From a virus, in IMG/VR virus record IMGVR_UViG_3300050821_004356, positions 47,568-111,567 of that record: a stretch of DNA of 64,000 bases. One strand, given 5' to 3'. Shown here piece by piece: positions 1 through 64,000 of the stretch. A program made the position numbers and the translations under genes. The notes under the pieces were generated by a model, which made no database searches, had not been told where the DNA came from, and saw only the letters and a program-made list of their open reading frames with translations. Position 1 is the first letter of the stretch; each line of letters starts with the position of its first letter.

Positions 1-833
1 ACCTCTGTTGGACGATAGTATTTCGGGTCTATCGCGACATATGGACGCCAGTTCATACCAAGATAACCGAAAGCTTCATCGAGAAAATCTCGCACCGAAT
101 GCGTCTCACCGGTGGCGATAACGAAGTCATCCGGAGTCTGTTGCTGCATCATCAAATACATCGCTTCGACGTAGTCCCCGGCGAACCCCCAGTCACGTTT
201 GGCATCCAAATTACCGAGAACAAGTTCGTTTTGAAGACAGCGCGATATGCGGACAGCTGCTTTAGCAATTTTTCGGGTCACGAATGTCTCGCCACGTCTC
301 GGGCTTTCATGATTAAAGAGAATTCCATTGCAAGCAAAGGTACCGTATGCCTCGCGGTGATTTATTACTGTCCAATAAGCGAACTGTTTAGCGATGGCGT
401 ATGGGCTACGAGGATGAAACGGGACGGTCTCATCAACAGCTGCCCCATAAATCCCACCGTATAATTCACTAGAGCTTGCTTGATAAAACTTAATGCCCTT
501 CCCTTTAATAGCCTCTAGGATATTAAGAGTTCCTATAGCAGTGGATTCGGCCGTGTAAACCGGGATGTCGAACGAAACTCTAACATGCGATTGAGCGGCC
601 AAGTGGTAGATTTCATCCGGCTTTACTGTGTTGATGATATTCGTTGTCGAACTGCCATCAGTAACATCCCCATAATGCAAGTATAGGCGGTCGAATATGT
701 GATCGATGCGCTCGGTATTAATGCTGCTCGACCGGCGGATGATACCATGCACATCGTAGCCTTTTGACAGTAATAGCTCGGCGAGGTACGATCCATCCTG
801 ACCTGTAATGCCAGTGATAAGAGCTCTCTTCAT
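1..833 (-). CDS. gmd: GDP-mannose 4,6-dehydratase (partial, 3' end off window)
   Basis: Converts GDP-mannose to GDP-4-keto-6-deoxymannose, the entry step to GDP-fucose, GDP-rhamnose and related sugars; a cytoplasmic short-chain dehydrogenase. From the ATG at 833 the product opens [20 protein letters not shown], the GxxGxxG nucleotide site with the TGQDGSYL signature of Gmd, and later shows a YAIAK (YxxxK) catalytic motif. About 277 codons are visible; the end lies beyond the left edge. The start overlaps the stop of the fucosyltransferase gene (ATGA), so both are probably translated together. It likely supplies the sugar donor for the two transferases next door, for virion or host surface glycans. 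Confidence 0.93.
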
Positions 834-1624
834 AAGCGCACCCACCTATCGGGTATCAAATCCTTGGTGTCTGTTCCATTAACAAACCACTTCCTGGGGA
901 ATACGCAAACACGACCTGGGTAGGCTCCCGCCCAGTCATCACCTAACCACGCTCCCCACCAACTGAACGATGAATTTGCCCCGATGCCGTGACGGCAGCA
1001 AGACATCAGATACAAATCATCGTGCATTGACGATCCTCGAAAACTAGCTATTTCTAAATCCGGAAAGAGGAGCTTACAGTAGTCAGGGTCGTCGCTGAAT
1101 ACATAAAATTTAGGATTTTGAACTTTCTCTCGAACGTATTCAATCGCTCGTTGATAGTAATTCGTGTCCTCCAAATTGCCGTGAACCGCGCTTGTACTCG
1201 GGTTAGTGTAGTCCCCGCGCCTTACGTGGATAAAGACGCTTTCTTTTTCGGAGAGTGCGTTGCCGGTGCCAACTGTCAACGGACTAGGATCGGTTTTCAA
1301 TGTCAGTTCTGTACGTATAAAATACGAATAGTCCTGGAAGTACTTTTCGCTTTGCCAATAGCCACAAAGATACGCGTTAGACGGTTGACCTAATGCTTTG
1401 CCATCAAAATTAAACGATGCTTCGGTGTATAGACTAGTTGCACTAATCGGGTTGACAAGCGGGTTGACAAGCTCTTCGTTGACGTTGTATTTATCTAAGG
1501 CATAATCCCGGGTTGACCTCGCCCAATGAAACTGAACAGGCTCATTACGACGAAAAGACAACGCGCGGCCGAATGCGTACATGAACATCTGATTTCCTAA
1601 GCCGCCTGTCAATCGAACGATCAT
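830..1624 (-). CDS. Alpha-1,2-fucosyltransferase-like glycosyltransferase (GT11)
   Basis: 264 aa. The N-terminus [20 protein letters not shown] and the HVRRGDY motif near residue 135 are hallmarks of family GT11, which moves fucose from GDP-fucose onto galactose. The length fits the family (about 270-300 aa). It sits between a GT31-like transferase and gmd with start/stop overlaps on both sides, so the three form one translational unit that makes and attaches a deoxy sugar. Family assignment is firm; the acceptor is unknown. Confidence 0.9.
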
Positions 1625-2334
1625 GCTACCAGTATCCCCTTCTTGAAAAGATTGTCAAAATCGCCACCGACCTCTGCGGTCATCTTCATATATTCCGGTT
1701 TGTACGGCATACTGACCTTTGGATAGTGTGATGTGCCTAAAACACCAGGTGTAAAATTTGTAGCCTTGAGCATGTGACTATCGATCATCGGTGCAAGCGT
1801 TTGACCCGTCTGAAGGTCTTCGGCCCAAAAAGTTGGCGGTGTAGAACCAACAACGTCGGCTGCCCTCCGACTTAAGAAATAGCCCCAACCGCCTGATGCC
1901 CAAGCCCTGCACTCTGGGTAGCTACCGTACGCGTCGGTATACGAAAACGGCGCGCCGCCAGGTAGTTGATTGTTTTTAAACCAACCTGCGTAGTCGTACC
2001 ACTTAAAATCAGACATCAAAAATGCCCTCGCGTTGATATACGTATCTGTGTCGCAAAGGAAAACTCGCTCGAACGTCTTGCCCATAACCCATTGACATAT
2101 GCGCCTGGTCTTGATGGGCAGCGATTCGTAGTCATCCCGACAGTCGACGACCACTTCGTTTGAAACGTACCGACGGCAACGGCGGGTATCTTGCTGTGTC
2201 GGGTCAGTACCAACGAAGAAATAGGTCTCTACACCGAGCGCCTTAAGGTCGCGAGCCCAAGTGGACCTAATTGCGTCGTGGTAGCCCCTGTCGAGGTCCT
2301 TGTGGCAGGATTTTACGCAGACGGCTAAGTTCAT
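1621..2334 (-). CDS. Glycosyltransferase, GT31-like
   Basis: 237 aa. IRSTWARDL near residue 23 and LCDTDTYINARAF near residue 92 resemble the IRxTW and DxD metal-binding motifs of beta-1,3-galactosyltransferase-type (GT31, GT-A fold) enzymes; a WASGGWGYFLSRRAA stretch near 146 matches the usual GGAGY-like region. It overlaps its neighbours by 4 bases. Probably adds one sugar of a surface or virion glycan. The family call rests on motif reading only. Confidence 0.62.
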   Translation of the reverse strand: MNLAVCVKSCHKDLDRGYHDAIRSTWARDLKALGVETYFFVGTDPTQQDTRRCRRYVSNEVVVDCRDDYESLPIKTRRICQWVMGKTFERVFLCDTDTYINARAFLMSDFKWYDYAGWFKNNQLPGGAPFSYTDAYGSYPECRAWASGGWGYFLSRRAADVVGSTPPTFWAEDLQTGQTLAPMIDSHMLKATNFTPGVLGTSHYPKVSMPYKPEYMKMTAEVGGDFDNLFKKGILVA

Positions 2335-3374
2335 CCTTGTCTCGATCTTGTGACGGCATCCATCGGCAATATGCTAGTTGCATCATAGATTGTTTTTCTA
2401 AACGCGTCGTTTGCTGCTTTTTCTACTTGCTTCTGACTTTCAAATAGAATGTCGTTTGCCAATTTCTGCATGTATGACGGACGACCTATAATCTGATCGA
2501 CCAAGTCTCTACCTTCCTGCAAAGGTAATTGAAAACCGGCCGCATGAAGATGTCCACCCCCGTTCCTACGTTTAGCAATCGCTGAAACATCGATATCGCC
2601 AACCGAGCGCAACGAAAATTGAATCACGCCGTCACCACGTTCGAACCAAGTGATCCCGACCTGCGATTCGTTCGCTAGTTCGTGTCCGATTTCAGAACAA
2701 CTAATGTACTGAGCGTTTGCGATGCCTGCGGTCAGGCCGTCGATTGTGCCAGGCTGTCGATTCTTGACGACGTTGCCAACATAGTATTCGATTTGACGAA
2801 GAGCACCGGAGCCATACGTTACTGCCTCTTCGATATTAATATTTGCTAGTGCGTCCCACGCTTCTACGGTATAGGGCTGGGTCATCAAATAGGCCGCAAC
2901 CTCTTTTGCATTTGGTAGTGCGTTGCGCCATAAGTCGCGATCTTCGACGTAGTTCACCCACCACGGACGCTGGTGAGATGTGTTGGTCCAGCGGACACCA
3001 TTCAATTCATAAGGCTCTGCTTGATTGCGGTCTTTGCCGAATAGGTAGTCCCACGCCAACCCTGCGCCTGATCTATTCATGTCGAACGTGGCGTAAGACA
3101 CACCAGCCAGGTTTGCTTGAGCGGTCAGGTGATGATCCAAAATTCTAAAAGACTTTGCGACAGACGCGAGATTATCATTCTCTAACCTCGTCCTGAAACT
3201 AAAGTCTGTCATCAATACGTCTTTGCCTCGAAGAGACTGAATCAAGGTGTCAATATATTCGGCCGATTTGCCGTGGTCGAGGAAAATCATCTCGGCCTCG
3301 GGGTACTTCTTTTTGGCGATGTAGGCGGCCGCGAAACCGTCGGGACAGCTTGCATGAGAAAGTATAACGTCCAT
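2331..3374 (-). CDS. DHH/DHHA1 family phosphoesterase
   Basis: 347 aa. Aspartates of the DHH domain appear early (SCPDGFAAAY; MTDFSF), the DHH motif itself is ILDHHLTAQ near residue 78, and the C-terminal DHHA1 motif is GGGHLHAAGFQL near 272. This layout belongs to NrnA/RecJ-like enzymes that cleave nano-RNA, pAp or cyclic dinucleotides using Mn ions. In a phage it could recycle short oligonucleotides or remove a cyclic-nucleotide defence signal; the substrate cannot be read from the sequence. Confidence 0.87.
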   Translation of the reverse strand: MDVILSHASCPDGFAAAYIAKKKYPEAEMIFLDHGKSAEYIDTLIQSLRGKDVLMTDFSFRTRLENDNLASVAKSFRILDHHLTAQANLAGVSYATFDMNRSGAGLAWDYLFGKDRNQAEPYELNGVRWTNTSHQRPWWVNYVEDRDLWRNALPNAKEVAAYLMTQPYTVEAWDALANINIEEAVTYGSGALRQIEYYVGNVVKNRQPGTIDGLTAGIANAQYISCSEIGHELANESQVGITWFERGDGVIQFSLRSVGDIDVSAIAKRRNGGGHLHAAGFQLPLQEGRDLVDQIIGRPSYMQKLANDILFESQKQVEKAANDAFRKTIYDATSILPMDAVTRSRQG

Positions 3375-3664
3375 TATTTTATAGCCTCCACATTTTCAAT
3401 GCGCCTTATTCTCATTGTAGAATCTGGCGGCAACACAACTCTAAACTTGATAAAACTAGAATCAGGGCAGTCGCAAACGTCTACCACCAAAATCTGTACA
3501 CCGTCACAGCAAGGGCAGTTCGCAATCAGGGATCGACTATTCCTAGGACCATCTTCGCGCATGCCGCCGCAAATGCAATCCCTCCAATCTTTAGTCGGCT
3601 GCGTATAGTTCTCAGGCTTAGCAAATAGATGTGTATGCTTTCCGATTAAATCTTCGTGTCCCAT
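3374..3664 (-). CDS. Hypothetical cysteine-rich small protein
   Basis: 96 aa, not recognised. Six cysteines in a CIC, CPCC and CDC pattern (residues about 30-65) suggest one zinc site. Its stop overlaps the start of the DHH gene, consistent with the tight leftward operon. Confidence 0.62.
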   Translation of the reverse strand: MGHEDLIGKHTHLFAKPENYTQPTKDWRDCICGGMREDGPRNSRSLIANCPCCDGVQILVVDVCDCPDSSFIKFRVVLPPDSTMRIRRIENVEAIK

Positions 3665-3667
3665 TGT

Positions 3668-3838
3668 TTACCCCTTAAGGTTCAAAATAAAATTTTTATC
3701 GAAAAACAGTGCCGGAACGCTTCCGAGTTCGGAATGATTAATAGGTTCCGGTTTATAGGGACAAAACCAATCGTGCAATTTTATCAAGCTTAGTCCAATC
3801 AGCTTACCCAAACCTATCGCAGCTGTAACAGAGAGCAT
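3668..3838 (-). CDS. Hypothetical 56-aa protein
   Basis: An ATG at 3838 directly follows the stop of the MazG-like gene, and the frame runs 56 codons to 3668, three bases before the next start, filling the gap between two genes exactly. The product starts MLSVTAAIGLGKLIGLSLIK, which could be a short amphipathic or membrane helix. No function known. The close fit between neighbours is the main support. Confidence 0.55.
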   Translation of the reverse strand: MLSVTAAIGLGKLIGLSLIKLHDWFCPYKPEPINHSELGSVPALFFDKNFILNLKG

Positions 3839-4249
3839 TTAGAATTTCTTCCCGTTCTTTTTCTTTCGCTCTTTATCAGAGTGATCGGCGCGAGTAGCAT
3901 TGTACGCCATTTTCTCAACGTACGCGCCACCCAGGTCGTAGCCGTGACCAGTCGCGTAATCTAGAATACGGATGAACGCGTCTGCTAATTCTACTTCTGC
4001 CATCTTTCTATGTGGCAATTTGTCATCCATCAAATCCTTGCGCTCGCCTTCCATCGCTTCAGCGATCTCACTGACGATGAGCATCAATTGTTCGCCACGG
4101 TTGCGCTTAATACGTTTGCCTGTTTTAAGACTAATCCACCACTTCCGATTGGCTGTATGTACCTCTGACCCTATCTTATTAATAAAATAGTGTGCGTTAC
4201 CTTTGAATATTGCATCTAGGCATGTATCGTGATGTAGCTCTTTAGGCAT
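3839..4249 (-). CDS. MazG-like nucleotide pyrophosphohydrolase
   Basis: 136 aa. SEIAEAMEGERKD near residue 60 and EVELADAFIRILDYA near 85 give the ExxE and ExxD metal-binding motifs of the MazG/dUTPase all-alpha superfamily, which hydrolyses (d)NTPs or (p)ppGpp to monophosphates. Phage versions are thought to sanitise nucleotide pools or blunt stringent responses. The last 24 residues are very basic. It overlaps the upstream gene by 8 bases. Confidence 0.83.
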   Translation of the reverse strand: MPKELHHDTCLDAIFKGNAHYFINKIGSEVHTANRKWWISLKTGKRIKRNRGEQLMLIVSEIAEAMEGERKDLMDDKLPHRKMAEVELADAFIRILDYATGHGYDLGGAYVEKMAYNATRADHSDKERKKKNGKKF

Positions 4250-4796
4250 TTTTTACCTCTTCCGTATCACCTACGGCCTTTGTCTTAGGCAACGGAAAGC
4301 CTTTTCTTTTTGAGCATTTATCCGCAAAAGTTTTATTCAAACCCAAAATTTCGGCTGCCAATTCGCGCGCGTCTTTCAAGTCTTCCTGCGTGTACTCGTC
4401 CGGGATCAGTTTACGAACCAACTCGATGAATTGCAGCTTACGCTTGCTCGGGTGCGGATTCTTACGTTTCTTAGCGAAGTAGGCAGCGCCAACGATTGAC
4501 TTCGGTGTACCATTTTGCCCAGGCAGCGGAACTATCGCGTATTGAATAGAAAATTCACCGGTCTCAACGTCTTCGTCGATCCATAGCTGCTTGAATTTCT
4601 GTTCGCACTTTTGGCTAGAGCGGTGACGGGAGCGGCACACTTGGCACTTAATCATTTTTCCGAGCTCAGGGTGTCGTTCGCTATAGCTACGAAGTCGTAT
4701 AGCAGCGAGCGCGGCATCAGCTGCCAGGATAGCTTCGACACTAGCTTTAAAATCGAATTCTTCGACGACGTCTTGAACTTCAGGATTTTCGTTCAC
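4242..4796 (-). CDS. Hypothetical protein with CxxC-HxxxxxC motif
   Basis: 184 aa, not recognised. A CQVCRSRHRSSQKC segment near residue 51 is a plausible zinc knuckle and the C-terminus is rich in lysine. It starts one base after the stop of the HNH gene, in the same leftward unit. Confidence 0.62.
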   Translation of the reverse strand: MNENPEVQDVVEEFDFKASVEAILAADAALAAIRLRSYSERHPELGKMIKCQVCRSRHRSSQKCEQKFKQLWIDEDVETGEFSIQYAIVPLPGQNGTPKSIVGAAYFAKKRKNPHPSKRKLQFIELVRKLIPDEYTQEDLKDARELAAEILGLNKTFADKCSKRKGFPLPKTKAVGDTEEVKNA

Positions 4797-5225
4797 TTAG
4801 GTGCCCCTTTTTCTTCTCTGATGAGGACAATAGCCGTAGTGTCCTTTAGAAAAATTACAGTTCATACAAAGAACCAGTAGTCCCAGATTCTTAGGAAAAT
4901 TTAGTTTTTTAAGCCACCGATAAATACCGGCGGCTCCACCCGGTATAGACGCTCTGTGCCTTTGCCCGTCTCCCCGAGAGTGTTCCAGTGTAAGAAACTC
5001 AATATCCCGAGCTCTACAACAAACACAAACTCCACCATAAGTGTTTATAACGAGTCGTTTAAGTTTTCGCCGCCCTTTTCTACCTTTCTCTCCGCATCGC
5101 CTGCACAATGACGCGCGTTTAGCAGAAATTTTTCTTATGCCGCACTCACCACACAGACCTAGTCTTTTCATCTTACGACGGTGCTTGGCGCTATACAGCT
5201 TTTGATTCGGGTCGCCCCGACTCAT
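4797..5225 (-). CDS. HNH homing endonuclease-like protein
   Basis: 142 aa. An N-terminal zinc module (CGEC...CRRC, residues 25-43) precedes an HNH-type core: CVCCRARD near 67, LTLEHSRGDG near 79 and LVLCMNCNFSKGHYGYCPH near 115. The histidine with paired CxxC motifs is the nicking ββα-metal fold of many free-standing phage endonucleases. It is inserted between two overlapping phage genes and is likely a selfish mobile gene. Confidence 0.8.
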   Translation of the reverse strand: MSRGDPNQKLYSAKHRRKMKRLGLCGECGIRKISAKRASLCRRCGEKGRKGRRKLKRLVINTYGGVCVCCRARDIEFLTLEHSRGDGQRHRASIPGGAAGIYRWLKKLNFPKNLGLLVLCMNCNFSKGHYGYCPHQRRKRGT

Positions 5226-5911
5226 ATCGTACGGCCGTAATCAAATCTTCGACCTTCGACTTTCCAATACCAACTTTTGTTCTTAGTGCCGTCCGAGAAC
5301 GTAATCGACCCAGGTGGATAACTTTTTACTTCGTCTTTGGGTTCGGAAAGTCCAGGCGTTAAAACCTCTCCTGTTTTTTCGGTTCTTAGCCGAGCACCCA
5401 TTAAACATCTGTTCAAGGGGCCAAACCACGCCAGCGACTCTTGGATCATGACTTCGTATTCCTTTATGCGTTCTACAGCATATTTGAGATCGTCCACGAA
5501 GGCGCGTATGATGTGTTTTTTTTCTATCGTCGCTACGCGAGGCGTTTTGGCCCGCGTGTTCCTCCGATACTTCTTATTCTTCACGTCTACTGACATCTGA
5601 CTCATTAAAACGATGTCATTATTGTACGTTTCTATTTCTCTTAGACCATTGACTTTGCCTGAACCGGCGCACAACGCGCAGTTCTTTTTCTCGACGTCCG
5701 TCATAGCTTCGCAAAAGGAACAATCTTCGATCACTTCTACCGGCGTGCGCTTGACTACAACCCATTTGGCCTGATTCGTCTTAATCAGTTCGTTGGCGTA
5801 CGCATATTCGACCATCTTCTTACAACGGCACTTCGGGGCTGGCGGGGCCGATTCGCCCGTTGCGACCATCTCTTGCCCTAAACAGCCTTGGTGCATCTTC
5901 ACTTTCTTCAT
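5222..5911 (-). CDS. Hypothetical protein with zinc knuckles
   Basis: 229 aa, not recognised. Near residues 67-86 it has CSFC and CALCAGSGK, the second like a DnaJ-type CxxCxGxG half-site, so a DNA-binding or chaperone-like zinc fold is possible. Another CKCRC-type cluster lies near residue 30. It overlaps the HNH start by 4 bases. Confidence 0.6.
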   Translation of the reverse strand: MKKVKMHQGCLGQEMVATGESAPPAPKCRCKKMVEYAYANELIKTNQAKWVVVKRTPVEVIEDCSFCEAMTDVEKKNCALCAGSGKVNGLREIETYNNDIVLMSQMSVDVKNKKYRRNTRAKTPRVATIEKKHIIRAFVDDLKYAVERIKEYEVMIQESLAWFGPLNRCLMGARLRTEKTGEVLTPGLSEPKDEVKSYPPGSITFSDGTKNKSWYWKVEGRRFDYGRTI

Positions 5912-5914
5912 TTT

Positions 5915-6322
5915 TTATGGGGTCCGACTGCTTACTTTCCTTTGGAGGGGTGTTTTAGGGGCATAACCCCGGGTTCTGGTGCCAGAGCCGTCGGCTCTTT
6001 TGCCTTTTGAAGCTCTATAAATGCTTCTAATCACACCTTTTATTCTCTCTTCTGTGCTCCCTAGCTCTTCTGCTATTTGCGACCGAGTATACCCCATTCT
6101 AAAGTAAAGATGTATAACAGTAGCCCAGCGTCCAGCTGCCTCCCGTTGATTATCATTACTAGCTAGCTTAGGAAATGATTGCAAGAGCAACCCTCGAATA
6201 AACTTGTCGTCCTTCGTCCAACCCGGCGCAGTACGTTTATAAGTACGAGCGCCCACTGTTTGGTGTCCACCGTTTAAAAAAGATTCATTCCTATCTAATG
6301 ATCGCCTCAATTGAGAATTCAT
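5915..6322 (-). CDS. Sigma-region-4-like helix-turn-helix protein
   Basis: 135 aa. Residues about 76-105 (GYTRSQIAEELGSTEERIKG) fit a helix-turn-helix like sigma-70 region 4. The C-terminal codons contain a copy of the GCCCCTA...CCAAAGGAA sequence that recurs at 24.9 and 33.4 kb. It may be a small transcription factor; no region-2 domain is present, so it is not a full sigma factor. Confidence 0.6.
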   Translation of the reverse strand: MNSQLRRSLDRNESFLNGGHQTVGARTYKRTAPGWTKDDKFIRGLLLQSFPKLASNDNQREAAGRWATVIHLYFRMGYTRSQIAEELGSTEERIKGVIRSIYRASKGKRADGSGTRTRGYAPKTPLQRKVSSRTP

Positions 6323-6633
6323 AGACCTGACCTTAATATTTTGAGAATCTCTTCTTTGTTCTCATGGCCTTTTAAATCCTTTGCCGCGTTTTTCAACTTG
6401 GTTTCTTTTGCTTTACTAGCATAGAGAGGAGCGCGCGGTAGCTTTTTACGACTTGAATATCCGCCTCTCCAGTAAACGATAGGGTCTGTTCCTCTATTGC
6501 CAGATTGACTGGTTCCGTCGAGCCCACTTCGCCCTGGTAGGTTTTCTTCAAACTGCTGCTCTTGAAAAAACACGTCTTGTGGTGCCGGTGGGCAAATCGT
6601 TATCTTTATATTCTTACTCATCTGCTCCTCCAT
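6319..6633 (-). CDS. Hypothetical 104-aa protein
   Basis: Not recognised; basic, with a charged C-terminal half (KAKETKLKNAAKDL). Two in-frame starts are possible (6633 and 6621), both overlapping the end of the nuclease gene upstream. Confidence 0.55.
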   Translation of the reverse strand: MEEQMSKNIKITICPPAPQDVFFQEQQFEENLPGRSGLDGTSQSGNRGTDPIVYWRGGYSSRKKLPRAPLYASKAKETKLKNAAKDLKGHENKEEILKILRSGL

Positions 6634-7819
6634 CGTCCTCTTTGAAAAGGTCGTCCAAACTACTGTCGTCGGATTTCGTGAAATTCTGCTGTTTGAACAT
6701 TTCGTCTTTCAACACGAAGGCTCTAAAATACGGATCGGCGCTATCGTCGTGGGGATATCTGACTGAGTACTTGTTCGGATAAGACTTCCTGTGCCAAGCG
6801 TTCACGATATTAATAATCTGCTGACCGGCTATTTCTCCTGCGTCATCTGCGCTTTCCTTTGTAACAAATCCAGCGTTGAATTGCAAGCGTTGTTTTGTTA
6901 AAACGTCTACCGAGACTCGGGCTCCGAATTGTGCCAACCACGCGTCTCTGCGTTCCTTGGCCACTTTAGTTTGGTCGGTCTTACCGTCTGCCTTCTTACC
7001 TTGTGCTCGCTCCATATCTTCAATTAACGAATCGTTAGCAACAAGAATAGCGTGGTCTTCGTCCATTTGAGCTATGACTGCCTCTTGTCCTGCTTTGAAG
7101 ATACCAGCGTCTTCCAAGAGTGTAACCGAATAACCTTTTTGAAGAGTATGGGCCTTCTTGACGAAAGTCAAAAGTGCGACGTCTCGGATACCGGTTTGCC
7201 AGCTGTAGCGTCGAAGCTGGGTATCATAAGCGGCGATGCCGTACGCTTCCGGAAAGTCCACACCAGATGTTTTGATATCAATAATTATTGGGCGTAGTGG
7301 GCCGTATTCTGGTTTCCAAATCAATTTAGGCAATAGTGGATGGTTCGGATCGACGTATGAGACAATGTCGAGTTTTCCCATATCTGTAATCTCACCATAA
7401 AGTGGGTCGCCTGGGAACACCTCTTTTTCAAATTCTTTTTGAAACAGCGTGGCACCGCCTAGAGGAATCGGCAACTCAGGCTGACGGATGATGTAGAGCT
7501 TAATCATCTCGATGCCAGTCTTGTACAGCGTGGGCCAATCTTTTTCAACTTTCGTATATTGAAGTTCTTTATTGGGCGCGTGAACCTGCCACTTCTCTAT
7601 AAAGTGTTGAACCGCGCCTGTGCCGTCGTGTTCGTGATGCCATTGCACGGCCTCTTCGATGGCCTTACCAAACTCGAATCTGGCGCGGTTGTTCTTTTCA
7701 CGCCAACCCTCGATTTTTTGAAGATAATATCCATATGGCGACCTGTCGTAGGTGTTGCCCGCGCTGTAACTGTGACGTCTCCACGGTTGGCCTTTAGCAT
7801 TGATATAGAGAAAAGCCAT
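6614..7819 (-). CDS. PD-(D/E)XK nuclease (Cas4/RecB-like)
   Basis: 401 aa. RFEFGKAIEEAVQW near residue 47 (conserved helix), GKLDIVS near 151 (the D of PD) and IIIDIKTSG near 179 (ExK equivalent, DIK) followed by YDTQLRRYSW near 198 form the RecB-type nuclease signature. Such proteins resect or degrade DNA during phage replication, recombination or host takeover. The gene lies next to a UvrD-type helicase, a usual partner, and overlaps it only through one short gene. Confidence 0.85.
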   Translation of the reverse strand: MAFLYINAKGQPWRRHSYSAGNTYDRSPYGYYLQKIEGWREKNNRARFEFGKAIEEAVQWHHEHDGTGAVQHFIEKWQVHAPNKELQYTKVEKDWPTLYKTGIEMIKLYIIRQPELPIPLGGATLFQKEFEKEVFPGDPLYGEITDMGKLDIVSYVDPNHPLLPKLIWKPEYGPLRPIIIDIKTSGVDFPEAYGIAAYDTQLRRYSWQTGIRDVALLTFVKKAHTLQKGYSVTLLEDAGIFKAGQEAVIAQMDEDHAILVANDSLIEDMERAQGKKADGKTDQTKVAKERRDAWLAQFGARVSVDVLTKQRLQFNAGFVTKESADDAGEIAGQQIINIVNAWHRKSYPNKYSVRYPHDDSADPYFRAFVLKDEMFKQQNFTKSDDSSLDDLFKEDDGGADE

Positions 7820-8091
7820 CAGCTGTTCCTCGGGTCAGTGAAAGTGAAGCGGCCATCGATTCTGTTTTCCTCGTAGTTGTGGCCTTCGTAATAGATTTCA
7901 TCATAACCATCGGCATCGGCGTCGTCAAAGTCAGCTTGTAGCCACCGCTCGAATTCGCCTTCCATTCCAACCTCTACGAAGTAGTCGTGCCCGCTATCGT
8001 CCGACTGAATCGAGTAGCGACGCTCCGCTGGCTTGGCTGGTCGTTGACCCGACCGGAGTCGAGTCCTGTTGCCCTTTTGCCCTATTCTCAT
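7819..8091 (-). CDS. Hypothetical acidic 90-aa protein
   Basis: Not recognised. A basic N-terminal third is followed by an acidic stretch (DFDDADADGYDE). The start at 8091 overlaps the 3' end of the helicase gene by 98 bases and has GGGGAG about 10 bases upstream; an internal ATG at 7965 with GAGGTTGG before it would avoid most of the overlap. Confidence 0.55.
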   Translation of the reverse strand: MRIGQKGNRTRLRSGQRPAKPAERRYSIQSDDSGHDYFVEVGMEGEFERWLQADFDDADADGYDEIYYEGHNYEENRIDGRFTFTDPRNS

Positions 8092-9709
8092 AATGTTTTA
8101 TCTCCCCTTGAAAATCATTTAAAAATTCGCTGCGTACCGTGTCAAAACTTATGTGCAAATTATCAGCTGCGCGCGAGCAAGCGACGAAGAAAATTCGCTT
8201 TTCTTCTAATATCTCGCCATCTTTGTGCGGCATCATACCTTGCTTACATCCGATTACGAAAACGTTCTTGTATTCTCTTCCCTTAGCTTGGTGGACTGTT
8301 GTCAAGGTCAAGGTCGGATTCTTGTCGCGATGTTCGTAGCTCGGGGACTTAGCTGCCTCGCAAGCGTACGTCAGTTTACGCAACCAGTCCAAAAATTCCT
8401 TCACGGTGCCACGGTTCGCAGATAGCTTGACGATATCAGCTAGGTTCTCGACGGGCGGCTTTTCGTTTGGCCCGCCGGTGTTTCGATATATGTGCGTCAA
8501 GTTGTTTACGCGCATCTGCTCTTCCATCACATCGTAAGCCTTGCGACCGGAGTCTTTGAACTTCTTGGTCAGTTCGAGTAGGTGCTTAACCTCGTCTTTC
8601 TGCCAAAGGTCTTTCTGACCTAGGATCATCGTTTTGATCCCGAGCGCCATAGCAGCTTTTTGAAAGGTGCGAAGCTGACGGTTTGTGCGAGCAATGATCG
8701 CGGTGTTGTTAAAATCTTTCGATTCGTTTATTTGATACAATACGTGGACAACCTCTTGGAGATCGTCATCATACTGAGTGAAGGACGGGTCTATTCCCCA
8801 CTCTCGCATTGACACCATATGGCTAGCAAGTCCGTTGTCGACAGGGATGATTTTTTTGAGGAAGGCCACGATAGCGCCTGTGCTGCGGTAATTGTTTCCG
8901 AGATATAACGTAGTAGCTCCGGGGAAATGGGTGGCAAAGTTAGTAAGGTTGCCAGCCACAGCACTGCGCCATTCGTAGATGAGTTGGTTTTCGTCTCCCA
9001 CCACGAATATATTCCCACCGTAGAGAAGTTGTAGCAGCCTGAACTGGACAACGTCGGTGTCTTGACATTCGTCCACGCATATGTACTTTCGTATATATCG
9101 AGATCGTACCTCATCGTTCGTCTCCAACAGCTTCACTGTTTCGTCCATCAAACTCGAAAAGTCCAGCCAGCCTTGTTCGCGACATTTCTTTTCATAGTCA
9201 CGGTAAGCAGCCGCGTAAAAGAACATGCTTCCCTTCTTAGTGGTGTCGCAATACGTGTCTTCTATCGCTTGCTCCGGACTGATATTAGATGCCTTCCACT
9301 CGGCTATCTTATCTCTCAACGAACGAAAAGATGTGATCGCTGGGTACATCTTCATCAAATCTCTGAGCAGCTGAAAGTCCTGGCCGTAACTCGGAAGCAC
9401 GAACTCGCCGACCTTGAACGGTAGATGCTGCTTTTCTTTCATAATGATATCTAGAGCCAGCGAGTGAAACGTCCTAAAGACTTTCTCCGCTCCAAATAGA
9501 CCGACTTTCTCGACCATATTTTTTGCTGCTTCGTTCGTAAAAGTTAAGTTCAAGATATCCGTTGATGGGATTCGATGTTTGGATATCATATCCAGGTATC
9601 GGCGAATCAAGACGGTAGTCTTGCCTGATCCCGGGCCTGCAATCGTAACTACGTTGCCGCTGATTGCGTCAGCGCAAGTCTGTTGGTCATTGTCTAGCGA
9701 ATGAATCAA
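7994..9709 (-). CDS. UvrD/Rep-like superfamily 1 DNA helicase
   Basis: 571 aa. Motifs in order: AGPGSGKTT (Walker A, near 31), VDECQDTD (motif II, near 213), GDENQLIYEWR (motif III), NNYRSTGAIV (motif IV region), LTTVHQAKGREYKNVF (motif V) and FFVACSRAADNL (motif VI). This is a complete SF1A 3'-5' helicase at the lower end of the usual length, lacking large 1B/2B inserts. It probably unwinds DNA in phage replication or recombination with the PD-(D/E)XK nuclease next door. Confidence 0.95.
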   Translation of the reverse strand: MIHSLDNDQQTCADAISGNVVTIAGPGSGKTTVLIRRYLDMISKHRIPSTDILNLTFTNEAAKNMVEKVGLFGAEKVFRTFHSLALDIIMKEKQHLPFKVGEFVLPSYGQDFQLLRDLMKMYPAITSFRSLRDKIAEWKASNISPEQAIEDTYCDTTKKGSMFFYAAAYRDYEKKCREQGWLDFSSLMDETVKLLETNDEVRSRYIRKYICVDECQDTDVVQFRLLQLLYGGNIFVVGDENQLIYEWRSAVAGNLTNFATHFPGATTLYLGNNYRSTGAIVAFLKKIIPVDNGLASHMVSMREWGIDPSFTQYDDDLQEVVHVLYQINESKDFNNTAIIARTNRQLRTFQKAAMALGIKTMILGQKDLWQKDEVKHLLELTKKFKDSGRKAYDVMEEQMRVNNLTHIYRNTGGPNEKPPVENLADIVKLSANRGTVKEFLDWLRKLTYACEAAKSPSYEHRDKNPTLTLTTVHQAKGREYKNVFVIGCKQGMMPHKDGEILEEKRIFFVACSRAADNLHISFDTVRSEFLNDFQGEIKHYENRAKGQQDSTPVGSTTSQASGASLLDSVGR

Positions 9710-9945
9710 TGTACTTCGCTCACTAGAGAATTAATAGACTGGCCCTTCGCGCGCTTCTCTTCGCACAACTTTACCAATGATTCGTATAGCTCAAGTTTAT
9801 GAGCGTCGGTACAATTACCGAAATTAACAACCATCGGCTCCGGATCGCCTGCGAACGCAAAGCCGCATATAACGACCTTGTGCCGGTTGGCTAAGCGTAA
9901 GAGCTCTTCTACTGCGGTGTGAACTAACTGTTGTTCTGGACTCAA
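9706..9945 (-). CDS. Hypothetical 79-aa protein
   Basis: Not recognised. Overlaps the helicase start by 4 bases (ATGA) and the upstream HNH gene end by 4 bases, so it belongs to the operon. The sequence is an alpha/beta mixture with no clear motif. Confidence 0.6.
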   Translation of the reverse strand: MSPEQQLVHTAVEELLRLANRHKVVICGFAFAGDPEPMVVNFGNCTDAHKLELYESLVKLCEEKRAKGQSINSLVSEVH

Positions 9946-10478
9946 TTTTGATCTCCTGCCTTTCTTACATACCGTACGTAGAAACGACGATTGTTTGCTT
10001 GTTCTTTAGCGGTAGCCCATTTACAATTCTCAGGTTCATAGTTGCCGTCAACATCCTTGCGCTCGATACTTAAACCTATAGGCTTCTCGCCCATGTCAGC
10101 CAGAAAGTTGTCAAACGAATCAATCCAGCGTTGACACATTGTAATCCCACGCCCGCCATAGTGTTGATAGCCGACATTTTTAGGATTAAAACACCTTGCT
10201 TTTATTGATACCCACGTAGTATAAGTACGAGTAGTTTGACTATTTTTAGCGTGCCCGTGTTTTGTAAGCCGCTCTTTATTTGATTTACTTGTTGCTTCAC
10301 TGCACAAACAACCGCAGCTTTTTGTGTGACCGTTTTGAACGTGGGACCGCAGTATCCGTTTCTCAGTTCCACACTCGCAACGAAACAGGTATAGCCACTG
10401 ATTACTGCTACTGCGAATTGCGTCTACTGGCATCAGCGTGAGCCGTCCGTATTTGTCTCCCGGACTCATATTAATCAT
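9942..10478 (-). CDS. HNH homing endonuclease
   Basis: 178 aa. An N-terminal zinc module (CECG...CGCL, residues 33-56) is followed by the phage HNH core: YGGRGITMCQRW near 118, IERKDVDGNYEPENCKWAT near 146 and KEQANNRR. This family carries a DNA-reading N-terminus with a C-terminal nicking domain and behaves as a free-standing mobile gene. It overlaps both neighbours by 4-8 bases. A second Met at 10469 is an alternative start. Confidence 0.87.
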   Translation of the reverse strand: MINMSPGDKYGRLTLMPVDAIRSSSNQWLYLFRCECGTEKRILRSHVQNGHTKSCGCLCSEATSKSNKERLTKHGHAKNSQTTRTYTTWVSIKARCFNPKNVGYQHYGGRGITMCQRWIDSFDNFLADMGEKPIGLSIERKDVDGNYEPENCKWATAKEQANNRRFYVRYVRKAGDQN

Positions 10479-10908
10479 CTAAGTGCCCGTCTTCTGCAGA
10501 AACAAACTTAAATACGCCGTGCGGGTCCTTGTCGCCTTCGAACTCTATTTGCACAATATCGCGAGTCCAGTTCGTCGGGCAAGTGTGCTCATCGTAGTAG
10601 TATCGCGAGTCTTCTGCGTATTCTTCCGGTGTGTCGTTCTGAGAGTGTGAGTACTTCCAAGCGTTTACCTTGACTGTGATTTTGGGTTCGGTAATAGATT
10701 GAAGGGTGATTGTAACCGGGGTATTCGTCCAACCTGTCAAAGACGTTTCGAAGTCGAACTCCGAGACCCTCTCTATTTTAAAGTTAGCTTGGCACTTGGA
10801 GCACGACCAAGTTGTTTTAAAACCGATAACCAAGTGATCGGCCCGCGAGGAGCCTTCGATACAACCTGGGCACGGAACGTATAGCTGGGTTTTTGCTTGA
10901 ACGACCAT
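10471..10908 (-). CDS. Hypothetical zinc-ribbon protein
   Basis: 145 aa, not recognised. CPGC near residue 13 and CSKC near 35 form a likely zinc ribbon at the N-terminus; the rest is beta-rich with several Thr/Val repeats. It ends in the start of the HNH gene. Confidence 0.6.
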   Translation of the reverse strand: MVVQAKTQLYVPCPGCIEGSSRADHLVIGFKTTWSCSKCQANFKIERVSEFDFETSLTGWTNTPVTITLQSITEPKITVKVNAWKYSHSQNDTPEEYAEDSRYYYDEHTCPTNWTRDIVQIEFEGDKDPHGVFKFVSAEDGHLDD

Positions 10909-12384
10909 TTATTTTGCTCCTATCACGTCGTTGATATACTTAACCAGATTCTGCGGCGAGTTACGCGATAAGAAGTCGGGAAAGAACGCTTTGAATTCCT
11001 CCCAATCGTCAACCGTCATGTGCGAGGTAGCCTTGCCCGACTGTCTCTCGGCAAAGAGCCGCAGTTTGGCGCTAGCTCCTCCGATGCCTTCGCTGGGCCG
11101 CATCCCTGCCATCGGGAGTACGTTATTGGCGTACTCACGCAAGAACACGCGGTAGCCTTCTTCTTGTTCCTTCGTCGGCTTGCCTGGGAAGTCTGTACCC
11201 TGATTGGGTACAAGCGTACCCGAAATGGGTACAGACGATAACGAAGAGATTGGCGGCACCGTTGGTGTTGGGGGCGTCAGAGCTTCATGGGGTGTTCCTG
11301 CATACTTAGGGGTTTCGGCGAGAGGAGGCACAGCTGGATTCGCTTGCGTTGGCACAACCGGATTAGCTTGCGTTCGCATAGCCTCGTTAATTTGAAATGC
11401 CACAGCCGCCGGAATAGTGCCTAAAGCCTTCGCTGCTTCGACAATTATCGGATCAGTGGCTTGAGCAGGTGGCGTAGAAACTTGTCCCGGTGAAGACATG
11501 TCAACCGTGTTTCTCTTTTTATTAGGTCCCCGTGGTTTGCGGGCCTTCTTAACAGGCTCTGTCGATGCTGTTTCACTTGTTTGGGGTGTTTCAACGTTTG
11601 CTGAAACAGGTGTATATAATGAGCCCGGTAATCCTGCTTCGGCTTCGGCCAAAACCTGTTTCGTTACGTCTTTGCTGTGCAGTTGTCGGATGGCCTCGTC
11701 GCGCATTTCCTGCATAGACGGCTTGGCTGACTCTGGTGCTTTCAAGTTATTATAAGAGCCATAACGATCTGGGTCGATTGGCTTCTCGTGTGCGATAGTT
11801 CCTTCGTTATGATTAATTGTAGTCGAGACGGTCACGTCTTTACCAGGTGCTGGGTTCGGCGAAATCTTTGGCATCGGTGGGAAGACTACCGAAGTGCTAG
11901 CGAGTTGCACGTCCGGTGCAGGCGCAGATAGCGGCGCGTCTTGATTCACTTCAGAATAATCGAGAATTCCCAAACCTACAAACTTTAACGTTAATCGACG
12001 TCCCGCCCGGGTCTCTGCGGTCGCCACAGCTGCTGCAAGCTTCTCGCCCTTGAGACCTTCGGTAGAGTGTGCGCCGACTGCGATCTCTTGGCGACCGTTT
12101 TTATCTTTACCTACGGCTGTGAAGCTGACGTAACCAGGGCCGTCGTGCTGCGTCAAGCTGATAACGTTGATCTCGCGCTGACTGCGCAAAACATCGGTGG
12201 TGCCTCGGCGAGCATATAGCTGCAGCTTTTTCATACCTGTGCCTTCGTCGGCGATCCACAAAATGTCGAACCAGTTAGTGGCCGGATCGAGACCGAAGAA
12301 TTCGGAGACGTCGCGTTTGTATTGGTCCCGCTGTGCGTCGTTCAACGTCTCAAGATTGTAGACGATACTAAAATTTTTGCTCAT
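10909..12384 (-). CDS. Putative phage recombination (ssDNA-annealing-like) protein
   Basis: 491 aa from the ATG at 12384, chosen because GAGGAGAAGG lies just upstream and the codon overlaps the previous stop (ATGA); an in-frame ATG at 12411 is less likely. Residues about 50-145 (YARRGTTDVLR; ATAETRAGRRLTLKFVGLG) recall phage proteins annotated as RecT/ERF-type annealing factors, but I am not certain of the family. The middle is a long Pro/Thr/Ala-rich linker with an AT-hook-like KARKPRGPNKKR and repeated TQANPAVP units. A C-terminal folded part (about 400-491) follows. Confidence 0.55.
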   Translation of the reverse strand: MSKNFSIVYNLETLNDAQRDQYKRDVSEFFGLDPATNWFDILWIADEGTGMKKLQLYARRGTTDVLRSQREINVISLTQHDGPGYVSFTAVGKDKNGRQEIAVGAHSTEGLKGEKLAAAVATAETRAGRRLTLKFVGLGILDYSEVNQDAPLSAPAPDVQLASTSVVFPPMPKISPNPAPGKDVTVSTTINHNEGTIAHEKPIDPDRYGSYNNLKAPESAKPSMQEMRDEAIRQLHSKDVTKQVLAEAEAGLPGSLYTPVSANVETPQTSETASTEPVKKARKPRGPNKKRNTVDMSSPGQVSTPPAQATDPIIVEAAKALGTIPAAVAFQINEAMRTQANPVVPTQANPAVPPLAETPKYAGTPHEALTPPTPTVPPISSLSSVPISGTLVPNQGTDFPGKPTKEQEEGYRVFLREYANNVLPMAGMRPSEGIGGASAKLRLFAERQSGKATSHMTVDDWEEFKAFFPDFLSRNSPQNLVKYINDVIGAK

Positions 12385-12584
12385 GCCTTCTCCTCGTTCA
12401 ACATTTGACAAATGGCCTCTGCAACGGCCACCGTCTTTTCTCTATTGCGAAACATCCCCATTGTCACTTCGACTGCAATGTCGTTGGGATAAACTTGCTT
12501 TCCCATCGGCGAAATCCTGTCTCGAATCACTATGTTCGATTTCGGGTTGCCATCTGAGTCAACAGTATAGCGGTCAATCTTCAT
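12381..12584 (-). CDS. Hypothetical 67-aa protein
   Basis: Not recognised. Translationally coupled on both sides (ATGA overlaps at 12384 and 12584). The product is a soluble alpha/beta peptide. Confidence 0.65.
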   Translation of the reverse strand: MKIDRYTVDSDGNPKSNIVIRDRISPMGKQVYPNDIAVEVTMGMFRNREKTVAVAEAICQMLNEEKA

Positions 12585-12805
12585 GATTTTGCCTCGATGT
12601 CCTTACCGATTGCCTTTAGTTGCTTCAGACTGTACGACTTGACATCACCGTATGGCGCGATGATTATCGGAACCAGAAATTTAAGCTTGATGGCTTCACC
12701 GGCGCGGACTAGCGTCTCTGCTGCGCGATGGTCTCGGACAACAACGATATCGCCAAACTTCAAACGCAAACGTTTAATCTCTATCAGCAGCTTCTTTTTG
12801 CTCAT
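12581..12805 (-). CDS. Hypothetical 74-aa protein
   Basis: Not recognised. First gene behind the promoter at 12825-12853, with GGAGAAAAT just upstream of its ATG. Starts with a basic helix (MSKKKLLIEIKRLRLKFGD). Confidence 0.68.
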   Translation of the reverse strand: MSKKKLLIEIKRLRLKFGDIVVVRDHRAAETLVRAGEAIKLKFLVPIIIAPYGDVKSYSLKQLKAIGKDIEAKS

Positions 12806-12824
12806 ATTTTCTCCAATTTAAACG

Positions 12825-12853
12825 ATAGTACCATGACTTTTGTAGCTTGTCAA
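12825..12853 (-). promoter_or_regulatory. Sigma-70-type promoter
   Basis: On the minus strand TTGACA (12853-12848), a 17-base spacer and TACTAT (12830-12825) form a near-consensus promoter in the 49-base gap between the polymerase C-part stop and the gene starting at 12805. It should fire the leftward recombination and helicase unit. Confidence 0.85.
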
Positions 12854-12854
12854 G

Positions 12855-13907
12855 CTATTTGTGATAGAACGAATCCTGAAATCCATCTGCACCTAAAAGT
12901 AAGCCCGGTGCCCAATCGACAGGCGCGCTCATAATATCGATCATGTCGTTTACCCCTGGGCTGAACGGATCGTTGGGAACCAAGCATAGGCCTTCGTCGT
13001 GAAAGTGACCGACCACGGGGCAATCAATTTTCTCGAATTCTAGGAGCTTCACGGCCAAGACGTCGCGGGCAATTCCCTGGACTGCGTTTTGATATTCGTG
13101 ACCACCGTGCGTGTGGATAGACGTCCATTTGCCGGTTGTCTGATCTTCGGTTGCGTACCACAAAGCCGGTCGGTACACAGGGCCGCCTTCTTTGTCTGTC
13201 CAAGGCATCAACGTGTTTTGAACATATGCGTCTAGATAATGAAGCCTTCTACCTGATGGTAGCGTCATTCGCATAATTGGGTTGCGGCCGGTTACGTTCA
13301 GCCTATCGATCTTTACGCAATTATTAGGACCAAGATATCGCACGGTAGCTGGATGCGCCGGGTCCATTACGTCAAGAATTGCTTCTTCGAATTTAACCCA
13401 TATGCCCTTTACGTTATCACCGAATCCGTTGCCACAAATCTCAGGATAAGCGTTTCTAAAAACTTCGGTACCTGTGTGGGCCTCTTGTAAACTCATGTCG
13501 ATGCCCATACCTCGCGCGTACCCGAATAGCCCGGTGCGAACTCGGTCGTATATTTTCTCGCCTGTTACCTCGTCAATGTAAGATGCTTTACCTTGCCCCC
13601 AACCGCCACCACCCATGCGATAAAGAGACGCTAAAACTGGAACCTTAGCCTTTTGTCGTTTTATCTTAGCCTCGGTTTTGGCTTCTTTACCGTTACGACC
13701 TTCCTTGCTCGCCCAAAGCGTTTCGTACGGCGTCGAATACAGCTTGGCGGCAAAAGATAAATAGGGATCGCGGCCGTTGCGATGGAATTTATCAAATTGA
13801 TCTGTATACGGTTGAAATACATTAAGTAGTGATGGACATTCAGCAAGCCAACTTCCCACCCTGGTTTCTATAGCGTTGAGGTCAGCCGCTTGAAGACGGG
13901 TGCTCAT
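12855..13907 (-). CDS. DNA polymerase I (family A), C-terminal polypeptide of split gene
   Basis: 350 aa. It begins directly at motif A (QAADLNAIETRVGSWL, the first catalytic Asp), then motif B/O-helix region (KAKVPVLASLYRMGGGGWGQ) and motif C (GHFHDEGLC near 305, the second catalytic acid). There is no exonuclease or thumb here; these lie in the gene at 14676-15902. The normal junction VFVAPGSK-LQAADLN is broken exactly between K and L, and an HNH gene with a small gene lies between. The start overlaps the HNH stop (ATGA). Both parts must associate to make an active polymerase. Confidence 0.92.
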   Translation of the reverse strand: MSTRLQAADLNAIETRVGSWLAECPSLLNVFQPYTDQFDKFHRNGRDPYLSFAAKLYSTPYETLWASKEGRNGKEAKTEAKIKRQKAKVPVLASLYRMGGGGWGQGKASYIDEVTGEKIYDRVRTGLFGYARGMGIDMSLQEAHTGTEVFRNAYPEICGNGFGDNVKGIWVKFEEAILDVMDPAHPATVRYLGPNNCVKIDRLNVTGRNPIMRMTLPSGRRLHYLDAYVQNTLMPWTDKEGGPVYRPALWYATEDQTTGKWTSIHTHGGHEYQNAVQGIARDVLAVKLLEFEKIDCPVVGHFHDEGLCLVPNDPFSPGVNDMIDIMSAPVDWAPGLLLGADGFQDSFYHK

Positions 13908-14473
13908 TGTTTTTCCCTAGCGTAATCTTCCATCTCGGCTGCCCAATTAGCCACTTTCATGATTTGTACAGGGGTTGCGTTTGACTTAATCATATTCGCT
14001 AATCTGGATATTACAAAGCAATTTTCTTTTGTGTACCCTAACTCTGGAGCGAATCTATCTAAACTAGCTGAATCGCTCTGTGGAATTCGACAGGACAGGT
14101 TGTACGGCATACCCAATACAGGGCAAACACCATCGCCAATTAAATAAAGAATATTTTCTTTAGTAATCGTACACGGTACCCCCTTCCTCTTAGCTCTTGA
14201 TTTTGCGCAGTATAATAGTCTAGTTGCCATAACGCTAAAACCACCGCACTCTTTACACGATTCTACTTGTCTTGAATGCTCACAGATGCCGTTGCCTCGA
14301 CAAATTCGGCAGCGGTCTTTTCTGACAACGTGGGTACACAAAGAGCCCCCACCGCAATTCTCGCATAGGCTTTTACGTTTACCGTGTTTACAAAAATCTG
14401 AGCCCCCGCAGTCTCTACAGTAGTATTTTAGTTTACCGTGAACGCAGGTATTTCTCTTGGTCAATGTGGTCAC
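13904..14473 (-). CDS. HNH-family homing endonuclease inside the split polymerase
   Basis: 189 aa from a GTG at 14473, chosen for GGAG five bases upstream and a GTGA overlap with the previous stop; upstream ATG codons have no such site. Four CxxCGG/CxH zinc units (residues about 10-80) precede a nuclease core (LIGDGVCPVLGMPYN; LDRFAPELGYTKENCFVISR; LANMIKSNAT). The same architecture and motifs occur in 34349-34774, its paralogue. It separates the two polymerase genes and is the likely cause of the split. Confidence 0.82.
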   Translation of the reverse strand: MTTLTKRNTCVHGKLKYYCRDCGGSDFCKHGKRKSLCENCGGGSLCTHVVRKDRCRICRGNGICEHSRQVESCKECGGFSVMATRLLYCAKSRAKRKGVPCTITKENILYLIGDGVCPVLGMPYNLSCRIPQSDSASLDRFAPELGYTKENCFVISRLANMIKSNATPVQIMKVANWAAEMEDYAREKQ

Positions 14474-14676
14474 TTTAACTCCGTATAAGCCAGCCATTGA
14501 AGTGCTGTGTCTTGAAGCATGTGGGCGATCCACAAAGGGACGTGTTTACGGTGAACAAATATTACAGTATCCGGTTCCCCATGCCAAGCTATCATCTGCC
14601 GAGCTCTTTCGATTGCTGACTCTTTTGTGTCGTACAAAGGCTCGCCATCTTCTTCGCTGAATCCTGAGAATGCCAT
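14470..14676 (-). CDS. Hypothetical 68-aa protein between polymerase fragments
   Basis: Not recognised. The ATG at 14676 overlaps the stop of the polymerase N-part (TAATG) and the stop overlaps the endonuclease GTG, so all four genes are coupled. It may have arrived with the endonuclease or be a resident protein caught in the insertion. Confidence 0.62.
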   Translation of the reverse strand: MAFSGFSEEDGEPLYDTKESAIERARQMIAWHGEPDTVIFVHRKHVPLWIAHMLQDTALQWLAYTELK

Positions 14677-15902
14677 TATTTGCTCCCGGGCGCAACGAAC
14701 ACAGTGCGCAATAATGATTTTATAACTTCTAATACGTTTCCGTATTTATCCTTAATTCCCTGGTAGTCTTCGGCATATATAAGCCGTCTCGCTTCCACGA
14801 TCACTTCCATCTCTTCGAAGTCGTATCCGTTTACGTTCTTGGGCGGCGAAGGCCGGGGAAAATTTTGAGGCTGCATACCGGCACCTGACCACCTGCCGCA
14901 ACGAGAACTCCCGAGATATATGAACTGATTACGACACACGCCGTCTGGGCAAATGTGGCGCATAATGGCTGCCAGTTTGGTATAGCTATTAGAACCAGCT
15001 GTCAATCTGGCCGTGAGAACCGTACGGCATTCTTCTGTTAAAACAATTTCAGAGTCACTCAATACGCTTTCAATGAAACTCTTATTCAACGTATTGTACG
15101 GATAACCACGTTCCCTAACCCAAGGGAGCAACTGATCTCGGCTGTTGGCATTCGCCAAACCTGTTAGTTTATTTTGACTTTCGAGCGAGTCGGCTTTTGC
15201 TTTTAACGCAATCTTGTACGCCTTTTGCGCAAATTCTAAATCAGTGGGCACGCCACGGTCGTTCACCGTCTGATCGAATATCCAAAGCTTGCGTTCGAAC
15301 TCAGGCATCGGCATCGCTTCCAAAATCTCTAATCGGCGCATCACTTCTTCTTCAGCGTCGACGTCGCGCTTACAATAATCTGCGAACTGTTCCCACTCAA
15401 CCGGATGACTGTTCCAATCATTGAAGTAAGGCTCGCCTTGCGGTTCACCTTTCTTCTTTTTCGGATACTTCGGCTTACTGAATAAATCGATCAAAGCGTC
15501 ACCGCGTTTATCCTTCGTTAAGTGCGCCGGTACGTTTAAGATTTCGCATACAGACTCCAAGTCCGCAGGAAGGGTTAGATAACGAGCGCCAACTTGGGGG
15601 TCTATGAATCGTTCGGGCGGGAGTTTGATACTGAGCAAAAACTGCAAGCAATAGCGTTCGAAGGCGCTATTAAACGCTTCGACTAAAACACTAGGATCGA
15701 GCAACGCTGCGCGTAACTCTTCGGGCATCGGGCCTTGGTGCGGCTGCCAGAGCTTCGTGACGGTTTCACTTGGAAGCTTGTAAGCCATCATCAAGATTCG
15801 AGTCAGCGGATGACAGATATAATTATAGAGACCGACGCCCTTCTGGCCGCCGATCTCGAAGAGTCCGCGTGTTTCGAAGTCGATTTTTAGCACTTTTTGC
15901 AT
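14676..15902 (-). CDS. DNA polymerase I (family A), N-terminal polypeptide of split gene
   Basis: 408 aa. A DnaQ-type 3'-5' exonuclease is visible: Exo I (IDFETRG, residue 7), Exo II (NSAFERY region near 98) and Exo III (YCKRDVDAEEEV near 180). Then come the thumb and GRWSGAGMQPQNFPRP (near 332), typical of phage family A polymerases. The frame stops right after VFVAPGSK, immediately before motif A, which starts the gene at 12855-13907. Proofreading and template binding would sit on this chain and catalysis on the other. Confidence 0.92.
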   Translation of the reverse strand: MQKVLKIDFETRGLFEIGGQKGVGLYNYICHPLTRILMMAYKLPSETVTKLWQPHQGPMPEELRAALLDPSVLVEAFNSAFERYCLQFLLSIKLPPERFIDPQVGARYLTLPADLESVCEILNVPAHLTKDKRGDALIDLFSKPKYPKKKKGEPQGEPYFNDWNSHPVEWEQFADYCKRDVDAEEEVMRRLEILEAMPMPEFERKLWIFDQTVNDRGVPTDLEFAQKAYKIALKAKADSLESQNKLTGLANANSRDQLLPWVRERGYPYNTLNKSFIESVLSDSEIVLTEECRTVLTARLTAGSNSYTKLAAIMRHICPDGVCRNQFIYLGSSRCGRWSGAGMQPQNFPRPSPPKNVNGYDFEEMEVIVEARRLIYAEDYQGIKDKYGNVLEVIKSLLRTVFVAPGSK

Positions 15903-17972
15903 TTAGACTTCTTCAACGTCCCTCTTAATTAGCACTTGAGTGAAAAAAGGGTCGCCTTTCTTGCCGGTGCCTTCTTGACGAATGATTCCTGCCTTCACGA
16001 GTCCGTAAAAAGCTGTGTTCCACATCGACGTTCCTGCTCTGTCGGCATGACATAATCTCATTAGCTCGCGCGTCAACAGCCGACCTTTGTGCATTTCTAG
16101 CTTCGCACGAATGCGCATTTGCAAGGCTGCTTCCCTGGTGTCGGCATCATAGGACTTCAAGAATTCCTTCACAGCAATTTCATACCGCACAATGTCAACG
16201 CCGCGATCCACGCACTCGTCGTCTATAGAATCGAGCCCCAGGTCAACCGCTAGAGCCAAGGCCCACTTAACAGCGCGGTCGGTGTACCGGCTACCCTTTG
16301 CAACTAGCTGCTGCAAATTAGGATTGTTAATATTTTCTAACTCGAACGTGCCCCTTTGAACTGCTCGGTCGATTAACTGGCGAGTCTTCGACGATCCTGA
16401 TAAAAAATCCGTTGTAACTTTTAATCTTTGTGCAGGTAGTACCTCTGGTTGGAATACGAACATTGTACGGTCGTTCAAACCCGTATCCTCGCCCGACATC
16501 TTAGACCACAGGTCTTGAAACGTTTCATCCGTGCAGCTAGTAATCAAGCTTGCACAATAAGAGCTCGGCTCCAAAGAGTACGCTTCTTTGCCACTCTTCA
16601 CCAAGTTGCTAAATTTCTTAGACTCATACATCGTAAGCAAACCTGACGAAAGTGCGCTTCCGTCGATACCCGCCTTCTTGGTTAGCTGCGAGAGCTCTTC
16701 GAAGAAAACGATTGCGTTAGTCGTGTTGGTTTTCTGCATCTCAACGCCAAGGCCTTCTAGCGAACCAGGCGTGAATACCAGCGAGCGGCCTTCGGCTGTC
16801 TTAACGTCTCGGCCAGAATGTGCCAAGCAACCGATGTAGTTAAAATATTGCATAGCGTCGTCGATTGAAAAGGACTTATGCGTTTCACCTCGCTTACCAA
16901 TCAAGACCATGTAGATACTACCAATGAAAGGGCCGACGCCGAATCCTTTGATTTGTGTTTTTATTTTTGTCCCGAGATAGTTTAGCAGCATCATTGTTGC
17001 TGGTAGCCACATGAAATAATCTATTCGGGAGTTTTGTTCACAAACAGGCTTCACGAAGTTTTCGTAGATACTCGTGCCTGCCCAAACGTACCTGGGGAAA
17101 ACAGGATAGCTCATCGCGCCAAAATCCGGAAGCTCCACGACTTCATCAGTCGTTGTAGGAATTTGAATATCCGGTTTCTGATTTAAAATAATATCGGCGA
17201 CAGGATTTGGTTCGTACTTTTCGAACGAGCGAGCCACTTGACGGATTTTAGTTTCGTCGAGCGGAGGGGCACAGTTTTTATGCGCTAGTTCTATCAATGC
17301 GTTTTCTAATGTGTCGCCGCCTAGACCTACTGCACGCAGGCGGCCCGCTTGACTTACCAACCAACCGTGAATATAGCCGTGCTCGATTAAACCCTTAGCA
17401 TCTTGTGGATAATCGCCGCCCTTTGCTGGAATCTTTTCTGTTTTTTGCGCCAATAGCCAATCAATAAGCCATTGTGGCGCAGGAGCAGGTTGTACCCCGG
17501 GCGTTAAACAAACGTACGGTTCTTTTGAATGGGGGTGGATCGAGCCAGCTGCGACGCAGTACATGTTATTAACGCGGACGGAAAAGTCCCCGTGTTTTAC
17601 GTAGGATTGTGAGATGTTGCCCATCGCGAGCGCGGCGGGGGTATTTCTAAAATAAATATGTCCCCTGCCCATTCTCGATCTCACGAGATACGTCGGGACT
17701 TCGGCCGTTAAACTGTGTCCTGTTTCTGCTTCGATACGGCCAAGCACTTCGGGCGCGTCGACTTCAAACATCCACACCCCGTCTGGCGTACCCTTGGCTA
17801 CAGCGGCCGCGTTGATGTTTCCATACGCGCGATCCCAAGCTTCGATTTGCGCCACATCCGTTGTAGCCGACGTCGGCCAATCAGGTAGGAAAGCTGCTTT
17901 CGAATTTGCCCCGACCGGCGTGACAGGAATTCCAAGCGCCGATAAAGGTAATGCGATATCACGAAAACCCAT
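15903..17972 (-). CDS. Primase-polymerase / DUF3987-like ATPase
   Basis: 689 aa. The first 170 residues fit the bifunctional prim-pol (AEP) domain, with MFEVDAPE where DxD is usual and a later SIHPHSKEPY; a primase C-terminal-like helical region follows (HGWLVSQAGRLRAVG). Residues about 290-600 resemble DUF3987 helicase-like ATPases, with GKRGETHKS as the Walker A site and IVFFEELSQL as Walker B. A primase fused to an ATPase can prime and open the replication fork. It is one base downstream-adjacent to the polymerase gene. Confidence 0.84.
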   Translation of the reverse strand: MGFRDIALPLSALGIPVTPVGANSKAAFLPDWPTSATTDVAQIEAWDRAYGNINAAAVAKGTPDGVWMFEVDAPEVLGRIEAETGHSLTAEVPTYLVRSRMGRGHIYFRNTPAALAMGNISQSYVKHGDFSVRVNNMYCVAAGSIHPHSKEPYVCLTPGVQPAPAPQWLIDWLLAQKTEKIPAKGGDYPQDAKGLIEHGYIHGWLVSQAGRLRAVGLGGDTLENALIELAHKNCAPPLDETKIRQVARSFEKYEPNPVADIILNQKPDIQIPTTTDEVVELPDFGAMSYPVFPRYVWAGTSIYENFVKPVCEQNSRIDYFMWLPATMMLLNYLGTKIKTQIKGFGVGPFIGSIYMVLIGKRGETHKSFSIDDAMQYFNYIGCLAHSGRDVKTAEGRSLVFTPGSLEGLGVEMQKTNTTNAIVFFEELSQLTKKAGIDGSALSSGLLTMYESKKFSNLVKSGKEAYSLEPSSYCASLITSCTDETFQDLWSKMSGEDTGLNDRTMFVFQPEVLPAQRLKVTTDFLSGSSKTRQLIDRAVQRGTFELENINNPNLQQLVAKGSRYTDRAVKWALALAVDLGLDSIDDECVDRGVDIVRYEIAVKEFLKSYDADTREAALQMRIRAKLEMHKGRLLTRELMRLCHADRAGTSMWNTAFYGLVKAGIIRQEGTGKKGDPFFTQVLIKRDVEEV

Positions 17973-17981
17973 TGTCTCTCT

Positions 17982-18010
17982 ATCTTAATACAAACTCGGA
18001 TAAAATGCAA
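17982..18010 (-). promoter_or_regulatory. Possible promoter before primase gene
   Basis: Minus-strand TTGCAT (18010-18005), 17 bases, TAAGAT (17987-17982). The start codon at 17972 lies only about 9 bases beyond the -10 box, so the transcript would be nearly leaderless; an AGAGAG stretch precedes the ATG. Moderate support. Confidence 0.45.
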
Positions 18011-18036
18011 TAAAATACCGCGCGCTCTGGCGCGGA
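18010..18036 (-). terminator. Rho-independent terminator-like hairpin
   Basis: On the minus strand CCGCGC pairs with GCGCGG (18036-18019, six base pairs, six-base loop) and is followed by TATTTTATT. It lies between the OB-fold-type protein gene and the primase gene and would end the transcript from 18.7 kb. Confidence 0.65.
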
Positions 18037-18079
18037 CGTCAAGCCTTCTTTCAGGTGGGCTTTCACCGCCGAGGGAAAG

Positions 18080-18751
18080 TTAGAAGGGGCGAGGGCCTGT
18101 TGGGGCTGCCGCCGGTGTACCCGCGTTCAAGTCCACAGTCTTGCCTTGATTAGCCAAAGCTGCTGCTAGCTGGGCTTGTAGAGCCGCGATATCCACGGTA
18201 GATGCTGCAGGAGCCTGCTGAGCCTGTTGGGCTGCTGCAGGCGTCGCATACGTCTGCACGGTGGTGCCCTGAGGACCAGCTTGGGTCTTGGGGCGGTTCT
18301 TGAAGCGCACGTAGTTGGCCGGGATCGGGGGCGCGACCATACCGGCTTGGATTGGACCGATGCCGTCAACGTTGATGTACGGGTCGTTGGGGTCCTTGGG
18401 ATTCGGGTTTTGAACCAACACGAGAATGTTGCTACGGCCGATAACCAGCTGTTCTAGCTGTTCAGTCGACGTCACCAAAGGCGGTGCTTGTCCGAGAATC
18501 TGCGTCAAACGCTTAGGCAATTCAGCCTTTCCACCCATATTAGCTGCCCAAATTCCAACTGCTTCAACCGGTGAGCCGTCTTTGCCAATATACAGCTGAC
18601 CGTTGAGATGTGCTAACACCCAGTGAATGCGGACTTTGTTTTTGATGCCGTATGCGGTTTGGACATTAGGCATTTCGACCAAGTCCACCGCAGTTGCCAA
18701 GTACATGCCCGGTGCCGGTTTTTCGAATTTCTTGCCCTGAAGTACTTCCAT
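18080..18751 (-). CDS. Putative ssDNA-binding (OB-fold-like) protein
   Basis: 223 aa. The first 140 residues have a beta-rich pattern (YLATAVDLVEMPN; VRIHWVLAHLNGQLYIG; RSNILVLVQN) like phage single-strand binding or DUF669-type proteins. A flexible Ala/Gln/Pro tail ends TGPRPF, like the linker-plus-tip layout of SSB. Its place beside primase, polymerase and exonuclease supports this, but the family is inferred from layout. Confidence 0.5.
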   Translation of the reverse strand: MEVLQGKKFEKPAPGMYLATAVDLVEMPNVQTAYGIKNKVRIHWVLAHLNGQLYIGKDGSPVEAVGIWAANMGGKAELPKRLTQILGQAPPLVTSTEQLEQLVIGRSNILVLVQNPNPKDPNDPYINVDGIGPIQAGMVAPPIPANYVRFKNRPKTQAGPQGTTVQTYATPAAAQQAQQAPAASTVDIAALQAQLAAALANQGKTVDLNAGTPAAAPTGPRPF

Positions 18752-18767
18752 GTTTTATTTCTCCTTG

Positions 18768-19511
18768 TTAATCATCTCTCAAACTTTCGAGTGTTATTTC
18801 TTTTGGAGCTATTGCTATGGCGAACGGCACCTTTGTTGCGAGTGCTTGAACGTCCATTTCCTTCACTGCCGACCACCAAACGCGAGCATTAGGATTCCAC
18901 CTGAAGCCCGCTTTCCTTGCTGCCTTGTTTGCTGCTTGATCCCTCCCTTGCTGGCTTAGAATTACAAGCGTCGGACTAGCCGCGCGTTCTGCGACTTTCT
19001 CGATGTCATAATTTGAAACCAGCTTGATTACTGCCTTTGCGTCATCTTCGGCGCTATGCGCATTTGGATTCAAAAAGCCCGCCTTTGCGCACATCGTTAC
19101 TAACTGCTCTCCCTTCGTATTGGGTAGATCGGTCATAGTATCCATGACCAATTTCATAGGAGCGAGATCGATACCCTCACGCTTGGCAGTATTCCGGATC
19201 ATCGGAAGGTCGAACCACAAAATATTGTGACCTATTACCGCGTCAGCTTGTAATACGTATTCGTTGAAGGTCTCGATCCCGCTTTTTTGGGGGTACCCAA
19301 ACTTATCTAAAGCACTTTGTGTAATGCCAGTTAAACCTGTAATCTCGTCGGAAACTTTAACGTCTGATTCTAAGAGAAAGCCTGTGCTTTCAAGAATTTT
19401 GTTTTGGCCTGTTGAGTAAAGCACAAGTCCGAATTCAATAATTCGGTCGTTTTGTTTATCCAATCCCGTGCTCTCGATGTCGACGGATGCTAAAATCACG
19501 GTGTTCTCCAA
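18768..19511 (-). CDS. DnaQ-like 3'-5' exonuclease with C-terminal DUF5710-like domain
   Basis: 247 aa. Exo I VDIESTGLD (residue 9), Exo II GHNILWFDLPM (near 93) and Exo III HSAEDDAKAV (near 151) give the DEDDh exonuclease core. The C-terminus (AARKAGFRWNPNARVWW, near 193) looks like the short DUF5710 module found in topoisomerase- and exonuclease-like proteins. It may proofread or trim ends; it is separate from the exonuclease in the polymerase N-part. Confidence 0.88.
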   Translation of the reverse strand: MENTVILASVDIESTGLDKQNDRIIEFGLVLYSTGQNKILESTGFLLESDVKVSDEITGLTGITQSALDKFGYPQKSGIETFNEYVLQADAVIGHNILWFDLPMIRNTAKREGIDLAPMKLVMDTMTDLPNTKGEQLVTMCAKAGFLNPNAHSAEDDAKAVIKLVSNYDIEKVAERAASPTLVILSQQGRDQAANKAARKAGFRWNPNARVWWSAVKEMDVQALATKVPFAIAIAPKEITLESLRDD

Positions 19512-20020
19512 TTTAGAACTGATGGCTTCAGGCCTTTGATTGGGCCTTCGTTCTCTTTTAACGGGAGTGTGCCGGTTTCGCTTTCATCGCGACGCAAATC
19601 TTTATATCTGAATTCACCTCGTCCTGCCTCCTGTCCCATGAACTCCGGTACGATGCGCTCCGACGAAGATGCGTGCTCTACCGATCTTCCCCATAGCTTT
19701 AAAGCGTACTGCCATTTAAAACTAAACTTGGGATTATTACTCCACGCTTCGAACGGGCAGTAAGCGCACCAAATCTTTTCGCTACTATCGATAAACACAT
19801 GACGATGAACGCTACTATCTCTGCCTGTCTGTCTACCGTACCGACCACCTTTTGAATGCTGGCAGTTTTGCTGGCGATTAAAACTTCTACACAGGCCTTG
19901 AAAATCCCAATCAAGTCGTTGCCGTTGTCTCGTTTTAGCCGGTTGGGCCGCCAATTTCTTTTCTTTTTCTATCATTAGTGCGAGAAGCTTGTCGAGAAGT
20001 TCTTTATTAGGTACGCTCAT
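19496..20020 (-). CDS. Hypothetical protein with possible zinc site
   Basis: 174 aa, not recognised. C44, C53, H55 and a CAYC pair near 90 could bind one metal; CAYCPFEAW recurs in unrelated phage zinc proteins. Overlaps the exonuclease start by 16 bases. Confidence 0.6.
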   Translation of the reverse strand: MSVPNKELLDKLLALMIEKEKKLAAQPAKTRQRQRLDWDFQGLCRSFNRQQNCQHSKGGRYGRQTGRDSSVHRHVFIDSSEKIWCAYCPFEAWSNNPKFSFKWQYALKLWGRSVEHASSSERIVPEFMGQEAGRGEFRYKDLRRDESETGTLPLKENEGPIKGLKPSVLNWRTP

Positions 20021-20370
20021 TGCTTCCTCACCTTATTCCCGCTCTTGTCGACAAACTCACCTTCGTGCTCTGGATCAGGTTGCGGCATCTCTACGGTTGT
20101 TGCCTTAACTTCCGATTCGAAGTAAGTCAACATGTGCATCGGAACCCAAACGCGTTTAGACTGCTTGCCTTGCGTCTCGTGGTTGGGCTCCAGCCTTGCG
20201 ATCATGCCACCATTCTCCGTAATAGCCTTTAAACGTTGCATAATACGCTCTGCTAACTCGGCCGGGGTCTCCACGTCATCAACGAAGACTTGATGAATCG
20301 CATTAGGCAACAGCACTGGCTTTCTCGTTAAGTCGAGATGACCGGTGATCGTAGAGTGAAAGGTTGGCAT
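20017..20370 (-). CDS. Hypothetical 117-aa protein
   Basis: Not recognised. Coupled to the downstream gene by a 4-base overlap. The central part is alpha/beta; the C-terminus is charged. Confidence 0.6.
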   Translation of the reverse strand: MPTFHSTITGHLDLTRKPVLLPNAIHQVFVDDVETPAELAERIMQRLKAITENGGMIARLEPNHETQGKQSKRVWVPMHMLTYFESEVKATTVEMPQPDPEHEGEFVDKSGNKVRKQ

Positions 20371-20372
20371 AA

Positions 20373-20720
20373 TTATCCCAATACTATCGGGCCGCCAGTA
20401 CCACTCTTCAAATTAGCGTCGGAAACAACGGCTGCTGCCGCCGCTTGGGCTGCCGCTGCCACAGCTGCCGCATTGCCTGCTTCGATGATCTTCTTCGGTA
20501 CAGGGATGTTGTGCAAGCCAGCGCGGATTCCGCTAATCTCGCAAACATCATCGTGGTACAAAAGCACGCGACCATCTGGTGTTTGAACGAGTCGAATCCC
20601 CTTCATCCACTCGTTGCCTGGTCGGGTGGGTACTTCTTTCCCTTCGGCTGGGTTAAAGGTGACTGTTTTATTGCATTCCGGTCCGTCACACGTCAGTGTT
20701 TTAGTGTCTATAGCGGGCAT
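20373..20720 (-). CDS. Hypothetical Ala-rich protein
   Basis: 115 aa, not recognised. N-terminal CDGPECNK may bind metal; residues 82-98 are an almost pure alanine helix. Lies 2 bases from its downstream neighbour. Confidence 0.6.
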   Translation of the reverse strand: MPAIDTKTLTCDGPECNKTVTFNPAEGKEVPTRPGNEWMKGIRLVQTPDGRVLLYHDDVCEISGIRAGLHNIPVPKKIIEAGNAAAVAAAAQAAAAAVVSDANLKSGTGGPIVLG

Positions 20721-20721
20721 T

Positions 20722-21270
20722 TTATTCTCCTATATTTACAAGCGATTTTAAAGTTTTAAACAGTTCCTCTTTGTTGAAAAATATGTCCGTAGCGAATTGG
20801 TGCATCACTTCAACCCTCTCAGGCTCCTCATCAAAAAGAATAAAACCGGGTTTTCCCTTTCCGATTACGTACCCTAGTTCGAGATGACCGCTCTTACCTG
20901 CGGGCATTACCATCACAGCTGCGTCACAGCGATCTATATGAGACTTATCAAATGCGAAAATATGACGCGCCGCGTAGCTCTGTAAGGTCTGCTTATAGTT
21001 CCGACCACGAGCCTTTGAATAATCTCTCAAGAAGTCATCGGCATCTGGTCCGCAAGAAAACCAATCCGAAAAGGCCTCGAATCCTTGTTCCTGCAATTCG
21101 TTCGCAAAGGATACGATTGCTGGGTTACGAAGCGATCCGATTATGTAAATCGATTTTGCTTTAATTGTAGTGTTTGTGCTCCCAATTGTAATGCACCCGG
21201 GACAATCGCTTCTCGACGCCCATCCTTGATGATCGATATGAGCCTTTGTGTTGTTGTTGTCCCAAACCAT
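20722..21270 (-). CDS. Nucleoside 2-deoxyribosyltransferase-like protein
   Basis: 182 aa from the ATG at 21270, which overlaps the previous stop (TAATG) with AAAGGCGG upstream. IYIIGSLRN near residue 40 and GKSGHLELGYVIGKGKP near 127 are the nucleotide-binding motifs of the NDT/DUF4406-like fold, which exchanges or hydrolyses nucleobases on deoxyribosides. An N-terminal DCPGC suggests a metal-binding extension. Sits with HD-phosphohydrolase and dNMP kinase genes, pointing to nucleotide salvage or base modification. Confidence 0.78.
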   Translation of the reverse strand: MVWDNNNTKAHIDHQGWASRSDCPGCITIGSTNTTIKAKSIYIIGSLRNPAIVSFANELQEQGFEAFSDWFSCGPDADDFLRDYSKARGRNYKQTLQSYAARHIFAFDKSHIDRCDAAVMVMPAGKSGHLELGYVIGKGKPGFILFDEEPERVEVMHQFATDIFFNKEELFKTLKSLVNIGE

Positions 21271-21830
21271 TACGCCGCCTTTTTTCTCTTGCTGAGCTCT
21301 TTGAACCTTTCCAAGAATTTCTTCTCGGCCTTCTCGGGCGTCCAGCGAGTGATCTTCACTCTCGCAGATACCCCGCCGGTTCCCCACTTAATTTTCCAAC
21401 GGTGGTTACCCGCGATCAGCTGTTCCTTCTCGGCGTACAACAAAAGATTATCGGCGTAATGCACTGACGGCGGTTGAACCAAAGCCAGCCCATACTTAAC
21501 AGCTATTGAATTTTGTACAACTGTTTCTTGGGCTCGATACGCTGGACCGGCCTGGGTGAAATGTTTCAACGGGCGGTTCATATCGCCCATGTACGCTTCG
21601 CTCCCATCGTGCATGAGCCTGTCGAATGCCTCGTCCTCAGGTCCGATAAAACTGCAGTACCAGCTGTGTTGCGCAATCGAATAGTGATACTTAGTGTGAC
21701 CTGTCCAGCGGCACTGGTAAGCTAATGAGTGCGCGATATCCCGAATGTCGATGTCCTTCAACCGTGGCTGGAGCAGGTAAAACTTCTTTCCGGTAAATGT
21801 CGAAATCCACGCCTTACTAACGTCTCTCAT
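21270..21830 (-). CDS. HD-domain phosphohydrolase (YfbR-like)
   Basis: 186 aa. SIAQHSWYC near 52 gives the first histidine, RLMHDGSEAYMGDMNRPLK near 71 the HD motif with the DGxEAY pattern of 5'-deoxynucleotidase-like enzymes, and a later Asp (YADNLLL) completes the site. Phage members dephosphorylate dNMPs or related nucleotides. Overlaps the kinase gene by 14 bases. Confidence 0.82.
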   Translation of the reverse strand: MRDVSKAWISTFTGKKFYLLQPRLKDIDIRDIAHSLAYQCRWTGHTKYHYSIAQHSWYCSFIGPEDEAFDRLMHDGSEAYMGDMNRPLKHFTQAGPAYRAQETVVQNSIAVKYGLALVQPPSVHYADNLLLYAEKEQLIAGNHRWKIKWGTGGVSARVKITRWTPEKAEKKFLERFKELSKRKKAA

Positions 21831-22347
21831 TCGCTCCCTTTCTTAATGTGAGGTACGAGTATAAAGCTAATGCACGAACCTTAAGTTGTTCTAACGTTCC
21901 GTTGTTATCGAGAATATAGTCAGCCATCGACGGTAGCACCGAAGTCGATGCAGTCGACTCAGGCGGTACGTACTGGCTGCGGTCTACCCAAATGCTGTAA
22001 TCGAAAAGACCCTCGTCTCGGATTGCTTCAAACTCCACCACGTTTCGAATGCCCACGTAAATATCGTTATCCGCATAAATTTCACGAGCAAGCTTAGCGC
22101 TATCCGGTGTGTTGTACGCCTTGATCTGCTCGTACCAATCCTGGCGACGATTCACGCGATCCGCGTAACAATCTTCGAGATTTGCGTAAGTGATACCCTT
22201 CGATGCAAGAAAGGGCACCATCACCTTTTCAGCTGCTGCGAAACTTGAAGACACGAACCGGAGACCTAATGACTTGTGTAGAATCTCAGCGACCGTGTCC
22301 TTACCGTGTCGAGCATAACCGAATATCATGAGCTTCGGTCTGCTCAC
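21817..22347 (-). CDS. Deoxynucleoside monophosphate kinase
   Basis: 176 aa. GYARHGKDTVAEIL at residue 10 is the P-loop form (GxxxxGKDT) typical of phage dNMP kinases such as T4 gp1; IWVDRSQYV and the helical C-terminus fit the same fold. It phosphorylates dNMPs, giving the phage dNDPs for DNA synthesis. Confidence 0.83.
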   Translation of the reverse strand: MSRPKLMIFGYARHGKDTVAEILHKSLGLRFVSSSFAAAEKVMVPFLASKGITYANLEDCYADRVNRRQDWYEQIKAYNTPDSAKLAREIYADNDIYVGIRNVVEFEAIRDEGLFDYSIWVDRSQYVPPESTASTSVLPSMADYILDNNGTLEQLKVRALALYSYLTLRKGANERR

Positions 22348-22547
22348 GCCTTGCTCACTCCCTCGATTTCGATTTCGGTGTCGATGATGTCACCGGGTGC
22401 TTCCCACAATCTGTTAAAGCTGTTTTTCATTTCACGGGCCTTTGTTAGAGCTTCTTCTAAAGAAGTCGCGCCTTCCATCTCGGCGTAGAAATAAACATTG
22501 GCTTTCACTTGGACTTGAAACTTCGGCTTGTTTTCTTTTTTACTCAC
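22344..22547 (-). CDS. Hypothetical 67-aa protein
   Basis: Not recognised. The GTG at 22547 is preferred because GGAGAG lies four bases upstream and it overlaps the previous stop; an in-frame ATG at 22559 lacks a binding site. The product pattern (FQVQVKANVYFYAEMEG) suggests a small beta-alpha-beta fold. Confidence 0.62.
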   Translation of the reverse strand: MSKKENKPKFQVQVKANVYFYAEMEGATSLEEALTKAREMKNSFNRLWEAPGDIIDTEIEIEGVSKA

Positions 22548-24202
22548 TAGGCTCTCCATTTATTCGCGTAGATTGTGATTAGCGATCTCTTGCCATTCGG
22601 ATACGTCACGATATGCGTGTGCGTCCAATTGCTCGGACCTTTTGTGTAATCCCAGCGCAACTTACTAGTTGTGCCCGCAACGTACAAGCCATTGTATATG
22701 CCGGTGGCGTGTGTGTGTGCTGTGTTGGCCTTGCGTGCCATCTTAGATAGATTCTCAGGCGTTCCGAATCGTCCCGCAGGGCCGAGGTGACCGTGCATTC
22801 CGTTTTCGATCTTCTTACCGCAAGTCTTAAATGGCTCGTCGGTCAACAAGAACTTTGTCTTAGCTTTGTAACCGCCATACTCGCGCAGCGCATATTCAAG
22901 CACGTTGATGTCGCGAACCATCTTCGGATTGGCTGTGCGAGCGCGAGACTGTTCGTCAGTAACACCATTGCGAATCTCTTTGTACAGATACTTTTGTAGG
23001 TCAAGAAATATTTCGGTGTTGGGAGGGTCCTTCCGATAGTCGTATTCTCGGAGCCACTTCTTAATCCACGCGTCGTCATGGTTTGAATCTACGATAATGG
23101 TCTTCGAGAACGGGCGTTCGTAGCGATCTAATAACTTGACTGTATCGATCAACTCGTTGTCTAGCTTATGATATCCACGAAGCCAGGTATGAAATTTCTC
23201 GTGATTCGTTTTATACTTGCGCTGATGTGGGTTGACTGCCGCGCCTTCCATTACGTCATGCAAGAATTGAAACTTTGGCTGAAGCGCGTCGACCATTTCG
23301 AGTGAAGTTTTGACTACGTTCGGGTCGGCAAAGACGCCATGCAAGTCACCGTGCGTGATTGCCTCGACGCGATTGCCCTTCGTGATATGACCGTTGTCCA
23401 CGATAATATCTAAGTCTTGGATTGTGCCCTTCTCATCTTCGTTCAACTGGCGTACCCACCAGTTACCATCTGAGTTCACTTCGACCAGGAGCCCACCGTA
23501 AATGTGGTGAAACTCTGCGATCACGCCTTCGCGCTTCTGAATATAGTTGCGCTGCGTCACGGTGCCAGTCGTATAGTTCAGCTTCACGCCTTCACCTTGC
23601 ATCGTTGCGATAGATCGCATTGCTAACTTAGCATGAGGAAAGATTGCCGACGCACGGCCTGTATATGATTCGAGTCCAGCCAGGGGATTGACGGCGGTTG
23701 GCAGGATGTTCATTTCTCCACACCAAACTAGACCTGGTGCGAGCTCAATACGTTCATCGTTGATGTATTTTGTTATGAACGGATCGTACCACAGTTCCGT
23801 TTCCTTGTCTGCTGCCTTACCACGCTTCACGCTCAGCTTGCCATACGCATTCTGATTGTACGTGAAGGTGCCTACAATAATTTCAGCGTTGTAATATTCA
23901 GCTAATGTCAGCAAATTTTGCCACGCAGATTTGTGTAAGTGCGTATTATTTTGGGCGGATGTTAGAATGTATCGGCGAACTTCGCCTTTCTTGGGTAGGG
24001 TGCGTTTGACGGACTTTGTACCTTCCTCGGAGCCCGCTGCAATAGGTTTGTCTAACTTACCAAGCGGTGTTAGCTTGCGGCGTACAGACGAACGGCTGAT
24101 GCCGAGCTCTTTTGCGGTAGCGCGGATGTTACCTGCGTTTCTTTCAAAAGCTGCTAAGACATCTTCCGGCGACTTTCTATCTGCTTTAGCGACTACTGTC
24201 AT
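22547..24202 (-). CDS. HTH plus calcineurin-like metallophosphoesterase protein
   Basis: 551 aa from the ATG at 24202 (ATGA overlap with the previous gene). An N-terminal Fis-like helix-turn-helix (NAGNIRATAKELGISRSSVR, residues 22-41) precedes a large domain with metallophosphoesterase motifs: HGDLHG near 309, VDSNHDD near 393, GMHGHLGP near 473 and AHTHATG near 498. This could be a nuclease or phosphatase targeted to DNA. A function in DNA entry or host DNA breakdown is possible but not shown. Confidence 0.68.
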   Translation of the reverse strand: MTVVAKADRKSPEDVLAAFERNAGNIRATAKELGISRSSVRRKLTPLGKLDKPIAAGSEEGTKSVKRTLPKKGEVRRYILTSAQNNTHLHKSAWQNLLTLAEYYNAEIIVGTFTYNQNAYGKLSVKRGKAADKETELWYDPFITKYINDERIELAPGLVWCGEMNILPTAVNPLAGLESYTGRASAIFPHAKLAMRSIATMQGEGVKLNYTTGTVTQRNYIQKREGVIAEFHHIYGGLLVEVNSDGNWWVRQLNEDEKGTIQDLDIIVDNGHITKGNRVEAITHGDLHGVFADPNVVKTSLEMVDALQPKFQFLHDVMEGAAVNPHQRKYKTNHEKFHTWLRGYHKLDNELIDTVKLLDRYERPFSKTIIVDSNHDDAWIKKWLREYDYRKDPPNTEIFLDLQKYLYKEIRNGVTDEQSRARTANPKMVRDINVLEYALREYGGYKAKTKFLLTDEPFKTCGKKIENGMHGHLGPAGRFGTPENLSKMARKANTAHTHATGIYNGLYVAGTTSKLRWDYTKGPSNWTHTHIVTYPNGKRSLITIYANKWRA

Positions 24203-24885
24203 GGCTTTATGATCTCCCGGCTGACAAATCCAGCAACAAATCCGATGCCAAACCATTTCATTTTACCTTTACGCGCGTTTGCTTTCTCTGCATTTAGCAC
24301 TTTAGCGTCTGTATCAATCTGGTCTTTTAAGACTTTCTTGTCTTCGACTATGATGTTCGCTTGGTCAGCTATCGTTGCTGTTTGATTTTTGATTATTCCG
24401 TTTTGCTGTACGACCGTTTGTGCGTCCGCTATGCCTTGGTCTAGCCTTGTGACTATATCGACAGCTAATGGCAACGGCACTATCAAATCCTGGGTCGAAT
24501 CTAGAGTGATTGTCCCTTGTTTAAATCCCGTAATAGTCTCTATGCGATGTCCTAAATCCGGCGCAGGCAGGGCCTTGTCGTGTATAATTTGGACTTTTGC
24601 TTGTGACTGTGTTTGGGATATTGTTAATAGGAAAGCTGCGTTATCTTTGTCGCGTTGGGCCTGGTTGGCTGCGAACAGATTCGCAAGTTGTGTGCTGTGG
24701 TCCTTCTCGACGGCCAGTGCTTGCTCGGCCTGGTTGGCTCTCGCGGTCTCGATGGCCGCATATTTGGATTCAAAGAGGTAAACGCCCGAGAGCAGCGCTA
24801 TGCCTAGCAGAATGTATAGCACGGCGTGGTGCGCGGTTATCCAAACGCCTGCCTTGGATTCGATACTTTGTATTTCAGTTGTCAT
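24199..24885 (-). CDS. Membrane-anchored coiled-coil protein
   Basis: 228 aa. One membrane helix near residues 20-40 (HAVLYILLGIALLSGVYLF), a long helical coiled-coil with many Gln/Ala repeats, and a short C-terminal glycine-rich hydrophobic segment (WFGIGFVAGFVSREI). The layout resembles an inner-membrane spanin, but no partner o-spanin was found. Starts right after the endonuclease stop, behind the repeated leader at 24887-24926. Confidence 0.55.
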   Translation of the reverse strand: MTTEIQSIESKAGVWITAHHAVLYILLGIALLSGVYLFESKYAAIETARANQAEQALAVEKDHSTQLANLFAANQAQRDKDNAAFLLTISQTQSQAKVQIIHDKALPAPDLGHRIETITGFKQGTITLDSTQDLIVPLPLAVDIVTRLDQGIADAQTVVQQNGIIKNQTATIADQANIIVEDKKVLKDQIDTDAKVLNAEKANARKGKMKWFGIGFVAGFVSREIIKP

Positions 24886-25352
24886 TCATGCTCCCCCTTC
24901 CTTTGGATCGGTAGTTTAGGGGCATGCCCCTGATCTTTGCTTTTTATTCGCGCGAGCCTTTTCAACATTGCTCGATGTTTCTTGGTTCCTACTTTCCCGG
25001 GATAGCCATAGTGGTCATAACCTAGCGCCTGGGATGCGGGGGGATTTTCCAAATAGATGTGTAGCATACGAACGATATACAGCAAAGTTACCCCTTCTTC
25101 TTTATGCAGGCCCAGTCGGACAAAAGCGTTCTCTAACTTACCTAACAAAGGATTACATTGAGAACAAAGCAAACCTCTAAACAGGCCATCCGAGTGGGCG
25201 TGGTCGGATGCCAAGCGTTGGTTTGGTCGACGCTCTAGTCGGCCGCATAGAGCGCAACGTTTCTTTTGAAACGCCTCTACGCGATCCCATTTTTCGACAG
25301 TTAGTTTAAAACTGTCCATTAAACGTTTTTCTCTTGCTTTTATGCTTTCCAT
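24882..25352 (-). CDS. Endonuclease VII-like homing endonuclease
   Basis: 156 aa. CALCGRLERR near 33, ASDHAHSDGLFRGLLCSQC near 48 and NPLLGKLENA form the recombination endonuclease VII (ββα-metal) core with four zinc cysteines. The C-terminal codons (GHAPKLPIQRKGEHE) are made by the leader repeat of the next gene. The gene is bordered on both sides by copies of that leader (24887-24926 and 25351-25380), as expected for an inserted mobile gene. Confidence 0.85.
   Translation of the reverse strand: MESIKAREKRLMDSFKLTVEKWDRVEAFQKKRCALCGRLERRPNQRLASDHAHSDGLFRGLLCSQCNPLLGKLENAFVRLGLHKEEGVTLLYIVRMLHIYLENPPASQALGYDHYGYPGKVGTKKHRAMLKRLARIKSKDQGHAPKLPIQRKGEHE
24887..24926 (-). repeat. Leader repeat copy A (GCATGCCCCTA...CCGATCC)
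   Basis: About 40 bases on the minus strand: GCATGCCCCTAAACTACCGA then TCCAAAGGAAGGGGGAGCAT. CATGC-CCCT can pair with AGGG-GCATG, and the ribosome binding site of the next gene lies in the 3' arm. Related copies at 25351-25380 (truncated), 33438-33476 (plus strand) and, weaker, 5937-5963 inside a gene. Confidence 0.8.
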
Positions 25353-25380
25353 TCATCGGATCGGTTAAATAGGGGCATGC
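25351..25380 (-). repeat. Leader repeat copy B, upstream of endonuclease
   Basis: GCATGCCCCTATTTAACCGA and TCCGATGAAT on the minus strand, ending in the endonuclease start. It matches the first 23 bases of copy A with few changes and lacks its 3' purine-rich part. Confidence 0.78.
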
Positions 25381-25628
25381 TAGATGCTAGCGTAAGTGAG
25401 CCCACGCCAATTAACGCGCACATACTTGGTGCGCCATCTTTCTCCAACCCACTGGCTAGTGTGGATCACTCCTGACTCTGGTACATCAGTTACGATCTTC
25501 ATTTCGCCCGTGTAAATCTTGTGCAACAAAAGGCAGGTGTGAAAATTTTCAATCTTACCTAGCTTGTCTGCGCGTACAGGGAACAACGCAGTCAATACGT
25601 AGAAATTAAATAAGTCGGTGCCGAGCAC
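25380..25628 (-). CDS. Hypothetical 82-aa protein
   Basis: Not recognised. GTG start at 25628 with AGGAGG six bases upstream. Contains several aromatic residues and GVIHTSQWVGERWRT; no motif identified. Ends at leader repeat B. Confidence 0.62.
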   Translation of the reverse strand: MLGTDLFNFYVLTALFPVRADKLGKIENFHTCLLLHKIYTGEMKIVTDVPESGVIHTSQWVGERWRTKYVRVNWRGLTYASI

Positions 25629-25637
25629 GAATTCCTC

Positions 25638-25790
25638 CTAGGAATTTTTGTAAACTGTATTTGCTAACCATACGTCGCTTAAGTCGAGCAACTCGTTGAT
25701 TCTTTCGATTCGAATTATATCGACCTCAGGGCCGTCTTTGGTTCGAGCAAAGAATTGTTCCTTCGTATACTCGTAATCATCAAGATTCAT
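25638..25790 (-). CDS. Hypothetical 50-aa protein
   Basis: ATG at 25790 with GGAGGGAAA upstream; stop at 25638, ten bases before the next GTG start. Acidic, begins MNLDDYEYTKEQFFARTKDG. Too short for recognition, but coupling on both sides and the strong binding site support it. Confidence 0.6.
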   Translation of the reverse strand: MNLDDYEYTKEQFFARTKDGPEVDIIRIERINELLDLSDVWLANTVYKNS

Positions 25791-25921
25791 TTTCCCTCCC
25801 GAGTTGCTTCGGTTGCGTTGCCTATCTTGAGAGCGAATCGAATCGTTTCTGCTTCTTGCGCCTTCTGCTCTTGAATTCGCTTTTGTTGGCGCGACGGGAT
25901 TGTGCGATCACGGTACAACAT
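25787..25921 (-). CDS. Hypothetical basic 44-aa protein
   Basis: Starts at an ATG overlapping the previous TGA at 25921 and ends in the next ATG (ATGA). The product is highly charged and helical (SRQQKRIQEQKAQEAE). A longer upstream reading in this frame is only the shadow of the neighbouring gene. Confidence 0.6.
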   Translation of the reverse strand: MLYRDRTIPSRQQKRIQEQKAQEAETIRFALKIGNATEATREGK

Positions 25922-26181
25922 CAGGTTTTCTCGTTCGTACCCATGTCGGACATTACTGCGTGACGGTCGCGACGATTCACGTTGCGCTGGATGCGGTTGC
26001 GCAGTTTGAAAAATTCGCCCATCAGTTCGTTGTGGCGTTTCGCCAAGGCGCTGGCGTTGTTGAACACCACAAACTTGGTGTCGGTCGGTACGCCTGCCTC
26101 GGTGCAAGCCATGATCCAAGCTTTCCTGATTTCGATCTTCGCTAGGTTCAGCTGGTTGGCTTCTTTTTGTGTCATCGGCAT
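25921..26181 (-). CDS. Hypothetical 86-aa protein
   Basis: Not recognised. The ATG at 26181 is preferred over an upstream codon because GTGAGGAACACA, the binding site shared by several genes of this module, lies just before it. First gene behind the promoter at 26204-26232. Predicted helical (LNLAKIEIRKAWIMACTEAG). Confidence 0.63.
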   Translation of the reverse strand: MPMTQKEANQLNLAKIEIRKAWIMACTEAGVPTDTKFVVFNNASALAKRHNELMGEFFKLRNRIQRNVNRRDRHAVMSDMGTNEKT

Positions 26182-26203
26182 CTTTGTGTTCCTCACTGTT
26201 AAG

Positions 26204-26232
26204 AGTATCTCACGAGACTGGTTTTCGTGCAA
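26204..26232 (-). promoter_or_regulatory. Accessory-module promoter 1
   Basis: Minus strand: TTGCAC (26232-26227), 17 bases, GATACT (26209-26204). A split version of the shared upstream element AGTACCAC...AGTACTATTG precedes it, interrupted by the last codons of the LAGLIDADG gene. Same architecture as promoters near 27.6, 28.9 and 31.9 kb. Confidence 0.65.
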
Positions 26233-26243
26233 TAGTACTGTGG

Positions 26244-26606
26244 TTACATCCTACTAGTGGTACTTTTAGTCTGATACTCCCTATACAATTTCTTAGGTGG
26301 CGGGCAAGAGCGCATATACCGCTGTAGTTGTTTAACACGACGTGTCATTTTCAAATACGGTAATAACATGTTGGCAAAACGATGCGCTTTTGCACCATTA
26401 AATACTAAAACCCACTGACGTTTATGGTGTAGTTTAGCTCGTGTACGCGGGTGTATCCTACCAAAACCAACAAACTTTAGAATACTAGAAAGAATGGTAC
26501 GTTCTGTTTGTACAATGCAAAGACTTAACGAATGCCTGTCTTTTGTACCCGCGTAAGACACAGAGCCTTCGCCTTCATAAAATCCCGCTATCCACTCCCA
26601 GTTCAT
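26244..26606 (-). CDS. LAGLIDADG homing endonuclease
   Basis: 120 aa with a single LAGLIDADG-type motif at the N-terminus (WIAGFYEGEGSVSY), the second element FVGFGRIHPRTR near 45 and a C-terminal helix. Single-motif proteins work as homodimers. It is free-standing between two small genes, and its 3' end lies in the promoter element used by the next transcript. Confidence 0.85.
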   Translation of the reverse strand: MNWEWIAGFYEGEGSVSYAGTKDRHSLSLCIVQTERTILSSILKFVGFGRIHPRTRAKLHHKRQWVLVFNGAKAHRFANMLLPYLKMTRRVKQLQRYMRSCPPPKKLYREYQTKSTTSRM

Positions 26607-26610
26607 ACTA

Positions 26611-26778
26611 CTACCTACTTCCGCGTGACTTGATCAAACGTTTGATATACGCGAGTGCGATGGTGGCTTCGTAGTCGTCTAAATCCTGGGCAAGGGCAAC
26701 GATCTCACCTTGTGCGGCCTTAGGGAATATATGTGGTTCTTTAAATACTGGTATATCCCGAAACGATTTATAATTCAC
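26611..26778 (-). CDS. Hypothetical 55-aa protein
   Basis: GTG at 26778 overlaps the previous stop (GTGA); AGGGGTGAGAGC lies just upstream. The frame is open for 55 codons to 26611, 5 bases before the endonuclease start. Mostly helical, not recognised. Confidence 0.58.
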   Translation of the reverse strand: MNYKSFRDIPVFKEPHIFPKAAQGEIVALAQDLDDYEATIALAYIKRLIKSRGSR

Positions 26779-26936
26779 GCTCTCACCCCTGACGGAAACG
26801 TCTTAGTGTACGTCTTAGTAGCTAGGTCGTACGATTGTTTCGGCCGACCGACCTTCTTGTCTTGGAGCCGCTTGGCGCGCGATGTTGGATTCTTCCGAGA
26901 GTTGTGATCCTTCTGACCTGCGCTTTTAAGAGCCAT
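26775..26936 (-). CDS. Hypothetical basic 53-aa protein
   Basis: ATG at 26936 with CAGGAGAAAAT just upstream is the better start than an in-frame codon at 27041. Product is Lys/Arg/Ser rich (SRKNPTSRAKRLQDKKVGRP) and might bind nucleic acid. Confidence 0.62.
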   Translation of the reverse strand: MALKSAGQKDHNSRKNPTSRAKRLQDKKVGRPKQSYDLATKTYTKTFPSGVRA

Positions 26937-26947
26937 ATTTTCTCCTG

Positions 26948-27175
26948 TTATCTTCCGAGTGCTACGACAAAAGCTAATACCGGTGTGCGCAAGATACACA
27001 ACATTGGGATGAACCACATGTAGAATAAAATCGCTTTCCACTTTGCGTCTGATGTGCTCGTCTCTAGCACATGCTGTTGCCAGCCTTCGCCTGCCCAGGG
27101 ATTGTCGGAGTACAGCCTTTTTCTTTCAGCTTGTTCCCACGCTGCCTGATTACGCATCTCTTGTGTGGCTATCAC
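26948..27175 (-). CDS. Small membrane protein
   Basis: 75 aa. An acidic, tryptophan-rich N-terminal half is followed by one strongly hydrophobic segment (AILFYMWFIPMLCILRTPVL, residues 48-67). Coupled to the upstream gene. Not recognised. Confidence 0.62.
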   Translation of the reverse strand: MIATQEMRNQAAWEQAERKRLYSDNPWAGEGWQQHVLETSTSDAKWKAILFYMWFIPMLCILRTPVLAFVVALGR

Positions 27176-27591
27176 GCGACCACCTTTCGATTGTCGAACC
27201 GACCGTACCGGAAGCGGTCGCGAAACAAAACTGCGCCGTCGAATTCGGGATCAGTGATATCACCGGCGATCTTTTTCTTGTCGACCTTGCCGTACCCTTT
27301 GATGCCATACACGATGCCAGTCTCCGCTTCCAGCATCCACGCGCCGGAACCACCAACGTCCAGACGGATGTACTTGTCGCCGACATGCGCGTGTTTCTCT
27401 TCACGCTCATCGAACCAATTGCCTTCAGGCTTATAGTTTTTCATATAGTCGGCGCGATGCGCTTCATGCCACTGATCAAGAACCTGTTTCAAGCGGTCAA
27501 ACACGCCCTGCTGGCCCAGGTAGTATCCCGTTTGATACTGGCTACCAAGAGGCAGCGTGACTTCGACTTTGCCGTTGTAAATTCTGCTCAT
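27172..27591 (-). CDS. Hypothetical 139-aa protein
   Basis: Not recognised. ATG at 27591 chosen for AGAGGAGAACAC upstream. Contains an N-terminal beta hairpin-like part and a charged centre (WFDEREEKHAHVGDKY). First gene behind the promoter at 27611-27639. Confidence 0.65.
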   Translation of the reverse strand: MSRIYNGKVEVTLPLGSQYQTGYYLGQQGVFDRLKQVLDQWHEAHRADYMKNYKPEGNWFDEREEKHAHVGDKYIRLDVGGSGAWMLEAETGIVYGIKGYGKVDKKKIAGDITDPEFDGAVLFRDRFRYGRFDNRKVVA

Positions 27592-27610
27592 GTGTTCTCC
27601 TCTACGAAAC

Positions 27611-27659
27611 ATCCTCTCAAATTTCGCGACCTACGTCAATGGTACTCGCGTGGTACTTT
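27611..27659 (-). promoter_or_regulatory. Accessory-module promoter 2 with upstream element
   Basis: Minus strand: TTGACG (27639-27634), 17 bases, GAGGAT (27616-27611). Directly upstream is AAAGTACCACGCGAGTACCA, an imperfect inverted repeat (AGTACC...GAGTACC) shared with the promoter at 28.9 kb and likely an operator or activator site. Confidence 0.66.
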
Positions 27660-27668
27660 CGACTGGTA

Positions 27669-27863
27669 CTAGCGTACGATGATGTTGTAAACCTTGCTGC
27701 CATCAGTTAGCGTTTCTTCTTCAAGCGAAAGGTAAACAGTGTTGTAGCCAAAATTCTTCTTCATGTCAACGAGTGTCCCGTTATGGCCACTGTATTGTAC
27801 TAAGCGTTGCAATGAGTCGATTAACTGTTGCGCCGTTGTTGCGGTCTCGTTTGCGATGATCAT
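27669..27863 (-). CDS. Hypothetical 64-aa protein
   Basis: Not recognised. Four-base overlap with the DUF2958 gene and AGTGAGGAAAGC before the ATG. Small alpha/beta peptide; ends just before the next promoter element. Confidence 0.62.
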   Translation of the reverse strand: MIIANETATTAQQLIDSLQRLVQYSGHNGTLVDMKKNFGYNTVYLSLEEETLTDGSKVYNIIVR

Positions 27864-28186
27864 GCTTTCCTCACTTCGTTGTTTGTCTTGTCGAGCACCA
27901 TACCGTCGAAGTACATGTCCCTTTCGATCTTCAATCCAAAACGGCCGCGTATAGATTCCAGTTCACTCAGCAAGGTATAGCCAAGCTCGTCAACATCGAG
28001 CCCGGTAACCAGACCGAAAAATTGCCAGTCCCCGTGATGCAACCACTTAGCTTCGACTACATATAACGTGTAGCCTGACCAAGGGGCAAAGAACTTCACC
28101 AGCACAGGCACCACGTTCTGATTCTCGGTGCTGTATAGCGGATTCTTTTCGAGTTTTTTGATGATCGCAGCCGTGAGCAATTTCAT
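27860..28186 (-). CDS. DUF2958 family protein
   Basis: 108 aa. MKLLTAAIIKKLEKNPLYST, VKFFAPWSGYTLYVVEA, FFGLVTGLDVDELGYTLLSE and IRGRFGLKIERDMYF match the conserved pattern of DUF2958, a family common on plasmids, phages and conjugative elements. Its function is not established. Confidence 0.82.
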   Translation of the reverse strand: MKLLTAAIIKKLEKNPLYSTENQNVVPVLVKFFAPWSGYTLYVVEAKWLHHGDWQFFGLVTGLDVDELGYTLLSELESIRGRFGLKIERDMYFDGMVLDKTNNEVRKA

Positions 28187-28380
28187 GATCTCTCCTCTTT
28201 GCGACGCTCAATCTTAAAACGTAGACCTTGAATATTGAAGCCGCCTACCCTGCCCTTCATGCGGCCGGTTTGCATCGTCATAAACACGATGCCGTTTTCC
28301 AAATTGACGTGGGTTACTAGACCACGTCCGTACCAAAAGCTGTTCATCTTTTTCGTGACGGTCGCCGTAACGATTGTCAT
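28183..28380 (-). CDS. Hypothetical 65-aa protein
   Basis: Not recognised; beta-rich and basic (NIQGLRFKIERRKEER). Overlaps both neighbours by 4 bases; AGGAGAG precedes the DUF2958 start at its end. Confidence 0.6.
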   Translation of the reverse strand: MTIVTATVTKKMNSFWYGRGLVTHVNLENGIVFMTMQTGRMKGRVGGFNIQGLRFKIERRKEERS

Positions 28381-28631
28381 TTTGCCTCCAAAGAAGCTTT
28401 GTTTTGTATAGTCGCAAAACGATTATGGCCCCAAATAGCTTTACGGCGTTTCGCAGTGGTAACGATATCGTACGCGATGCGACTGGCGACGTCGGCTTGG
28501 ATACCCTCGTCGACCATGATCTGCATAACGATAGCGTGGCTAATGATCTGCATAACGATAGCGTGGCTACGGAGTAAGTTCGTCGTATGGCGGCGTTCCT
28601 TTGCGCGCATTGCTGGGCGGCCAAGAGACAT
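28377..28631 (-). CDS. Hypothetical 84-aa protein with tandem 9-aa repeat
   Basis: Not recognised. Residues about 22-39 read SHAIVMQII-SHAIVMQIM, produced by a perfect in-frame 27-base tandem duplication (28516-28569). The rest is helical (GIQADVASRIAYDIVTTAKR). Confidence 0.6.
   Translation of the reverse strand: MSLGRPAMRAKERRHTTNLLRSHAIVMQIISHAIVMQIMVDEGIQADVASRIAYDIVTTAKRRKAIWGHNRFATIQNKASLEAK
28516..28569. repeat. Perfect 27-bp tandem duplication
   Basis: Two adjacent identical 27-base units at 28516-28542 and 28543-28569, each beginning ATGATCTGCATAACG and ending GTGGCTA. In frame, so the protein gains nine residues. Looks recent because the copies are identical. Confidence 0.95.
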
Positions 28632-28903
28632 TAGCGTTTCACCATGTGAGAATCGTCATACGTGACTAAAGTCGTCGAGCCATCTTCGTAAGGTGTCGTT
28701 GAGCAAATAGTCCCGATCTTGCGATCTTCTAAGCTAGTTTCGATGCTGCGAGGCATATGCCGCCAGTGATCATAGGCTACATCAAATTCGCGTGACACCA
28801 GGATAACCCCGCGACCAGCTTCGGTCACGAAATACAAGTTAGGCGAACCGTTGTCGCCGATAACCTCGCTCGCCAGTTCTTCGAGTTGTCTGATCTTTGC
28901 CAT
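28631..28903 (-). CDS. Hypothetical 90-aa protein
   Basis: Not recognised. ATG at 28903 with GTGGAGGAACAC upstream is preferred over an in-frame codon at 29011, which would run through the promoter. Predicted helix then beta strands (NLYFVTEAGRGVILVS). Confidence 0.63.
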   Translation of the reverse strand: MAKIRQLEELASEVIGDNGSPNLYFVTEAGRGVILVSREFDVAYDHWRHMPRSIETSLEDRKIGTICSTTPYEDGSTTLVTYDDSHMVKR

Positions 28904-28922
28904 GTGTTCCTCCACTGGTACA

Positions 28923-28971
28923 ATTCTCTCAAATTTCACGCTTGAATGCAATAGTACTCCCGTGGTACTTT
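28923..28971 (-). promoter_or_regulatory. Accessory-module promoter 3 with upstream element
   Basis: Minus strand: TTGCAT (28951-28946), 17 bases ending TGAAATTTGA, GAGAAT (28928-28923). Upstream AAAGTACCACGGGAGTACTA contains AGTAC-N7-GTACT. The spacer end GAAATTTGA and the upstream element are shared with the promoter at 27.6 kb. Confidence 0.68.
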
Positions 28972-28980
28972 TCTTTAGTA

Positions 28981-29337
28981 CTAGATGTCGTTGTTGTTCG
29001 CTTCGTTGCACTCATCACAAGCGGTCCACGCAGCATCATAATCGTTATTTACGTCTCGACGATAACCGTTTGGGCGCTCGTGTACATCAGGCTTCGCCTT
29101 ACGGCAGCGCTGGCAAGTCTCCCAGTCGAGTATGAGTTTACCGTCCTTGATAGTACACGAACCGTCCTCGATGACATATGTTTCCATTGTGGTAGCATCA
29201 CCAGGTGTCGTACGCGCATTGACCTTGACCACACCGTTCTCTGACCACGGGTAGCTTACCAATTCTTTCCCGTCGACAATAGCCCACGGTTTGTAGCCTT
29301 GCCTGACAAGCGATCTTGATTTGCTGTTAGTGGTCAT
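28981..29337 (-). CDS. Hypothetical protein with CxxC pairs
   Basis: 118 aa, not recognised. CQRCRKAKPD near 77 and ACDECNEAN near 109 make a likely C-terminal zinc ribbon; the rest is beta-rich. Confidence 0.62.
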   Translation of the reverse strand: MTTNSKSRSLVRQGYKPWAIVDGKELVSYPWSENGVVKVNARTTPGDATTMETYVIEDGSCTIKDGKLILDWETCQRCRKAKPDVHERPNGYRRDVNNDYDAAWTACDECNEANNNDI

Positions 29338-29338
29338 T

Positions 29339-29575
29339 TTAATACCTCGTTGTACCTGACTTTATATTCTCTAACTCGTTTTCGAGTTCAATGATTCTCG
29401 CTACAGCATCCGAGAACGCCTGGGTTGCGAACCAGCTATCGAACTGCGTGCAATTCTCCTCGTCGCTTGAAAAGCGACCTGTCTCTGGTGCCTCTGCTTT
29501 ACCAGGACGCAGGCGGTGGTGCCTGCGATAGTACAAGTCTCCGATTGCTTCGAAACGTTCGATTGGTGTAATCAC
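29339..29575 (-). CDS. Hypothetical 78-aa protein
   Basis: GTG at 29575 overlaps the previous TGA and has GGAGAG five bases upstream, so it is preferred over an upstream codon at 29596. Acidic with a C-terminal helix (DAVARIIELENELENIKS). Not recognised. Confidence 0.58.
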   Translation of the reverse strand: MITPIERFEAIGDLYYRRHHRLRPGKAEAPETGRFSSDEENCTQFDSWFATQAFSDAVARIIELENELENIKSGTTRY

Positions 29576-29976
29576 TTTTTCTCTCCTGGGTTGCATGACT
29601 TATACTTTTTAGCGCGCCATCGTCTATCTATTATGATGTTCGTAAATCCGTAACGTTTGCCTGTGATAAAACAAACGGTACACTCTAGCGTATCATACAA
29701 ACCAAGGCGTGGGTCGGACACAGTTACCAGATTCGTTTTACGCCAGTTATGTTGCGCGATGGCATCGTTGTCTTCAAACGTTACGTCTAATAGCTTGCGG
29801 GCTCGCTCGCCTGGTCGAAGCGTATTGTTGAAGTGATCTATGAGACGCAAACCGTATTCGCGCGCCTCTTTCTCGGTCTTGATCTCTGATCGATTGTAGT
29901 CTTCGATCCAAGGCTCGTCTAAGCGGTCGCCTTCGGGTCTAATTTCTAGATGCGCTACCTTTAAATTGAATTTCAT
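29572..29976 (-). CDS. Hypothetical 134-aa protein
   Basis: ATG at 29976 with GGAGGGACT just upstream chosen over 29997. Beta-strand start (MKFNLKVAHLEIRPEG), a single CTVC pair near 105. Not recognised. Confidence 0.62.
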   Translation of the reverse strand: MKFNLKVAHLEIRPEGDRLDEPWIEDYNRSEIKTEKEAREYGLRLIDHFNNTLRPGERARKLLDVTFEDNDAIAQHNWRKTNLVTVSDPRLGLYDTLECTVCFITGKRYGFTNIIIDRRWRAKKYKSCNPGEKK

Positions 29977-30449
29977 AGTCCCTCCGTTTTTACCCAAACA
30001 ATTTCGCCTTTGTTGGGTTTGCCCAAACGCTTACACTTTGTATGCCAGCATCCGACATATATTCTACGCGTGTACCGGTGGCGCTTAACAGTCATGCCAC
30101 AATCTTTGCAAGTGCCTACCCAAGGCGCTTTACTTTCGATTACATCGGCACTGCTGTAGCAGCGCTCGGGCTTCGCGCCCACTTGGATGGCTGCGACCTT
30201 CCACTTCGTATTGTGGTGATGCCCGGGACCTACGATAGCGTGTGCGATCTCGTGCCTAAGCGTATCTGTAAATTGTTCCTCTGTGTTGAGCTCGGTGAGC
30301 TCGCGGCTCATCTTTATAAGTTTGTTGTGATACGTGCATTGGCCGAATCGTTGCTTCGCACGGTCCCACTGGAAGGTCCAGCCTTGTTGATACAAGCTGT
30401 ACTTTCGGAATTCGGAGTCCACTATATTCGTTGCGGTCAAAAGATTCAC
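29973..30449 (-). CDS. SprT-like zinc metalloprotease
   Basis: 158 aa from a GTG at 30449, chosen for GGAGG seven bases upstream and a GTGA overlap with the previous stop; this gives the normal SprT length. HEIAHAIVGPGHHH (residues about 68-81) is the HExxH zinc site, followed by a C-terminal zinc ribbon (CKDCGMT; CWHTKC). SprT/Spartan proteins act on DNA-bound proteins or regulate host processes. The same frame is open up to 30713, but the upstream part belongs to a different gene. Confidence 0.83.
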   Translation of the reverse strand: MNLLTATNIVDSEFRKYSLYQQGWTFQWDRAKQRFGQCTYHNKLIKMSRELTELNTEEQFTDTLRHEIAHAIVGPGHHHNTKWKVAAIQVGAKPERCYSSADVIESKAPWVGTCKDCGMTVKRHRYTRRIYVGCWHTKCKRLGKPNKGEIVWVKTEGL

Positions 30450-30713
30450 TGTGCCACCTCCGCGAATTTGCCGTTCTTGATATCGTCGATCAGATTGCAT
30501 ACCGTGATGTATCCTTGCCAATCGGCATTGATTGCGCCAGTCGAGTTGTCGACGCGCTGTACCAATATCAGTGGTGATGAAGTCGTAGACCATGCGGCAA
30601 AAACGCTTGGCCTCGTTCTTATCCATTGGCAATGGCGCATTTGCAGAGAATGCCAAGACTCGACGCGCCTTGAGTGTCAACTTTTTGTCGAGGTGCTTTG
30701 GTGTGATGTCCAT
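30446..30713 (-). pseudogene. Frameshifted small gene upstream of SprT
   Basis: From the ATG at 30713 about 44 codons read sensibly (MDITPKHLDKKLTLKARRVL; CRMVYDFITT). The natural continuation (LVQRVDNSTGAINADWQGYI; DDIKNGKFAEVAQ) is in the +1 frame and ends at 30446, overlapping the SprT GTG. The total is 268 bases, one more than 89 codons. A one-base insertion, a sequencing error or a programmed +1 shift near 30580 would each explain it. Confidence 0.6.
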
Positions 30714-30760
30714 ACTGGAATAATCTCACGACACCGACAATTCACCTATAGTACGAGTGG

Positions 30761-31024
30761 CTAAATCTTTGGCCCTTCGATTGCAAGCAAACCTATAAAC
30801 GATAAGAACGGTGTGCTGCCTCGTGCTTGGTTGCACTGATAGCACGCGGGCAGCGTATATTGCAGTTGTGATACGCGCCAGCCTGGTGTCTTCCGCATCT
30901 CTTTGCGCTCTTGATGTGGGAATACGTGGTCAATCGTGTAGCTGTTGCCTGGTATGTATCCACGGTTTGGTGGCGTGATCTGGCAGCCTGTGCCGCAGTA
31001 ATAGCAGACTAGTCGGGGGCTCAC
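30761..31024 (-). CDS. HNH endonuclease-like protein
   Basis: 87 aa from a GTG at 31024 (GTGA overlap with previous stop). RLVCYYCG near 5, TIDHVFPHQER near 29 and TLPACYQCNQARGS near 56 form the CxxC-DH-CxxCN pattern of a compact HNH domain. Probably another mobile nicking enzyme; could also be a host-directed nuclease. Confidence 0.78.
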   Translation of the reverse strand: MSPRLVCYYCGTGCQITPPNRGYIPGNSYTIDHVFPHQERKEMRKTPGWRVSQLQYTLPACYQCNQARGSTPFLSFIGLLAIEGPKI

Positions 31025-31407
31025 GGCTTGTCGATCTCCTCTTGGTTGTCTTTGGATACAGTCGGGTATTCGATGTGGTTGCACAATGGGCAGCGATTGT
31101 GTGGCCAGGTAGAGCTCAGGATAATTCTACATGCGTCGCCGCGCCTGCCTGTGCCAAGGCGGTGAATATAACCTTTAGACAGGAATTCGGCTAACACATC
31201 CGCGATCTCTTGCTTTGTACGCTTAGACGAGAAACGCTTATAGATTCTGGTCTCATATATGAAACCTCCAGGTGGAATCTCTTGCAGTACGCGAATCATC
31301 CGGAGACGGGCATCAGACGCTGAACGGCCGCGTACAACGCTTATCGGTGCTTCGACAGCATCTGGGATACGACCTATCGCAATTGCTTTAGTCAAATACT
31401 CGGTCAT
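31021..31407 (-). CDS. Hypothetical winged-helix-like protein
   Basis: 128 aa from the ATG at 31407 (GAGGAGGATT upstream). Residues about 37-95 (TRIYKRFSSKRTKQEIADVL; YIHRLGTGRRGD) look like a winged helix, followed by CPLCNH. A DNA-binding role is inferred only from that pattern. Confidence 0.57.
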   Translation of the reverse strand: MTEYLTKAIAIGRIPDAVEAPISVVRGRSASDARLRMIRVLQEIPPGGFIYETRIYKRFSSKRTKQEIADVLAEFLSKGYIHRLGTGRRGDACRIILSSTWPHNRCPLCNHIEYPTVSKDNQEEIDKP

Positions 31408-31430
31408 AATCCTCCTCTTTAGTCGCCATA

Positions 31431-31862
31431 TTAATCGATGCAAAATCCGGCTTTGCGGACTACGTCTTTAACCATTGCCCAGTGTGAAGGGCGCTCGTAA
31501 GACGCGAAGTCATCGCTTAGTCCTTTTATGGTCACGAATATAGATTCGCCGCGAGCAAGGTCCGAGAATGAAACGGTTTGCGCTGTTAGCTTTTCGAATT
31601 TAAAGCCATAATCGGTCAGTGCCTGGGCTGCAATCTTCTTGGCTCGGTGCGTGGTTAGTGGCTCCAGTTTCAATTGATAGCCTGTTGGCGCTGCTATAGA
31701 ATCCACAACGCAGCCAGCCGTGCGCAGTCCATTAGCCTCAACATCGGCTTCGGATGGAAGGAAAGGGCCAGCGAATCGAATGCCACCAACGAAGCGATCA
31801 CGAATTTCCAGGTATATGATTCGTCCTTCTTTTACGTCTGCGGCTGTCAGTGGCCTTGCCAT
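31431..31862 (-). CDS. Hypothetical 143-aa protein, first gene of leftward module
   Basis: Not recognised. ATG at 31862 with AGAGGACAACAC upstream, the same binding-site style as the other genes behind module promoters. Beta-rich N-terminus (GRIIYLEIRDRFVGGIRFAG). Confidence 0.63.
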   Translation of the reverse strand: MARPLTAADVKEGRIIYLEIRDRFVGGIRFAGPFLPSEADVEANGLRTAGCVVDSIAAPTGYQLKLEPLTTHRAKKIAAQALTDYGFKFEKLTAQTVSFSDLARGESIFVTIKGLSDDFASYERPSHWAMVKDVVRKAGFCID

Positions 31863-31882
31863 TGTGTTGTCCTCTACATCAG

Positions 31883-31911
31883 ATAGTCTCATAGAACGAA
31901 ACAGATGTCAA
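31883..31911 (-). promoter_or_regulatory. Accessory-module promoter 4
   Basis: Minus strand: TTGACA (31911-31906), 17 bases ending CTATGA, GACTAT (31888-31883). Drives the leftward small-gene module from the edge of the non-coding region. Confidence 0.72.
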
Positions 31912-31947
31912 GATAAATATGCAGACTTGTGGTAATATAACGGTCGC

Positions 31948-32410
31948 TTGGTGACAGCAAGTGAAAACAACTCGTTTGTTTGCAGCAACGAATCCTGTCA
32001 CCAAATAGGCCCTAGAGGGAGACAGGGTATCATGCCAAAAACGATAAAAAATAGCGAATTACTAGGCATATATAGGCTTATATATTATCTCTTCTCTTTT
32101 TCTTCGCTTCTTTGAATATGATCTACGTAAATTGTCAATGTTAGGCCTTCTCCCTCAAGGGGGTATTTGGTGACAGAATGTTGGACTGTAAGCAAAGGAC
32201 TTATTTTAAGATGCCGTCACCAATCGATAGAAGTCTGACCACAAGTCGACACAATTTATATAGACTAACTCATTTATAATCAATGAATATGTCAAATCGA
32301 TGTGAAAGTTCGATAACAACGTGGTGTCACCAATGTTGTGGGGGACAGCATAAACATCTGATAGTAAAGCAATTGTATTCTGTCACCAAGGATTTAAAAT
32401 GCTGTCACCA
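31948..32410. repeat. TTGGTGACAG repeats (iteron-like)
   Basis: Seven copies in both orientations: 31948-31957 (+), 31995-32004 (-), 32167-32176 (+), 32215-32223 (-), 32325-32333 (-), 32380-32389 (-) and 32402-32410 (-, final base diverged); a weaker GGTGACA at 32570. The first two form a 10-bp inverted repeat with a 37-base loop. Confidence 0.82.
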
Positions 32411-32478
32411 CCAATAAACAAACGCGCGCCACGGCAGGCAGGTCAGCGATAGCGCGCAGCGCGCCGGGAACGCGAGTT

Positions 32479-32531
32479 ATATCCTGTGTCGAATAGATGA
32501 CCTGGCAGGCAACGTATCGAGCACAGGATAT
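32479..32531. repeat. 10-bp inverted repeat
   Basis: ATATCCTGTG (32479-32488) and CACAGGATAT (32522-32531) are perfect inverted copies around a 33-base loop that itself can form CCTG-GCAGG. Could be a cruciform, a protein site or a short structured RNA. Confidence 0.7.
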
Positions 32532-33281
32532 CAGTCGGAGAGCTCAACGGGTGTAGCGTGTCAGCGCTCGGTGACATTGTGGAATGTCTGCGTTCGACGA
32601 CATGCGTAGAATATTAGCCCTAATCTACGCAAAGATAAGCAACAACTGTCGTTTAAGCGACGTGTGTAACGCAGTTTGTTCGACTCGTTTCATCTATCGT
32701 TTCAGAATAGCTCTCAAGATATTGATATGCAAAGACATATATTAATCGAGAATCATATACTATCGCACATCACGAGGTCAGGCGTTTCGATGATCATCAA
32801 AACGATATCGATTTTTAATTCATTTTCGCTATTCATTCGCCCGCTAAAGAATAACTAGTTCTCTAGCGCTATCGATTTTGGGCTAAGTCGTTTGTTTTCT
32901 AGATGGGGTGAGAGAAATGCATCGGGGTTCGGGGCATCGAGGAGCGGTCGCGCCGCGCGCATCGGTTCGGGTAGAACAATAAGCGAAGACGCTGACGCTC
33001 ATTCTAAAGGAGTTATCGTTTGGCAATCAACTTGCTCCCCCAGCAATCACGTTGCCAAAAATCGATCCCGGGGGGACTGGCGGGTCGTAGTCGCCCCCAC
33101 CGCCTTCGACGGCGGGACGGCGCTTACGTGGTTCACCACATCGGATATACCGCCGTTACGGTAACGGGCTATCTCGATGTCCGGATAAATAGCCGGATCA
33201 ATTCGCCCACCCCACGATGAGCCGAAACGACTTAGCTTATTTATTGCCGATCTTTTTGCCGATCATATGGCCGGATCAAAA

Positions 33282-33331
33282 CTAACATAAGTGTTAAATG
33301 TCAATATATGGGCACTTAACACAAATGTTAA
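33282..33331. promoter_or_regulatory. Pair of palindromic operators around a TTGACA box
   Basis: CTAACA-TAAG-TGTTAA (33282-33297) and TTAACA-CAAA-TGTTAA (33316-33331) are near-identical 16-bp palindromes 34 bp apart, centre to centre. A minus-strand TTGACA (33304-33299) lies between them with a poor -10 (TTTTGA) 17 bases on. The layout is that of a dimeric repressor site. Confidence 0.65.
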
Positions 33332-33437
33332 TTCCGGACCCCGGGTAGTCCGTCGGCCGCACTCACCCCAGGCCCATTCGCTATTCGCGAATTTCGAACG
33401 TGGTTTGTAATCAACGACTTCCCCACATTACGTAACG

Positions 33438-33476
33438 ATGCCCCTAATTCACCGATCCAAAGGAAGGGGAGCACGC
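33438..33476 (+). repeat. Leader repeat copy C (solo)
   Basis: ATGCCCCTAATTCACCGATC then CAAAGGAAGGGGAGCAC, matching copy A at 24887-24926 in about 33 of 39 positions. TGC-CCCT can pair with AGGG-GA-GCA. No endonuclease is attached here. Confidence 0.78.
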
Positions 33477-33519
33477 TCTTGTTTCATCTGCGACAGTCCC
33501 TTCTCAGATTGGAGTGAAG

Positions 33520-33630
33520 ATGAAAGTCTATACGGTAAACTTTACTATCGGCGACGCACACGAAGGTTTCGACACTGAGTCCCTAGGACGCGCTCGTCCG
33601 ATTGAGTCAGGGTTCGACGGCTGGGAGTAA
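33520..33630 (+). CDS. Hypothetical 36-aa protein
   Basis: ATG at 33520 with TTGGAGTGAAG upstream; stop three bases before the next ATG. Begins MKVYTVNFTIGDAHEGFD. First gene of the rightward half. Short but well placed. Confidence 0.55.
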   Translation: MKVYTVNFTIGDAHEGFDTESLGRARPIESGFDGWE

Positions 33631-33633
33631 GAA

Positions 33634-33882
33634 ATGGAATATAAGCCAACATTTACGGGCGACAACATAAACGGAGGCACTTGGTATCCGACTGCCCCGA
33701 TCCCGAATACGTATCCGGTTCCGTACGTTTACCCAACACCTGTTGTTTATCCCGCACCGTGCCCAGGTTGTGGCGCATGTCCGGTTTGCGGACGAAAGGC
33801 AGCACCGTCTCAACCAACGATAATTTGGCAGAGCACGCACAACATGCAATCAAAGGTCCAAGAGGGAATAATCGATGGCTAG
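33634..33882 (+). CDS. Pro/Tyr-rich protein with CPGCGACPVCG motif
   Basis: 82 aa. Middle is a Pro-Tyr-Val repeat (TYPVPYVYPTPVVYPAP) followed by CPGCGACPVCGRK, a likely zinc knuckle. Overlaps the next gene by 8 bases. Not recognised; perhaps a minor virion or assembly peptide. Confidence 0.6.
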   Translation: MEYKPTFTGDNINGGTWYPTAPIPNTYPVPYVYPTPVVYPAPCPGCGACPVCGRKAAPSQPTIIWQSTHNMQSKVQEGIIDG

Positions 33883-34201
33883 TACTATTACAGGAAATCT
33901 CGGCGGCGCATCCGCTAGCGGCGTTCAAATCACTTGCTACTCCCCGCAAACGGGATTAATTATGAACGCGGCCGACGCGAGCGGCAACTTTTCGTTCGCA
34001 GGTCTTCCCGCAGCAACGTACACTTTGAAAGCCCAAGACGGTTCAGGCAAGGTCAACTATTTGGTGACGCACCAAGTCATCGCAGACGGTGTGACCACTT
34101 ATTCCAATATTAATTTTCAACCTCTCGCAGTAAACGCAGGCGGAACGCCTTTGTCCGGACAGTCGATTATTCCTAATCCGAACGGAACACCTACTTTCTA
34201 A
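33875..34201 (+). CDS. Carboxypeptidase-regulatory-like (Ig-fold) protein
   Basis: 108 aa. GNFSFAGLPAATYTLKAQDG (residues about 37-56) is the turn pattern of carboxypeptidase-regulatory or transthyretin-like beta sandwiches, often found as decoration or adhesin modules in phage virions. AGAGGGAATAATCG precedes the ATG. Confidence 0.68.
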   Translation: MASTITGNLGGASASGVQITCYSPQTGLIMNAADASGNFSFAGLPAATYTLKAQDGSGKVNYLVTHQVIADGVTTYSNINFQPLAVNAGGTPLSGQSIIPNPNGTPTF

Positions 34202-34278
34202 TGTCTCCTCTAGTAGCACTAACAGCCCTTGTTCTAGCCGTATTTGCTGTATTTATTTTCATTGTTCTTACAGAATAA
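34201..34278 (+). CDS. 25-aa single-span membrane peptide
   Basis: ATG overlaps the previous TAA (TAATG). MSPLVALTALVLAVFAVFIF then IVLTE is one hydrophobic helix with a charged end. Similar micropeptides occur at 35120, 41211 and 43380. Confidence 0.5.
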   Translation: MSPLVALTALVLAVFAVFIFIVLTE

Positions 34279-34313
34279 AAATTTTGTAGAAGTTAAAATC
34301 TAAACGAATCCCC

Positions 34314-34343
34314 CGGCAGCAACTAACGGTCGGGCGAAATGAG
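34314..34343 (+). repeat. Leader hairpin copy 1 (before HNH gene)
   Basis: CGGCAGCAACTAACGGTCGG then GCGAAATGAG, ending five bases before the HNH ATG. CCCGGC pairs with GTCGGG. It matches 34778-34806, before the next gene, at 21 of 29 positions with a compensated stem. Confidence 0.72.
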
Positions 34344-34348
34344 TAAGC

Positions 34349-34774
34349 ATGAAAAAATGTGAGCACGGCAAGCGTCAACACTATTGTAGAGTTTGTGGCG
34401 ACAAGTATCTCTGTGAGCACGGCAGGCTTCGTTCTCGATGTAAGCAGTGCGTCGGTTTTATAACGGTGGCAAAGGATATGCATCGTGGTGCTAAGTTCAG
34501 AGCTAAACGAGACAACCTTCCTTTTGACATTACGGTTGAAGATATTTTGAAATTAATCGGTGATGGTGTATGCCCTGTTCTTGGTATTCGATACAACATC
34601 ACATCGAGTAAGATTGTTGATGCATCCGCTAATCTAGACAAGTTTATCCCGAGCAAGGGATATACAAGAGATAACTGTACGGTGCTGTCAAGGCTAGCAA
34701 ACGGCATAAAATCAAACGCCACAGCAGAACAGATTTATAAAGTAGCAGATTGGGTAAAACAAAAATCTAAATAA
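34349..34774 (+). CDS. HNH-family homing endonuclease (paralogue of 13904-14473)
   Basis: 141 aa. Two CEHG...C zinc units at the N-terminus, then LIGDGVCPVLGIRYN near 68, LDKFIPSKGYTRDNCTVLSR near 93 and LANGIKSNATAEQIYKVADW, the same core as the endonuclease in the split polymerase but with two rather than four zinc units. Bordered by copies of a 30-base leader hairpin, as for a mobile insertion. Confidence 0.83.
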   Translation: MKKCEHGKRQHYCRVCGDKYLCEHGRLRSRCKQCVGFITVAKDMHRGAKFRAKRDNLPFDITVEDILKLIGDGVCPVLGIRYNITSSKIVDASANLDKFIPSKGYTRDNCTVLSRLANGIKSNATAEQIYKVADWVKQKSK

Positions 34775-34777
34775 CAT

Positions 34778-34806
34778 CGACAGCAGTGAGTGGTCGACGA
34801 AACGAG
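34778..34806 (+). repeat. Leader hairpin copy 2 (before 34812 gene)
   Basis: CGACAGCAGTGAGTGGTCGA then CGAAACGAG, ending five bases before the next ATG. TCGAC pairs with GTCGA. Same position relative to the start codon as copy 1. Confidence 0.72.
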
Positions 34807-34811
34807 GGTAT

Positions 34812-35123
34812 ATGGACTTTGAGGTAACAGAAGTAAAGAAGCTAGGTAGTAAAGAACAGATGCCAAGTTTAAGCATAAGGCTAGAAAACGAATCGAACGG
34901 TCGTGTTTATACTATACACGCCGTCGTTCCATACAGCATAGATTTCGGACCAGTTCAAATTGGTCAAGTGTTTAAGTTTGAACGTGTCGACGACGAGCCC
35001 GCGAACAACAACATTATTGACAACTGGAAGCCCGACAAGGCGGCACCCAAGTTAACCGAGTCAGAGCGCAGAGAGTTTTTAAAAGCTAACGGTGTCAACG
35101 TTAAGAAAGGAGAGCGTGTGTGA
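34812..35123 (+). CDS. Hypothetical 103-aa protein
   Basis: Not recognised. Beta-rich first 65 residues (SLSIRLENESNGRVYTIHAV), charged C-terminal tail. Begins behind leader hairpin copy 2 and ends in the GTG of the next gene. Confidence 0.62.
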   Translation: MDFEVTEVKKLGSKEQMPSLSIRLENESNGRVYTIHAVVPYSIDFGPVQIGQVFKFERVDDEPANNNIIDNWKPDKAAPKLTESERREFLKANGVNVKKGERV

Positions 35124-35206
35124 GGCTCCTCCTATTCCTAGCAATCATTGTTCTCGGCTTCATCGCCATCGCAGTGTGGTGCTCTCTAACAGGAGAGCCC
35201 GATTAA
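35120..35206 (+). CDS. 28-aa single-span membrane peptide
   Basis: GTG at 35120 with AAAGGAGAGC upstream, overlapping the previous stop. Reads VRLLLFLAIIVLGFIAIAVW then CSLTGEPD: one hydrophobic helix and a short polar end. Confidence 0.5.
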   Translation: MRLLLFLAIIVLGFIAIAVWCSLTGEPD

Positions 35207-35220
35207 CCGGGGAGGTCCCC

Positions 35221-35406
35221 GTGGTACAAACTATCAGGCCGTTGGAAGAGAGACTTAGAACCAACGTGTACAATGTTGAAGAGTTTCGAATGATCGTCGA
35301 GAAGATGGACCAAATACAATCTCAGGTTGAACCCGGTTGGCAAATAGTTTTAAATAACATGTTCATCAAAGACGCCGATATCCTAGTGAACGGAGAACCG
35401 AACTAA
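35221..35406 (+). CDS. Hypothetical 61-aa protein
   Basis: GTG at 35221 with GGGGAGG five bases upstream; the frame further upstream overlaps the membrane peptide and is not used. Helical (NVEEFRMIVEKMDQIQSQVE). Not recognised. Confidence 0.6.
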   Translation: MVQTIRPLEERLRTNVYNVEEFRMIVEKMDQIQSQVEPGWQIVLNNMFIKDADILVNGEPN

Positions 35407-35621
35407 TGAGCAACAATATTTTCGCGTACACAGCATTGGGAAGTAACTACCCTGAGTATATATCAGTGAATACGGATGACGGGCAAAACGTCATGGTTAC
35501 CGTGCGCGGCCCAGTACAGAACGGCAACTGTGGTCAGACGGTCTGTGTCCTGTTGTCACCTGAGCAAGTCGATAAATTTATAAGCGCGCTAATGATTTTC
35601 AAGTGTCAAGAACAGTCATGA
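35406..35621 (+). CDS. Hypothetical 71-aa protein
   Basis: Not recognised. Starts in the TAATG overlap and ends in ATGA. Beta-rich, with CGQTVCVLLSPEQVDKFI near the end. Confidence 0.62.
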   Translation: MSNNIFAYTALGSNYPEYISVNTDDGQNVMVTVRGPVQNGNCGQTVCVLLSPEQVDKFISALMIFKCQEQS

Positions 35622-35797
35622 GCAAAAAGAATATCGTTAGCCAAAAAGAAGTTGACGGAGGCAAGACGCACGTCACGTTCGAAGTTTCCGACGGCAGCCA
35701 CATGACATATGAGTTCAGCAAGCGCCAGTCCGGATATTTGAAACGTGGATCAGACCCCGCAAACTTATCGGGCAAGCTGGTGAAAGAAAAGAAATAG
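35618..35797 (+). CDS. Hypothetical 59-aa protein
   Basis: ATG at 35618 overlaps the previous stop (ATGA). Basic, beta-hairpin-like (KTHVTFEVSDGSHMTYEFSK). Not recognised. Confidence 0.6.
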   Translation: MSKKNIVSQKEVDGGKTHVTFEVSDGSHMTYEFSKRQSGYLKRGSDPANLSGKLVKEKK

Positions 35798-35808
35798 CGG
35801 GGTGTCCC

Positions 35809-35922
35809 GTGAAAAAGTTCCGCCTCCAAGTAAGAGGCTCGATGTACGAGATAGCAGTGAAGCCGCTGATTAGTATCTTTGGTTGGACCTTAGCGATTCT
35901 AAAGGCCAAGAGGATTTCATGA
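35809..35922 (+). CDS. Hypothetical 37-aa protein
   Basis: GTG at 35809 behind GCGGGGTGTCCC; ends in the next ATG (ATGA). Basic with a hydrophobic stretch (ISIFGWTLAIL). Weak ribosome binding site, supported mainly by fit between neighbours. Confidence 0.45.
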   Translation: MKKFRLQVRGSMYEIAVKPLISIFGWTLAILKAKRIS

Positions 35923-36209
35923 ACGAAACACACAATGGTAATCTCAACAGGTCCAAGGTCCCTGCGACCGGCGTTGAAGGTTTGAAGTCCACTGGTAAGA
36001 GTAATGGAACAGAGGCGACACTTAGGAAGGGCAACCTCCCCAAGGCATCCGCAGTTACGACCGTTGACCGCGACGCTAACAAAGGCAAGGCAATCAAGGC
36101 CGCCCAGAAGCAGAACACAAGCGACGAGAAGTCCTGGCCTCACGGGCGCAATGTCATTCCACAGTCCGGAGATAACGCGGTTCTAACTCACGACCAAGGC
36201 GGCGAGTAA
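35919..36209 (+). CDS. Hypothetical low-complexity basic protein
   Basis: 96 aa, rich in Lys, Asn, Thr and Ser. STGKSNGTEATLRKGNLPKA recalls RATGKSNHPEATLRNGSKPS in the protein at 52638-52964, so the two may be paralogues. Probably intrinsically disordered. Confidence 0.6.
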   Translation: MNETHNGNLNRSKVPATGVEGLKSTGKSNGTEATLRKGNLPKASAVTTVDRDANKGKAIKAAQKQNTSDEKSWPHGRNVIPQSGDNAVLTHDQGGE

Positions 36210-36212
36210 CAA

Positions 36213-36410
36213 ATGTGGATGGCTGTTAAACAGCGCATCATCGGTTCGCAGCAACCACCGGTGGATAATATTTTGAACATAGATACAATTGTACGCATCG
36301 GTCCAAACAGCCTTGGCTGTTACATTAAATTCCTAGACGGTTCGGAAATAAGTGTTGCCGACGGATTTCAAGAGATAGCAGCGGTACTTTTGCAGGCACA
36401 AGGAAAATGA
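36213..36410 (+). CDS. Hypothetical 65-aa protein
   Basis: Not recognised. N-terminus MWMAVKQRII resembles MWLTFKERII of the gene at 36834. Small beta-rich protein. Confidence 0.58.
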   Translation: MWMAVKQRIIGSQQPPVDNILNIDTIVRIGPNSLGCYIKFLDGSEISVADGFQEIAAVLLQAQGK

Positions 36411-36413
36411 TTC

Positions 36414-36617
36414 ATGGAGTACCACATCTCGGATCAAAACCTGACAGTTGTCCACGGCGGCCATAAACAGAAAGACCTCGGGCATCAACGGACGTACCCA
36501 ATTTTTATAGATGACGAGACGGGCGAAGAGCTAATAAGTTTAAACGGCCAGGTACTTCAAAAGCTTTCTAATTTACAATTCGATACCAGCAGACGGGAAA
36601 CCGTTAAGAGGGGATAA
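36414..36617 (+). CDS. Hypothetical 67-aa protein
   Basis: Not recognised. Mixed alpha/beta, YPIFIDDETGEELISLNGQV in the middle. Two bases beyond the previous stop. Confidence 0.58.
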   Translation: MEYHISDQNLTVVHGGHKQKDLGHQRTYPIFIDDETGEELISLNGQVLQKLSNLQFDTSRRETVKRG

Positions 36618-36619
36618 CA

Positions 36620-36790
36620 ATGATCATCGCAATCGCAGCATTAGTAGTATCGTTCGGCGCAGGTTTTGGCGTTGGTCGCGTGAAGAACGTAAGCAAGTTG
36701 AAAGCAGTTAGCGCCGAGATCGCAAAGGTCGAAGCATCAGCTAGTGCAGAAGTTTCTAAATTAATTGCAGCCATAAAAGCCAAGTTGTAA
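36620..36790 (+). CDS. 56-aa membrane-anchored helical peptide
   Basis: ATG at 36620 after GAGGGGATAACA. Residues 2-17 form a glycine-rich membrane helix (IIAIAALVVSFGAGFGVGR), the rest a charged amphipathic helix (KVEASASAEVSKLIAAIKAK). Confidence 0.58.
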   Translation: MIIAIAALVVSFGAGFGVGRVKNVSKLKAVSAEIAKVEASASAEVSKLIAAIKAKL

Positions 36791-36798
36791 AATAAAGC

Positions 36799-36827
36799 TT
36801 GACAAGCATCCGGTACCATGCTAGGAT
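36799..36827 (+). promoter_or_regulatory. Sigma-70-type promoter
   Basis: TTGACA (36799-36804), 17 bases, TAGGAT (36822-36827). The next ATG (36834) is only six bases beyond the -10 box, so the start codon would be at or near the first transcribed base. Confidence 0.75.
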
Positions 36828-36833
36828 GCTTTT

Positions 36834-37091
36834 ATGTGGCTGACATTTAAAGAGCGGATTATCGTGCCGACAAATGTAGAGCGCCTCAAAAAGGTTCTCC
36901 CAGAGAAGACGGTCGAAGCTCTTGTCGAGGCTGCTGAAAAGGTCCAAGACAAGTTCGACGCCGATCCCAGCTTGAAAGATTTGTACCCCGGGTATAGTTC
37001 GTTGCTGAACGAGATCGCGAAGAACGTAAAGACTCCGGAAGCGGACGAAAAGAAGTTTGAAATAGTGCTTGACAAACGATCTAACCCGTAG
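36834..37091 (+). CDS. Hypothetical 85-aa helical protein
   Basis: Not recognised. MWLTFKERIIVPTNVERLKK onward is mainly helical. The N-terminus is conserved with the gene at 36213, supporting the ATG although it lies right at the predicted transcript start. The 3' end holds the next promoter. Confidence 0.6.
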   Translation: MWLTFKERIIVPTNVERLKKVLPEKTVEALVEAAEKVQDKFDADPSLKDLYPGYSSLLNEIAKNVKTPEADEKKFEIVLDKRSNP

Positions 37092-37097
37092 TACGAT
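37069..37097 (+). promoter_or_regulatory. Sigma-70-type promoter
   Basis: TTGACA (37069-37074), 17 bases, TACGAT (37092-37097), lying over the stop of the previous gene. Transcription would begin near 37104, at the structured RNA. Confidence 0.78.
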
Positions 37098-37103
37098 AGC
37101 ATC

Positions 37104-37183
37104 ACGGTCGAGGACGATAGCAGAAAGCGACCACGCAGAAGCGACAATGCCTCGGAGGGTGGCGACCATTACCGCCAAATTTT
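37104..37183 (+). ncRNA. Structured leader RNA R1
   Basis: GGTCG...CGACC and CCT-CGG-AGG hairpins, ending ACCGCCAAATTTT just before the next ATG. CACGCAGAAGCGACAATGCC and the GCCAAATTTT end have close counterparts in RNA R2 at 53692-53813, so both belong to one family. Function unknown. Confidence 0.45.
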
Positions 37184-37357
37184 ATGATCATATACATCTG
37201 TAAAGATAAATGCAACCACATCAGTGGTATCTTTACTACCGAAGAGGTAGCAAAGAAGCATGCTGAGAAAATAGGCAATAAAGTCGAACCTTGGGTTGTG
37301 TTTGAGACAGATGATCGTTTTAGGTATACAGAAGACGGCGGGATGTATATCGTTTAA
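37184..37357 (+). CDS. Hypothetical 57-aa protein
   Basis: ATG at 37184 directly after leader RNA R1. MIIYICKDKCNHISGIFTTE then a charged alpha/beta part. No clear Shine-Dalgarno site, so translation may depend on the leader. Not recognised. Confidence 0.5.
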   Translation: MIIYICKDKCNHISGIFTTEEVAKKHAEKIGNKVEPWVVFETDDRFRYTEDGGMYIV

Positions 37358-37377
37358 AAGTTTAGCAACAAGAGTTA

Positions 37378-37430
37378 GGCGCGGCAAGCCGAGGATGCTC
37401 GGTTTGGGAGACATCCCTTAATGTCCCGCC
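37378..37430 (+). ncRNA. 53-nt mini structured RNA
   Basis: Closing stem GGCG(C)GG with CCCGCC, inner hairpins CCGAG-GATG-CTCGG and GGGA-GACA-TCCC. Followed by a TTTAAGTT linker like those of the tRNA array. Too short for a tRNA. Confidence 0.4.
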
Positions 37431-37442
37431 TTTAAGTTCAAA

Positions 37443-37475
37443 TCGTGGGCTCCTGTCCGGAGCGGACAAACACGA
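37443..37475 (+). ncRNA. Possible bistable RNA hairpin
   Basis: Within a TCGTG...CACGA closing stem, GCTCC-TGTCC-GGAGC and TGTCCG-GAG-CGGACA are mutually exclusive hairpins. Downstream to 37560 lie further small hairpins (GGTG-GTT-CACC; CAAC-TGG-GTTG). No gene in this stretch. Confidence 0.35.
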
Positions 37476-37586
37476 GGCGGTCAGGTGGTTCACCGAACAC
37501 GTGACCCAACTGGGTTGTACTAGTGGGCTTATAGTGACGGGCTTTCTGACTTATGAAACGAACCAAAAGTTTTGAAGTAAAAGTTT

Positions 37587-37672
37587 GAGCAGAACAGCAT
37601 GTCAGACGGGTCGGAGAAATCTGATTACGTTATCAACGGCGTACACCTGAAATGGTGCCAGCACTCTGCTCA
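37587..37672 (+). ncRNA. tRNA-like cloverleaf RNA without tRNA features
   Basis: Closing stem GAGCAGA/TCTGCTC (7 bp) plus unpaired A, and three arms: TCAGA...TCTGA, CGTT-ATC-AACG and CACC-TGAAAT-GGTG. No TTCRA T-loop, no GG D-loop, no CCA. Bordered by AAAAGTTT linkers. Confidence 0.5.
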
Positions 37673-37678
37673 TAAAAG

Positions 37679-37767
37679 TTTGTCCACGGTGAGTACTCGA
37701 TTGCGTTCAGCCGGATCGAGAATCTGCGTTAACTTCGGTTACGGGAACTCCCGACTGAGTGGGCAAA
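37679..37767 (+). ncRNA. tRNA-like cloverleaf RNA without tRNA features
   Basis: Closing stem TTTGTCCAC/GTGGGCAAA (9 bp) and arms CTCGAT...ATCGAG, TAAC-TTC-GGTTA and CGGG-AACT-CCCG. Lies head to tail with the unit at 37587. Confidence 0.48.
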
Positions 37768-37796
37768 ACGAGTCATGCAGGGTGAACTGAGCGCCC

Positions 37797-38103
37797 GATT
37801 GTGGCATACATAGTAGGGGAGAACGCCAGTATCTGTGCTCATGACGCGGCGGAATGCAACATCCGCAAAATATTATCCCTCGGGCACTGTGACCGTAAGG
37901 CACAGACGGAAGTACGATGGAGTCGCCCGATATTATTACTTGCTGCTTGCCGGTGAGACGCTAAGGCTCTGCAGGGCCAAGCTGGTGAGTTTGCTAGCCG
38001 TGTCTTTGTTATTCCGATCCTATGGTCGGTATTGCATAGAACGCCAATTACGAGAAGGCGTTCGGTTCGAAACGTTCTCGTGGTTGAATACATTTTAGTA
38101 ACA
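37797..38103 (+). ncRNA. Larger structured RNA candidate with 3' pseudoknot
   Basis: About 300 bases without a convincing gene. Hairpins include GCGGA...TCCGC, CTGTG...CACAG and CCGA...TCGG. The 3' end forms an H-type pseudoknot: GAACGCC (38039-38045) with GGCGTTC (38057-38063), and ACGAGAA (38050-38056) with TTCTCGT (38075-38081). No tmRNA or intron core was recognised. Confidence 0.42.
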
Positions 38104-38113
38104 CGGGGGAAGT

Positions 38114-38479
38114 ATGAACGTAGACGTAAACTATGCACTGGCCGCACTTGTTTGCGGCTTCGCAGGCGGCGTTGATTCAGTTCTTACTTGCTACGGAATA
38201 ACGGTCGCAGGTTTTGTGGAAGCGAATCCGTTGTATAAGATTCTCCCCACGAGTGTCAGTAACTTTATTTTGAAGAGCGCGTTCGGCGTGTTCTTGTGGG
38301 GTGGCTTTCGGGTAATCGGCACCGGAGTTATGGCTAAGGTTTTAGCTGATCACGGTTTCTATACGAACACCGGTTCCTTGTTCTTTTGGATTCCGGCGGC
38401 TGGCTTGGTAGCTTTGAACGTTCGCAACGGGTTGATGATCCTAAAGGCCAAGAAAGCGGTCGCAGCGGTTAAGAAGTAA
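38114..38479 (+). CDS. Polytopic membrane protein (DUF5658-like)
   Basis: 121 aa with three or four membrane segments. GGVDSVLTCYGITVAGFVEA then NPLYKI resembles the D...T...G..E.NP pattern of DUF5658-type proteins. ACGGGGGAAGT precedes the ATG. Role unknown; possibly membrane takeover. Confidence 0.65.
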   Translation: MNVDVNYALAALVCGFAGGVDSVLTCYGITVAGFVEANPLYKILPTSVSNFILKSAFGVFLWGGFRVIGTGVMAKVLADHGFYTNTGSLFFWIPAAGLVALNVRNGLMILKAKKAVAAVKK

Positions 38480-38489
38480 AAGTTTCGAT

Positions 38490-38565
38490 GGTGTCCGTAG
38501 TGTAGTGGCTAGCACGCGGGCCTGTGAAGCCTTAAGGTTGGTTTCGAATACCAAGGGACACCCCA
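38490..38565 (+). tRNA. tRNA-His (GTG)
   Basis: Loop CTGTGAA gives anticodon GTG. Extra 5' G opposite C73, the tRNA-His mark. T-loop TTCGAAT, encoded CCA. Lies before the array promoter. Confidence 0.88.
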
Positions 38566-38584
38566 TATTTTTAAAGATAAGTGC

Positions 38585-38613
38585 TTGACAAAGTTTTAAG
38601 ATCGCGATACAAT
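38585..38613 (+). promoter_or_regulatory. tRNA-array promoter
   Basis: TTGACA (38585-38590), 17 bases, TACAAT (38608-38613): the best promoter in the window, directly before the tRNA cluster. Confidence 0.87.
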
Positions 38614-38625
38614 GTTTTTGTAAAT

Positions 38626-38704
38626 CGAGGAATGGGGAAGTCTGGCCGTTCCCGCTGCTTTCGGAAAGCAGAGATCGTTGATTCGAATTCAACTTCCTCG
38701 ACCA
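38626..38704 (+). tRNA. tRNA-Pro (CGG)
   Basis: Acceptor CGAGGAA/TTCCTCG, loop TTCGGAA (anticodon CGG, codon CCG), T-loop TTCGAAT, CCA encoded. Confidence 0.88.
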
Positions 38705-38706
38705 GT

Positions 38707-38780
38707 CGGGCGTTCTGATAGTGGTAGTCTCCGTGCTTTGGAAGCATGTGGCGTGTGTTCGATTCACACATGCCCGACCA
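38707..38780 (+). tRNA. tRNA-Pro (TGG)
   Basis: Acceptor CGGGCGT/ATGCCCG, loop TTTGGAA (anticodon TGG, codon CCA), T-loop TTCGATT, CCA encoded. Only two bases after the previous CCA. Confidence 0.87.
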
Positions 38781-38793
38781 TTTTATTAAGTTT

Positions 38794-38851
38794 GGACCCA
38801 ACATGTCTGATCATGACAGACGCTCGCGCGCTGGTAAGGGCACCGGGTCCA
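38794..38851 (+). ncRNA. Mini tRNA-like RNA with CAT loop
   Basis: 58 nt: GGACCC/GGGTCC stem plus A, an anticodon-like arm GTCTG-ATCATGA-CAGAC with CAT at positions 34-36, and a short GGT...ACC arm. No D-arm, no CCA. Confidence 0.45.
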
Positions 38852-38852
38852 A

Positions 38853-38904
38853 TTGCGATAACCTTAAAATTCTGACCGGTACGGTTTAGAAGCCGGTATC
38901 GCAA
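38853..38904 (+). ncRNA. Hairpin RNA unit
   Basis: TTGCGATA pairs with TATCGCAA; inside, TTCTGA pairs with TTTAGAA. A compact two-stem unit between the mini tRNA and a pseudoknot. Confidence 0.35.
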
Positions 38905-38905
38905 C

Positions 38906-38940
38906 GAGCCTCGGCGTCGGCTCACTAAAATATAGACGCC
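38906..38940 (+). ncRNA. H-type RNA pseudoknot
   Basis: GAGCC (38906-38910) pairs with GGCTC (38919-38923); loop bases GGCGTC (38913-38918) pair with GACGCC (38935-38940). L1 is 2 bases, L3 an A-rich 11 bases, a feasible geometry. Confidence 0.55.
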
Positions 38941-38969
38941 AGGATTTAAGTCCAGCACGGAGAAGCTAT

Positions 38970-39080
38970 TGTGTTGGCGGATCAGACGGAAATGTGGGTT
39001 CGAATCCCACGGGCTATAACAGGTGAGTCAGCCGTGTATACGGCACCTGAGCCTTTAGTGCAATGGTAGCACGCCGTCAA
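38970..39080 (+). tRNA. Putative circularly permuted tRNA
   Basis: The 3' half comes first: anticodon 3' stem GACGG (38985), T-arm GTGGG-TTCGAAT-CCCAC, acceptor GGGCT (39011). A hairpin CAGGTG...CACCTG follows, then the 5' half: AGCCT (39050), D-arm GTGC-AATGGTA-GCAC and anticodon 5' stem CCGTC (39074-39078), then the AATTTT linker. CCGTC/GACGG and AGCCT/GGGCT pair only if the halves are swapped. Anticodon not resolvable. Confidence 0.55.
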
Positions 39081-39089
39081 ATTTTCTAT

Positions 39090-39174
39090 TCCCGAGTGGC
39101 GGAATGCATACGTAACGCGTTTAGACCGCGTCGCTCGAAAGAGATTGTGGGTCCAAGTCCCACCTCGGGAACCA
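39090..39174 (+). tRNA. tRNA-Leu (TAG)
   Basis: Acceptor TCCCGAG/CTCGGGA, loop TTTAGAC (anticodon TAG), long variable arm, T-loop TCCAAGT, CCA encoded. Confidence 0.9.
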
Positions 39175-39181
39175 ATTTTGT

Positions 39182-39256
39182 GGCTCTCTCGTTCAATGGA
39201 GAGGACGTTCGGTTTCTACCCGAACAATGTCGGTTCGATTCCGACGGGGGCTTCCA
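39182..39256 (+). tRNA. tRNA-Arg (TCT)
   Basis: Loop TTTCTAC (anticodon TCT, codon AGA), D-arm GTTC...GGAC, T-loop TTCGATT, CCA encoded. Acceptor has three G-T pairs. Confidence 0.87.
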
Positions 39257-39262
39257 AGTTTT

Positions 39263-39338
39263 GGGTCTATCGTCCAAAGGGACAGGGCTCGGGTTTCCTA
39301 AACCCGCAATCACGGTTCGATCCCGTGTGGACCCTCCA
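39263..39338 (+). tRNA. tRNA-Arg (CCT)
   Basis: Acceptor GGGTCTA/TGGACCC, anticodon arm CGGGT-TTCCTAA-ACCCG (anticodon CCT), T-loop TTCGATC, CCA encoded. Confidence 0.88.
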
Positions 39339-39344
39339 GTTTAT

Positions 39345-39420
39345 GGGCTTCTCGTCTAACAGGACAAGGCTCTGGTCTTCGAAACCAGCTATCGCGATTC
39401 GAGTTCGCGGAGGCCCTCCA
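39345..39420 (+). tRNA. tRNA-Arg (TCG)
   Basis: Acceptor GGGCTTC/GAGGCCC, anticodon arm CTGGT-CTTCGAA-ACCAG (anticodon TCG), CCA encoded. Similar in sequence to the flanking Arg tRNAs. Confidence 0.88.
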
Positions 39421-39425
39421 GCTTT

Positions 39426-39501
39426 GAACTTGTCATCTAACGGGACAAGGTGCAGCCCTGCGAAGGCTGATATCACGGTTCGAGTCCGTGCAGGTTCACC
39501 A
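39426..39501 (+). tRNA. tRNA-Arg (GCG)
   Basis: Acceptor GAACTTG/CAGGTTC, anticodon arm CAGCC-CTGCGAA-GGCTG (anticodon GCG), T-loop TTCGAGT, CCA encoded. Fourth Arg tRNA in a row. Confidence 0.88.
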
Positions 39502-39509
39502 TTTTTAAT

Positions 39510-39594
39510 CCGCTGCTGGCGAAACGGCAGACGCATCCGCCTCAAGAGCGGACGCCTAAACAGCGTGAAGGTTCGAATCCTTCGCGGCGGACCA
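39510..39594 (+). tRNA. tRNA-Leu (CAA)
   Basis: Acceptor CCGCTGC/GCGGCGG, anticodon arm TCCGC-CTCAAGA-GCGGA (anticodon CAA), long variable arm, T-loop TTCGAAT, CCA encoded. Confidence 0.9.
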
Positions 39595-39597
39595 AGT

Positions 39598-39684
39598 TCT
39601 GTGGGTGGTCCCGCGCACCGCGCGGCTCTGTGATGAAGCTAGACTAGTCACAGGATGAGTGGTGAGATTCCACGACTTCCCAGA
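39598..39684 (+). ncRNA. tRNA-like cloverleaf RNA without tRNA features
   Basis: Closing stem TCTG(T)GGG/TCCCAGA; arms CCGCGC-ACC-GCGCGG, CTGTGA-14-TCACAG and GTGG-TGAGATT-CCAC. Cloverleaf shape but no TTCRA T-loop, no 7-base anticodon loop, no CCA. Flanked by the AAGTT and ATTTTC linkers of the array. Confidence 0.52.
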
Positions 39685-39691
39685 TTTTCAA

Positions 39692-39782
39692 TTGTCGGTT
39701 GCGAAGGTTCGTGGCAGAGTCTTATAAACTCTTCGGGCCAGATAAGCCTTGCCGGAAAGATCGTTACTTTCATCGACAACCA
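39692..39782 (+). tRNA. Atypical tRNA, anticodon TAT (Ile?)
   Basis: Acceptor TTGTCGG/TCGACAA with encoded CCA; anticodon arm AGAGT-CTTATAA-ACTCT (TAT). It has a 22-base variable region, a T-arm GAAAG-ATCGTTA-CTTTC without TTCRA, and a minimal D-arm GCGA-AGGT-TCGT. May be a decayed or specialised tRNA. Confidence 0.55.
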
Positions 39783-39786
39783 ATTT

Positions 39787-39870
39787 GAGCGTGTGGCGGA
39801 AAGGCATACGCAGGGCACTTAAAATGCCCCGTCGAAAGACATGAGGGTCCGAATCCCTCGGCGCTCACCA
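39787..39870 (+). tRNA. tRNA-Leu (TAA)
   Basis: Acceptor GAGCGTG/GGCGCTC (last pair mismatched), anticodon arm GGGCA-CTTAAAA-TGCCC (anticodon TAA), long variable arm, T-loop TCCGAAT, CCA encoded. Confidence 0.88.
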
Positions 39871-39875
39871 AGTTT

Positions 39876-39949
39876 GCATGAATCGACAAGTGGTAAGTTA
39901 GCTGTTTGCAAAACAGCCATCAGTGGTTCGATTCCACTTTCATGCTCCA
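39876..39949 (+). tRNA. tRNA-Cys (GCA)
   Basis: Acceptor GCATGAA/TTCATGC, anticodon arm GCTGT-TTGCAAA-ACAGC (anticodon GCA), T-loop TTCGATT, CCA encoded. Confidence 0.92.
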
Positions 39950-39951
39950 AG

Positions 39952-40312
39952 TTTGGGCACCTGACACCTAACAGTGGCAGGGGAAAGTCCAAAACGTTTT
40001 CGCACGGTCAACGAAAGACGGTGCTACATTTTGGTAGCGTAGACGAACGCGGCGAGAAACCCGAGAGGGCTATAAGCCGAGGAAATTCAGGCCACATCTC
40101 AACATCGAACGGTGGAAGCTGCCGGACGCGTAAGCGTACAAGTAAGGCTCGATACCGAAAGGTCATTCAAGTCGAGTAACTCTTTTCGGGTGTAAGCGCA
40201 AATAGGCTCTGAGAACTTGTTGAGTTTGATGAAGAGCGGGTAGCGTGCTTCGCGAAAGCGACTAGAGAGGAATGTTCGTTCTAGACAGAAGCCTGATTAT
40301 AGCGTCACCAAA
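39952..40312 (+). ncRNA. rnpB: RNase P RNA (phage-encoded)
   Basis: Catalytic RNA that trims tRNA 5' ends. About 361 nt, the usual bacterial size. Conserved landmarks in order: GGGGAAAGTCC (39980-39990, CR-I/P4), GTAAGG with CGAAAGGTCA in the specificity part, GCGCAAATAGGCTC (near 40197, CR-IV), GCGGGTAG (near 40236) with CTTCGCGAAAGCGACTAGA, and GACAGAAGCCTGATTATAG (40284-40302, CR-V). The ends pair as TTTGG/CCAAA (P1). The P15-like loop shows no GGT, so CCA pairing may be lost. It lies among tRNAs with the same linkers, so it probably matures the array. Confidence 0.85.
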
Positions 40313-40323
40313 ATAATTTTCAA

Positions 40324-40399
40324 GTGTCTGTAGCTCATTCAGTAGAGCACTCGGCTCTTACCCGAGGGGTGGTTGGGGCAGAGCCAACCAGACGCACCA
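40324..40399 (+). tRNA. tRNA-Lys (CTT), atypical T-loop
   Basis: Acceptor GTGTCTG/CAGACGC, D-arm GCTC...GAGC, anticodon arm CTCGG-CTCTTAC-CCGAG (anticodon CTT), CCA encoded. The T-arm is GTTGG-GGCAGAG-CCAAC, lacking the usual TTCRA loop. Confidence 0.78.
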
Positions 40400-40401
40400 A
40401 T

Positions 40402-40476
40402 GGAGTGCTAGTGTCAAAGTAGCACAGCGGCCTTTTAAGCCGACGAGTGTTGGTCCAAGTCCAACGCGCTCCACCA
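40402..40476 (+). tRNA. tRNA-Lys (TTT)
   Basis: Acceptor GGAGTGC/GCGCTCC, loop CTTTTAA (anticodon TTT), T-loop TCCAAGT, CCA encoded. Confidence 0.9.
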
Positions 40477-40485
40477 ATTTTCTGT

Positions 40486-40561
40486 AGCCTGTTAGCAAAC
40501 TGGCCGTATGCACCTCGCCTACACCGAGGCCGGAAGAGTTCGATTCTCTTACGGGCTACCA
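40486..40561 (+). tRNA. tRNA-Val (TAC), C at position 33
   Basis: Acceptor AGCCTGT/ACGGGCT, anticodon arm CCTCG-CCTACAC-CGAGG (anticodon TAC), T-loop TTCGATT, CCA encoded. Position 33 is C instead of the near-universal U. Confidence 0.82.
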
Positions 40562-40566
40562 ATTTT

Positions 40567-40656
40567 CGATTGCCCGGTTGCTTACGGCGACGGTGTAGAT
40601 GAGTGTGTCGGAACCGAGAGGCCGTAAATACTCCACGGCGGCATTCACCGCAATCG
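40567..40656 (+). ncRNA. Structured RNA with acceptor-like stem
   Basis: CGATTG/CAATCG closing stem, a long TTACGGC...GCCGTAA arm containing TCGGAACCGA, and a CGGCGGCATTCACCG 3' part. No tRNA loops and no CCA; followed by the AATTTTC linker. Confidence 0.45.
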
Positions 40657-40670
40657 AATTAATTTTCTGT

Positions 40671-40745
40671 GGCGATGTCATCTAGTGATTAGGATGCTTG
40701 CTTCTCAAGCAAGTCACGCGGGTTTGAATCCCGCCGACGCTACCA
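40671..40745 (+). tRNA. tRNA-Glu (CTC)
   Basis: Anticodon arm CTTGC-TTCTCAA-GCAAG (anticodon CTC), T-loop TTTGAAT, CCA encoded. One A-A mismatch in the acceptor. Confidence 0.87.
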
Positions 40746-40754
40746 AGTTTCAGT

Positions 40755-40828
40755 GCCGCTATCTGCTATGGATAGGCAACGAGACTTTCAATCTCGTAGA
40801 CAGGGTTTGAGTCCCTGTAGCGGTACCA
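40755..40828 (+). tRNA. tRNA-Glu (TTC)
   Basis: Acceptor GCCGCTA/TAGCGGT, anticodon arm CGAGA-CTTTCAA-TCTCG (anticodon TTC), T-loop TTTGAGT, CCA encoded. Confidence 0.9.
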
Positions 40829-40838
40829 ATTTTACAGT

Positions 40839-40914
40839 GGGCAGTTAGTGTTAAATGGGAGCACGTGTCGCTTGCACCGACAAAGTGAGGGTTCGAATCC
40901 GTCACAGTCCACCA
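40839..40914 (+). tRNA. tRNA-Ala (TGC)
   Basis: Anticodon arm TGTCG-CTTGCAC-CGACA (anticodon TGC), T-loop TTCGAAT, CCA encoded. Single mismatches in acceptor and T-stem. Confidence 0.85.
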
Positions 40915-40925
40915 ATTTTTCCTGT

Positions 40926-41001
40926 TGTCGCGGAGCACATGTGGACGGGCGCTCGCTCGATAAGCGAGAGGTAGGTGGTTCGAATCCACCGGCGACAACC
41001 A
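40926..41001 (+). tRNA. tRNA-Ile (GAT)
   Basis: Acceptor TGTCGC/GCGACA, anticodon arm CTCGC-TCGATAA-GCGAG (anticodon GAT), T-loop TTCGAAT, CCA encoded. Confidence 0.88.
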
Positions 41002-41017
41002 ATTTTTGCGGTGACAT

Positions 41018-41260
41018 ATGACGATAGCAGACGCAGCATCAGTTGCGGCACTAGCAGTCGATTTGATTGCCTTGTGGTTCCTGATTGGGATTTGGAAAGA
41101 TGATCATGCGATGAGAGTCGCATCGGAAGAGTCTTTGAAGGCCCAGTTAGAGTATCTTGGATTGCGCCGTAAATGGTACGAAGGCCGCACCAAGAAAAAG
41201 GACGAAAAGAATGTCGCTCAGTCTAGACCAGAAGATGGCACTGACGCGAACAGTCTGTAA
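41018..41260 (+). CDS. Small membrane protein inside tRNA array
   Basis: 80 aa. One membrane helix (residues 8-25, SVAALAVDLIALWFLIGI) followed by a charged coiled-coil tail (LGLRRKWYEGRTKKKDEK). It interrupts the tRNA array. Overlaps the next membrane peptide by 50 bases in another frame, an arrangement seen in lysis gene pairs. Confidence 0.62.
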   Translation: MTIADAASVAALAVDLIALWFLIGIWKDDHAMRVASEESLKAQLEYLGLRRKWYEGRTKKKDEKNVAQSRPEDGTDANSL

Positions 41261-41315
41261 CATTCTTGGAGTCATCATCTCAATCATCTACGTTGTGTGG
41301 GTGATGAGTAAATAA
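41211..41315 (+). CDS. 34-aa membrane peptide overlapping 41018 gene
   Basis: ATG at 41211; reads MSLSLDQKMALTRTVCNILG then VIISIIYVVWVMSK: a polar start and one C-terminal membrane helix. Overlapping frames and nested membrane spans recall lysis gene pairs, but there is no other lysis gene here. Confidence 0.5.
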   Translation: MSLSLDQKMALTRTVCNILGVIISIIYVVWVMSK

Positions 41316-41324
41316 ATTTTCAAT

Positions 41325-41411
41325 TGTAGGGTCGACTAGCGGCCGATGTCGCGGGTCTCATAAGCCCGATGCGAAAGCACACCGTGGGTTCGAATCCCAC
41401 CTCTGCAACCA
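41325..41411 (+). tRNA. tRNA, anticodon CAT, with long variable arm
   Basis: Acceptor TGTAGGG/CTCTGCA, D-arm GAC...GTC, loop CTCATAA (anticodon CAT), 15-base variable region with TGC-GAAA-GCA, T-loop TTCGAAT, CCA encoded. CAT normally means Met or lysidine-Ile, both with short variable loops, so this class II form is unusual. Confidence 0.8.
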
Positions 41412-41418
41412 ATTTTGA

Positions 41419-41493
41419 GCGAGGCTGATGTTAGTGGTAGCATGTCAGTCTTCCAAACTGAACGGACGAGTTCGAGTCTCGTGCTTCGCTCCA
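41419..41493 (+). tRNA. tRNA-Gly (TCC)
   Basis: Acceptor GCGAGGC/GCTTCGC, anticodon arm TCAGT-CTTCCAA-ACTGA (anticodon TCC), T-loop TTCGAGT, CCA encoded. Confidence 0.91.
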
Positions 41494-41498
41494 ATTTT

Positions 41499-41572
41499 GC
41501 TTTGTTAGTTCAACGGTAGAACGCGTCCTTGGTAAGGATGAGGTAAAGGTTCAATTCCTTTACGAAGCTCCA
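41499..41572 (+). tRNA. tRNA-Thr (GGT)
   Basis: Acceptor GCTTTGT/ACGAAGC, loop TTGGTAA (anticodon GGT), T-loop TTCAATT, CCA encoded. Confidence 0.91.
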
Positions 41573-41579
41573 GTTTTGA

Positions 41580-41655
41580 GCACGGCTCATACAGCGGCCT
41601 AGTATGCGAAGCTTGTACCTTCGACACGTTGGTTCAAATCCAGCGCTGTGCTCCA
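41580..41655 (+). tRNA. tRNA-Thr (TGT)
   Basis: Acceptor GCACGGC/GCTGTGC, anticodon arm CGAAG-CTTGTAC-CTTCG (anticodon TGT), T-loop TTCAAAT, CCA encoded. Confidence 0.9.
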
Positions 41656-41665
41656 ATTTCTAGAA

Positions 41666-41747
41666 CGTGGAACCGCGAGTCTGTGGAATGGCGGATAGTG
41701 CAGACCTGAATAATGCTCCGGTACTCCGGAGACGCGAACGCCCCACG
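41666..41747 (+). ncRNA. Structured RNA with acceptor-like stem
   Basis: CGTGG/CCACG and inner CGCG/CGCG enclose arms GTCTG...CAGAC and CTCCG-GTACTC-CGGAG. No tRNA loops, no CCA. Occupies a tRNA-sized slot between two Thr tRNAs. Confidence 0.47.
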
Positions 41748-41757
41748 AGATTTATGA

Positions 41758-41831
41758 GCACTGCTAGTCTAGTGGCAGGACACTCCCCTCGTAAGGCAGA
41801 GGCAACTGTTCGATTCAGTTGCGGTGCTCCA
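41758..41831 (+). tRNA. tRNA-Thr (CGT)
   Basis: Acceptor GCACTGC/GCGGTGC, loop CTCGTAA (anticodon CGT), T-loop TTCGATT, CCA encoded. One mismatch in the anticodon stem. Confidence 0.87.
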
Positions 41832-41834
41832 AGT

Positions 41835-41894
41835 TTTGTGCTGTGACATAAAACACATCGGTGAGAGGCGTCCATAGACCCACCGAGGCACAAA
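41835..41894 (+). ncRNA. 60-nt structured RNA with acceptor-like stem
   Basis: TTTGTGC/GCACAAA (7 bp) closes arms TGTG-ACATAAAA-CACA and TCGGTG...CACCGA. Two-armed, no CCA, flanked by AAGTTTT linkers. Confidence 0.5.
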
Positions 41895-41904
41895 AGTTTT
41901 CTGA

Positions 41905-41978
41905 GCGATGTTGGTATAGTGGTAGCACGAGACCTTGCCAAGGTCTAGGCACCGTTTCGATTACGGTACGTCGCTCCA
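41905..41978 (+). tRNA. tRNA-Gly (GCC)
   Basis: Acceptor GCGATGT/ACGTCGC, anticodon arm AGACC-TTGCCAA-GGTCT (anticodon GCC), T-loop TTCGATT, CCA encoded. Confidence 0.91.
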
Positions 41979-41987
41979 ATTTTCTGT

Positions 41988-42076
41988 GGATGGTTAGCTC
42001 AAGCGGCAACGACACTTGGCTGTAAACCAAGCGGTCCTAGCGACCTTCCGAGGTTCGAGTCCTCGACTATCCACCA
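41988..42076 (+). tRNA. tRNA-Tyr (GTA)
   Basis: Acceptor GGATGGT/ACTATCC, anticodon arm CTTGG-CTGTAAA-CCAAG (anticodon GTA), long variable arm, T-loop TTCGAGT, CCA encoded. Confidence 0.92.
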
Positions 42077-42087
42077 TAATTTTCTAC

Positions 42088-42175
42088 TGGGGTGTGGCTC
42101 AATTGGTACAGCACCTGACTGTTAATCAGGCAGAGTTAACGCTCATTATAGGTTCGAATCCTATTGCCCCAGCCA
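42088..42175 (+). tRNA. tRNA-Asn (GTT), with long variable arm
   Basis: Acceptor TGGGGTG/TGCCCCA, anticodon arm CCTGA-CTGTTAA-TCAGG (anticodon GTT), T-loop TTCGAAT, G73, CCA encoded. The 17-base variable region (GAG...CTC) is unusual, since tRNA-Asn is normally class I. Confidence 0.86.
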
Positions 42176-42183
42176 TTTTAAAC

Positions 42184-42261
42184 GGAGATGTCGCGTAGAG
42201 GCCTATCGCACTCCCCTGTCACGGGAGATCATCGTGGGTTCGAATCCCATCATTTCCGCCA
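42184..42261 (+). tRNA. tRNA-Asp (GTC)
   Basis: Acceptor GGAGATG/CATTTCC, anticodon arm CTCCC-CTGTCAC-GGGAG (anticodon GTC), T-loop TTCGAAT, G73, CCA encoded. Confidence 0.91.
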
Positions 42262-42269
42262 TTTTCAAC

Positions 42270-42344
42270 AGGTCGGTAGTGTAACGGTAACATCACGCAC
42301 TCCAAACGCGTCGGATGGGGGTTCGAGTCCCTCCTGACCTGCCA
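42270..42344 (+). tRNA. tRNA-Trp (CCA)
   Basis: Acceptor AGGTCGG/CTGACCT, loop CTCCAAA (anticodon CCA), T-loop TTCGAGT, G73, 3' CCA encoded. Closing anticodon-stem pair is A-C. Confidence 0.88.
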
Positions 42345-42352
42345 ATTTTTAC

Positions 42353-42443
42353 GGAAGGTTGACGGAACCTGGCTAACGTATAGGTTTGCTAAACCTAAGT
42401 CAACCGAAAGGTTGTTTGTGTTCAAATCACAAACCTTCCGCCA
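42353..42443 (+). tRNA. tRNA-Ser (GCT)
   Basis: Acceptor GGAAGGT/ACCTTCC, anticodon arm TAGGT-TTGCTAA-ACCTA (anticodon GCT), long variable arm, T-loop TTCAAAT, G73, CCA encoded. Confidence 0.92.
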
Positions 42444-42448
42444 TTTAC

Positions 42449-42532
42449 GGAGGATGCCGCTCAAGGGGGCAATCCGGTTTGAACCCGGAGGGCGCTGTAA
42501 GGCGCGGTGTTCGATTCATCCTTCCTCCTCCA
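42449..42532 (+). tRNA. tRNA-Ser (TGA)
   Basis: Acceptor GGAGGA/TCCTCC, anticodon arm TCCGG-TTTGAAC-CCGGA (anticodon TGA), long variable arm, T-loop TTCGATT, CCA encoded. Confidence 0.9.
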
Positions 42533-42534
42533 TA

Positions 42535-42612
42535 TTCTACGCTCGTGGCTGAAATGCCGTTTGGTGTAGACACACCCTAACGGGGACTGAGCACCGTCGC
42601 TAACAGTATAAA
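42535..42612 (+). ncRNA. Structured RNA resembling a remodelled tRNA
   Basis: GCTC...GAGC and CCGTT...AACGG stems with an inner GGTGT-AGAC-ACACC arm. GTGGCTGAAAT and TAGACAC recall the D-arm of a tRNA-Leu, but no anticodon or T-arm can be drawn. Possibly a decayed tRNA. Confidence 0.38.
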
Positions 42613-42625
42613 ATTGGGGCGACAT

Positions 42626-42699
42626 CCCTTGTAGGTGTAACGGTAGCACCTTCCGTTGAAGCCGGAAAGGACGTGGTTCAATTCCACGACTCGGGACCA
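42626..42699 (+). tRNA. tRNA-Phe (GAA)
   Basis: Anticodon arm TTCCG-TTGAAGC-CGGAA (anticodon GAA), D-arm GTGT-AACGGTA-GCAC, T-loop TTCAATT, CCA encoded. Two mismatches in the acceptor stem (CCCTTGT/ACTCGGG). Confidence 0.83.
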
Positions 42700-42707
42700 T
42701 TTTCAAT

Positions 42708-42783
42708 TGGGATGTAGTTTAACTGGCAAAATAGTCGGCTTTGAACCGACCAGATGAAGGTCCGAATCCTTCCGCCCCAACCA
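42708..42783 (+). tRNA. tRNA-Gln (TTG)
   Basis: Anticodon arm GTCGG-CTTTGAA-CCGAC (anticodon TTG), T-loop TCCGAAT, CCA encoded. One A-C mismatch in the acceptor. Confidence 0.88.
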
Positions 42784-42792
42784 ATTTTCAAT

Positions 42793-42868
42793 TGCCAAGT
42801 GGCGCAACTGGTAGCGCAGGCGGCTCTGAACCGCAAGGCTGATCGTTCGAATCGATCTTTGGCAACCA
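42793..42868 (+). tRNA. tRNA-Gln (CTG)
   Basis: Acceptor TGCCAAG/TTTGGCA, D-arm GCGC...GCGC, loop CTCTGAA (anticodon CTG), T-loop TTCGAAT, CCA encoded. Last tRNA of the array. Confidence 0.9.
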
Positions 42869-42879
42869 ATTTTCAATTC

Positions 42880-42903
42880 AGGTCACTATGAGACGGACCT
42901 GGA
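42880..42903 (+). other. Hairpin at end of tRNA array
   Basis: CAGGTC and GACCTG form a 6-bp hairpin after the last linker. No T-run follows closely, so termination is uncertain; it may instead cap the processed end. Confidence 0.4.
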
Positions 42904-42934
42904 GATTCCCCAAATAATTTAAAAGTGAGGGAAG

Positions 42935-43231
42935 ATGCATGACCGAATAGATAAATTGAAAAATCATATGTTTTATGGTTCGACTTATCAAAGCGAACTA
43001 AGGGAGATACTTATGGCATTCGCAGACGCAATCGCAAAGCTTCAAGCAGACGTCGCAACGTTGATCGCCGAGAACGGCCCAGCCGCAGTCGCAGCGGCCG
43101 TAGCAGCGAAAGATGCATCCGACGCAGCCGCAGTTGCCGCAGTTGACGCAACCGTGGTAGCAGCATTGACACCGGCAGCACCGGCCCCGGCTCCAGTAGC
43201 ACCAGCGGCCCCGGCAGCACCGGCAGCTTAA
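42935..43231 (+). CDS. Ala/Pro-rich protein
   Basis: 98 aa. A helical N-terminal half and an Ala-rich coiled-coil centre end in an Ala-Pro tail. GAGGGAAG lies close to the ATG at 42935; an internal ATG at 43013 with AAGGGAGAT upstream would give 72 aa and is equally plausible. Not recognised. Confidence 0.58.
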   Translation: MHDRIDKLKNHMFYGSTYQSELREILMAFADAIAKLQADVATLIAENGPAAVAAAVAAKDASDAAAVAAVDATVVAALTPAAPAPAPVAPAAPAAPAA

Positions 43232-43265
43232 TAAGTTACCCCCGACGTTAACTCGTCGGGACAAT

Positions 43266-43365
43266 TTCTGGGTAGCTCAAAGACGTCGATAAGAGCACTC
43301 GTTCCCTGTTTAAGTCGCAAGACGCAAATCGAGAGTGTGGAGACTTAGGCGCACCTCCCCCAGAA
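43266..43365 (+). ncRNA. tRNA-like RNA with oversized anticodon-region loop
   Basis: Stem TTCTGGG/CCCAGAA, then TA and a D-arm-like GCTC...GAGC exactly as in a tRNA. The anticodon region is CTCG...CGAG with about 28 loop bases containing GTC-GCAA-GAC (a GNRA tetraloop). The T-region is GGAG...CTCC without TTCRA. No CCA; followed by TTTTT. Confidence 0.5.
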
Positions 43366-43379
43366 TTTTTAGGAGCGAA

Positions 43380-43484
43380 ATGACCACAACTAAAAAGGTT
43401 TTGCTCAGCATAGCGGTAGGCCTAGTTATCGGTTTAGGTTTTTTATTTTGGCACGTCGCGGAAGTATTTAACGCCGTTCAGTAA
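43380..43484 (+). CDS. 34-aa single-span membrane peptide
   Basis: ATG at 43380 with TAGGAGCGAA upstream. MTTTKKVLLSIAVGLVIGLG then FLFWHVAEVFNAVQ: one membrane helix after a short basic start. Confidence 0.55.
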   Translation: MTTTKKVLLSIAVGLVIGLGFLFWHVAEVFNAVQ

Positions 43485-43492
43485 GAGGTTCC

Positions 43493-43912
43493 ATGAGCGT
43501 TCTCCATAAGGTCGAAGTAGGCGCAGAGATTTATATTATCGCGGCGATGTCGTTGATCGCAGTATCAGCGTCTATTGCAGCGATCAGACTGCTTATTGAA
43601 AAGAATAAACCAGTATTTAACTATCCTGCTGATGTACCTACAGCCGAGGCCAAGGCCGCAGCTGAAGGTTATCTTCATCGGTGCCTAGTGGCTCTCGATA
43701 TTTTTATGAACGTCGTCTTCTTCGCAGGTAAGCAGGGTGAGACAATGTCTACGCATGCTTGGATCGCGTCGCAGTCAGGCGCGCTCTGGGGCAAGTTGAT
43801 GAACCGTTGGCTCGACGGCTTCCAAGCGAACCACGGCCCGCAAGCAGCATCGGGAGATTTAGAGCGCGCGCAAGGCGAAGTGAACCGCCTTAGAAAGATT
43901 TTAGGAGTTTAG
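43493..43912 (+). CDS. Hypothetical membrane-associated protein
   Basis: 139 aa. One membrane helix (residues 12-33, EIYIIAAMSLIAVSASIAAI), then a soluble helical domain (LMNRWLDGFQANHGPQAASG) and a C-terminal helix. Similar small proteins occur in other phages without a known role. AAGAGGTTCC precedes the ATG. Confidence 0.6.
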   Translation: MSVLHKVEVGAEIYIIAAMSLIAVSASIAAIRLLIEKNKPVFNYPADVPTAEAKAAAEGYLHRCLVALDIFMNVVFFAGKQGETMSTHAWIASQSGALWGKLMNRWLDGFQANHGPQAASGDLERAQGEVNRLRKILGV

Positions 43913-43918
43913 TTTCAA

Positions 43919-43990
43919 ACGCCGAGCAAAGGCACCCGAAAGGGTACGGCGTAATTACGAGCGCAAGATGCTTTGCTAAGGCGTGCTCGT
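43919..43990 (+). ncRNA. Structured intergenic RNA
   Basis: ACGCCG/CGGCGT encloses ACCC-GAAA-GGGT (GNRA loop); a second stem is ACGAGC/GCTCGT. AGCAAAG (43925-43931) is complementary to CTTTGCT (43971-43977), linking the two as a pseudoknot. It fills the gap between two genes. Confidence 0.45.
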
Positions 43991-44003
43991 CGAGTAACTG
44001 GGT

Positions 44004-44408
44004 ATGAAGATTCTTCGTAAGTTCCCTTACTGGTATTTGATCGCAGTACCTGCCCTGCTATTCGGCTTGGGCGTTGTGTCCAATCAATCGGTCTTGGTTG
44101 CCAACCACGGTAAGTTCCCGGTGATGCTGAGCCAAGGCATGTACTATAAATACTGTACCCCACAGTCCGAGGAAGACGAAGACGCCCCTAGTATCTCTTG
44201 TATCAAAGGCGGCGAGATGATCGACGAGACGCATAGCGTTATGGGTCCGAACTCACACTTGAAAGTATTGTCGGACATCATACCCATCGGGTCAACTATT
44301 TACAGTATCGGAGATGGCCTTCTTGAATTAGGTTCGTGGCTGCTTTCTTATACGCTCATCGCGTGGCTATTCCTGACAATTCGAAAGTTAGCAACTTTGG
44401 TGAACTAA
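44004..44408 (+). CDS. Membrane protein (DUF5317-like)
   Basis: 134 aa with membrane segments near residues 9-30 and 105-130. The intervening part (VANHGKFPVMLS; LKVLSDIIPIG; YSIGDGLLELGSWL) resembles DUF5317-type proteins of bacteria and phages. Likely sits in the inner membrane; role unknown. Confidence 0.6.
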   Translation: MKILRKFPYWYLIAVPALLFGLGVVSNQSVLVANHGKFPVMLSQGMYYKYCTPQSEEDEDAPSISCIKGGEMIDETHSVMGPNSHLKVLSDIIPIGSTIYSIGDGLLELGSWLLSYTLIAWLFLTIRKLATLVN

Positions 44409-44713
44409 TGACGGCGCACCACACAACGCAACATACTCAGGTTCGTAATCAGAACCACGGCGCACAAAGAGACAATCATGGTCGTAGAGACCCGCGCTCT
44501 TTCGACGCAGGTACGCACCATCGCGTCGAAGAGAGACGTTATCGAGATGGTCATTGGAACGTCCGATTCGAAGGATACTGGTTTGAGTGCAGTGTGTGGC
44601 CTGCTTGGGCGCTTTATGAAGACGTATATTTTGTAGAAGGTCCGAACGGAGTATTTTTCGTGTATGAGTATAATAATCCGGCTATGTTCCTTCAAGTTTA
44701 TTTAGTTGATTAA
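44408..44713 (+). CDS. His-rich hypothetical protein
   Basis: 101 aa from the ATG that overlaps the previous stop (TAATG). First third is rich in His, Gln and Asn (MTAHHTTQHTQVRNQNHGAQ), last third aromatic and acidic. Not recognised. Confidence 0.6.
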   Translation: MTAHHTTQHTQVRNQNHGAQRDNHGRRDPRSFDAGTHHRVEERRYRDGHWNVRFEGYWFECSVWPAWALYEDVYFVEGPNGVFFVYEYNNPAMFLQVYLVD

Positions 44714-44744
44714 GTTTTACTAAGATTAAAGTAGTAAATTTTTA

Positions 44745-44758
44745 GCCACTTCGGTGGC
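44745..44758 (+). promoter_or_regulatory. UUCG-capped hairpin before adhesin gene
   Basis: GCCAC-TTCG-GTGGC, a very stable tetraloop hairpin, lies 14 bases upstream of the GTG start with AGAGGAAAC between. No T-run on its 3' side, so more likely an mRNA stabiliser than a terminator. Confidence 0.55.
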
Positions 44759-44772
44759 ATAGAGGAAACAAC

Positions 44773-45846
44773 GTGTCTATTACTTCACAGCTTTTGACTG
44801 GCGCAAATTACGCGCTCAACGCGTATTCTGGTATCACGAACTCCGGTCTTACCGTTATTTCTGGCGGTAACATCGGGTCTTTCCCGACGTCGTCTATTAC
44901 AGGCTTCCCCCCAGGCCTGCTTTCTCCTCCAGCAGTTATAGACAACGCTGATTCGTTGCAAGCGCGTCTAGATGCTCTTTCCGCATACAATACGTTTGCG
45001 GCCCTCGCGTTTACTTCATTGGGTGCATCCTCAGTTAATCTCTCCGTATCTGGCAACGGCTCTTCGGCTTCGACTTACACTCCCGGTAACTACTCTGCAG
45101 GAACTAGCATGGATATTCCTACTAGTATCACACTAGATGCGCAAGGAAACCCGAACGCTGTGTTCATCTTTAAAGCAGGCAGCACAGTTACCCTTGAAAG
45201 CGGGGCCTCTGTTTTGCTCGTCAACGGAGCCGCAGCACAAAACGTTGTGTGGCTCGTAGGCACTTCATTCACGTCTATCTTTGCTGGCACATCAGTTATG
45301 GTCGGCAACATCTTGGCGCAAGCCTCTGCCACATTGGGCGGCGGTGTTCTAAGCGGTCGTGTCCTAGCAGGTCTAAACAATTCGAGCGGTGCGATTACTA
45401 TCGCGACTGCGCTTGCTTTGACAGTTCCAGTATCGGGCGGTGGGGTCGCTCCACCTCCTACGAGGGCTGGCGGTGCGGCTCAGTGTCTTATCTCTCAGAA
45501 TTTGGGAGCGTCGGTTTTGTTAGCTTGGCCGCAGAATAGTCCCGGAGTTCAAGGACAATTCTTAGACCTAGTCCAAATCGTTGACGAAGGTGGAAATTTT
45601 GTACTCAACGTCGACTTTAGCGGTGCTGTTCACTATCCCGCAATTCTACCAACTAATGGCACGAGAATCGGCCAATATCAAACGAGATTTGGTCTGTCTG
45701 GTAGTGGTCTTCCCGTAACTACACTTTCGCAAGTAATGCATGACGCTTTCACTAATCCACAATTTCTTGACATCATTCAAATAATCAATGTGGGAGGAAA
45801 TATCTCCTATTGGTGGAATTCCGAAGGCGTCGCGACCGGTTCCTAG
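44773..45846 (+). CDS. DUF3494 (ice-binding-like) virion or adhesin protein
   Basis: 357 aa, GTG start. Residues about 1-220 carry the DUF3494 pattern: SGGNIGSFPTSSITGFPPG, TYTPGNYSAGTSMDIPTSIT, LDAQGNPNAVFIFKAGSTVT and VNGAAAQNVVWLVGTSFTSI. This beta-solenoid family includes ice-binding proteins and cell-surface adhesins. A Pro-rich hinge near 223 leads to a separate 120-residue beta domain. No signal peptide is visible, so it is probably built into the virion. Ice binding itself cannot be judged. Confidence 0.82.
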   Translation: MSITSQLLTGANYALNAYSGITNSGLTVISGGNIGSFPTSSITGFPPGLLSPPAVIDNADSLQARLDALSAYNTFAALAFTSLGASSVNLSVSGNGSSASTYTPGNYSAGTSMDIPTSITLDAQGNPNAVFIFKAGSTVTLESGASVLLVNGAAAQNVVWLVGTSFTSIFAGTSVMVGNILAQASATLGGGVLSGRVLAGLNNSSGAITIATALALTVPVSGGGVAPPPTRAGGAAQCLISQNLGASVLLAWPQNSPGVQGQFLDLVQIVDEGGNFVLNVDFSGAVHYPAILPTNGTRIGQYQTRFGLSGSGLPVTTLSQVMHDAFTNPQFLDIIQIINVGGNISYWWNSEGVATGS

Positions 45847-45855
45847 TTTTGCGTA

Positions 45856-45874
45856 GTCTCCTCGGAGGCTTTTT
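45856..45874 (+). terminator. Rho-independent terminator
   Basis: GTCTC-CTCG-GAGGC hairpin followed by TTTTT, ten bases after the DUF3494 gene stop. Confidence 0.78.
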
Positions 45875-45972
45875 ACGTGGCAACGCGACTGTCCAATTTG
45901 TAAAACACAGCTTCAAAAGAAAACAGGTACAATAGTAGTTTGCCCATGCTGTGCGTGGGTATGGAAATAATT

Positions 45973-46755
45973 ATGGATGATAAAGCCGCCAATATAATGG
46001 CAAATATTATTGCTCGTCGCGCCACAGAAATGGAAAAAGAAGCCTTGGACGTTATCACAGGACCCCAAGGCCCGCGCGGAGAGCGAGGTATCCAAGGACC
46101 TATAGGTCCAGTTGGACCTACGGGTCTCAAAGGTGATAGAGGTCCAGCAGGAGAGAAAGCGGAGCGCGGAGAAAGAGGACCAGTCGGAGAGGCAGGTCCT
46201 ATAGGACCTACCGGTCCCGCTGGCGCTAAAGGTGACCGAGGTCTCACAGGACCCGCAGGCGAAGACGGTAAACACGGCCGCGACGGTAGAGATGCCCAAG
46301 TTCCAGAATTCGTAATAGGCGAAGCCGTTGTAGGTACTGAAGCTAAGGCAACGCTACATCGCAATGAGAGCGGCGTTTATATTTTGAGTCTAATTCTCCC
46401 GAGAGGAGAGCGCGGCGTCAAGGGCGAACCAGGTCCAACCGGTCTTCGAGGTTTTCCGGGAAAAGATTCGGTTACACCTGGTCCAAAAGGCGATCCGGGG
46501 AAGTCAATAACAGGTCCAGCTGGCGCTGATTCGACGGTCCCTGGCCCACAAGGTATTCCTGGTAAAGACGGACTGAGCATTGACGAGATCAAACAACTCG
46601 TCGTCGATATTTTGTCAGACGCTGGTTTGTTATCGGAACAAGCCCAAAAACTTGCAACTATTCGTGCATTATTAAAAAAAGCGATACATCAAGCCGACGC
46701 TCGCCACGCTTTTCAAATTTCGGAAATAATCAGGGAAGTAGATAAACTGTTTTAG
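45973..46755 (+). CDS. Collagen-like (GXY-repeat) fibre protein
   Basis: 260 aa from the ATG at 45973 (GGAAAT upstream; in-frame alternatives at 45961 and 45940). Two blocks of Gly-X-Y repeats (residues about 27-105 and 145-205) flank a small globular insert (VPEFVIGEAVVGTEAKATLH). A C-terminal helical part may trimerise. Phage collagen-like proteins form trimeric fibres on heads or tails. Confidence 0.85.
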   Translation: MDDKAANIMANIIARRATEMEKEALDVITGPQGPRGERGIQGPIGPVGPTGLKGDRGPAGEKAERGERGPVGEAGPIGPTGPAGAKGDRGLTGPAGEDGKHGRDGRDAQVPEFVIGEAVVGTEAKATLHRNESGVYILSLILPRGERGVKGEPGPTGLRGFPGKDSVTPGPKGDPGKSITGPAGADSTVPGPQGIPGKDGLSIDEIKQLVVDILSDAGLLSEQAQKLATIRALLKKAIHQADARHAFQISEIIREVDKLF

Positions 46756-46773
46756 TTGAATTTACGAGATTAG

Positions 46774-49332
46774 ATGCCATTTAACCCGCTGGCCGTAAGA
46801 GGCCCTTTACTAAGTCCATCGCCCGGAACGCCAACTGTGGTCGGAGCGGTTTATAACGCAACCGCACCTGCGCCCCAAGATGAACAAGGCTGTTCCCTTC
46901 AATGCGATTCAGCCGGAAACCTTTTAGTAAATGTGGCCGTCGGTGGCGGTGGTGGTGGCGGCAGCAACGTCAATTTGGTTCAAGTGGGTGGCGTACCGTT
47001 TTCATTAGGCCAACAATTGGCCGCACAGAGTTTGCCTGTCGTTTTAACAGCGGCGCAAATCGCGGCTCTAACTCCGCTGTCGACGGTCACCGTTCTCCAA
47101 GGTACTTCACCTTGGGTAGTCAGCGGAACGGTCACAATTACTCCGTCTGGTCTTCAAAATGTGAATGTCACGGAGTGGAACACTGTCGCTCTTGGCTCAC
47201 CTTCCGCTTATGGAACGTCTCCCGGTGCGGTTAATGTCATCGGCGTGAACGCGTTCATTACGAACACGGTTCCTGTCACTCTAGCTTCGACGACTATTAC
47301 CGGGACGGTAGCTGTAACTCAATCAACGAGTCCTTGGGTTGTCAGTCTCGCGTCTACAACGGTTACAAATACCGTTGCCGAGAATCTCATTCAAGTTGCT
47401 GGCGTCACACTGGGCGCTACAGCGGTCACCAATTTCGGAACGGCTCCCGCCGCTGCTGCGGTCCCGGGAGTAAACGCATCGTTGTTTGCAGGCACCACAG
47501 GTATCACGGCTACAGGTTCTTCATTGAACGTAGACGTTACGAATACAGTTCCTGTCACCCTTGCTTCGACCACGATTACCGGAACTGTCTCGGTAACACA
47601 AGGCACAACGCCGTGGGTTGTCGCAGGCAGCTTGACGAACAATAACGCCGCTCCAACCGCTACACTTATAGGTGTATTGGGCGCGATAGCCGAGACTGCG
47701 TACAATACTGTTACTTATACGACAGGTGATATGGTTCTGCCTGTTACAGACCTGCACGGCGCTCTCAATGAAGATTTACAGGCTGTGGCGGGCGTCCAGA
47801 TTGGCGCTACATCAGTCGTTGCCTTTGGTTCGGCTCCAGCCGCTGTTAACGTTGAAGCTGTAAATGCTTCAATTTTCTCAGGTGCCACTGCCTTAACGAA
47901 TACCGCTGGCGCGTTGAACGTTAACGTAACCAACACGGGAACACCATTCACGGTAGAGGGTGACGAAACCAATAACGCTGCCGCACCAGAGGCAGCCGCC
48001 GCTCTCGAAGTTCTCCCAGCGATTGCGAATGCCGCTTCACCTTCGTGGACCGAGGGATTCAACGTTCTTTTGTCCGTCGATCTCTTAGGTCGTCAGCGCA
48101 TCCGTGGCACACTGACCCCGAATAACGCTGCGCCCGGTTCTGATGGTCAGATGGCGCTCACAACTATCGCTAACGCGGTAGCTCCGACGTACACCGAAGG
48201 GGATTTGGTACTTGCGTCTGTTGACCTTAACGGCGCGACCCGCATCGTGGGAACGCGCACGAATAATAACGCGGCCCCGAGTTTTGAGGTTGGAGTTCTT
48301 CCTGCTCTCGCTAATGCTGCTAGCCCATCGTGGACAGAGGGCAATCAAGTATTAGAGTCGGTCGATCTAACAGGCCGTCAACGCATTCGTGGTACGCTTA
48401 CCAACAACAATGCCGCTCCTACGGCAGACCTTATCGAGGTTATGCCTGCGGTTGCAACCACCGCCGCGCCTACTTACACTACTGGCGACGCGGTTATGTT
48501 GTCTACGGATTTAAGCGGAAATCTTCGAGTAACTCCGACGGCAGTTGGGACGCTCACAAACAATAACGCGGCACCCGGCACGATAAACTTGGGCGTTCTC
48601 CCAGCCGTTGCCAATGCGGCTGCCCCGACGTGGACCGAGGGTGACCAAGTTCTTTTGTCTGTGGATTTGCACGGCGCTCAACGTGTATCGGGAGCGACAG
48701 GTCAAAACGTCGCGCCACTAGCCTTTGAATTGGTTACTGGTGGCGTATTCAATACCACCATTCCTGCTCTGACGGCTGGCAACGCATCTCAGTTTCAAAC
48801 AGACTCGACAGGCGCTCAAGCGGTTAACACAGCAGGTCGTAAGCAGACTTATCGCTGCTCTGTCGCTAGTACCCCAATCGTGTCAGCCAGTTTTAGCCCG
48901 ACGTTTTCAGTTACGGGAAGTGCAACAAAAACAGTTCGTATTAATCGCATTCGACTCTCTTGTACTGCGGCAACAGGCACTGTTGCCAGCTTTTTTATGT
49001 ACCGTTATTCAGCCTTGTCTGGAGGTACTGCTGTCTCTCAGTCGAATCTTATCTGTAAAATGGATATTAACAATGCGGCAAACACAGCAGTTGTTAATTT
49101 TTGGACAGTAGCCGCAACAACCGTAACACCCGCAGGTAGCCCGACTAGCGACCGTTATGAGATTGTTACTCCAGCGGTCACCGTACCAGTTCCTTATATC
49201 GAGTGGCTGTTTGGTGATAATCACGGTCAAGAATTAGTTTTAAGAGGGACATCTGACTTTATAGGCGTATGTGTAAGTGTGGTAGGAACAACACCTACCT
49301 TACAAATAATGGTGGAATGGACGGAGGAATAA
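46774..49332 (+). CDS. Large repeat-containing virion protein
   Basis: 852 aa. A Gly-rich linker near residue 58 leads to VTLASTTITGTVAVTQSTSP-type repeats (two or three copies, 165-290). About six units of roughly 50 aa follow, each containing NNNAAP, VLPAxANAAxPSWTEG and VLLSVDLxGxQRIRGTL (residues about 290-660). The C-terminal 180 residues form a different beta-rich, lectin- or head-fibre-like domain (SFFMYRYSALSGGTAVSQSN). Likely a fibre or decoration protein that binds the host or capsid. Confidence 0.78.
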   Translation: MPFNPLAVRGPLLSPSPGTPTVVGAVYNATAPAPQDEQGCSLQCDSAGNLLVNVAVGGGGGGGSNVNLVQVGGVPFSLGQQLAAQSLPVVLTAAQIAALTPLSTVTVLQGTSPWVVSGTVTITPSGLQNVNVTEWNTVALGSPSAYGTSPGAVNVIGVNAFITNTVPVTLASTTITGTVAVTQSTSPWVVSLASTTVTNTVAENLIQVAGVTLGATAVTNFGTAPAAAAVPGVNASLFAGTTGITATGSSLNVDVTNTVPVTLASTTITGTVSVTQGTTPWVVAGSLTNNNAAPTATLIGVLGAIAETAYNTVTYTTGDMVLPVTDLHGALNEDLQAVAGVQIGATSVVAFGSAPAAVNVEAVNASIFSGATALTNTAGALNVNVTNTGTPFTVEGDETNNAAAPEAAAALEVLPAIANAASPSWTEGFNVLLSVDLLGRQRIRGTLTPNNAAPGSDGQMALTTIANAVAPTYTEGDLVLASVDLNGATRIVGTRTNNNAAPSFEVGVLPALANAASPSWTEGNQVLESVDLTGRQRIRGTLTNNNAAPTADLIEVMPAVATTAAPTYTTGDAVMLSTDLSGNLRVTPTAVGTLTNNNAAPGTINLGVLPAVANAAAPTWTEGDQVLLSVDLHGAQRVSGATGQNVAPLAFELVTGGVFNTTIPALTAGNASQFQTDSTGAQAVNTAGRKQTYRCSVASTPIVSASFSPTFSVTGSATKTVRINRIRLSCTAATGTVASFFMYRYSALSGGTAVSQSNLICKMDINNAANTAVVNFWTVAATTVTPAGSPTSDRYEIVTPAVTVPVPYIEWLFGDNHGQELVLRGTSDFIGVCVSVVGTTPTLQIMVEWTEE

Positions 49333-49333
49333 T

Positions 49334-50101
49334 ATGTCTACAGTCACTTGGGATTCGACGGCTGTAGCAAATAGTACTCTGCAAGGTACTGTCGATAGCG
49401 CTTCTACAATCATTGTAACTCTTAACATCGCCGGAACTCTCACAGCGGGATTGATTGATTTTGAAGCATCGACAGACGGAGTGGTGTGGTACCCCATTAC
49501 AGGTTTTGTTCAAAGTACGTTTGCTATATTCACTAATTGGCAACCATTCTATGGTTCTTCCATAGCCCTTCAGTTTAACATCGCAGGGTTTAGTATATAC
49601 CGCTGTCGTTTGGTAACTACGCTGACGGGCACAGGCAACGTAACTATATACAGTAACGGAGTTGCGAATGCCTGTTTTACAATAGTGTCATCTGTTGTGC
49701 AGCAAAACGGCGCGAACCTGCATACGGTCGTTGATAGTGGAACAATCACCGCGACCCCGACTACAGCAGCGGCTGGTGCCCTTTTAGCTAAAATTATCAG
49801 TGCCACTGGGGCACTCACACTAATAAAAGGTTCGACAGGTAATTTGTACGGGATGTATTTTCTCAACAATACAGCCGTGGCTTCGTGGATTCAGTTCTTC
49901 AACGCAGCTACCACTGGTGCTGTCACCCTTGGAACAACTGTCCCTGTTTGGGCCGCCCCAATCCCGGCAAACGGAATTCTGAATATTTCACCGGGGTACT
50001 TTGCACAATTCAACTTTTCGGCGGGCATTGTCTATGCCGCAACATCTTTACTTCAAGGTACCGTCGTTGAAAGTATGTCGGGAACAGTGGAGTATTTATA
50101 G
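49334..50101 (+). CDS. Putative virion structural protein
   Basis: 255 aa, beta-rich, not recognised. Follows the repeat protein by one base. Residues about 175-205 (FFNAATTGAVTLGTTVPVW) resemble KLYNLASGSVTLGTTVPDEV in 50308-50691, so the two share a domain. Confidence 0.65.
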   Translation: MSTVTWDSTAVANSTLQGTVDSASTIIVTLNIAGTLTAGLIDFEASTDGVVWYPITGFVQSTFAIFTNWQPFYGSSIALQFNIAGFSIYRCRLVTTLTGTGNVTIYSNGVANACFTIVSSVVQQNGANLHTVVDSGTITATPTTAAAGALLAKIISATGALTLIKGSTGNLYGMYFLNNTAVASWIQFFNAATTGAVTLGTTVPVWAAPIPANGILNISPGYFAQFNFSAGIVYAATSLLQGTVVESMSGTVEYL

Positions 50102-50142
50102 TAGTTAGTATTTAAAACAATCAAATAAAAAGGAGCAACACA

Positions 50143-50298
50143 ATGAACACCACAATAGAAAAGATTTTCGAAGAGATCGGCCGATTGCACATTCAGATTT
50201 CGCAACAAGCAGTTTACATTGCGCAGTTGGAAGCGACGAATAAATCGCTCCAAGCAGCAGCGCAAGCGGCAACCCCAGTAGCATCTGCTACGGCGTAG
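50143..50298 (+). CDS. Hypothetical 51-aa helical protein
   Basis: ATG at 50143 with AAGGAGCAACA upstream; helical (IEKIFEEIGRLHIQISQQAV) with an Ala/Thr tail. Ends 9 bases before the next GTG. Confidence 0.6.
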   Translation: MNTTIEKIFEEIGRLHIQISQQAVYIAQLEATNKSLQAAAQAATPVASATA

Positions 50299-50307
50299 GA
50301 GATTTAA

Positions 50308-50691
50308 GTGGGTATAACTCAAGTCAACGTAACATCGCCCGCGAATGAAATAATCTTTCAAGATACTGCGATGGGTACTTCTGTCGATGGTATCAAAGCA
50401 TCCTCTGCACTCGTCTATTCAGTTACAGTCGATAACAGCGCGAACGGTGGAGCGGCATCCTATGTCAAACTTTATAATCTAGCTAGTGGCTCGGTTACTC
50501 TTGGAACTACTGTTCCAGACGAGGTTATTCTGGCCCCAGCTGGTCAAGTTGTTACAGCGATTTTCAAAACGGGCGCAGCAGGCGGGAAGACTTTCGGCAC
50601 CGCGTTAAGCGCAGCCTGTGTGACTACAGGCGGAACGGCTGGTATAGTAGCGCCGTCCTCTTCGGTAGTCGTCTCCGTGAATTACGTCTAG
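50308..50691 (+). CDS. Putative virion structural protein
   Basis: 127 aa, GTG start with GGAGATTTAA upstream. Beta-rich single domain similar to the last third of 49334-50101. Probably a small decoration or fibre-tip protein. Confidence 0.62.
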   Translation: MGITQVNVTSPANEIIFQDTAMGTSVDGIKASSALVYSVTVDNSANGGAASYVKLYNLASGSVTLGTTVPDEVILAPAGQVVTAIFKTGAAGGKTFGTALSAACVTTGGTAGIVAPSSSVVVSVNYV

Positions 50692-50695
50692 CCGC

Positions 50696-50724
50696 TTGAC
50701 AAGTAAGTAGATTTGTGGTAGCAT
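50696..50724 (+). promoter_or_regulatory. Sigma-70-type promoter
   Basis: TTGACA (50696-50701), 17 bases, TAGCAT (50719-50724), before the endonuclease VII-like gene and its pseudoknot leader. Confidence 0.75.
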
Positions 50725-50761
50725 AAATTAGCCCTTGGGGTTGCTCCCAGGGGTCAGACTT

Positions 50762-50803
50762 GGGGGGTGCCTATTACATCCCCCTTGTCGTTCTTAATAG
50801 GAG
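50762..50803 (+). promoter_or_regulatory. Pseudoknot leader 1, hides ribosome binding site
   Basis: Stem 1 GGGGGGT (50762-50768) with ATCCCCC (50778-50784). Stem 2: loop CCTATTA (50770-50776) with TAATAGG (50795-50801), which contains the Shine-Dalgarno AGG. L1 is 1 base, L3 is TTGTCGTTCT. Same fold at 52987 and 54567. Confidence 0.78.
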
Positions 50804-50809
50804 AATAAA

Positions 50810-51481
50810 ATGGGAACAGGACTGTGCAGTAAGTGTCATGTTGTTTTAACGCTTGAGAATTCTTGCGAGTCAGTGTTTGTAAAGCACGCCGGGTATTGTC
50901 GGCTGTGCGCTAAGACTCGGATAGGAACAGGGCGTTGTTACAGCTGTAAAAATGTTTTGGATATAAGCAATAGTAACCCATCTACGTTGGCTATTGGTCG
51001 CGGCAAGTGTCGTTCTTGCGAACACGAAGAATATGAAGCTAGTGCAGAGGTAGTAAAAAAGCGTGCCTCTAAATGGTCGAAGGACAACCCCGAAAGACGT
51101 AAGGCTATACAAGCAAAAAATTGGGAAAAATATTGGCGCGAACTTCCAGTTGAGATTAAGAAGATTATATCTAATAAAAACACCGCGCGATACAGAGAAG
51201 TAAAATTCGGTATTACTCACGAAGAGTTTGTTGCTAAATTTCAAGCCCAAAACGGTCGTTGTGCTCTTTGTGATAAGCAGATGGTTCTAGGGAAGTATAC
51301 AATGCTTACCCCATGCCAAGACCACGACCACAAGACAGGCGAATTAAGAGATATATTGTGCAGCGCCTGTAATTTGTTGTTGGGTTACTGCTATGAAAGT
51401 CAAACAATTTTAGTAAGTGCCATAAGGTATTTACAAAAGCACAAAGGCGATAGTTCGATCCAAATCGCTGAGTGTGGATAG
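50810..51481 (+). CDS. Endonuclease VII-like HNH homing endonuclease
   Basis: 223 aa. Three CxxC zinc units at the N-terminus (CSKC, CRLC, CYSC, CRSC within residues 5-68), a basic linker, then CALCDKQMVLGKYTML near 148, CQDHDHKTGELRDILCSAC and NLLLGYC: the endonuclease VII core. Free-standing between virion genes, behind its own promoter and pseudoknot leader. Confidence 0.87.
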   Translation: MGTGLCSKCHVVLTLENSCESVFVKHAGYCRLCAKTRIGTGRCYSCKNVLDISNSNPSTLAIGRGKCRSCEHEEYEASAEVVKKRASKWSKDNPERRKAIQAKNWEKYWRELPVEIKKIISNKNTARYREVKFGITHEEFVAKFQAQNGRCALCDKQMVLGKYTMLTPCQDHDHKTGELRDILCSACNLLLGYCYESQTILVSAIRYLQKHKGDSSIQIAECG

Positions 51482-51587
51482 TTCAGAATAAGTTCTGTTC
51501 TCTCCGAAAGCGTGTGTAAACGGACAAGGAGTAGTTAAAGAAGTTTCCGCTACCGTTCTGCAGGCGTATATCAAGAGGTAACAAAAA

Positions 51588-52229
51588 GTGTCATATCCCA
51601 TCCAGGATTTTCAAGTCAATGGTCAGTTCCCAGCCACAGTTGGCGGCTCTGGTTCGACCGTCAAGTATTTCGGCCGCAACGTTCCCGCAGCCGCAGGCGC
51701 AAACTGGGTAGCCGCACCGGCGACCCCGTCAGCGACCAGCCCTGTGGGCGCAATGTGGGTCCCAGGCGACAACAAGTTGAACGGTCAGTTGATGTTCGTT
51801 ACCGCGACTGGTGATTTTACGCCAGCGTCTAACGCGACGTCTGAAACCGTTACGGTTGCTCTTTACGGCGTGACCGGTTCTTTGACGGCCCCTGTTTATA
51901 CGATTCTCGCTTCGACAGGTGCGTTTACTCCTGGCGTTGACGGTATCGCGTATAACTTCAGCATCCAGGCTGAGTTGTTCGGGTCCAACAACAGCGGCAT
52001 CGTTGGCGGAACGTACACGTCAATCGTGAACAACACTGTTACTAACGGCACTGGCGCATCTAGCACATCCGTTGTGGCATTGGTGAACTCGTTGACCGGT
52101 ATCAACTTTGCTAGCGGCAACCCGCTGTTGTACCAAGCTGCTCCATTCGGTTTGGTGGTTGGTATCACCTTCGGCGCAAGTAACGTGGCTAACAAGGCCA
52201 ACTTGTACCAGTTCAGCATCGAAGCTTAA
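51588..52229 (+). CDS. Putative virion structural protein
   Basis: 213 aa, GTG start; AGAGGTAACAAAAA upstream. Beta-rich, Ala/Gly/Thr-rich (VKYFGRNVPAAAGANWVAAP), probably a decoration or tail-associated protein. The 106 bases before it hold small hairpins (CAGAA-TAAG-TTCTG; TCCG...CGGA) but no gene. Confidence 0.6.
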   Translation: MSYPIQDFQVNGQFPATVGGSGSTVKYFGRNVPAAAGANWVAAPATPSATSPVGAMWVPGDNKLNGQLMFVTATGDFTPASNATSETVTVALYGVTGSLTAPVYTILASTGAFTPGVDGIAYNFSIQAELFGSNNSGIVGGTYTSIVNNTVTNGTGASSTSVVALVNSLTGINFASGNPLLYQAAPFGLVVGITFGASNVANKANLYQFSIEA

Positions 52230-52237
52230 TTAACCTC

Positions 52238-52257
52238 GGGGGTCTAACAAGGCCCCC
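52238..52257 (+). terminator. Possible terminator hairpin
   Basis: GGGGG-10-CCCCC shortly after the structural gene; only a weak pyrimidine tract follows, so termination is uncertain. Confidence 0.4.
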
Positions 52258-52292
52258 ACAACTTTCTCTGTGACTCGCGCGTAACTTATTTG

Positions 52293-52341
52293 AACGGCGA
52301 TCCAGAGATATCGTGCGCAATCCACAGTCAGTCTGGCCGTT
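52293..52341 (+). ncRNA. Structured intergenic RNA
   Basis: AACGG/CCGTT continues into CCAGA/TCTGG, a ten-base-pair imperfect hairpin with a 25-base loop, in the gap before the gene at 52374. Confidence 0.4.
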
Positions 52342-52373
52342 ACAACCGGTGACAAAAATTTAAAGGGACCCAC

Positions 52374-52625
52374 ATGTCGGCGTTTGATACTAGCACGGAT
52401 GAAGGCTTTAAACAATTTCTTATCGAAAAGATAGGTGAGATACATACATCGTCTGCAACGATGGAAGGTAATTTTAAAGCTGCAATGGAGCAGCACGCGG
52501 CTTTAAAAGAACGCGTGGGTAATATAGAACGCGCGGCTCGATCAGCAGGACATTGGGAGAACGGTAAGTTCATAGCTCTGACTCTCGTACACGCAGCGGC
52601 AAACATTTTTAAGGTTCATATTTAA
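52374..52625 (+). CDS. Hypothetical coiled-coil protein
   Basis: 83 aa, mostly helical (MEGNFKAAMEQHAALKERVG), with a hydrophobic C-terminal segment (FIALTLVHAAANIFKVHI). AAAGGGACCCAC precedes the ATG. Not recognised. Confidence 0.6.
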   Translation: MSAFDTSTDEGFKQFLIEKIGEIHTSSATMEGNFKAAMEQHAALKERVGNIERAARSAGHWENGKFIALTLVHAAANIFKVHI

Positions 52626-52637
52626 CAGGAGATTTTT

Positions 52638-52964
52638 ATGAAGCAAGTAAAAGAAGGCGCACAAGGCGGTAACATGCCTGGTAAAGAAGGTCATCGCGCG
52701 ACTGGTAAGAGCAATCATCCGGAAGCAACCCTTCGTAACGGTTCTAAGCCGAGCGGAAACTCATTGGCTGCATTTGGATTGAAGCAGAGTCCTCATGAGG
52801 AAGCTCCGAGCGGGGAAAGTAATCACGAAACTCGTCGTTTCGGCAACAAGCCGAGCGCAGAGAAGGTTAAGCCTGTTTCGCACGATAAGGCAACCTTGAG
52901 CCGTGCCCGCATGTTGAACGTTCGCTCTGAAAAGGGTGGAGCGGAAAAGGGCGGCGGTTGGTAA
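52638..52964 (+). CDS. Disordered basic protein, paralogue of 35919 gene
   Basis: 108 aa, Gly/Ser/Lys-rich. RATGKSNHPEATLRNGSKPS matches STGKSNGTEATLRKGNLPKA of the earlier gene. ACAGGAGATTTTT precedes the ATG. Role unknown. Confidence 0.62.
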   Translation: MKQVKEGAQGGNMPGKEGHRATGKSNHPEATLRNGSKPSGNSLAAFGLKQSPHEEAPSGESNHETRRFGNKPSAEKVKPVSHDKATLSRARMLNVRSEKGGAEKGGGW

Positions 52965-52986
52965 TTTAAGTTTGTAGCTACAGGTT

Positions 52987-53024
52987 GGGCGGTGCCCTAT
53001 CACCGCCCTTACTCTATAGGGAGA
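52987..53024 (+). promoter_or_regulatory. Pseudoknot leader 2, hides ribosome binding site
   Basis: Stem 1 GGGCGGT (52987-52993) with ACCGCCC (53002-53008). Stem 2: loop CCCTAT (52995-53000) with ATAGGG (53016-53021), part of the AGGGAGAG site. L3 is TTACTCT. Confidence 0.76.
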
Positions 53025-53033
53025 GTATATAAA

Positions 53034-53534
53034 ATGAGAATAGATACGTGTGTAAACTGTAATAAAGATTTTTCGCACGACAGTGGTAAACGACGATTAA
53101 GGTGCCTCACGTGTCGCAAAGAAAATTTCAGAATCAAAGCGTTAGAAAGATATTGGAAAAACCCAGAGAAGTCTAGGTTATCTACGGCGCGTTGGCGAGA
53201 AAACAATAAAGATAAAATTAAGAACTATGCTCGTAAGAACTCAGTACGATACTTGTATGGTTTGAGTTTTGAACAGTATGAAAAAATGCTTAAAGAGCAA
53301 GACGGGAAATGTTTTATTTGTGGCGGCACTCCTAATAGGGAATTGGATGTTGACCACGATCACGAAACGAAAGAAGTTCGTAAATTATTGTGCAACCGAT
53401 GTAATCGACTCATCGCCATACTAGAGATAGGTGGACTAGATGTCGGTCGCAAGGCAATTGTTTATTTGGAGAGTTATGCCAGCCGAGAGCCAGAAGCAAC
53501 AGATCGCGATGGCGATAGCGCTTCATCATCCTGA
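53034..53534 (+). CDS. HNH homing endonuclease (endonuclease VII type)
   Basis: 166 aa from the ATG at 53034, behind the pseudoknot. CVNCNK...CLTC zinc unit, then CFICGGTPNRELDVDHDHET near 96 and RKLLCNRCNRLI. The last 58 bases overlap the start of the next gene, as expected if it was inserted at that gene's 5' edge. Confidence 0.86.
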   Translation: MRIDTCVNCNKDFSHDSGKRRLRCLTCRKENFRIKALERYWKNPEKSRLSTARWRENNKDKIKNYARKNSVRYLYGLSFEQYEKMLKEQDGKCFICGGTPNRELDVDHDHETKEVRKLLCNRCNRLIAILEIGGLDVGRKAIVYLESYASREPEATDRDGDSASSS

Positions 53535-53664
53535 AAAACTACACGCAGAGAATCGAGGCATGTTAGATATGTCGCGCAAAGCGTTACATGATTTTGCCTC
53601 GACTCCGCGCCATAATCTACCAACGTACGCACACGCGAGAGCAGCACGTAAGAAAGAATCCTAG
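53476..53664 (+). CDS. DUF3008-like small protein
   Basis: 62 aa from the ATG at 53476 (TTGGAGAGTT upstream). MPAESQKQQIAMAIALHHPE and ALHDFASTPRHNLP fit the DUF3008 pattern (MPAKS...DFAST...LP) of small phage and bacterial proteins with no known role. Overlaps the endonuclease end. Confidence 0.7.
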   Translation: MPAESQKQQIAMAIALHHPEKLHAENRGMLDMSRKALHDFASTPRHNLPTYAHARAARKKES

Positions 53665-53691
53665 AGTCCTACTAACGGAAGAACTACTTGA

Positions 53692-53813
53692 GCGGCGGCG
53701 AGTAGCGCACGCAGAAACGATACTTGCCGGTTGATTGAGTCCAACCGCTTCCTAAGCCCCGGTCAATCGGGTGCAGAAGAGCACGTTAGTGGTGACCGCC
53801 GCCAAATTTTATT
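53692..53813 (+). ncRNA. Structured leader RNA R2
   Basis: Closing stem GCGGCGG/CCGCCGC; hairpins CGGTT...AACCG, CCCG-GTCAAT-CGGG and GTGC-AGAAGA-GCAC. Loop GATTGA can kiss loop TCAATC. Shares CACGCAGAAACGATACTTGC and the GCCAAATTTT end with R1 at 37104. No gene in this gap. Confidence 0.48.
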
Positions 53814-53821
53814 GAGGTACT

Positions 53822-54058
53822 ATGGTACATAACGGACATATCGGTTTTGAAATTGAACATTGCGATGATGGTAGCGCTATGTGCAGCTACGAGCACGAAG
53901 ATAAACTAAAGTCTGCGCGGCACGCGGTAGCGGACCTAGATGCGATTCACGATAGTCTCGAAGACTACTTACGTGAACAAGAAGAAGAGGAAAAGAAAGA
54001 AGAAGATGTTCATCCAGGCATTCACGATGAGATTAAACATCCCGAGGATGAAGAGTAA
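53822..54058 (+). CDS. Hypothetical acidic helical protein
   Basis: 78 aa. SARHAVADLDAIHDSLEDYL parallels VKHAVQSLDHLHDSMQANL in the next gene, so the two arose by duplication. The C-terminus is a Glu/Lys run. TTGAGGTACT precedes the ATG. Confidence 0.62.
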   Translation: MVHNGHIGFEIEHCDDGSAMCSYEHEDKLKSARHAVADLDAIHDSLEDYLREQEEEEKKEEDVHPGIHDEIKHPEDEE

Positions 54059-54060
54059 TC

Positions 54061-54345
54061 ATGAAAAAGCATAAATTTCATAAGACGACCGGGCAACTTC
54101 ACAAGGATGGTAGTGCGACCGTAGAACACCATCACTCCGAAGGTCCGCACAAGAACGTTAAGCACGCGGTTCAATCTTTGGATCACTTGCACGACAGCAT
54201 GCAGGCAAATTTGGGAGCGCCTAACCCAGGAGAACCAGAAGCGGATATGGGTCAGCACGGCGTGCCTCAAGCCCAGGCAGCACCAGCAGGTATCCCGATG
54301 GCCCCTGGAGCAGCACCGGCCCCGGCACCGGTACCAGGAGTATAA
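54061..54345 (+). CDS. Hypothetical His-rich protein, paralogue of previous
   Basis: 94 aa. N-terminal His-rich beta part (KFHKTTGQLHKDGSATVEHH), the shared helical HAVxxLDxxHDS segment, then an Ala/Pro tail. Two bases after the previous stop. Confidence 0.62.
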   Translation: MKKHKFHKTTGQLHKDGSATVEHHHSEGPHKNVKHAVQSLDHLHDSMQANLGAPNPGEPEADMGQHGVPQAQAAPAGIPMAPGAAPAPAPVPGV

Positions 54346-54346
54346 T

Positions 54347-54535
54347 ATGGCAAAGAATCCATCACTTTATAGAGCGATTCATCACATGCGTAAGGGCGGC
54401 TTGCATCGCGCATTAGGTGTACCCGAAGGTGAAAAAATCCCTTCTAAGAAAATAGAAGCCGCAACACATAGCGATAACGCTCATGTGGCTCATATGGCAC
54501 GGTTCGCACAAACACTCAAAAGTTTTAAAAAGTAA
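54347..54535 (+). CDS. Hypothetical basic 62-aa protein
   Basis: Not recognised. Helical, His- and Lys-rich (HMRKGGLHRALGVPEGEKIP). CAGGAGTATAAT precedes the ATG. Confidence 0.6.
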   Translation: MAKNPSLYRAIHHMRKGGLHRALGVPEGEKIPSKKIEAATHSDNAHVAHMARFAQTLKSFKK

Positions 54536-54566
54536 TTCTTCGGCTTGATCACCGAAGCGTAGACTT

Positions 54567-54609
54567 GGGGCGTACCTAAATTACGCTCCTTGTCGCATCT
54601 ATTTAGGAG
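54567..54609 (+). promoter_or_regulatory. Pseudoknot leader 3, hides ribosome binding site
   Basis: Stem 1 GGGGCGT (54567-54573) with ACGCTCC (54583-54589). Stem 2: loop CCTAAAT (54575-54581) with ATTTAGG (54601-54607), containing the Shine-Dalgarno AGG. L3 starts TTGTCG, as in leader 1. Confidence 0.78.
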
Positions 54610-54615
54610 ATGAAA

Positions 54616-55128
54616 ATGAAAACCTGTACTCGTTGTGAAAAAGAATTATCGGAAGAATCTTTCTACAAAGATAAGAGAACTGGAAAGCTACGATCTTGGT
54701 GCAAGAAGTGTCATCAAGAAGTTAGCTTAGGTTATCAAAACAACCACAAAGACGATAATCAGCGCCGTGGACGCGAGTATCGTGATCGTCACCCATTTAG
54801 ATTGGATGTTCAGCGCGCACACAGACGAGCTAAACGTTACAACACTTTGTCTACTCTAACTGAATCAGAGTGGAGAACACAAGTGGAATTATTTTCTTTT
54901 ATGTGCCACGTATGTGGACAAGAACTAACGTTAGAAGTTAAAAAGGAAAATACGCTTAGTTTGGATCATCTTATCCCGCTCAACCGTGGCGGAATAAATG
55001 CAAAAGAGAACGTAGCCCCAACCTGTTGGAATTGCAACAGGTCGAAGGGGGACAGAACACAAACAGAGTTTGAAGATTGGATTAGGAAAGTAACAAATCA
55101 TAATGAGTTTTTTCAAAGCTATTTTTGA
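54616..55128 (+). CDS. HNH homing endonuclease
   Basis: 170 aa. The ATG at 54616 is six bases from AGGAG, matching the other two pseudoknot-led genes; an ATG at 54610 is too close. CTRCEKEL...CKKC zinc unit, then CHVCGQELTL near 96, LSLDHLIPLNRGG near 115 and PTCWNCNRSKGDR: a canonical HNH. Its 3' end overlaps the next gene's start by 26 bases. Confidence 0.87.
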   Translation: MKTCTRCEKELSEESFYKDKRTGKLRSWCKKCHQEVSLGYQNNHKDDNQRRGREYRDRHPFRLDVQRAHRRAKRYNTLSTLTESEWRTQVELFSFMCHVCGQELTLEVKKENTLSLDHLIPLNRGGINAKENVAPTCWNCNRSKGDRTQTEFEDWIRKVTNHNEFFQSYF

Positions 55129-55387
55129 TGACAGAGATAAGTCTGTGAACGCCAGTCACTGCATAGCTTTTTTACTGACGTTCTCTAGCATCGCGTGGGT
55201 TACATATCTCGTCCATAAGAATCATATTTTGCCTGACCTATCAGGTATCGCTTATCTCCTAGGCGGTTCCGGCGCAATGAACGTAGCCAATAAGATGGAA
55301 GATATCGTTGCCAAGTTTTCTAAAAAATCCAGTGATGGTTCTGTAGCAGAGTCATCGGTTGTAGTTAAGAAGATCGAAAGCCAATGA
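55103..55387 (+). CDS. Holin-like small membrane protein
   Basis: 94 aa. Two hydrophobic segments (about 18-38, CIAFLLTFSSIAWVTYLVHK, and 45-62) with a charged N-terminus and a Lys/Ser/Val tail. The layout suits a class II holin or another small membrane protein; no endolysin is in the window. Overlaps the endonuclease end. Confidence 0.55.
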   Translation: MSFFKAIFDDRDKSVNASHCIAFLLTFSSIAWVTYLVHKNHILPDLSGIAYLLGGSGAMNVANKMEDIVAKFSKKSSDGSVAESSVVVKKIESQ

Positions 55388-56004
55388 AAATAGTTGCTTT
55401 TTTCATAAGACACGGCGATACAGATTGGAACGACGACGAAGACGATAAGTTTCGCGGCGACGAAGATATCCCAATAAACGAAAAAGGTCGCGCGCAAGCA
55501 GAAGAGCTTCCTCGTTACTTCGCTGCACGGGAGTTTAGTAAAGCATTTCACAGTGGTATGCAACGTACCGCGCAAACACTAGCACCTTTGATGGAAGCAA
55601 AAGGCATGAAGTCGATTTCAGTTCCAAAGATGAATAGCTTGAATACTGGAGACTTCACAGGTCTGCCAAAGACCGAGAAGAACAAAAAGAAACTAGAGTG
55701 GTACCGTGAGAACCCAGAGGTCAAGATTCCTGGTGGTGAGAGCGTGCAGCACTTCCGAGATCGCATTGATCCTAAAATAGAGATGGCCATCCGAGTCGGT
55801 GAAGAAGCTGGTAAGCCGTCTATCTCTTGTGTCCACGGTTCGGTTATGAGAGAAATTTCCCGTTTGTTTCATAACGGCGATTACAACGCAGTTAAAGTTG
55901 AACCTGGCGGTATTGTGGGGATTTTTAAATCGCCGAACGGCTACCAAGCAAAATCTCTCGTGAAAGATAACCCAGCAGACGAAGATATTAAGGCAGGGAG
56001 TTAA
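55384..56004 (+). CDS. Histidine phosphatase (phosphoglycerate mutase family)
   Basis: 206 aa. FIRHGDTDWN at residue 7 is the RHG catalytic motif, GMQRTAQTLAPLM the usual second arginine, GGESVQHFRDR near 118 and CVHGSVMREI near 149 the second histidine. It removes phosphate from an unknown small substrate or protein. Rare among structural phage genes. Confidence 0.86.
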   Translation: MKIVAFFIRHGDTDWNDDEDDKFRGDEDIPINEKGRAQAEELPRYFAAREFSKAFHSGMQRTAQTLAPLMEAKGMKSISVPKMNSLNTGDFTGLPKTEKNKKKLEWYRENPEVKIPGGESVQHFRDRIDPKIEMAIRVGEEAGKPSISCVHGSVMREISRLFHNGDYNAVKVEPGGIVGIFKSPNGYQAKSLVKDNPADEDIKAGS

Positions 56005-56005
56005 G

Positions 56006-56269
56006 ATGGCAACCAACTCAGTAGAAAACATTTTGGCAGGAGCAAAGAAGACATTAGAAAACGCCAATAAGTTTACAGAAAGTGTAGAAGGCAATCCGAC
56101 GTCTCGTTTCGGACCTAAGAAGCCAACGGCTCCTAAAATCCCGCAAGCGCACCAAGATACCCCGTACAGCATGGCTCGACAGGCAAGAGCAGACGCGGCC
56201 GAAACAGGTCAGGCTATAAAAACCAAATCCGATAACGTGAAAGAATACACAGACGCAGCAAAGCAATAG
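56006..56269 (+). CDS. Hypothetical helical protein
   Basis: 87 aa, helical at both ends with a Pro-rich centre. AGGGAGTTAAG precedes the ATG. Not recognised. Confidence 0.58.
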   Translation: MATNSVENILAGAKKTLENANKFTESVEGNPTSRFGPKKPTAPKIPQAHQDTPYSMARQARADAAETGQAIKTKSDNVKEYTDAAKQ

Positions 56270-56311
56270 TAGTTCGCCGCAACGCCCCTAATACAGGGCA
56301 AGGATAATGTA

Positions 56312-58627
56312 ATGGCTCTTACTCAGGAAGAAGCACGAGAAAGAAATAGGAAGCGTCAAGAAAATTTCAGAGAGCGGAAGAAGTTGGCTGAGCAACGTTC
56401 AGCTGGTTTCGTCAAACCCGAAGTATCCGTAGATGCCGAGAAAGTTCTAGACGACCACGGTAAGAATTTGGAGTGGGCTCAAGAGCTAGATGCCACGGGT
56501 AAGCGTTATAAGAGTGAGTGCCGTACGTTAGTCGACCTACTGGCGATCTACGAAGGCGCGGATATCCTCGACAAAGAATCAGATGACGATGAAGAAGAGG
56601 ATAAGAAGAAAGGCAAAAAGAAAGAGAAGAGCAACCGCCCAGCACCTTTTCGTCAGCCTGTTAAGATTAGAGCAGTCCGATTCGAAGACGACAGCCTAGG
56701 TCAGGACCTTAAGGTTCAAGTTAATATCGATCCGAGCCAACTAGAGTACAAGACACTTAAAGGCGACGTAATAAATCTCAAGACGATGTTCGAAGTAAAT
56801 GAGATCGTATCATTCCGCCGATGGCTTGATCTTCGCGACAAAGGCCGTAAGGATTTATTCTGGCAAGGTCGTTTGTTGGGATGCAGCTTTTTCCACAATA
56901 CCCACCAGATGGTCTGCGATATGTTTGTCAAAAAGCAGTTTGACGGTTTGTATTTTGACGAGTATACCAAAGACGATATGCACGATATGATCGGCGTGCA
57001 GAAAAGATTTGCAAATGACGGCGTTACGCCTACCCGTACGATGTTGTTGTTCGCCCCTAGGTCCGGATACAAGTCGACCATAGATGGTGTAGACGCGGTG
57101 CAGTGGATGTTGAATTGTCCGGATATCCGCATCATGATCATGACGTCGGTTAAGAATTTGGCGAAGATGTTCATGATGGAAATCAAGTCTTACTTCTATT
57201 TGCCGAGGAAGGGGACTCCGACAGCTTTTCAGATTCTTTATCCTGAATATATCATCACAGGCATAGCAGGTAAATCCAAAGAACCGTTCCAGTGTCCAGC
57301 GCGAATGTTTCTTTCGAAAGAACCACATGTGTGGATTTCGTCATTGGATGCGTCGTCTGTTGGTTCTCGCTGCGATATTAGGAAGCTAGACGATATCGTA
57401 GAAGATAAAAACTCGGCTGAAGAAGAGTTGCGAGAAAACCTGAAAGAAAAAGTGAAGGCCACCAATAACCTAACCGAGCCTTGGGGCTTCACAGATGTCA
57501 TCGGAACCCGTTACTTCACCAAGGACTGGTACGGCGGTAGAATGTCCAAGGATGAGAATAATAACGAACCTGAGCCATATGCGTATTTGAGCATCTCGGC
57601 CTGGACGCCTAAGCCCGAGTATAAGCGCGCGTATGAACAGCTATTAAAAACTCCCGATGGTATGTTCCTAGTTACGGAACAAATGGTCGATTTGTGGTTT
57701 CCGTCTAAGCTGAGCTTCAGTAGACTTCGTTCTCTATTGAAGGAAAACAAAGAGCGCGGTTTCAAGAACCAGCAACTTAATATTGCGACCGATCCCAAAG
57801 AGCTAGATGTATTCGTCAACAACTTCGATCTAGAGAGTATGCGCGCGAGTACATGCCAGCTTAATGCCGCTCCGAAAGAAATGGAAGTCATTCAAACGTG
57901 GGACATTGCGTACAGCGAAAACCGCACATCTGACTTTTCCGTCGGCGCGACAATAGGAATTTTTAAAGATACACACAACCAACTCGGTGCCATTGTTTTA
58001 GACATGGTTTACGATAAGTGGAAATCTTCGGAACTAGCATCCCAGATGCTCGCGTTTTACGACAAGCACAAAGCGGTAGTCACTAAGATTTATATCGAAG
58101 AGGCAAACGGTGTAGGGTTTTTGATGGGTAACATTAAGAACCTAGCAAAGATTAGGGGCTCAGCTTTTGAGCACTTTACGCGTCTTCGCCCGGTAGACGT
58201 TAAACCGAACGCGAAGCAGAATCGCATTAAGGACCTAGAGTTCTTACACGCGAACGGCCGCTTGAAATTTGTATCCGGTGCTTGGATCGACGAACTCTAT
58301 AAACAGTTCATTGACTACAACGGTAAGAAAAGCAATAACTACCGCAAAGACGATATACCAGACGCGATATCGCTTGGTGTAATTTCGCATCTACCACCGA
58401 CAGCACTCCAATATGATCCGGACCCAAAAGAAGTTGAGAAGGAGCACGAGGAGCGGCAAGCAAGAGAGGTTCGTGACGGTTGGTATAATCGCATGCACGG
58501 CGGTCCTTCTCCTACAAAGCCAAAACCTGTGGAGACAGTAGAACCCGAATCGCTGTCGCCCCGAAACAGGGCATACGAGCAGTTATTAAAAATACTACCG
58601 CCAGGAATGAGGCGTAGAAGAAATTAA
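56312..58627 (+). CDS. terL: Terminase large subunit
   Basis: 771 aa. The packaging motor ATPase and nuclease. FAPRSGYKS near 249 is Walker A, RKLDDIVEDKNS near 357 Walker B with the catalytic acid, and QTWDIAYSENRTSDFSVG near 527 plus NYRKDDIPDAISL near 681 the RNase H-like nuclease acids. The first 220 residues are an added domain with an acidic Lys/Glu segment (SDDDEEEDKKKGKKK), making it longer than typical (450-650 aa). AAGGATAATGTA precedes the ATG. Confidence 0.92.
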   Translation: MALTQEEARERNRKRQENFRERKKLAEQRSAGFVKPEVSVDAEKVLDDHGKNLEWAQELDATGKRYKSECRTLVDLLAIYEGADILDKESDDDEEEDKKKGKKKEKSNRPAPFRQPVKIRAVRFEDDSLGQDLKVQVNIDPSQLEYKTLKGDVINLKTMFEVNEIVSFRRWLDLRDKGRKDLFWQGRLLGCSFFHNTHQMVCDMFVKKQFDGLYFDEYTKDDMHDMIGVQKRFANDGVTPTRTMLLFAPRSGYKSTIDGVDAVQWMLNCPDIRIMIMTSVKNLAKMFMMEIKSYFYLPRKGTPTAFQILYPEYIITGIAGKSKEPFQCPARMFLSKEPHVWISSLDASSVGSRCDIRKLDDIVEDKNSAEEELRENLKEKVKATNNLTEPWGFTDVIGTRYFTKDWYGGRMSKDENNNEPEPYAYLSISAWTPKPEYKRAYEQLLKTPDGMFLVTEQMVDLWFPSKLSFSRLRSLLKENKERGFKNQQLNIATDPKELDVFVNNFDLESMRASTCQLNAAPKEMEVIQTWDIAYSENRTSDFSVGATIGIFKDTHNQLGAIVLDMVYDKWKSSELASQMLAFYDKHKAVVTKIYIEEANGVGFLMGNIKNLAKIRGSAFEHFTRLRPVDVKPNAKQNRIKDLEFLHANGRLKFVSGAWIDELYKQFIDYNGKKSNNYRKDDIPDAISLGVISHLPPTALQYDPDPKEVEKEHEERQAREVRDGWYNRMHGGPSPTKPKPVETVEPESLSPRNRAYEQLLKILPPGMRRRRN

Positions 58628-58636
58628 GGGAATTAG

Positions 58637-60751
58637 ATGCCCGACCAGGATCAACGAATAGCTCAGAAACTTCACGACCTCTACATCGACGCTGCGCCTG
58701 AGATTAACAAAGAAAATACCTTTGTTGATGAAGTCACTGATACGATTCAGTTCAACGATGCAGCGGCCGTCAAGCTAGTCATCGATGACTGTGAAGCGGC
58801 TGATACATACATAAACATCCAGCAGTGGTCAAACGGCTGGACGATGGCTGACCTTCTTTATCAATCGCCTGCTACTCAATCGGCGTTTGATGGTGGGAAC
58901 ATCGGCAACGCATCGGTACCTAAGTACATGGTGTCGAACCACATTTCATCTATCGTTCCCAAAGTGATGGGAGGGCTGTTTTACGAAAAGCCGCCTTTTG
59001 CTCTTCGCCCGCAACCCGCTGTAACTCAAGATGTGATAAGAGCCAAGACCGCTGTCTTCTCTACGCAACTCGACATGATGAAGTTCGAGGAAGAAGTAGA
59101 GCGCACGATTGAGCAAGCCGCCTTGTTAGGCACCGGTATCATGAAGTATGGCTTCGTTGAATTCGAAAAGAAGATGATTCGCTATAAACGTAAGGGCGAG
59201 CGTCTACAGATCGAACAACCAGACGGTACTGTTAAGTTAGAAGACACTCCGGAATCGGACGACTACACGTCAGAGCCGTATACTAAAAGAGTTTGCCATC
59301 CGTGGATCAAGTGGTGCGATATTCGCACAGTACTTGTTAATCCGGGCTGCCGTGTTGGTGATATTCGTCGCGCTGGTTGGGTTGTGTACCGCGACTACGC
59401 TACGTACAGTGATTTAGCTAAGTTACGAGACGTAGAAGGCTACAATATTCCTGAAGAGGCAGTGCTACGGGAAATTTTTGACTCGAATCCGTCTTCAGGC
59501 CCAGACAATATCACGATGACGTTGCCCGAAGGCATGATGGGCTACATCCAACATGCTTTGCCGCGTAGTTATAAGACGTCGGTTGACCCGGGTAAAGCAC
59601 CCATCGAAGTTTTGGAACACTGGGACGACGAGAAGGTTATTGTTGTTCTATCCTTCAACGGTCACAACATTTTAATTCGCAACGAGAATAATCCGTACGG
59701 GCACATCCCGTTCTATTCGTTCAACTGGCGCAATATTCCTGACTGCTTCTACGGTCAAGGTCTTGGCTTGTTGATTGGTAGCGAACAGATCGTTGAGCAA
59801 GGCGTAACTAATCTTGCGCTCGACTTACTCAACTACGGTCTGCAGCCAACCGCTGTTCGTAAGAAGGGTTTCAACACACTCACTCAAGACGTCAGATGGC
59901 GTCAAGGTGGAATTATCGACGTGGAAGAAGACGTCGATAAGGCATTCAAGTTCCTTGAAATGCCCCCTGTCCCAGGTGAAGCGTGGCAATTTATATCGCA
60001 GGCCCAAAGTGCGGGCGCATCAACATCCGGTGCTAACGAACAAGTTATTCAAGGTGCGGGTGCTTCTGGCGTAAAAACTACAGGCATGCGCTCGGGTACC
60101 GGAGCGGCGGCAGTTATTCAGGCTAACGCCAGTAGACTTGACGGCCCAACTGGAAGATTTGTTCGACAGGTTTTCGAGCCGTGGTTATTCCAAATGGACG
60201 AACTCGATAATTTATTGCTGCCGACTAGCGTACTTCGCGATATATTAGGCGATGAACTAGGCCAACCGGCTCTTGTCGACCACATGGATTATCGAGAAGC
60301 AAAGATTAAGTACGAGGTATTGGCGGGAGCAAAACTTGGTGCCAAGAAAGAAATGGCTCAAGCGTTGCCTATCATTATTCAACTTTTGAATAATCCAACG
60401 TTCGTAGCGAATGCAAACGACGCAGGTTATCAGTTTGATGCGCCAGCAATCTTTAAGGCGTTCACAGACGCAGCCGGATGGAAGTTCAGTCAGAATTTCT
60501 TACGCAAGATGACACCGGACGAACAACAGAGACATCAGGCTAATTCGCCAGCCGCACTGCAGCAAGCGCAAGCAGCAAGTGCTCAAAAAATGGCAGCCGC
60601 TAAGTTCGCGCAAGAACAGCAAATAGAAAACCAGAAACAGCTTGGCAAAGCTGGTAACGAAGCTTTCCGTACGGCAATCAATAAGGCGACAACGCCCGAA
60701 CTAGAAGGTCAAGATACGACCACAGGCTTTGGTTCGACCACTGCTTTGTAG
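58637..60751 (+). CDS. Portal protein
   Basis: 704 aa, directly after the terminase, in the usual terL-portal order. Features include DCFYGQGLGLLIGSEQIVEQ (near 372) as in podovirus- or N4-type portals, long helices near 130-170 and a Gln/Ala-rich C-terminal barrel helix. It forms the dodecameric ring for DNA entry and exit. Confidence 0.86.
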   Translation: MPDQDQRIAQKLHDLYIDAAPEINKENTFVDEVTDTIQFNDAAAVKLVIDDCEAADTYINIQQWSNGWTMADLLYQSPATQSAFDGGNIGNASVPKYMVSNHISSIVPKVMGGLFYEKPPFALRPQPAVTQDVIRAKTAVFSTQLDMMKFEEEVERTIEQAALLGTGIMKYGFVEFEKKMIRYKRKGERLQIEQPDGTVKLEDTPESDDYTSEPYTKRVCHPWIKWCDIRTVLVNPGCRVGDIRRAGWVVYRDYATYSDLAKLRDVEGYNIPEEAVLREIFDSNPSSGPDNITMTLPEGMMGYIQHALPRSYKTSVDPGKAPIEVLEHWDDEKVIVVLSFNGHNILIRNENNPYGHIPFYSFNWRNIPDCFYGQGLGLLIGSEQIVEQGVTNLALDLLNYGLQPTAVRKKGFNTLTQDVRWRQGGIIDVEEDVDKAFKFLEMPPVPGEAWQFISQAQSAGASTSGANEQVIQGAGASGVKTTGMRSGTGAAAVIQANASRLDGPTGRFVRQVFEPWLFQMDELDNLLLPTSVLRDILGDELGQPALVDHMDYREAKIKYEVLAGAKLGAKKEMAQALPIIIQLLNNPTFVANANDAGYQFDAPAIFKAFTDAAGWKFSQNFLRKMTPDEQQRHQANSPAALQQAQAASAQKMAAAKFAQEQQIENQKQLGKAGNEAFRTAINKATTPELEGQDTTTGFGSTTAL

Positions 60752-60772
60752 TTAAAATAAAGGAATAAAACA

Positions 60773-61198
60773 ATGGCTATAAAAGAAAAACAGGCAATAC
60801 TATCGCCGAACCTGTCACAAGCAAAGAAAGCATCATTGTTGCAAGTTATTCTTTCTCCTGGTTGGAAAGTGGTCGAAGAGATCGCCAACGAAGCTTGTCT
60901 ACGCTATACGCAGGACATCATCCGCCTAGACCCAGAATCAGAAGACTACGACCGAGTGTCTCAAACTAGAACATTACGTGCTCGCAATGCGACGGAGTAT
61001 AGCGATTTATTATTACACTCAATTGTTGAACATGCTAATTCGGTTCGCAAAGTAGAAGCAGTAGAGACTGAAGAAGCGGTATCGCGGGTAGGTGACATGT
61101 TTGGCATTCATCCAGCGAAGCCAGGGGCACCAGCAGATGCGATTAAAAACGTGTTCGGCATCCACCCAGCACGACCAAAGAAAGTAGCAGTAAAGTAA
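60773..61198 (+). CDS. Hypothetical head-region protein
   Basis: 141 aa. Helical first 100 residues; the C-terminus repeats FGIHPAKPG and FGIHPARPK. Between portal and scaffold genes, so it may be a head assembly factor. AAAGGAATAAAAC precedes the ATG. Confidence 0.62.
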   Translation: MAIKEKQAILSPNLSQAKKASLLQVILSPGWKVVEEIANEACLRYTQDIIRLDPESEDYDRVSQTRTLRARNATEYSDLLLHSIVEHANSVRKVEAVETEEAVSRVGDMFGIHPAKPGAPADAIKNVFGIHPARPKKVAVK

Positions 61199-61247
61199 TC
61201 CCTTCGGGGAAAGCAGTATAATCAAATTTTGTAAAAGGATTAATAAC

Positions 61248-62609
61248 ATGGCAAGACTTACCGCAAGTGACATCAACCAAGCGTGGTTGGAGTCAGCAAC
61301 ATTAGAAGATTTGAAAACAGCGATGCGCAGTGGTGGCGACGTCCTAAACGCCGTCAACACATTGCTCGTGTCTCCTGAAGGCAAAAAGATCGCCTCGGAG
61401 ATGTTGAACGATCCGGACTATGTTCCTAAATCACGTCGTCAACCCGACCCCGAAGAGGCCGCTCAGATTGCGGAAGACGAAGCGCGCGCCGCAGCCCAGG
61501 CAACAGAAGACGCGGCAGCTGCTTTACAGCCTGTCCCAGACGGTACTGTGCCACCTGAAACGACGATGACAGTAGTAAACGAAGTTAACGCCGCTAGAGC
61601 CATCGAAGATGAAGCGGCCAAAAAGTATGGCTTGACTATTGTTCGGAACGCCAAAGGCGACATCGAAAAAGTTATTCATGAGTATCAAGGAACCGACGAA
61701 GACGGTCGTCCTATCGGGCGTCCGACTCACTTCGAAAGCACAAGTCTGATCGAGGCCATTGGTAAAGTTCAAAACGCGCACGTCAACGCGGCTCGTTACG
61801 CAGACCGTGTGAAAAATAACAGATATAAACAATCAGCAGCTGCTATGAATTCTGCTGAAAAGAGCGCAGCTGCTCAAACAGCTTTGGCGGAAAGTGACCG
61901 CTTGGCTGAAGAAGCCGCAAACGAAAAAGACCCAGTTAAAATGAAAGAAGCCGTGAAGAAGTCGGTCGCCGCCCAGCGTGACGCAGAGCAAGCCGACGTC
62001 GCTACCCGCGAACACGGTAGAATCGTCGCCCAATCTTGGATGGACGATCACAAAGAAGATTTCTTGCCTTGTTTAGCCTCTTCGAACATCATGCGTGAGT
62101 ACATGGTAGCAAATGTGCTGACTATGACGTATGACAATCTCGAAAAGGCGTTCCAGGCAGTTAAAACTCAGTTGCCAAAGGTTGAAAGGCAATCAGCAAC
62201 TGAATCAGTATCTGTCGTACCGGCGGTTAATCCCCCGGCAACGACATCCGCAACTCCAGTAACGACCCCGGTGGCAATACCACCAGCCGCTGCTGTAGCA
62301 ACGGAAGAGAAACCTACAGTACAGCCGAAGGCGGAAGAAACTCCGACGCCGACGGCCGAGGCCCCAGCCTCTACGTCTGCCGCCGCGCCCAATGCGCAAT
62401 CAGCGGCCCGTAAGCCGGGAGTCAATGGTGGTTTGCAGCCAGGATCGATGAGCGCACAACGACCCGTGGTGCTACAAGCAACACCAGCAGAGACTCGTTC
62501 GAAACTTATGCGGGACATTGGAAAAATGTCCCCGGCGGAATTCCGCAAAAAGCTACGTGACGATAATTACGTCAAGCAGCTTGACGCAGCCGGAATCAAG
62601 TATAGGTAA
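61248..62609 (+). CDS. Putative scaffolding / head assembly protein
   Basis: 453 aa. Highly charged and Ala/Glu-rich with long predicted helices (residues 60-110 and 175-260), a Pro/Thr/Ala linker (310-395) and a basic C-terminal helix (MSPAEFRKKLRDDNYVKQLD). Position just before the capsid gene and composition are typical of scaffolds. Confidence 0.66.
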   Translation: MARLTASDINQAWLESATLEDLKTAMRSGGDVLNAVNTLLVSPEGKKIASEMLNDPDYVPKSRRQPDPEEAAQIAEDEARAAAQATEDAAAALQPVPDGTVPPETTMTVVNEVNAARAIEDEAAKKYGLTIVRNAKGDIEKVIHEYQGTDEDGRPIGRPTHFESTSLIEAIGKVQNAHVNAARYADRVKNNRYKQSAAAMNSAEKSAAAQTALAESDRLAEEAANEKDPVKMKEAVKKSVAAQRDAEQADVATREHGRIVAQSWMDDHKEDFLPCLASSNIMREYMVANVLTMTYDNLEKAFQAVKTQLPKVERQSATESVSVVPAVNPPATTSATPVTTPVAIPPAAAVATEEKPTVQPKAEETPTPTAEAPASTSAAAPNAQSAARKPGVNGGLQPGSMSAQRPVVLQATPAETRSKLMRDIGKMSPAEFRKKLRDDNYVKQLDAAGIKYR

Positions 62610-62659
62610 GGAACAAACACGACTAACAAGTCGTAGATTACGGAGTGTTAGGTAACCAC

Positions 62660-63607
62660 ATGAGTGGACCGACACCATCAGCGTCGAACGTATCGAACGT
62701 TCTGACCGCGCAGGCAATTCTATTCGATAAAGAACTCATCCCGAACTTGAAGGGTGAGACCGATGCATTCGTGACCGTGGCTGAACGCCGCGTGCAGGGA
62801 TTGCATATGGGCGTCAACCGTCAGTTCTTCCAGTACAACACCTTGACTGGTGATACTGCTCAGAACGCAGACGGAAACGTCGGAGCACCAGAAGTGGTTT
62901 CACAGATTACCGCGCCAGCAACCGTGGGGGAGTGGAATAATTATACTAATTTTTCTGCTTTCGCAATCGCCGCGTCAATCGACGAACTAGTTGGCAACAG
63001 CGCAGTCGAACTCGGCTACCAAGCCGGTCAGTCGATCAGCGAGTTGTACAGCGCCGTTGCGGACAGTGCAAGCACTGTTGACAGCAACGTAAACCAGAAC
63101 GGGTTGCTCGCAACTCCTTTCACGCTCGATCTAGCGACCGTTCGTGAAATGAAGCAGCAGCTAGTTTCCGCCGACGTACTTCCTTGCAAAAAGGGCATGT
63201 ATTACGGCGTTGTGTCTCCTAACGTGTTGGGCGATATTTACAACGCAACGACTGTGAATAACTCCATCATTGACAACTGGAAGCACACGGAAAGTGGCCA
63301 GAGAAAGTTTGACGAAATGGCCGGATCGGATCAGACGAAAGAAATCGTGCTCCCGGGTACGAACATTCTTTTCCGTCAGACCCCGTTCGTGACCAAGACT
63401 GCTAACTACTCCGGTTCCAAGACCGCATACAGGACGTATATCTTCGGAAACTATTCGATGATCGGCGTTTGGTTGCAGGTTCCTGGCGACACTGACCTAG
63501 ATGAAGGCGATTGGAGAACCATTGACTGCCGCGTTGTAACTGACGCGCCTCCGTCATCGTTCGACCCCACAGCCACCATCGGTGGATTTTTTAGCCTAGC
63601 GGCATAG
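62660..63607 (+). CDS. Major capsid protein, exon 1 (reads into intron)
   Basis: ATG at 62660 chosen (AGGTAACCAC upstream). The HK97-fold-type sequence begins MSGPTPSASNVSNVLTAQAI and includes an insertion-rich centre and FGNYSMIGVWLQVPGD near 275. Exon 1 most likely ends at 63587 (GGT GGA T); the remaining codons to the stop at 63605-63607 are intron. Joined to exon 2 at 63799 the protein would read IGG-W-ASYRFHQTVTLPP, a typical capsid ending. Confidence 0.86.
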   Translation: MSGPTPSASNVSNVLTAQAILFDKELIPNLKGETDAFVTVAERRVQGLHMGVNRQFFQYNTLTGDTAQNADGNVGAPEVVSQITAPATVGEWNNYTNFSAFAIAASIDELVGNSAVELGYQAGQSISELYSAVADSASTVDSNVNQNGLLATPFTLDLATVREMKQQLVSADVLPCKKGMYYGVVSPNVLGDIYNATTVNNSIIDNWKHTESGQRKFDEMAGSDQTKEIVLPGTNILFRQTPFVTKTANYSGSKTAYRTYIFGNYSMIGVWLQVPGDTDLDEGDWRTIDCRVVTDAPPSSFDPTATIGGFFSLAA

Positions 63608-63798
63608 TCCACATTAAATTCTCTCTGATCGACTCGAACGCTGAAATGCCAACGAGGCGGAACTCGAAAGAGACCGTGAACGACTAAGCGAGAGAACACC
63701 TGTTTTGGGTGATGCAATAGTCTGAACATACGGGAATTGTAACCGTATGAGTTGAGCAGAAATGACTCGACACACTTGTTTGAGTGTTAACAAAATTG
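63588..63798 (+). ncRNA. Group I intron in major capsid gene
   Basis: 211 nt, no ORF. P1: exon GTGGAT (63582-63587) pairs with GTCCAC (63607-63612) with the required U-G pair at the splice site. Core: ACGACTAAGCG (63681-63691) and TAGTCTGAAC (63718-63727) give P7-like GACTA/TAGTC pairing. The intron ends in G (63798). Splicing restores one open frame. Confidence 0.8.
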
Positions 63799-63908
63799 GG
63801 GCCAGCTATAGGTTTCATCAAACTGTCACGTTGCCCCCGGCAACTGGCACCAACACCCAGCGTTTGCGCTGGATTGATAGCGTTCAACATGGACTCCTAG
63901 CGGCGTAA
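63799..63908 (+). CDS. Major capsid protein, exon 2
   Basis: Reads (W)ASYRFHQTVTLPPATG then TNTQRLRWIDSVQHGLLAA before a stop at 63906-63908. Beta-rich end typical of capsid proteins. If the second intron is real, exon 2 ends a little before the CTAGCGGC at 63897 and the last residues shown are intron. Confidence 0.72.
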
Positions 63909-64000
63909 TCTGCTAGTAGATAATTTGCTCTGATTGACTTGGAAGCTGAAATGCTAACAAGGCGGAAGCCGAAAGGCACCGTGAACGACTAAGCGAGCGA
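63897..64000 (+). ncRNA. Second group I intron core (partial, right edge)
   Basis: CTAGCGGCGTAATC, CTCTGATTGACT, GCTGAAATGCTAAC, AAGGCGGAA and CACCGTGAACGACTAAGCGAG match intron 1 in order. Only the 5' half of the core is in the window, and I cannot place its 5' splice site. Confidence 0.66.

Follow-up and report, generated by a model that had tools for sequence, protein, structure and literature searches.

Does a phage encode RNase P RNA among its own tRNA genes, and if so, what would the RNA do there? RNase P RNA is a textbook example of a cellular ribozyme, and we know of no report of one in any phage. The locus considered here lies on a 111.6-kb linear IMG/VR virus contig, of which we analyzed record positions 47568 to 111567 (the window, 64,000 nt, whose numbering is used below). 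An earlier note made from the letters alone had placed an RNase P RNA between tRNA-Cys and tRNA-Lys, with P1-type pairing of its ends and the conserved blocks in order. A local Rfam scan of the window matched RF00010 (RNaseP_bact_a) at 40031-40315 (90.0 bits; E = 4.8e-28; E = 2.2e-29 when the whole 111,567-nt virus record was searched), so that the covariance-model check was significant, although under the Rfam gathering score of 100 bits for this family. Accordingly, a default Rfam scan of the window reported tRNAs only and no RNase P RNA, and annotation pipelines would overlook the gene because 90 bits falls short of the cutoff. Five records of the same clade, recovered in T5-like pattern scans, scored above 100 bits against RF00010 (102 to 112 bits). 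The placement, end pairing, and block order proposed earlier were confirmed. The main proposal, that a phage encodes a bacterial type of RNase P RNA within its tRNA array, is very strongly supported by this match, by covariation, and by recurrence in 47 viral records. We regard it as nearly certain that this phage contig holds an RNase P RNA gene of bacterial type (class A).

The gene runs from P1 to P1' (Table 1) and is shorter than the ~361 nt (39952-40312) first assigned to it. That extent took GGGGAAAGTCC near 39982 for CR-I and P4; the motif sits within the 79-nt leader and is missing from the leaders of relatives, and we rejected it. The covariance alignment and the relatives place the true CR-I, GAGGAAATTCAGG, at 40079. 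P4, which had been predicted to pair strands near 39982 and 40285, does pair and covary, but its 5' strand lies at 40084-40091 and not at 39982. P1 is formed by UUUUGGU-A-GCGU (40029-40040) with 40302-40313, and P2 by 40042-40048 with 40274-40280. Upstream, the neighboring gene is tRNA-Cys(GCA) (39876-39949). Downstream, 10 nt separate the 3' end of the RNA from the tRNA gene at 40324, which is followed by tRNA-Lys(TTT) at 40402.

Table 1. Features of the RNase P RNA locus and its phage context (window coordinates)
Feature	Position	Strand	Basis
T5 A1-like DNA transfer protein	22547..24256	-	phrog_1745, 2.4e-161; tblastn to annotated A1/DNA transfer proteins
33 tRNA genes, all one strand, CCA encoded in all	38491..42868	+	ARAGORN and Rfam
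Leader between tRNA-Cys and RNase P RNA, containing the false CR-I	39950..40028	+	Comparison with relatives' leaders
Phage variant of class A RNase P RNA (285 nt, P1 to P1')	40029..40313	+	RF00010 match; covariation of 73 pairs, 16 homologues
CR-I and 5' strand of pseudoknot P4 (AAU[U]CAGG, 40084-40091, bulged U 40087)	40079..40091	+	Pairs with 40292-40298
P6 pseudoknot 5' strand, J5/7, UCAACA	40099..40104	+	Pairs with 40218-40223 (UGUUGA)
Remodelled P9-P12 specificity domain; internal loop CATTCAAG (40164-40171) in place of CR-II and CR-III	40126..40181	+	T5-like clade alignment; cellular-set columns
P15 with L15/P16, no GGU motif	40206..40237	+	Covariation count; L15 comparison
P6 pseudoknot 3' strand, P16/17 loop	40218..40223	+	Covariation count
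CR-V (ACAGAAGCCTGATTA) and P4 3' strand (CCUGAUU, 40292-40298)	40285..40299	+	RF00010, covariation, column conservation
Next tRNA downstream, Lys-like, anticodon read as CTT	40324..40399	+	RF00005, 43.7 bits; end and CCA read
Terminase large subunit, marks tailed phage	56312..58627	+	phrog_38, 5.5e-38; homologue in 18/19 clade records

We then asked whether the fold is maintained, using 16 aligned RNAs from the window's clade and a hand-drawn RNase P fold. Standard pairs filled 93.9% of cells, compared to ~36% in slid-strand controls, a count in which the fold is somewhat favored, since it was drawn from the window sequence. Changes on both sides were observed in 51 of the 73 pairs, with P4 and P6 included as pseudoknots, and the covariation score was 0.457, against 0.178 for shuffles (0/500 reached the observed value) and ≤0.096 for slid controls. 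P4 was 100% paired in the 16 phages, with 3/7 pairs changing on both sides: one position occurs as G-C, A-U, and C-G and another as A-U, C-G, and U-A. P6 was 92.7% paired, with changes on both sides in 5/6 pairs. Double changes in P2, P4, P6, P7, P9, and P11 are not explained by a fold drawn from the window, and the catalytic fold (P1-P5, P7-P11, P15/P16, and the P4 and P6 pseudoknots) is kept under selection. Scores under the Rfam gathering cutoff in much of the clade would be consistent with a gene in decay or carried by accident, derived from a host rnpB that was acquired with the tRNA genes and is now drifting; however, the massive covariation, the invariant catalytic blocks, and recurrence in phages of ~100 to 463 kb make such an origin very improbable. 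We ruled out this pseudogene or passenger reading on the covariation in 16 homologues.

The genes around the locus are those of a tailed phage. In addition to the terminase and A1-like genes, the contig encodes portal, DNA polymerase, primase, and helicase proteins, and we refer to its clade as T5-like because of this gene set, including the T5 A1-like DNA transfer protein. The terminase homologues in the clade were uninterrupted in 17 of the 18 records. The terminase shares only 27% identity with that of Tunturiibacter phage Tunturi_3 and gives no host prediction; the A1 homologues are spread over many hosts and likewise predict none. The window also contains an open reading frame with an ice-binding-like domain (44773-45846; PF11999, 1.1e-35) and a glycosyltransferase family 11 gene (830-1624; PF01531, 1.6e-30). 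Eleven other matches in the viral collection resemble cellular rnpB (~316 to 335 bits, ≤1 tRNA nearby), and we did not count them as phage RNAs. An assembly chimera or host contamination could thus be envisaged for the window's contig as well. This explanation has a negligible probability given that phage tRNAs flank the locus, terminase and portal genes lie on the same contig, and the phage RNAs group apart from the bacterial rows of a tree; the recurrence of the Cys - RNase P - Lys order on independent contigs rules it out.

How widespread are such RNAs among viruses? IMG/VR was scanned with patterns from the conserved blocks, and matches were then tested with RF00010 (E < 0.001). We counted 47 positive viral records as phage, some of them near-duplicates (the window and sets of 10, 19, 14, and 3). 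Three of 17 new matches to the specificity-domain pattern (L065, L069, and L073) had no RF00010 match and were dropped. The carrier records range from fragments up to 463 kb, representing phages of ~100 to 463 kb, with 10 to 69 tRNAs per genome in the 14 records counted. Same-strand tRNA genes were present within 1.1 kb on both sides of the RNA at 41 of 46 loci, on one side at 4, and on neither side at 1, and the Cys - RNase P - Lys order is common to independent contigs. At L049 (record G048), the 14.5 kb retrieved around the RNA contained no tRNA gene; the listed tRNA genes of this genome lie ~30 kb from it. RF00010 found no match in ten cultured phages, Bacillus phage G, XacN1, Myrna, and Atu_ph07 among them. 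Likewise, blastn of the window (tRNA matches only), five phage RNAs, and L071 against 50,697 phage records found no true phage with such an RNA, a search that divergent copies can escape. The sole match of the five-RNA search was AGRM01000002.1, a chromosome-like Salmonella enterica record of 691 kb that is filed among phages and carries a cellular RNase P RNA. Among plasmids, the matches were confined to short core stretches in large replicons. A quick tree built from the core, with long branches and a bacterial sample biased by the motif search, placed the 13 T5-like rows on one side of a branch (SH-aLRT 100) and 14 canonical-type phages in one group (88), with L007, L010, and L025 standing apart. 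The phage RNAs formed groups separate from the bacterial rows.

The setting of the gene suggests what it may act on. The count of more than 30 tRNAs given in the earlier note held: ARAGORN found 32 genes and Rfam added the one at 40324. Many of the array tRNAs are spaced 2 to 12 nt apart, and because of this tight spacing on a single strand, each needs a 5' cut. Four gaps in the array (39595-39692, 40562-40670, 41002-41324, and 42444-42625) matched no Rfam family at the searched threshold, and no HDV-like family was matched in the array scan. Within the last gap there is a weak tRNA-Sec-like match (42449-42528, 25 bits). The ends of the gap at 40562-40670 are complementary (GATTGC...GCAATC), and this segment may be another structured RNA. 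The leader upstream of the RNase P RNA contains a hairpin with a constant 7-nt loop, AACGAAA, and changing stem pairs, both here and in the leaders of L033, L063, L064, L066, L071, and L072; a CGTTT upstream of the hairpin could pair with the loop. A 15-nt segment of the leader, ACACCTAACAGTGGC (39964-39978), also occurs in the P19 region of the RNase P RNA of L068 (1714-1728), as a hairpin in both places. It is possibly a small mobile or protein-binding hairpin, and possibly a chance resemblance.

Next, we compared the two halves of the RNA with cellular RNase P RNAs. We took the columns that are at least 97% conserved among 94 cellular RNAs; within 40190-40299, the window keeps all of them apart from 40294 and 40296, both in P4, where the pairing partner has also changed and compensates the difference. 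The catalytic-domain residues of J5/15, J18/2, and CR-V are present in the window RNA. The specificity domain is different. Bacterial RNase P RNAs generally carry CR-II and CR-III, which contact pre-tRNA in known bacterial enzymes. In the T5-like clade, most of the conserved CR-II/CR-III columns (40140-40171) differ from the cellular set, whose conservation there is inflated, since it was partly chosen by the CR-II/CR-III pattern. The clade instead has a P11 stem, a P12 hairpin that varies, and the internal loop CATTCRAG. We therefore file the window RNA as a divergent class A variant and not as a typical member, and cleavage of tRNAs is not assured, because its clade is without the motifs that contact pre-tRNA. 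These data suggest that the rebuilt T-loop-recognizing domain of the T5-like clade confers a substrate recognition different from that of the host enzyme.

A more extreme case is L031 (~475-660, minus strand, in a phage tRNA array), a 191-nt RNA scoring 106.8 bits against RF00010 in which the specificity domain is apparently wholly absent. The domain is seemingly swapped for a short GGAC-GAAA-GTTC hairpin, and P1-P6 are readable. A pattern search of IMG/VR for further RNAs without a specificity domain returned L031 only. Such remodeling across the T5-like clade, with its conserved CATTCRAG loop, and the apparent loss in L031 would be expected if the RNAs had acquired other substrates, either non-tRNA or selected targets or phage tRNAs only. 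We consider this change of substrate unlikely, however, since canonical-type phage RNAs in similar arrays retain both CR-II and CR-III, and the location in arrays argues for tRNAs as the substrate.

A second proposed specialization concerned L15, which had been described as lacking the GGU motif that binds CCA. The absence was seen in the window RNA and in 17/17 RNAs of the clade. The suggestion that it would suit a fixed substrate set did not hold, since all 33 of the 33 tRNA genes encode CCA and a plain GGU is also missing from L15 in 53 of the 84 bacterial-set RNAs in which L15 is readable. Because so many bacterial RNAs share it, we do not treat this absence as distinctive or defining.

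The RNase P holoenzyme also contains a protein subunit, RnpA. No RnpA (PF00825) was detected in 44 phage records, a set that includes fragments, while the control was detected in 10/14 cellular genomes. Given that no phage-encoded RnpA was found, the phage RNA probably borrows that of the host, and the full independence from the host that had been envisaged for tRNA maturation is unlikely. Phages without their own RnpA, and a clade that has lost the CR-II/CR-III specificity motifs, could also be reconciled with a decoy, in which the RNA would bind host RnpA or pre-tRNA but not cleave, and so titrate or inhibit host RNase P. Preservation and covariation of the catalytic core (P4 with its bulged U, J5/15, and CR-V) speak against a decoy, as does the position of 41/46 loci inside the phage's own tRNA array, an odd place for an inhibitor of tRNA maturation; we judge it quite unlikely.

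We favor the interpretation that the RNA takes part in 5' maturation of the phage tRNAs together with host RnpA, which we consider likely from the array setting and the conserved core. The RNase P RNA would be transcribed together with the array tRNAs, and the layout suggests that the 5' cut of the next tRNA, 10 nt on, would free the ribozyme from the polycistronic transcript. The freed RNA would assemble with host RnpA, and the resulting enzyme would remove the 5' leaders from the phage's numerous, tightly spaced pre-tRNAs. The outcome could be faster tRNA maturation, or maturation sustained if host RNase P RNA were limiting or destroyed in infection. More tentatively, and with a good deal less confidence, these RNAs could constitute a phage lineage with its own substrate recognition, its specificity domain being remodeled or absent, that forms a hybrid with host RnpA, is dedicated to phage arrays, and is insensitive to host control or shut-off of RNase P.

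The catalytic half of a core enzyme of RNA processing is therefore encoded by some tRNA-rich viruses (~100 to 463 kb), which could in this way take charge of tRNA maturation. Their naturally altered, and once reduced, bacterial-type RNAs also provide material for studying the purpose of the specificity domain. A further question is whether host defense includes attacks on RNase P or on tRNA maturation. A survey of huge phages does not mention RNase P (PMC7162821), and our full-text search of an open library returned no paper describing an RNase P RNA in a phage.

Among known systems, bacterial class A RNase P RNA (RF00010, rnpB) shares with the phage RNA P1-P5, P7-P11, P15/P16, the P4/P6 pseudoknots, the bulged U, CR-I, CR-V, and J5/15. 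In contrast to it, the phage RNA is encoded in a tRNA array, has no linked protein gene, and scores under or near the cutoff; the T5-like clade is without CR-II/CR-III, and most of its members are without P18. Betaproteobacteria and other class A RNAs commonly contain the ACAGNGACGA...TGAAACG of the canonical-type phage RNAs, and many also are without a plain GGU in L15. However, the phage RNAs lie outside the bacterial rows in the tree, and the T5-like clade is further remodeled. The minimal (type T) RNase P RNA of Pyrobaculum, like L031, has a reduced specificity domain, but it is archaeal and cellular, whereas L031 is bacterial-type and phage-borne. The tRNAs of T4-type phages similarly need 5' processing, for which these phages depend on host RNase P RNA; they are not known to encode one. 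During T4 infection, the host rnpB RNA was reported to be relatively stable and was suggested to serve phage tRNA processing (PMC9697503). The nearest published idea is that of the theta ribozymes, which are encoded next to phage tRNA genes and were proposed to mature them; unlike the phage RNase P RNA, they are small, HDV-like, self-cleaving ribozymes of unrelated fold that act on tRNA 3' ends (PMC10879173).
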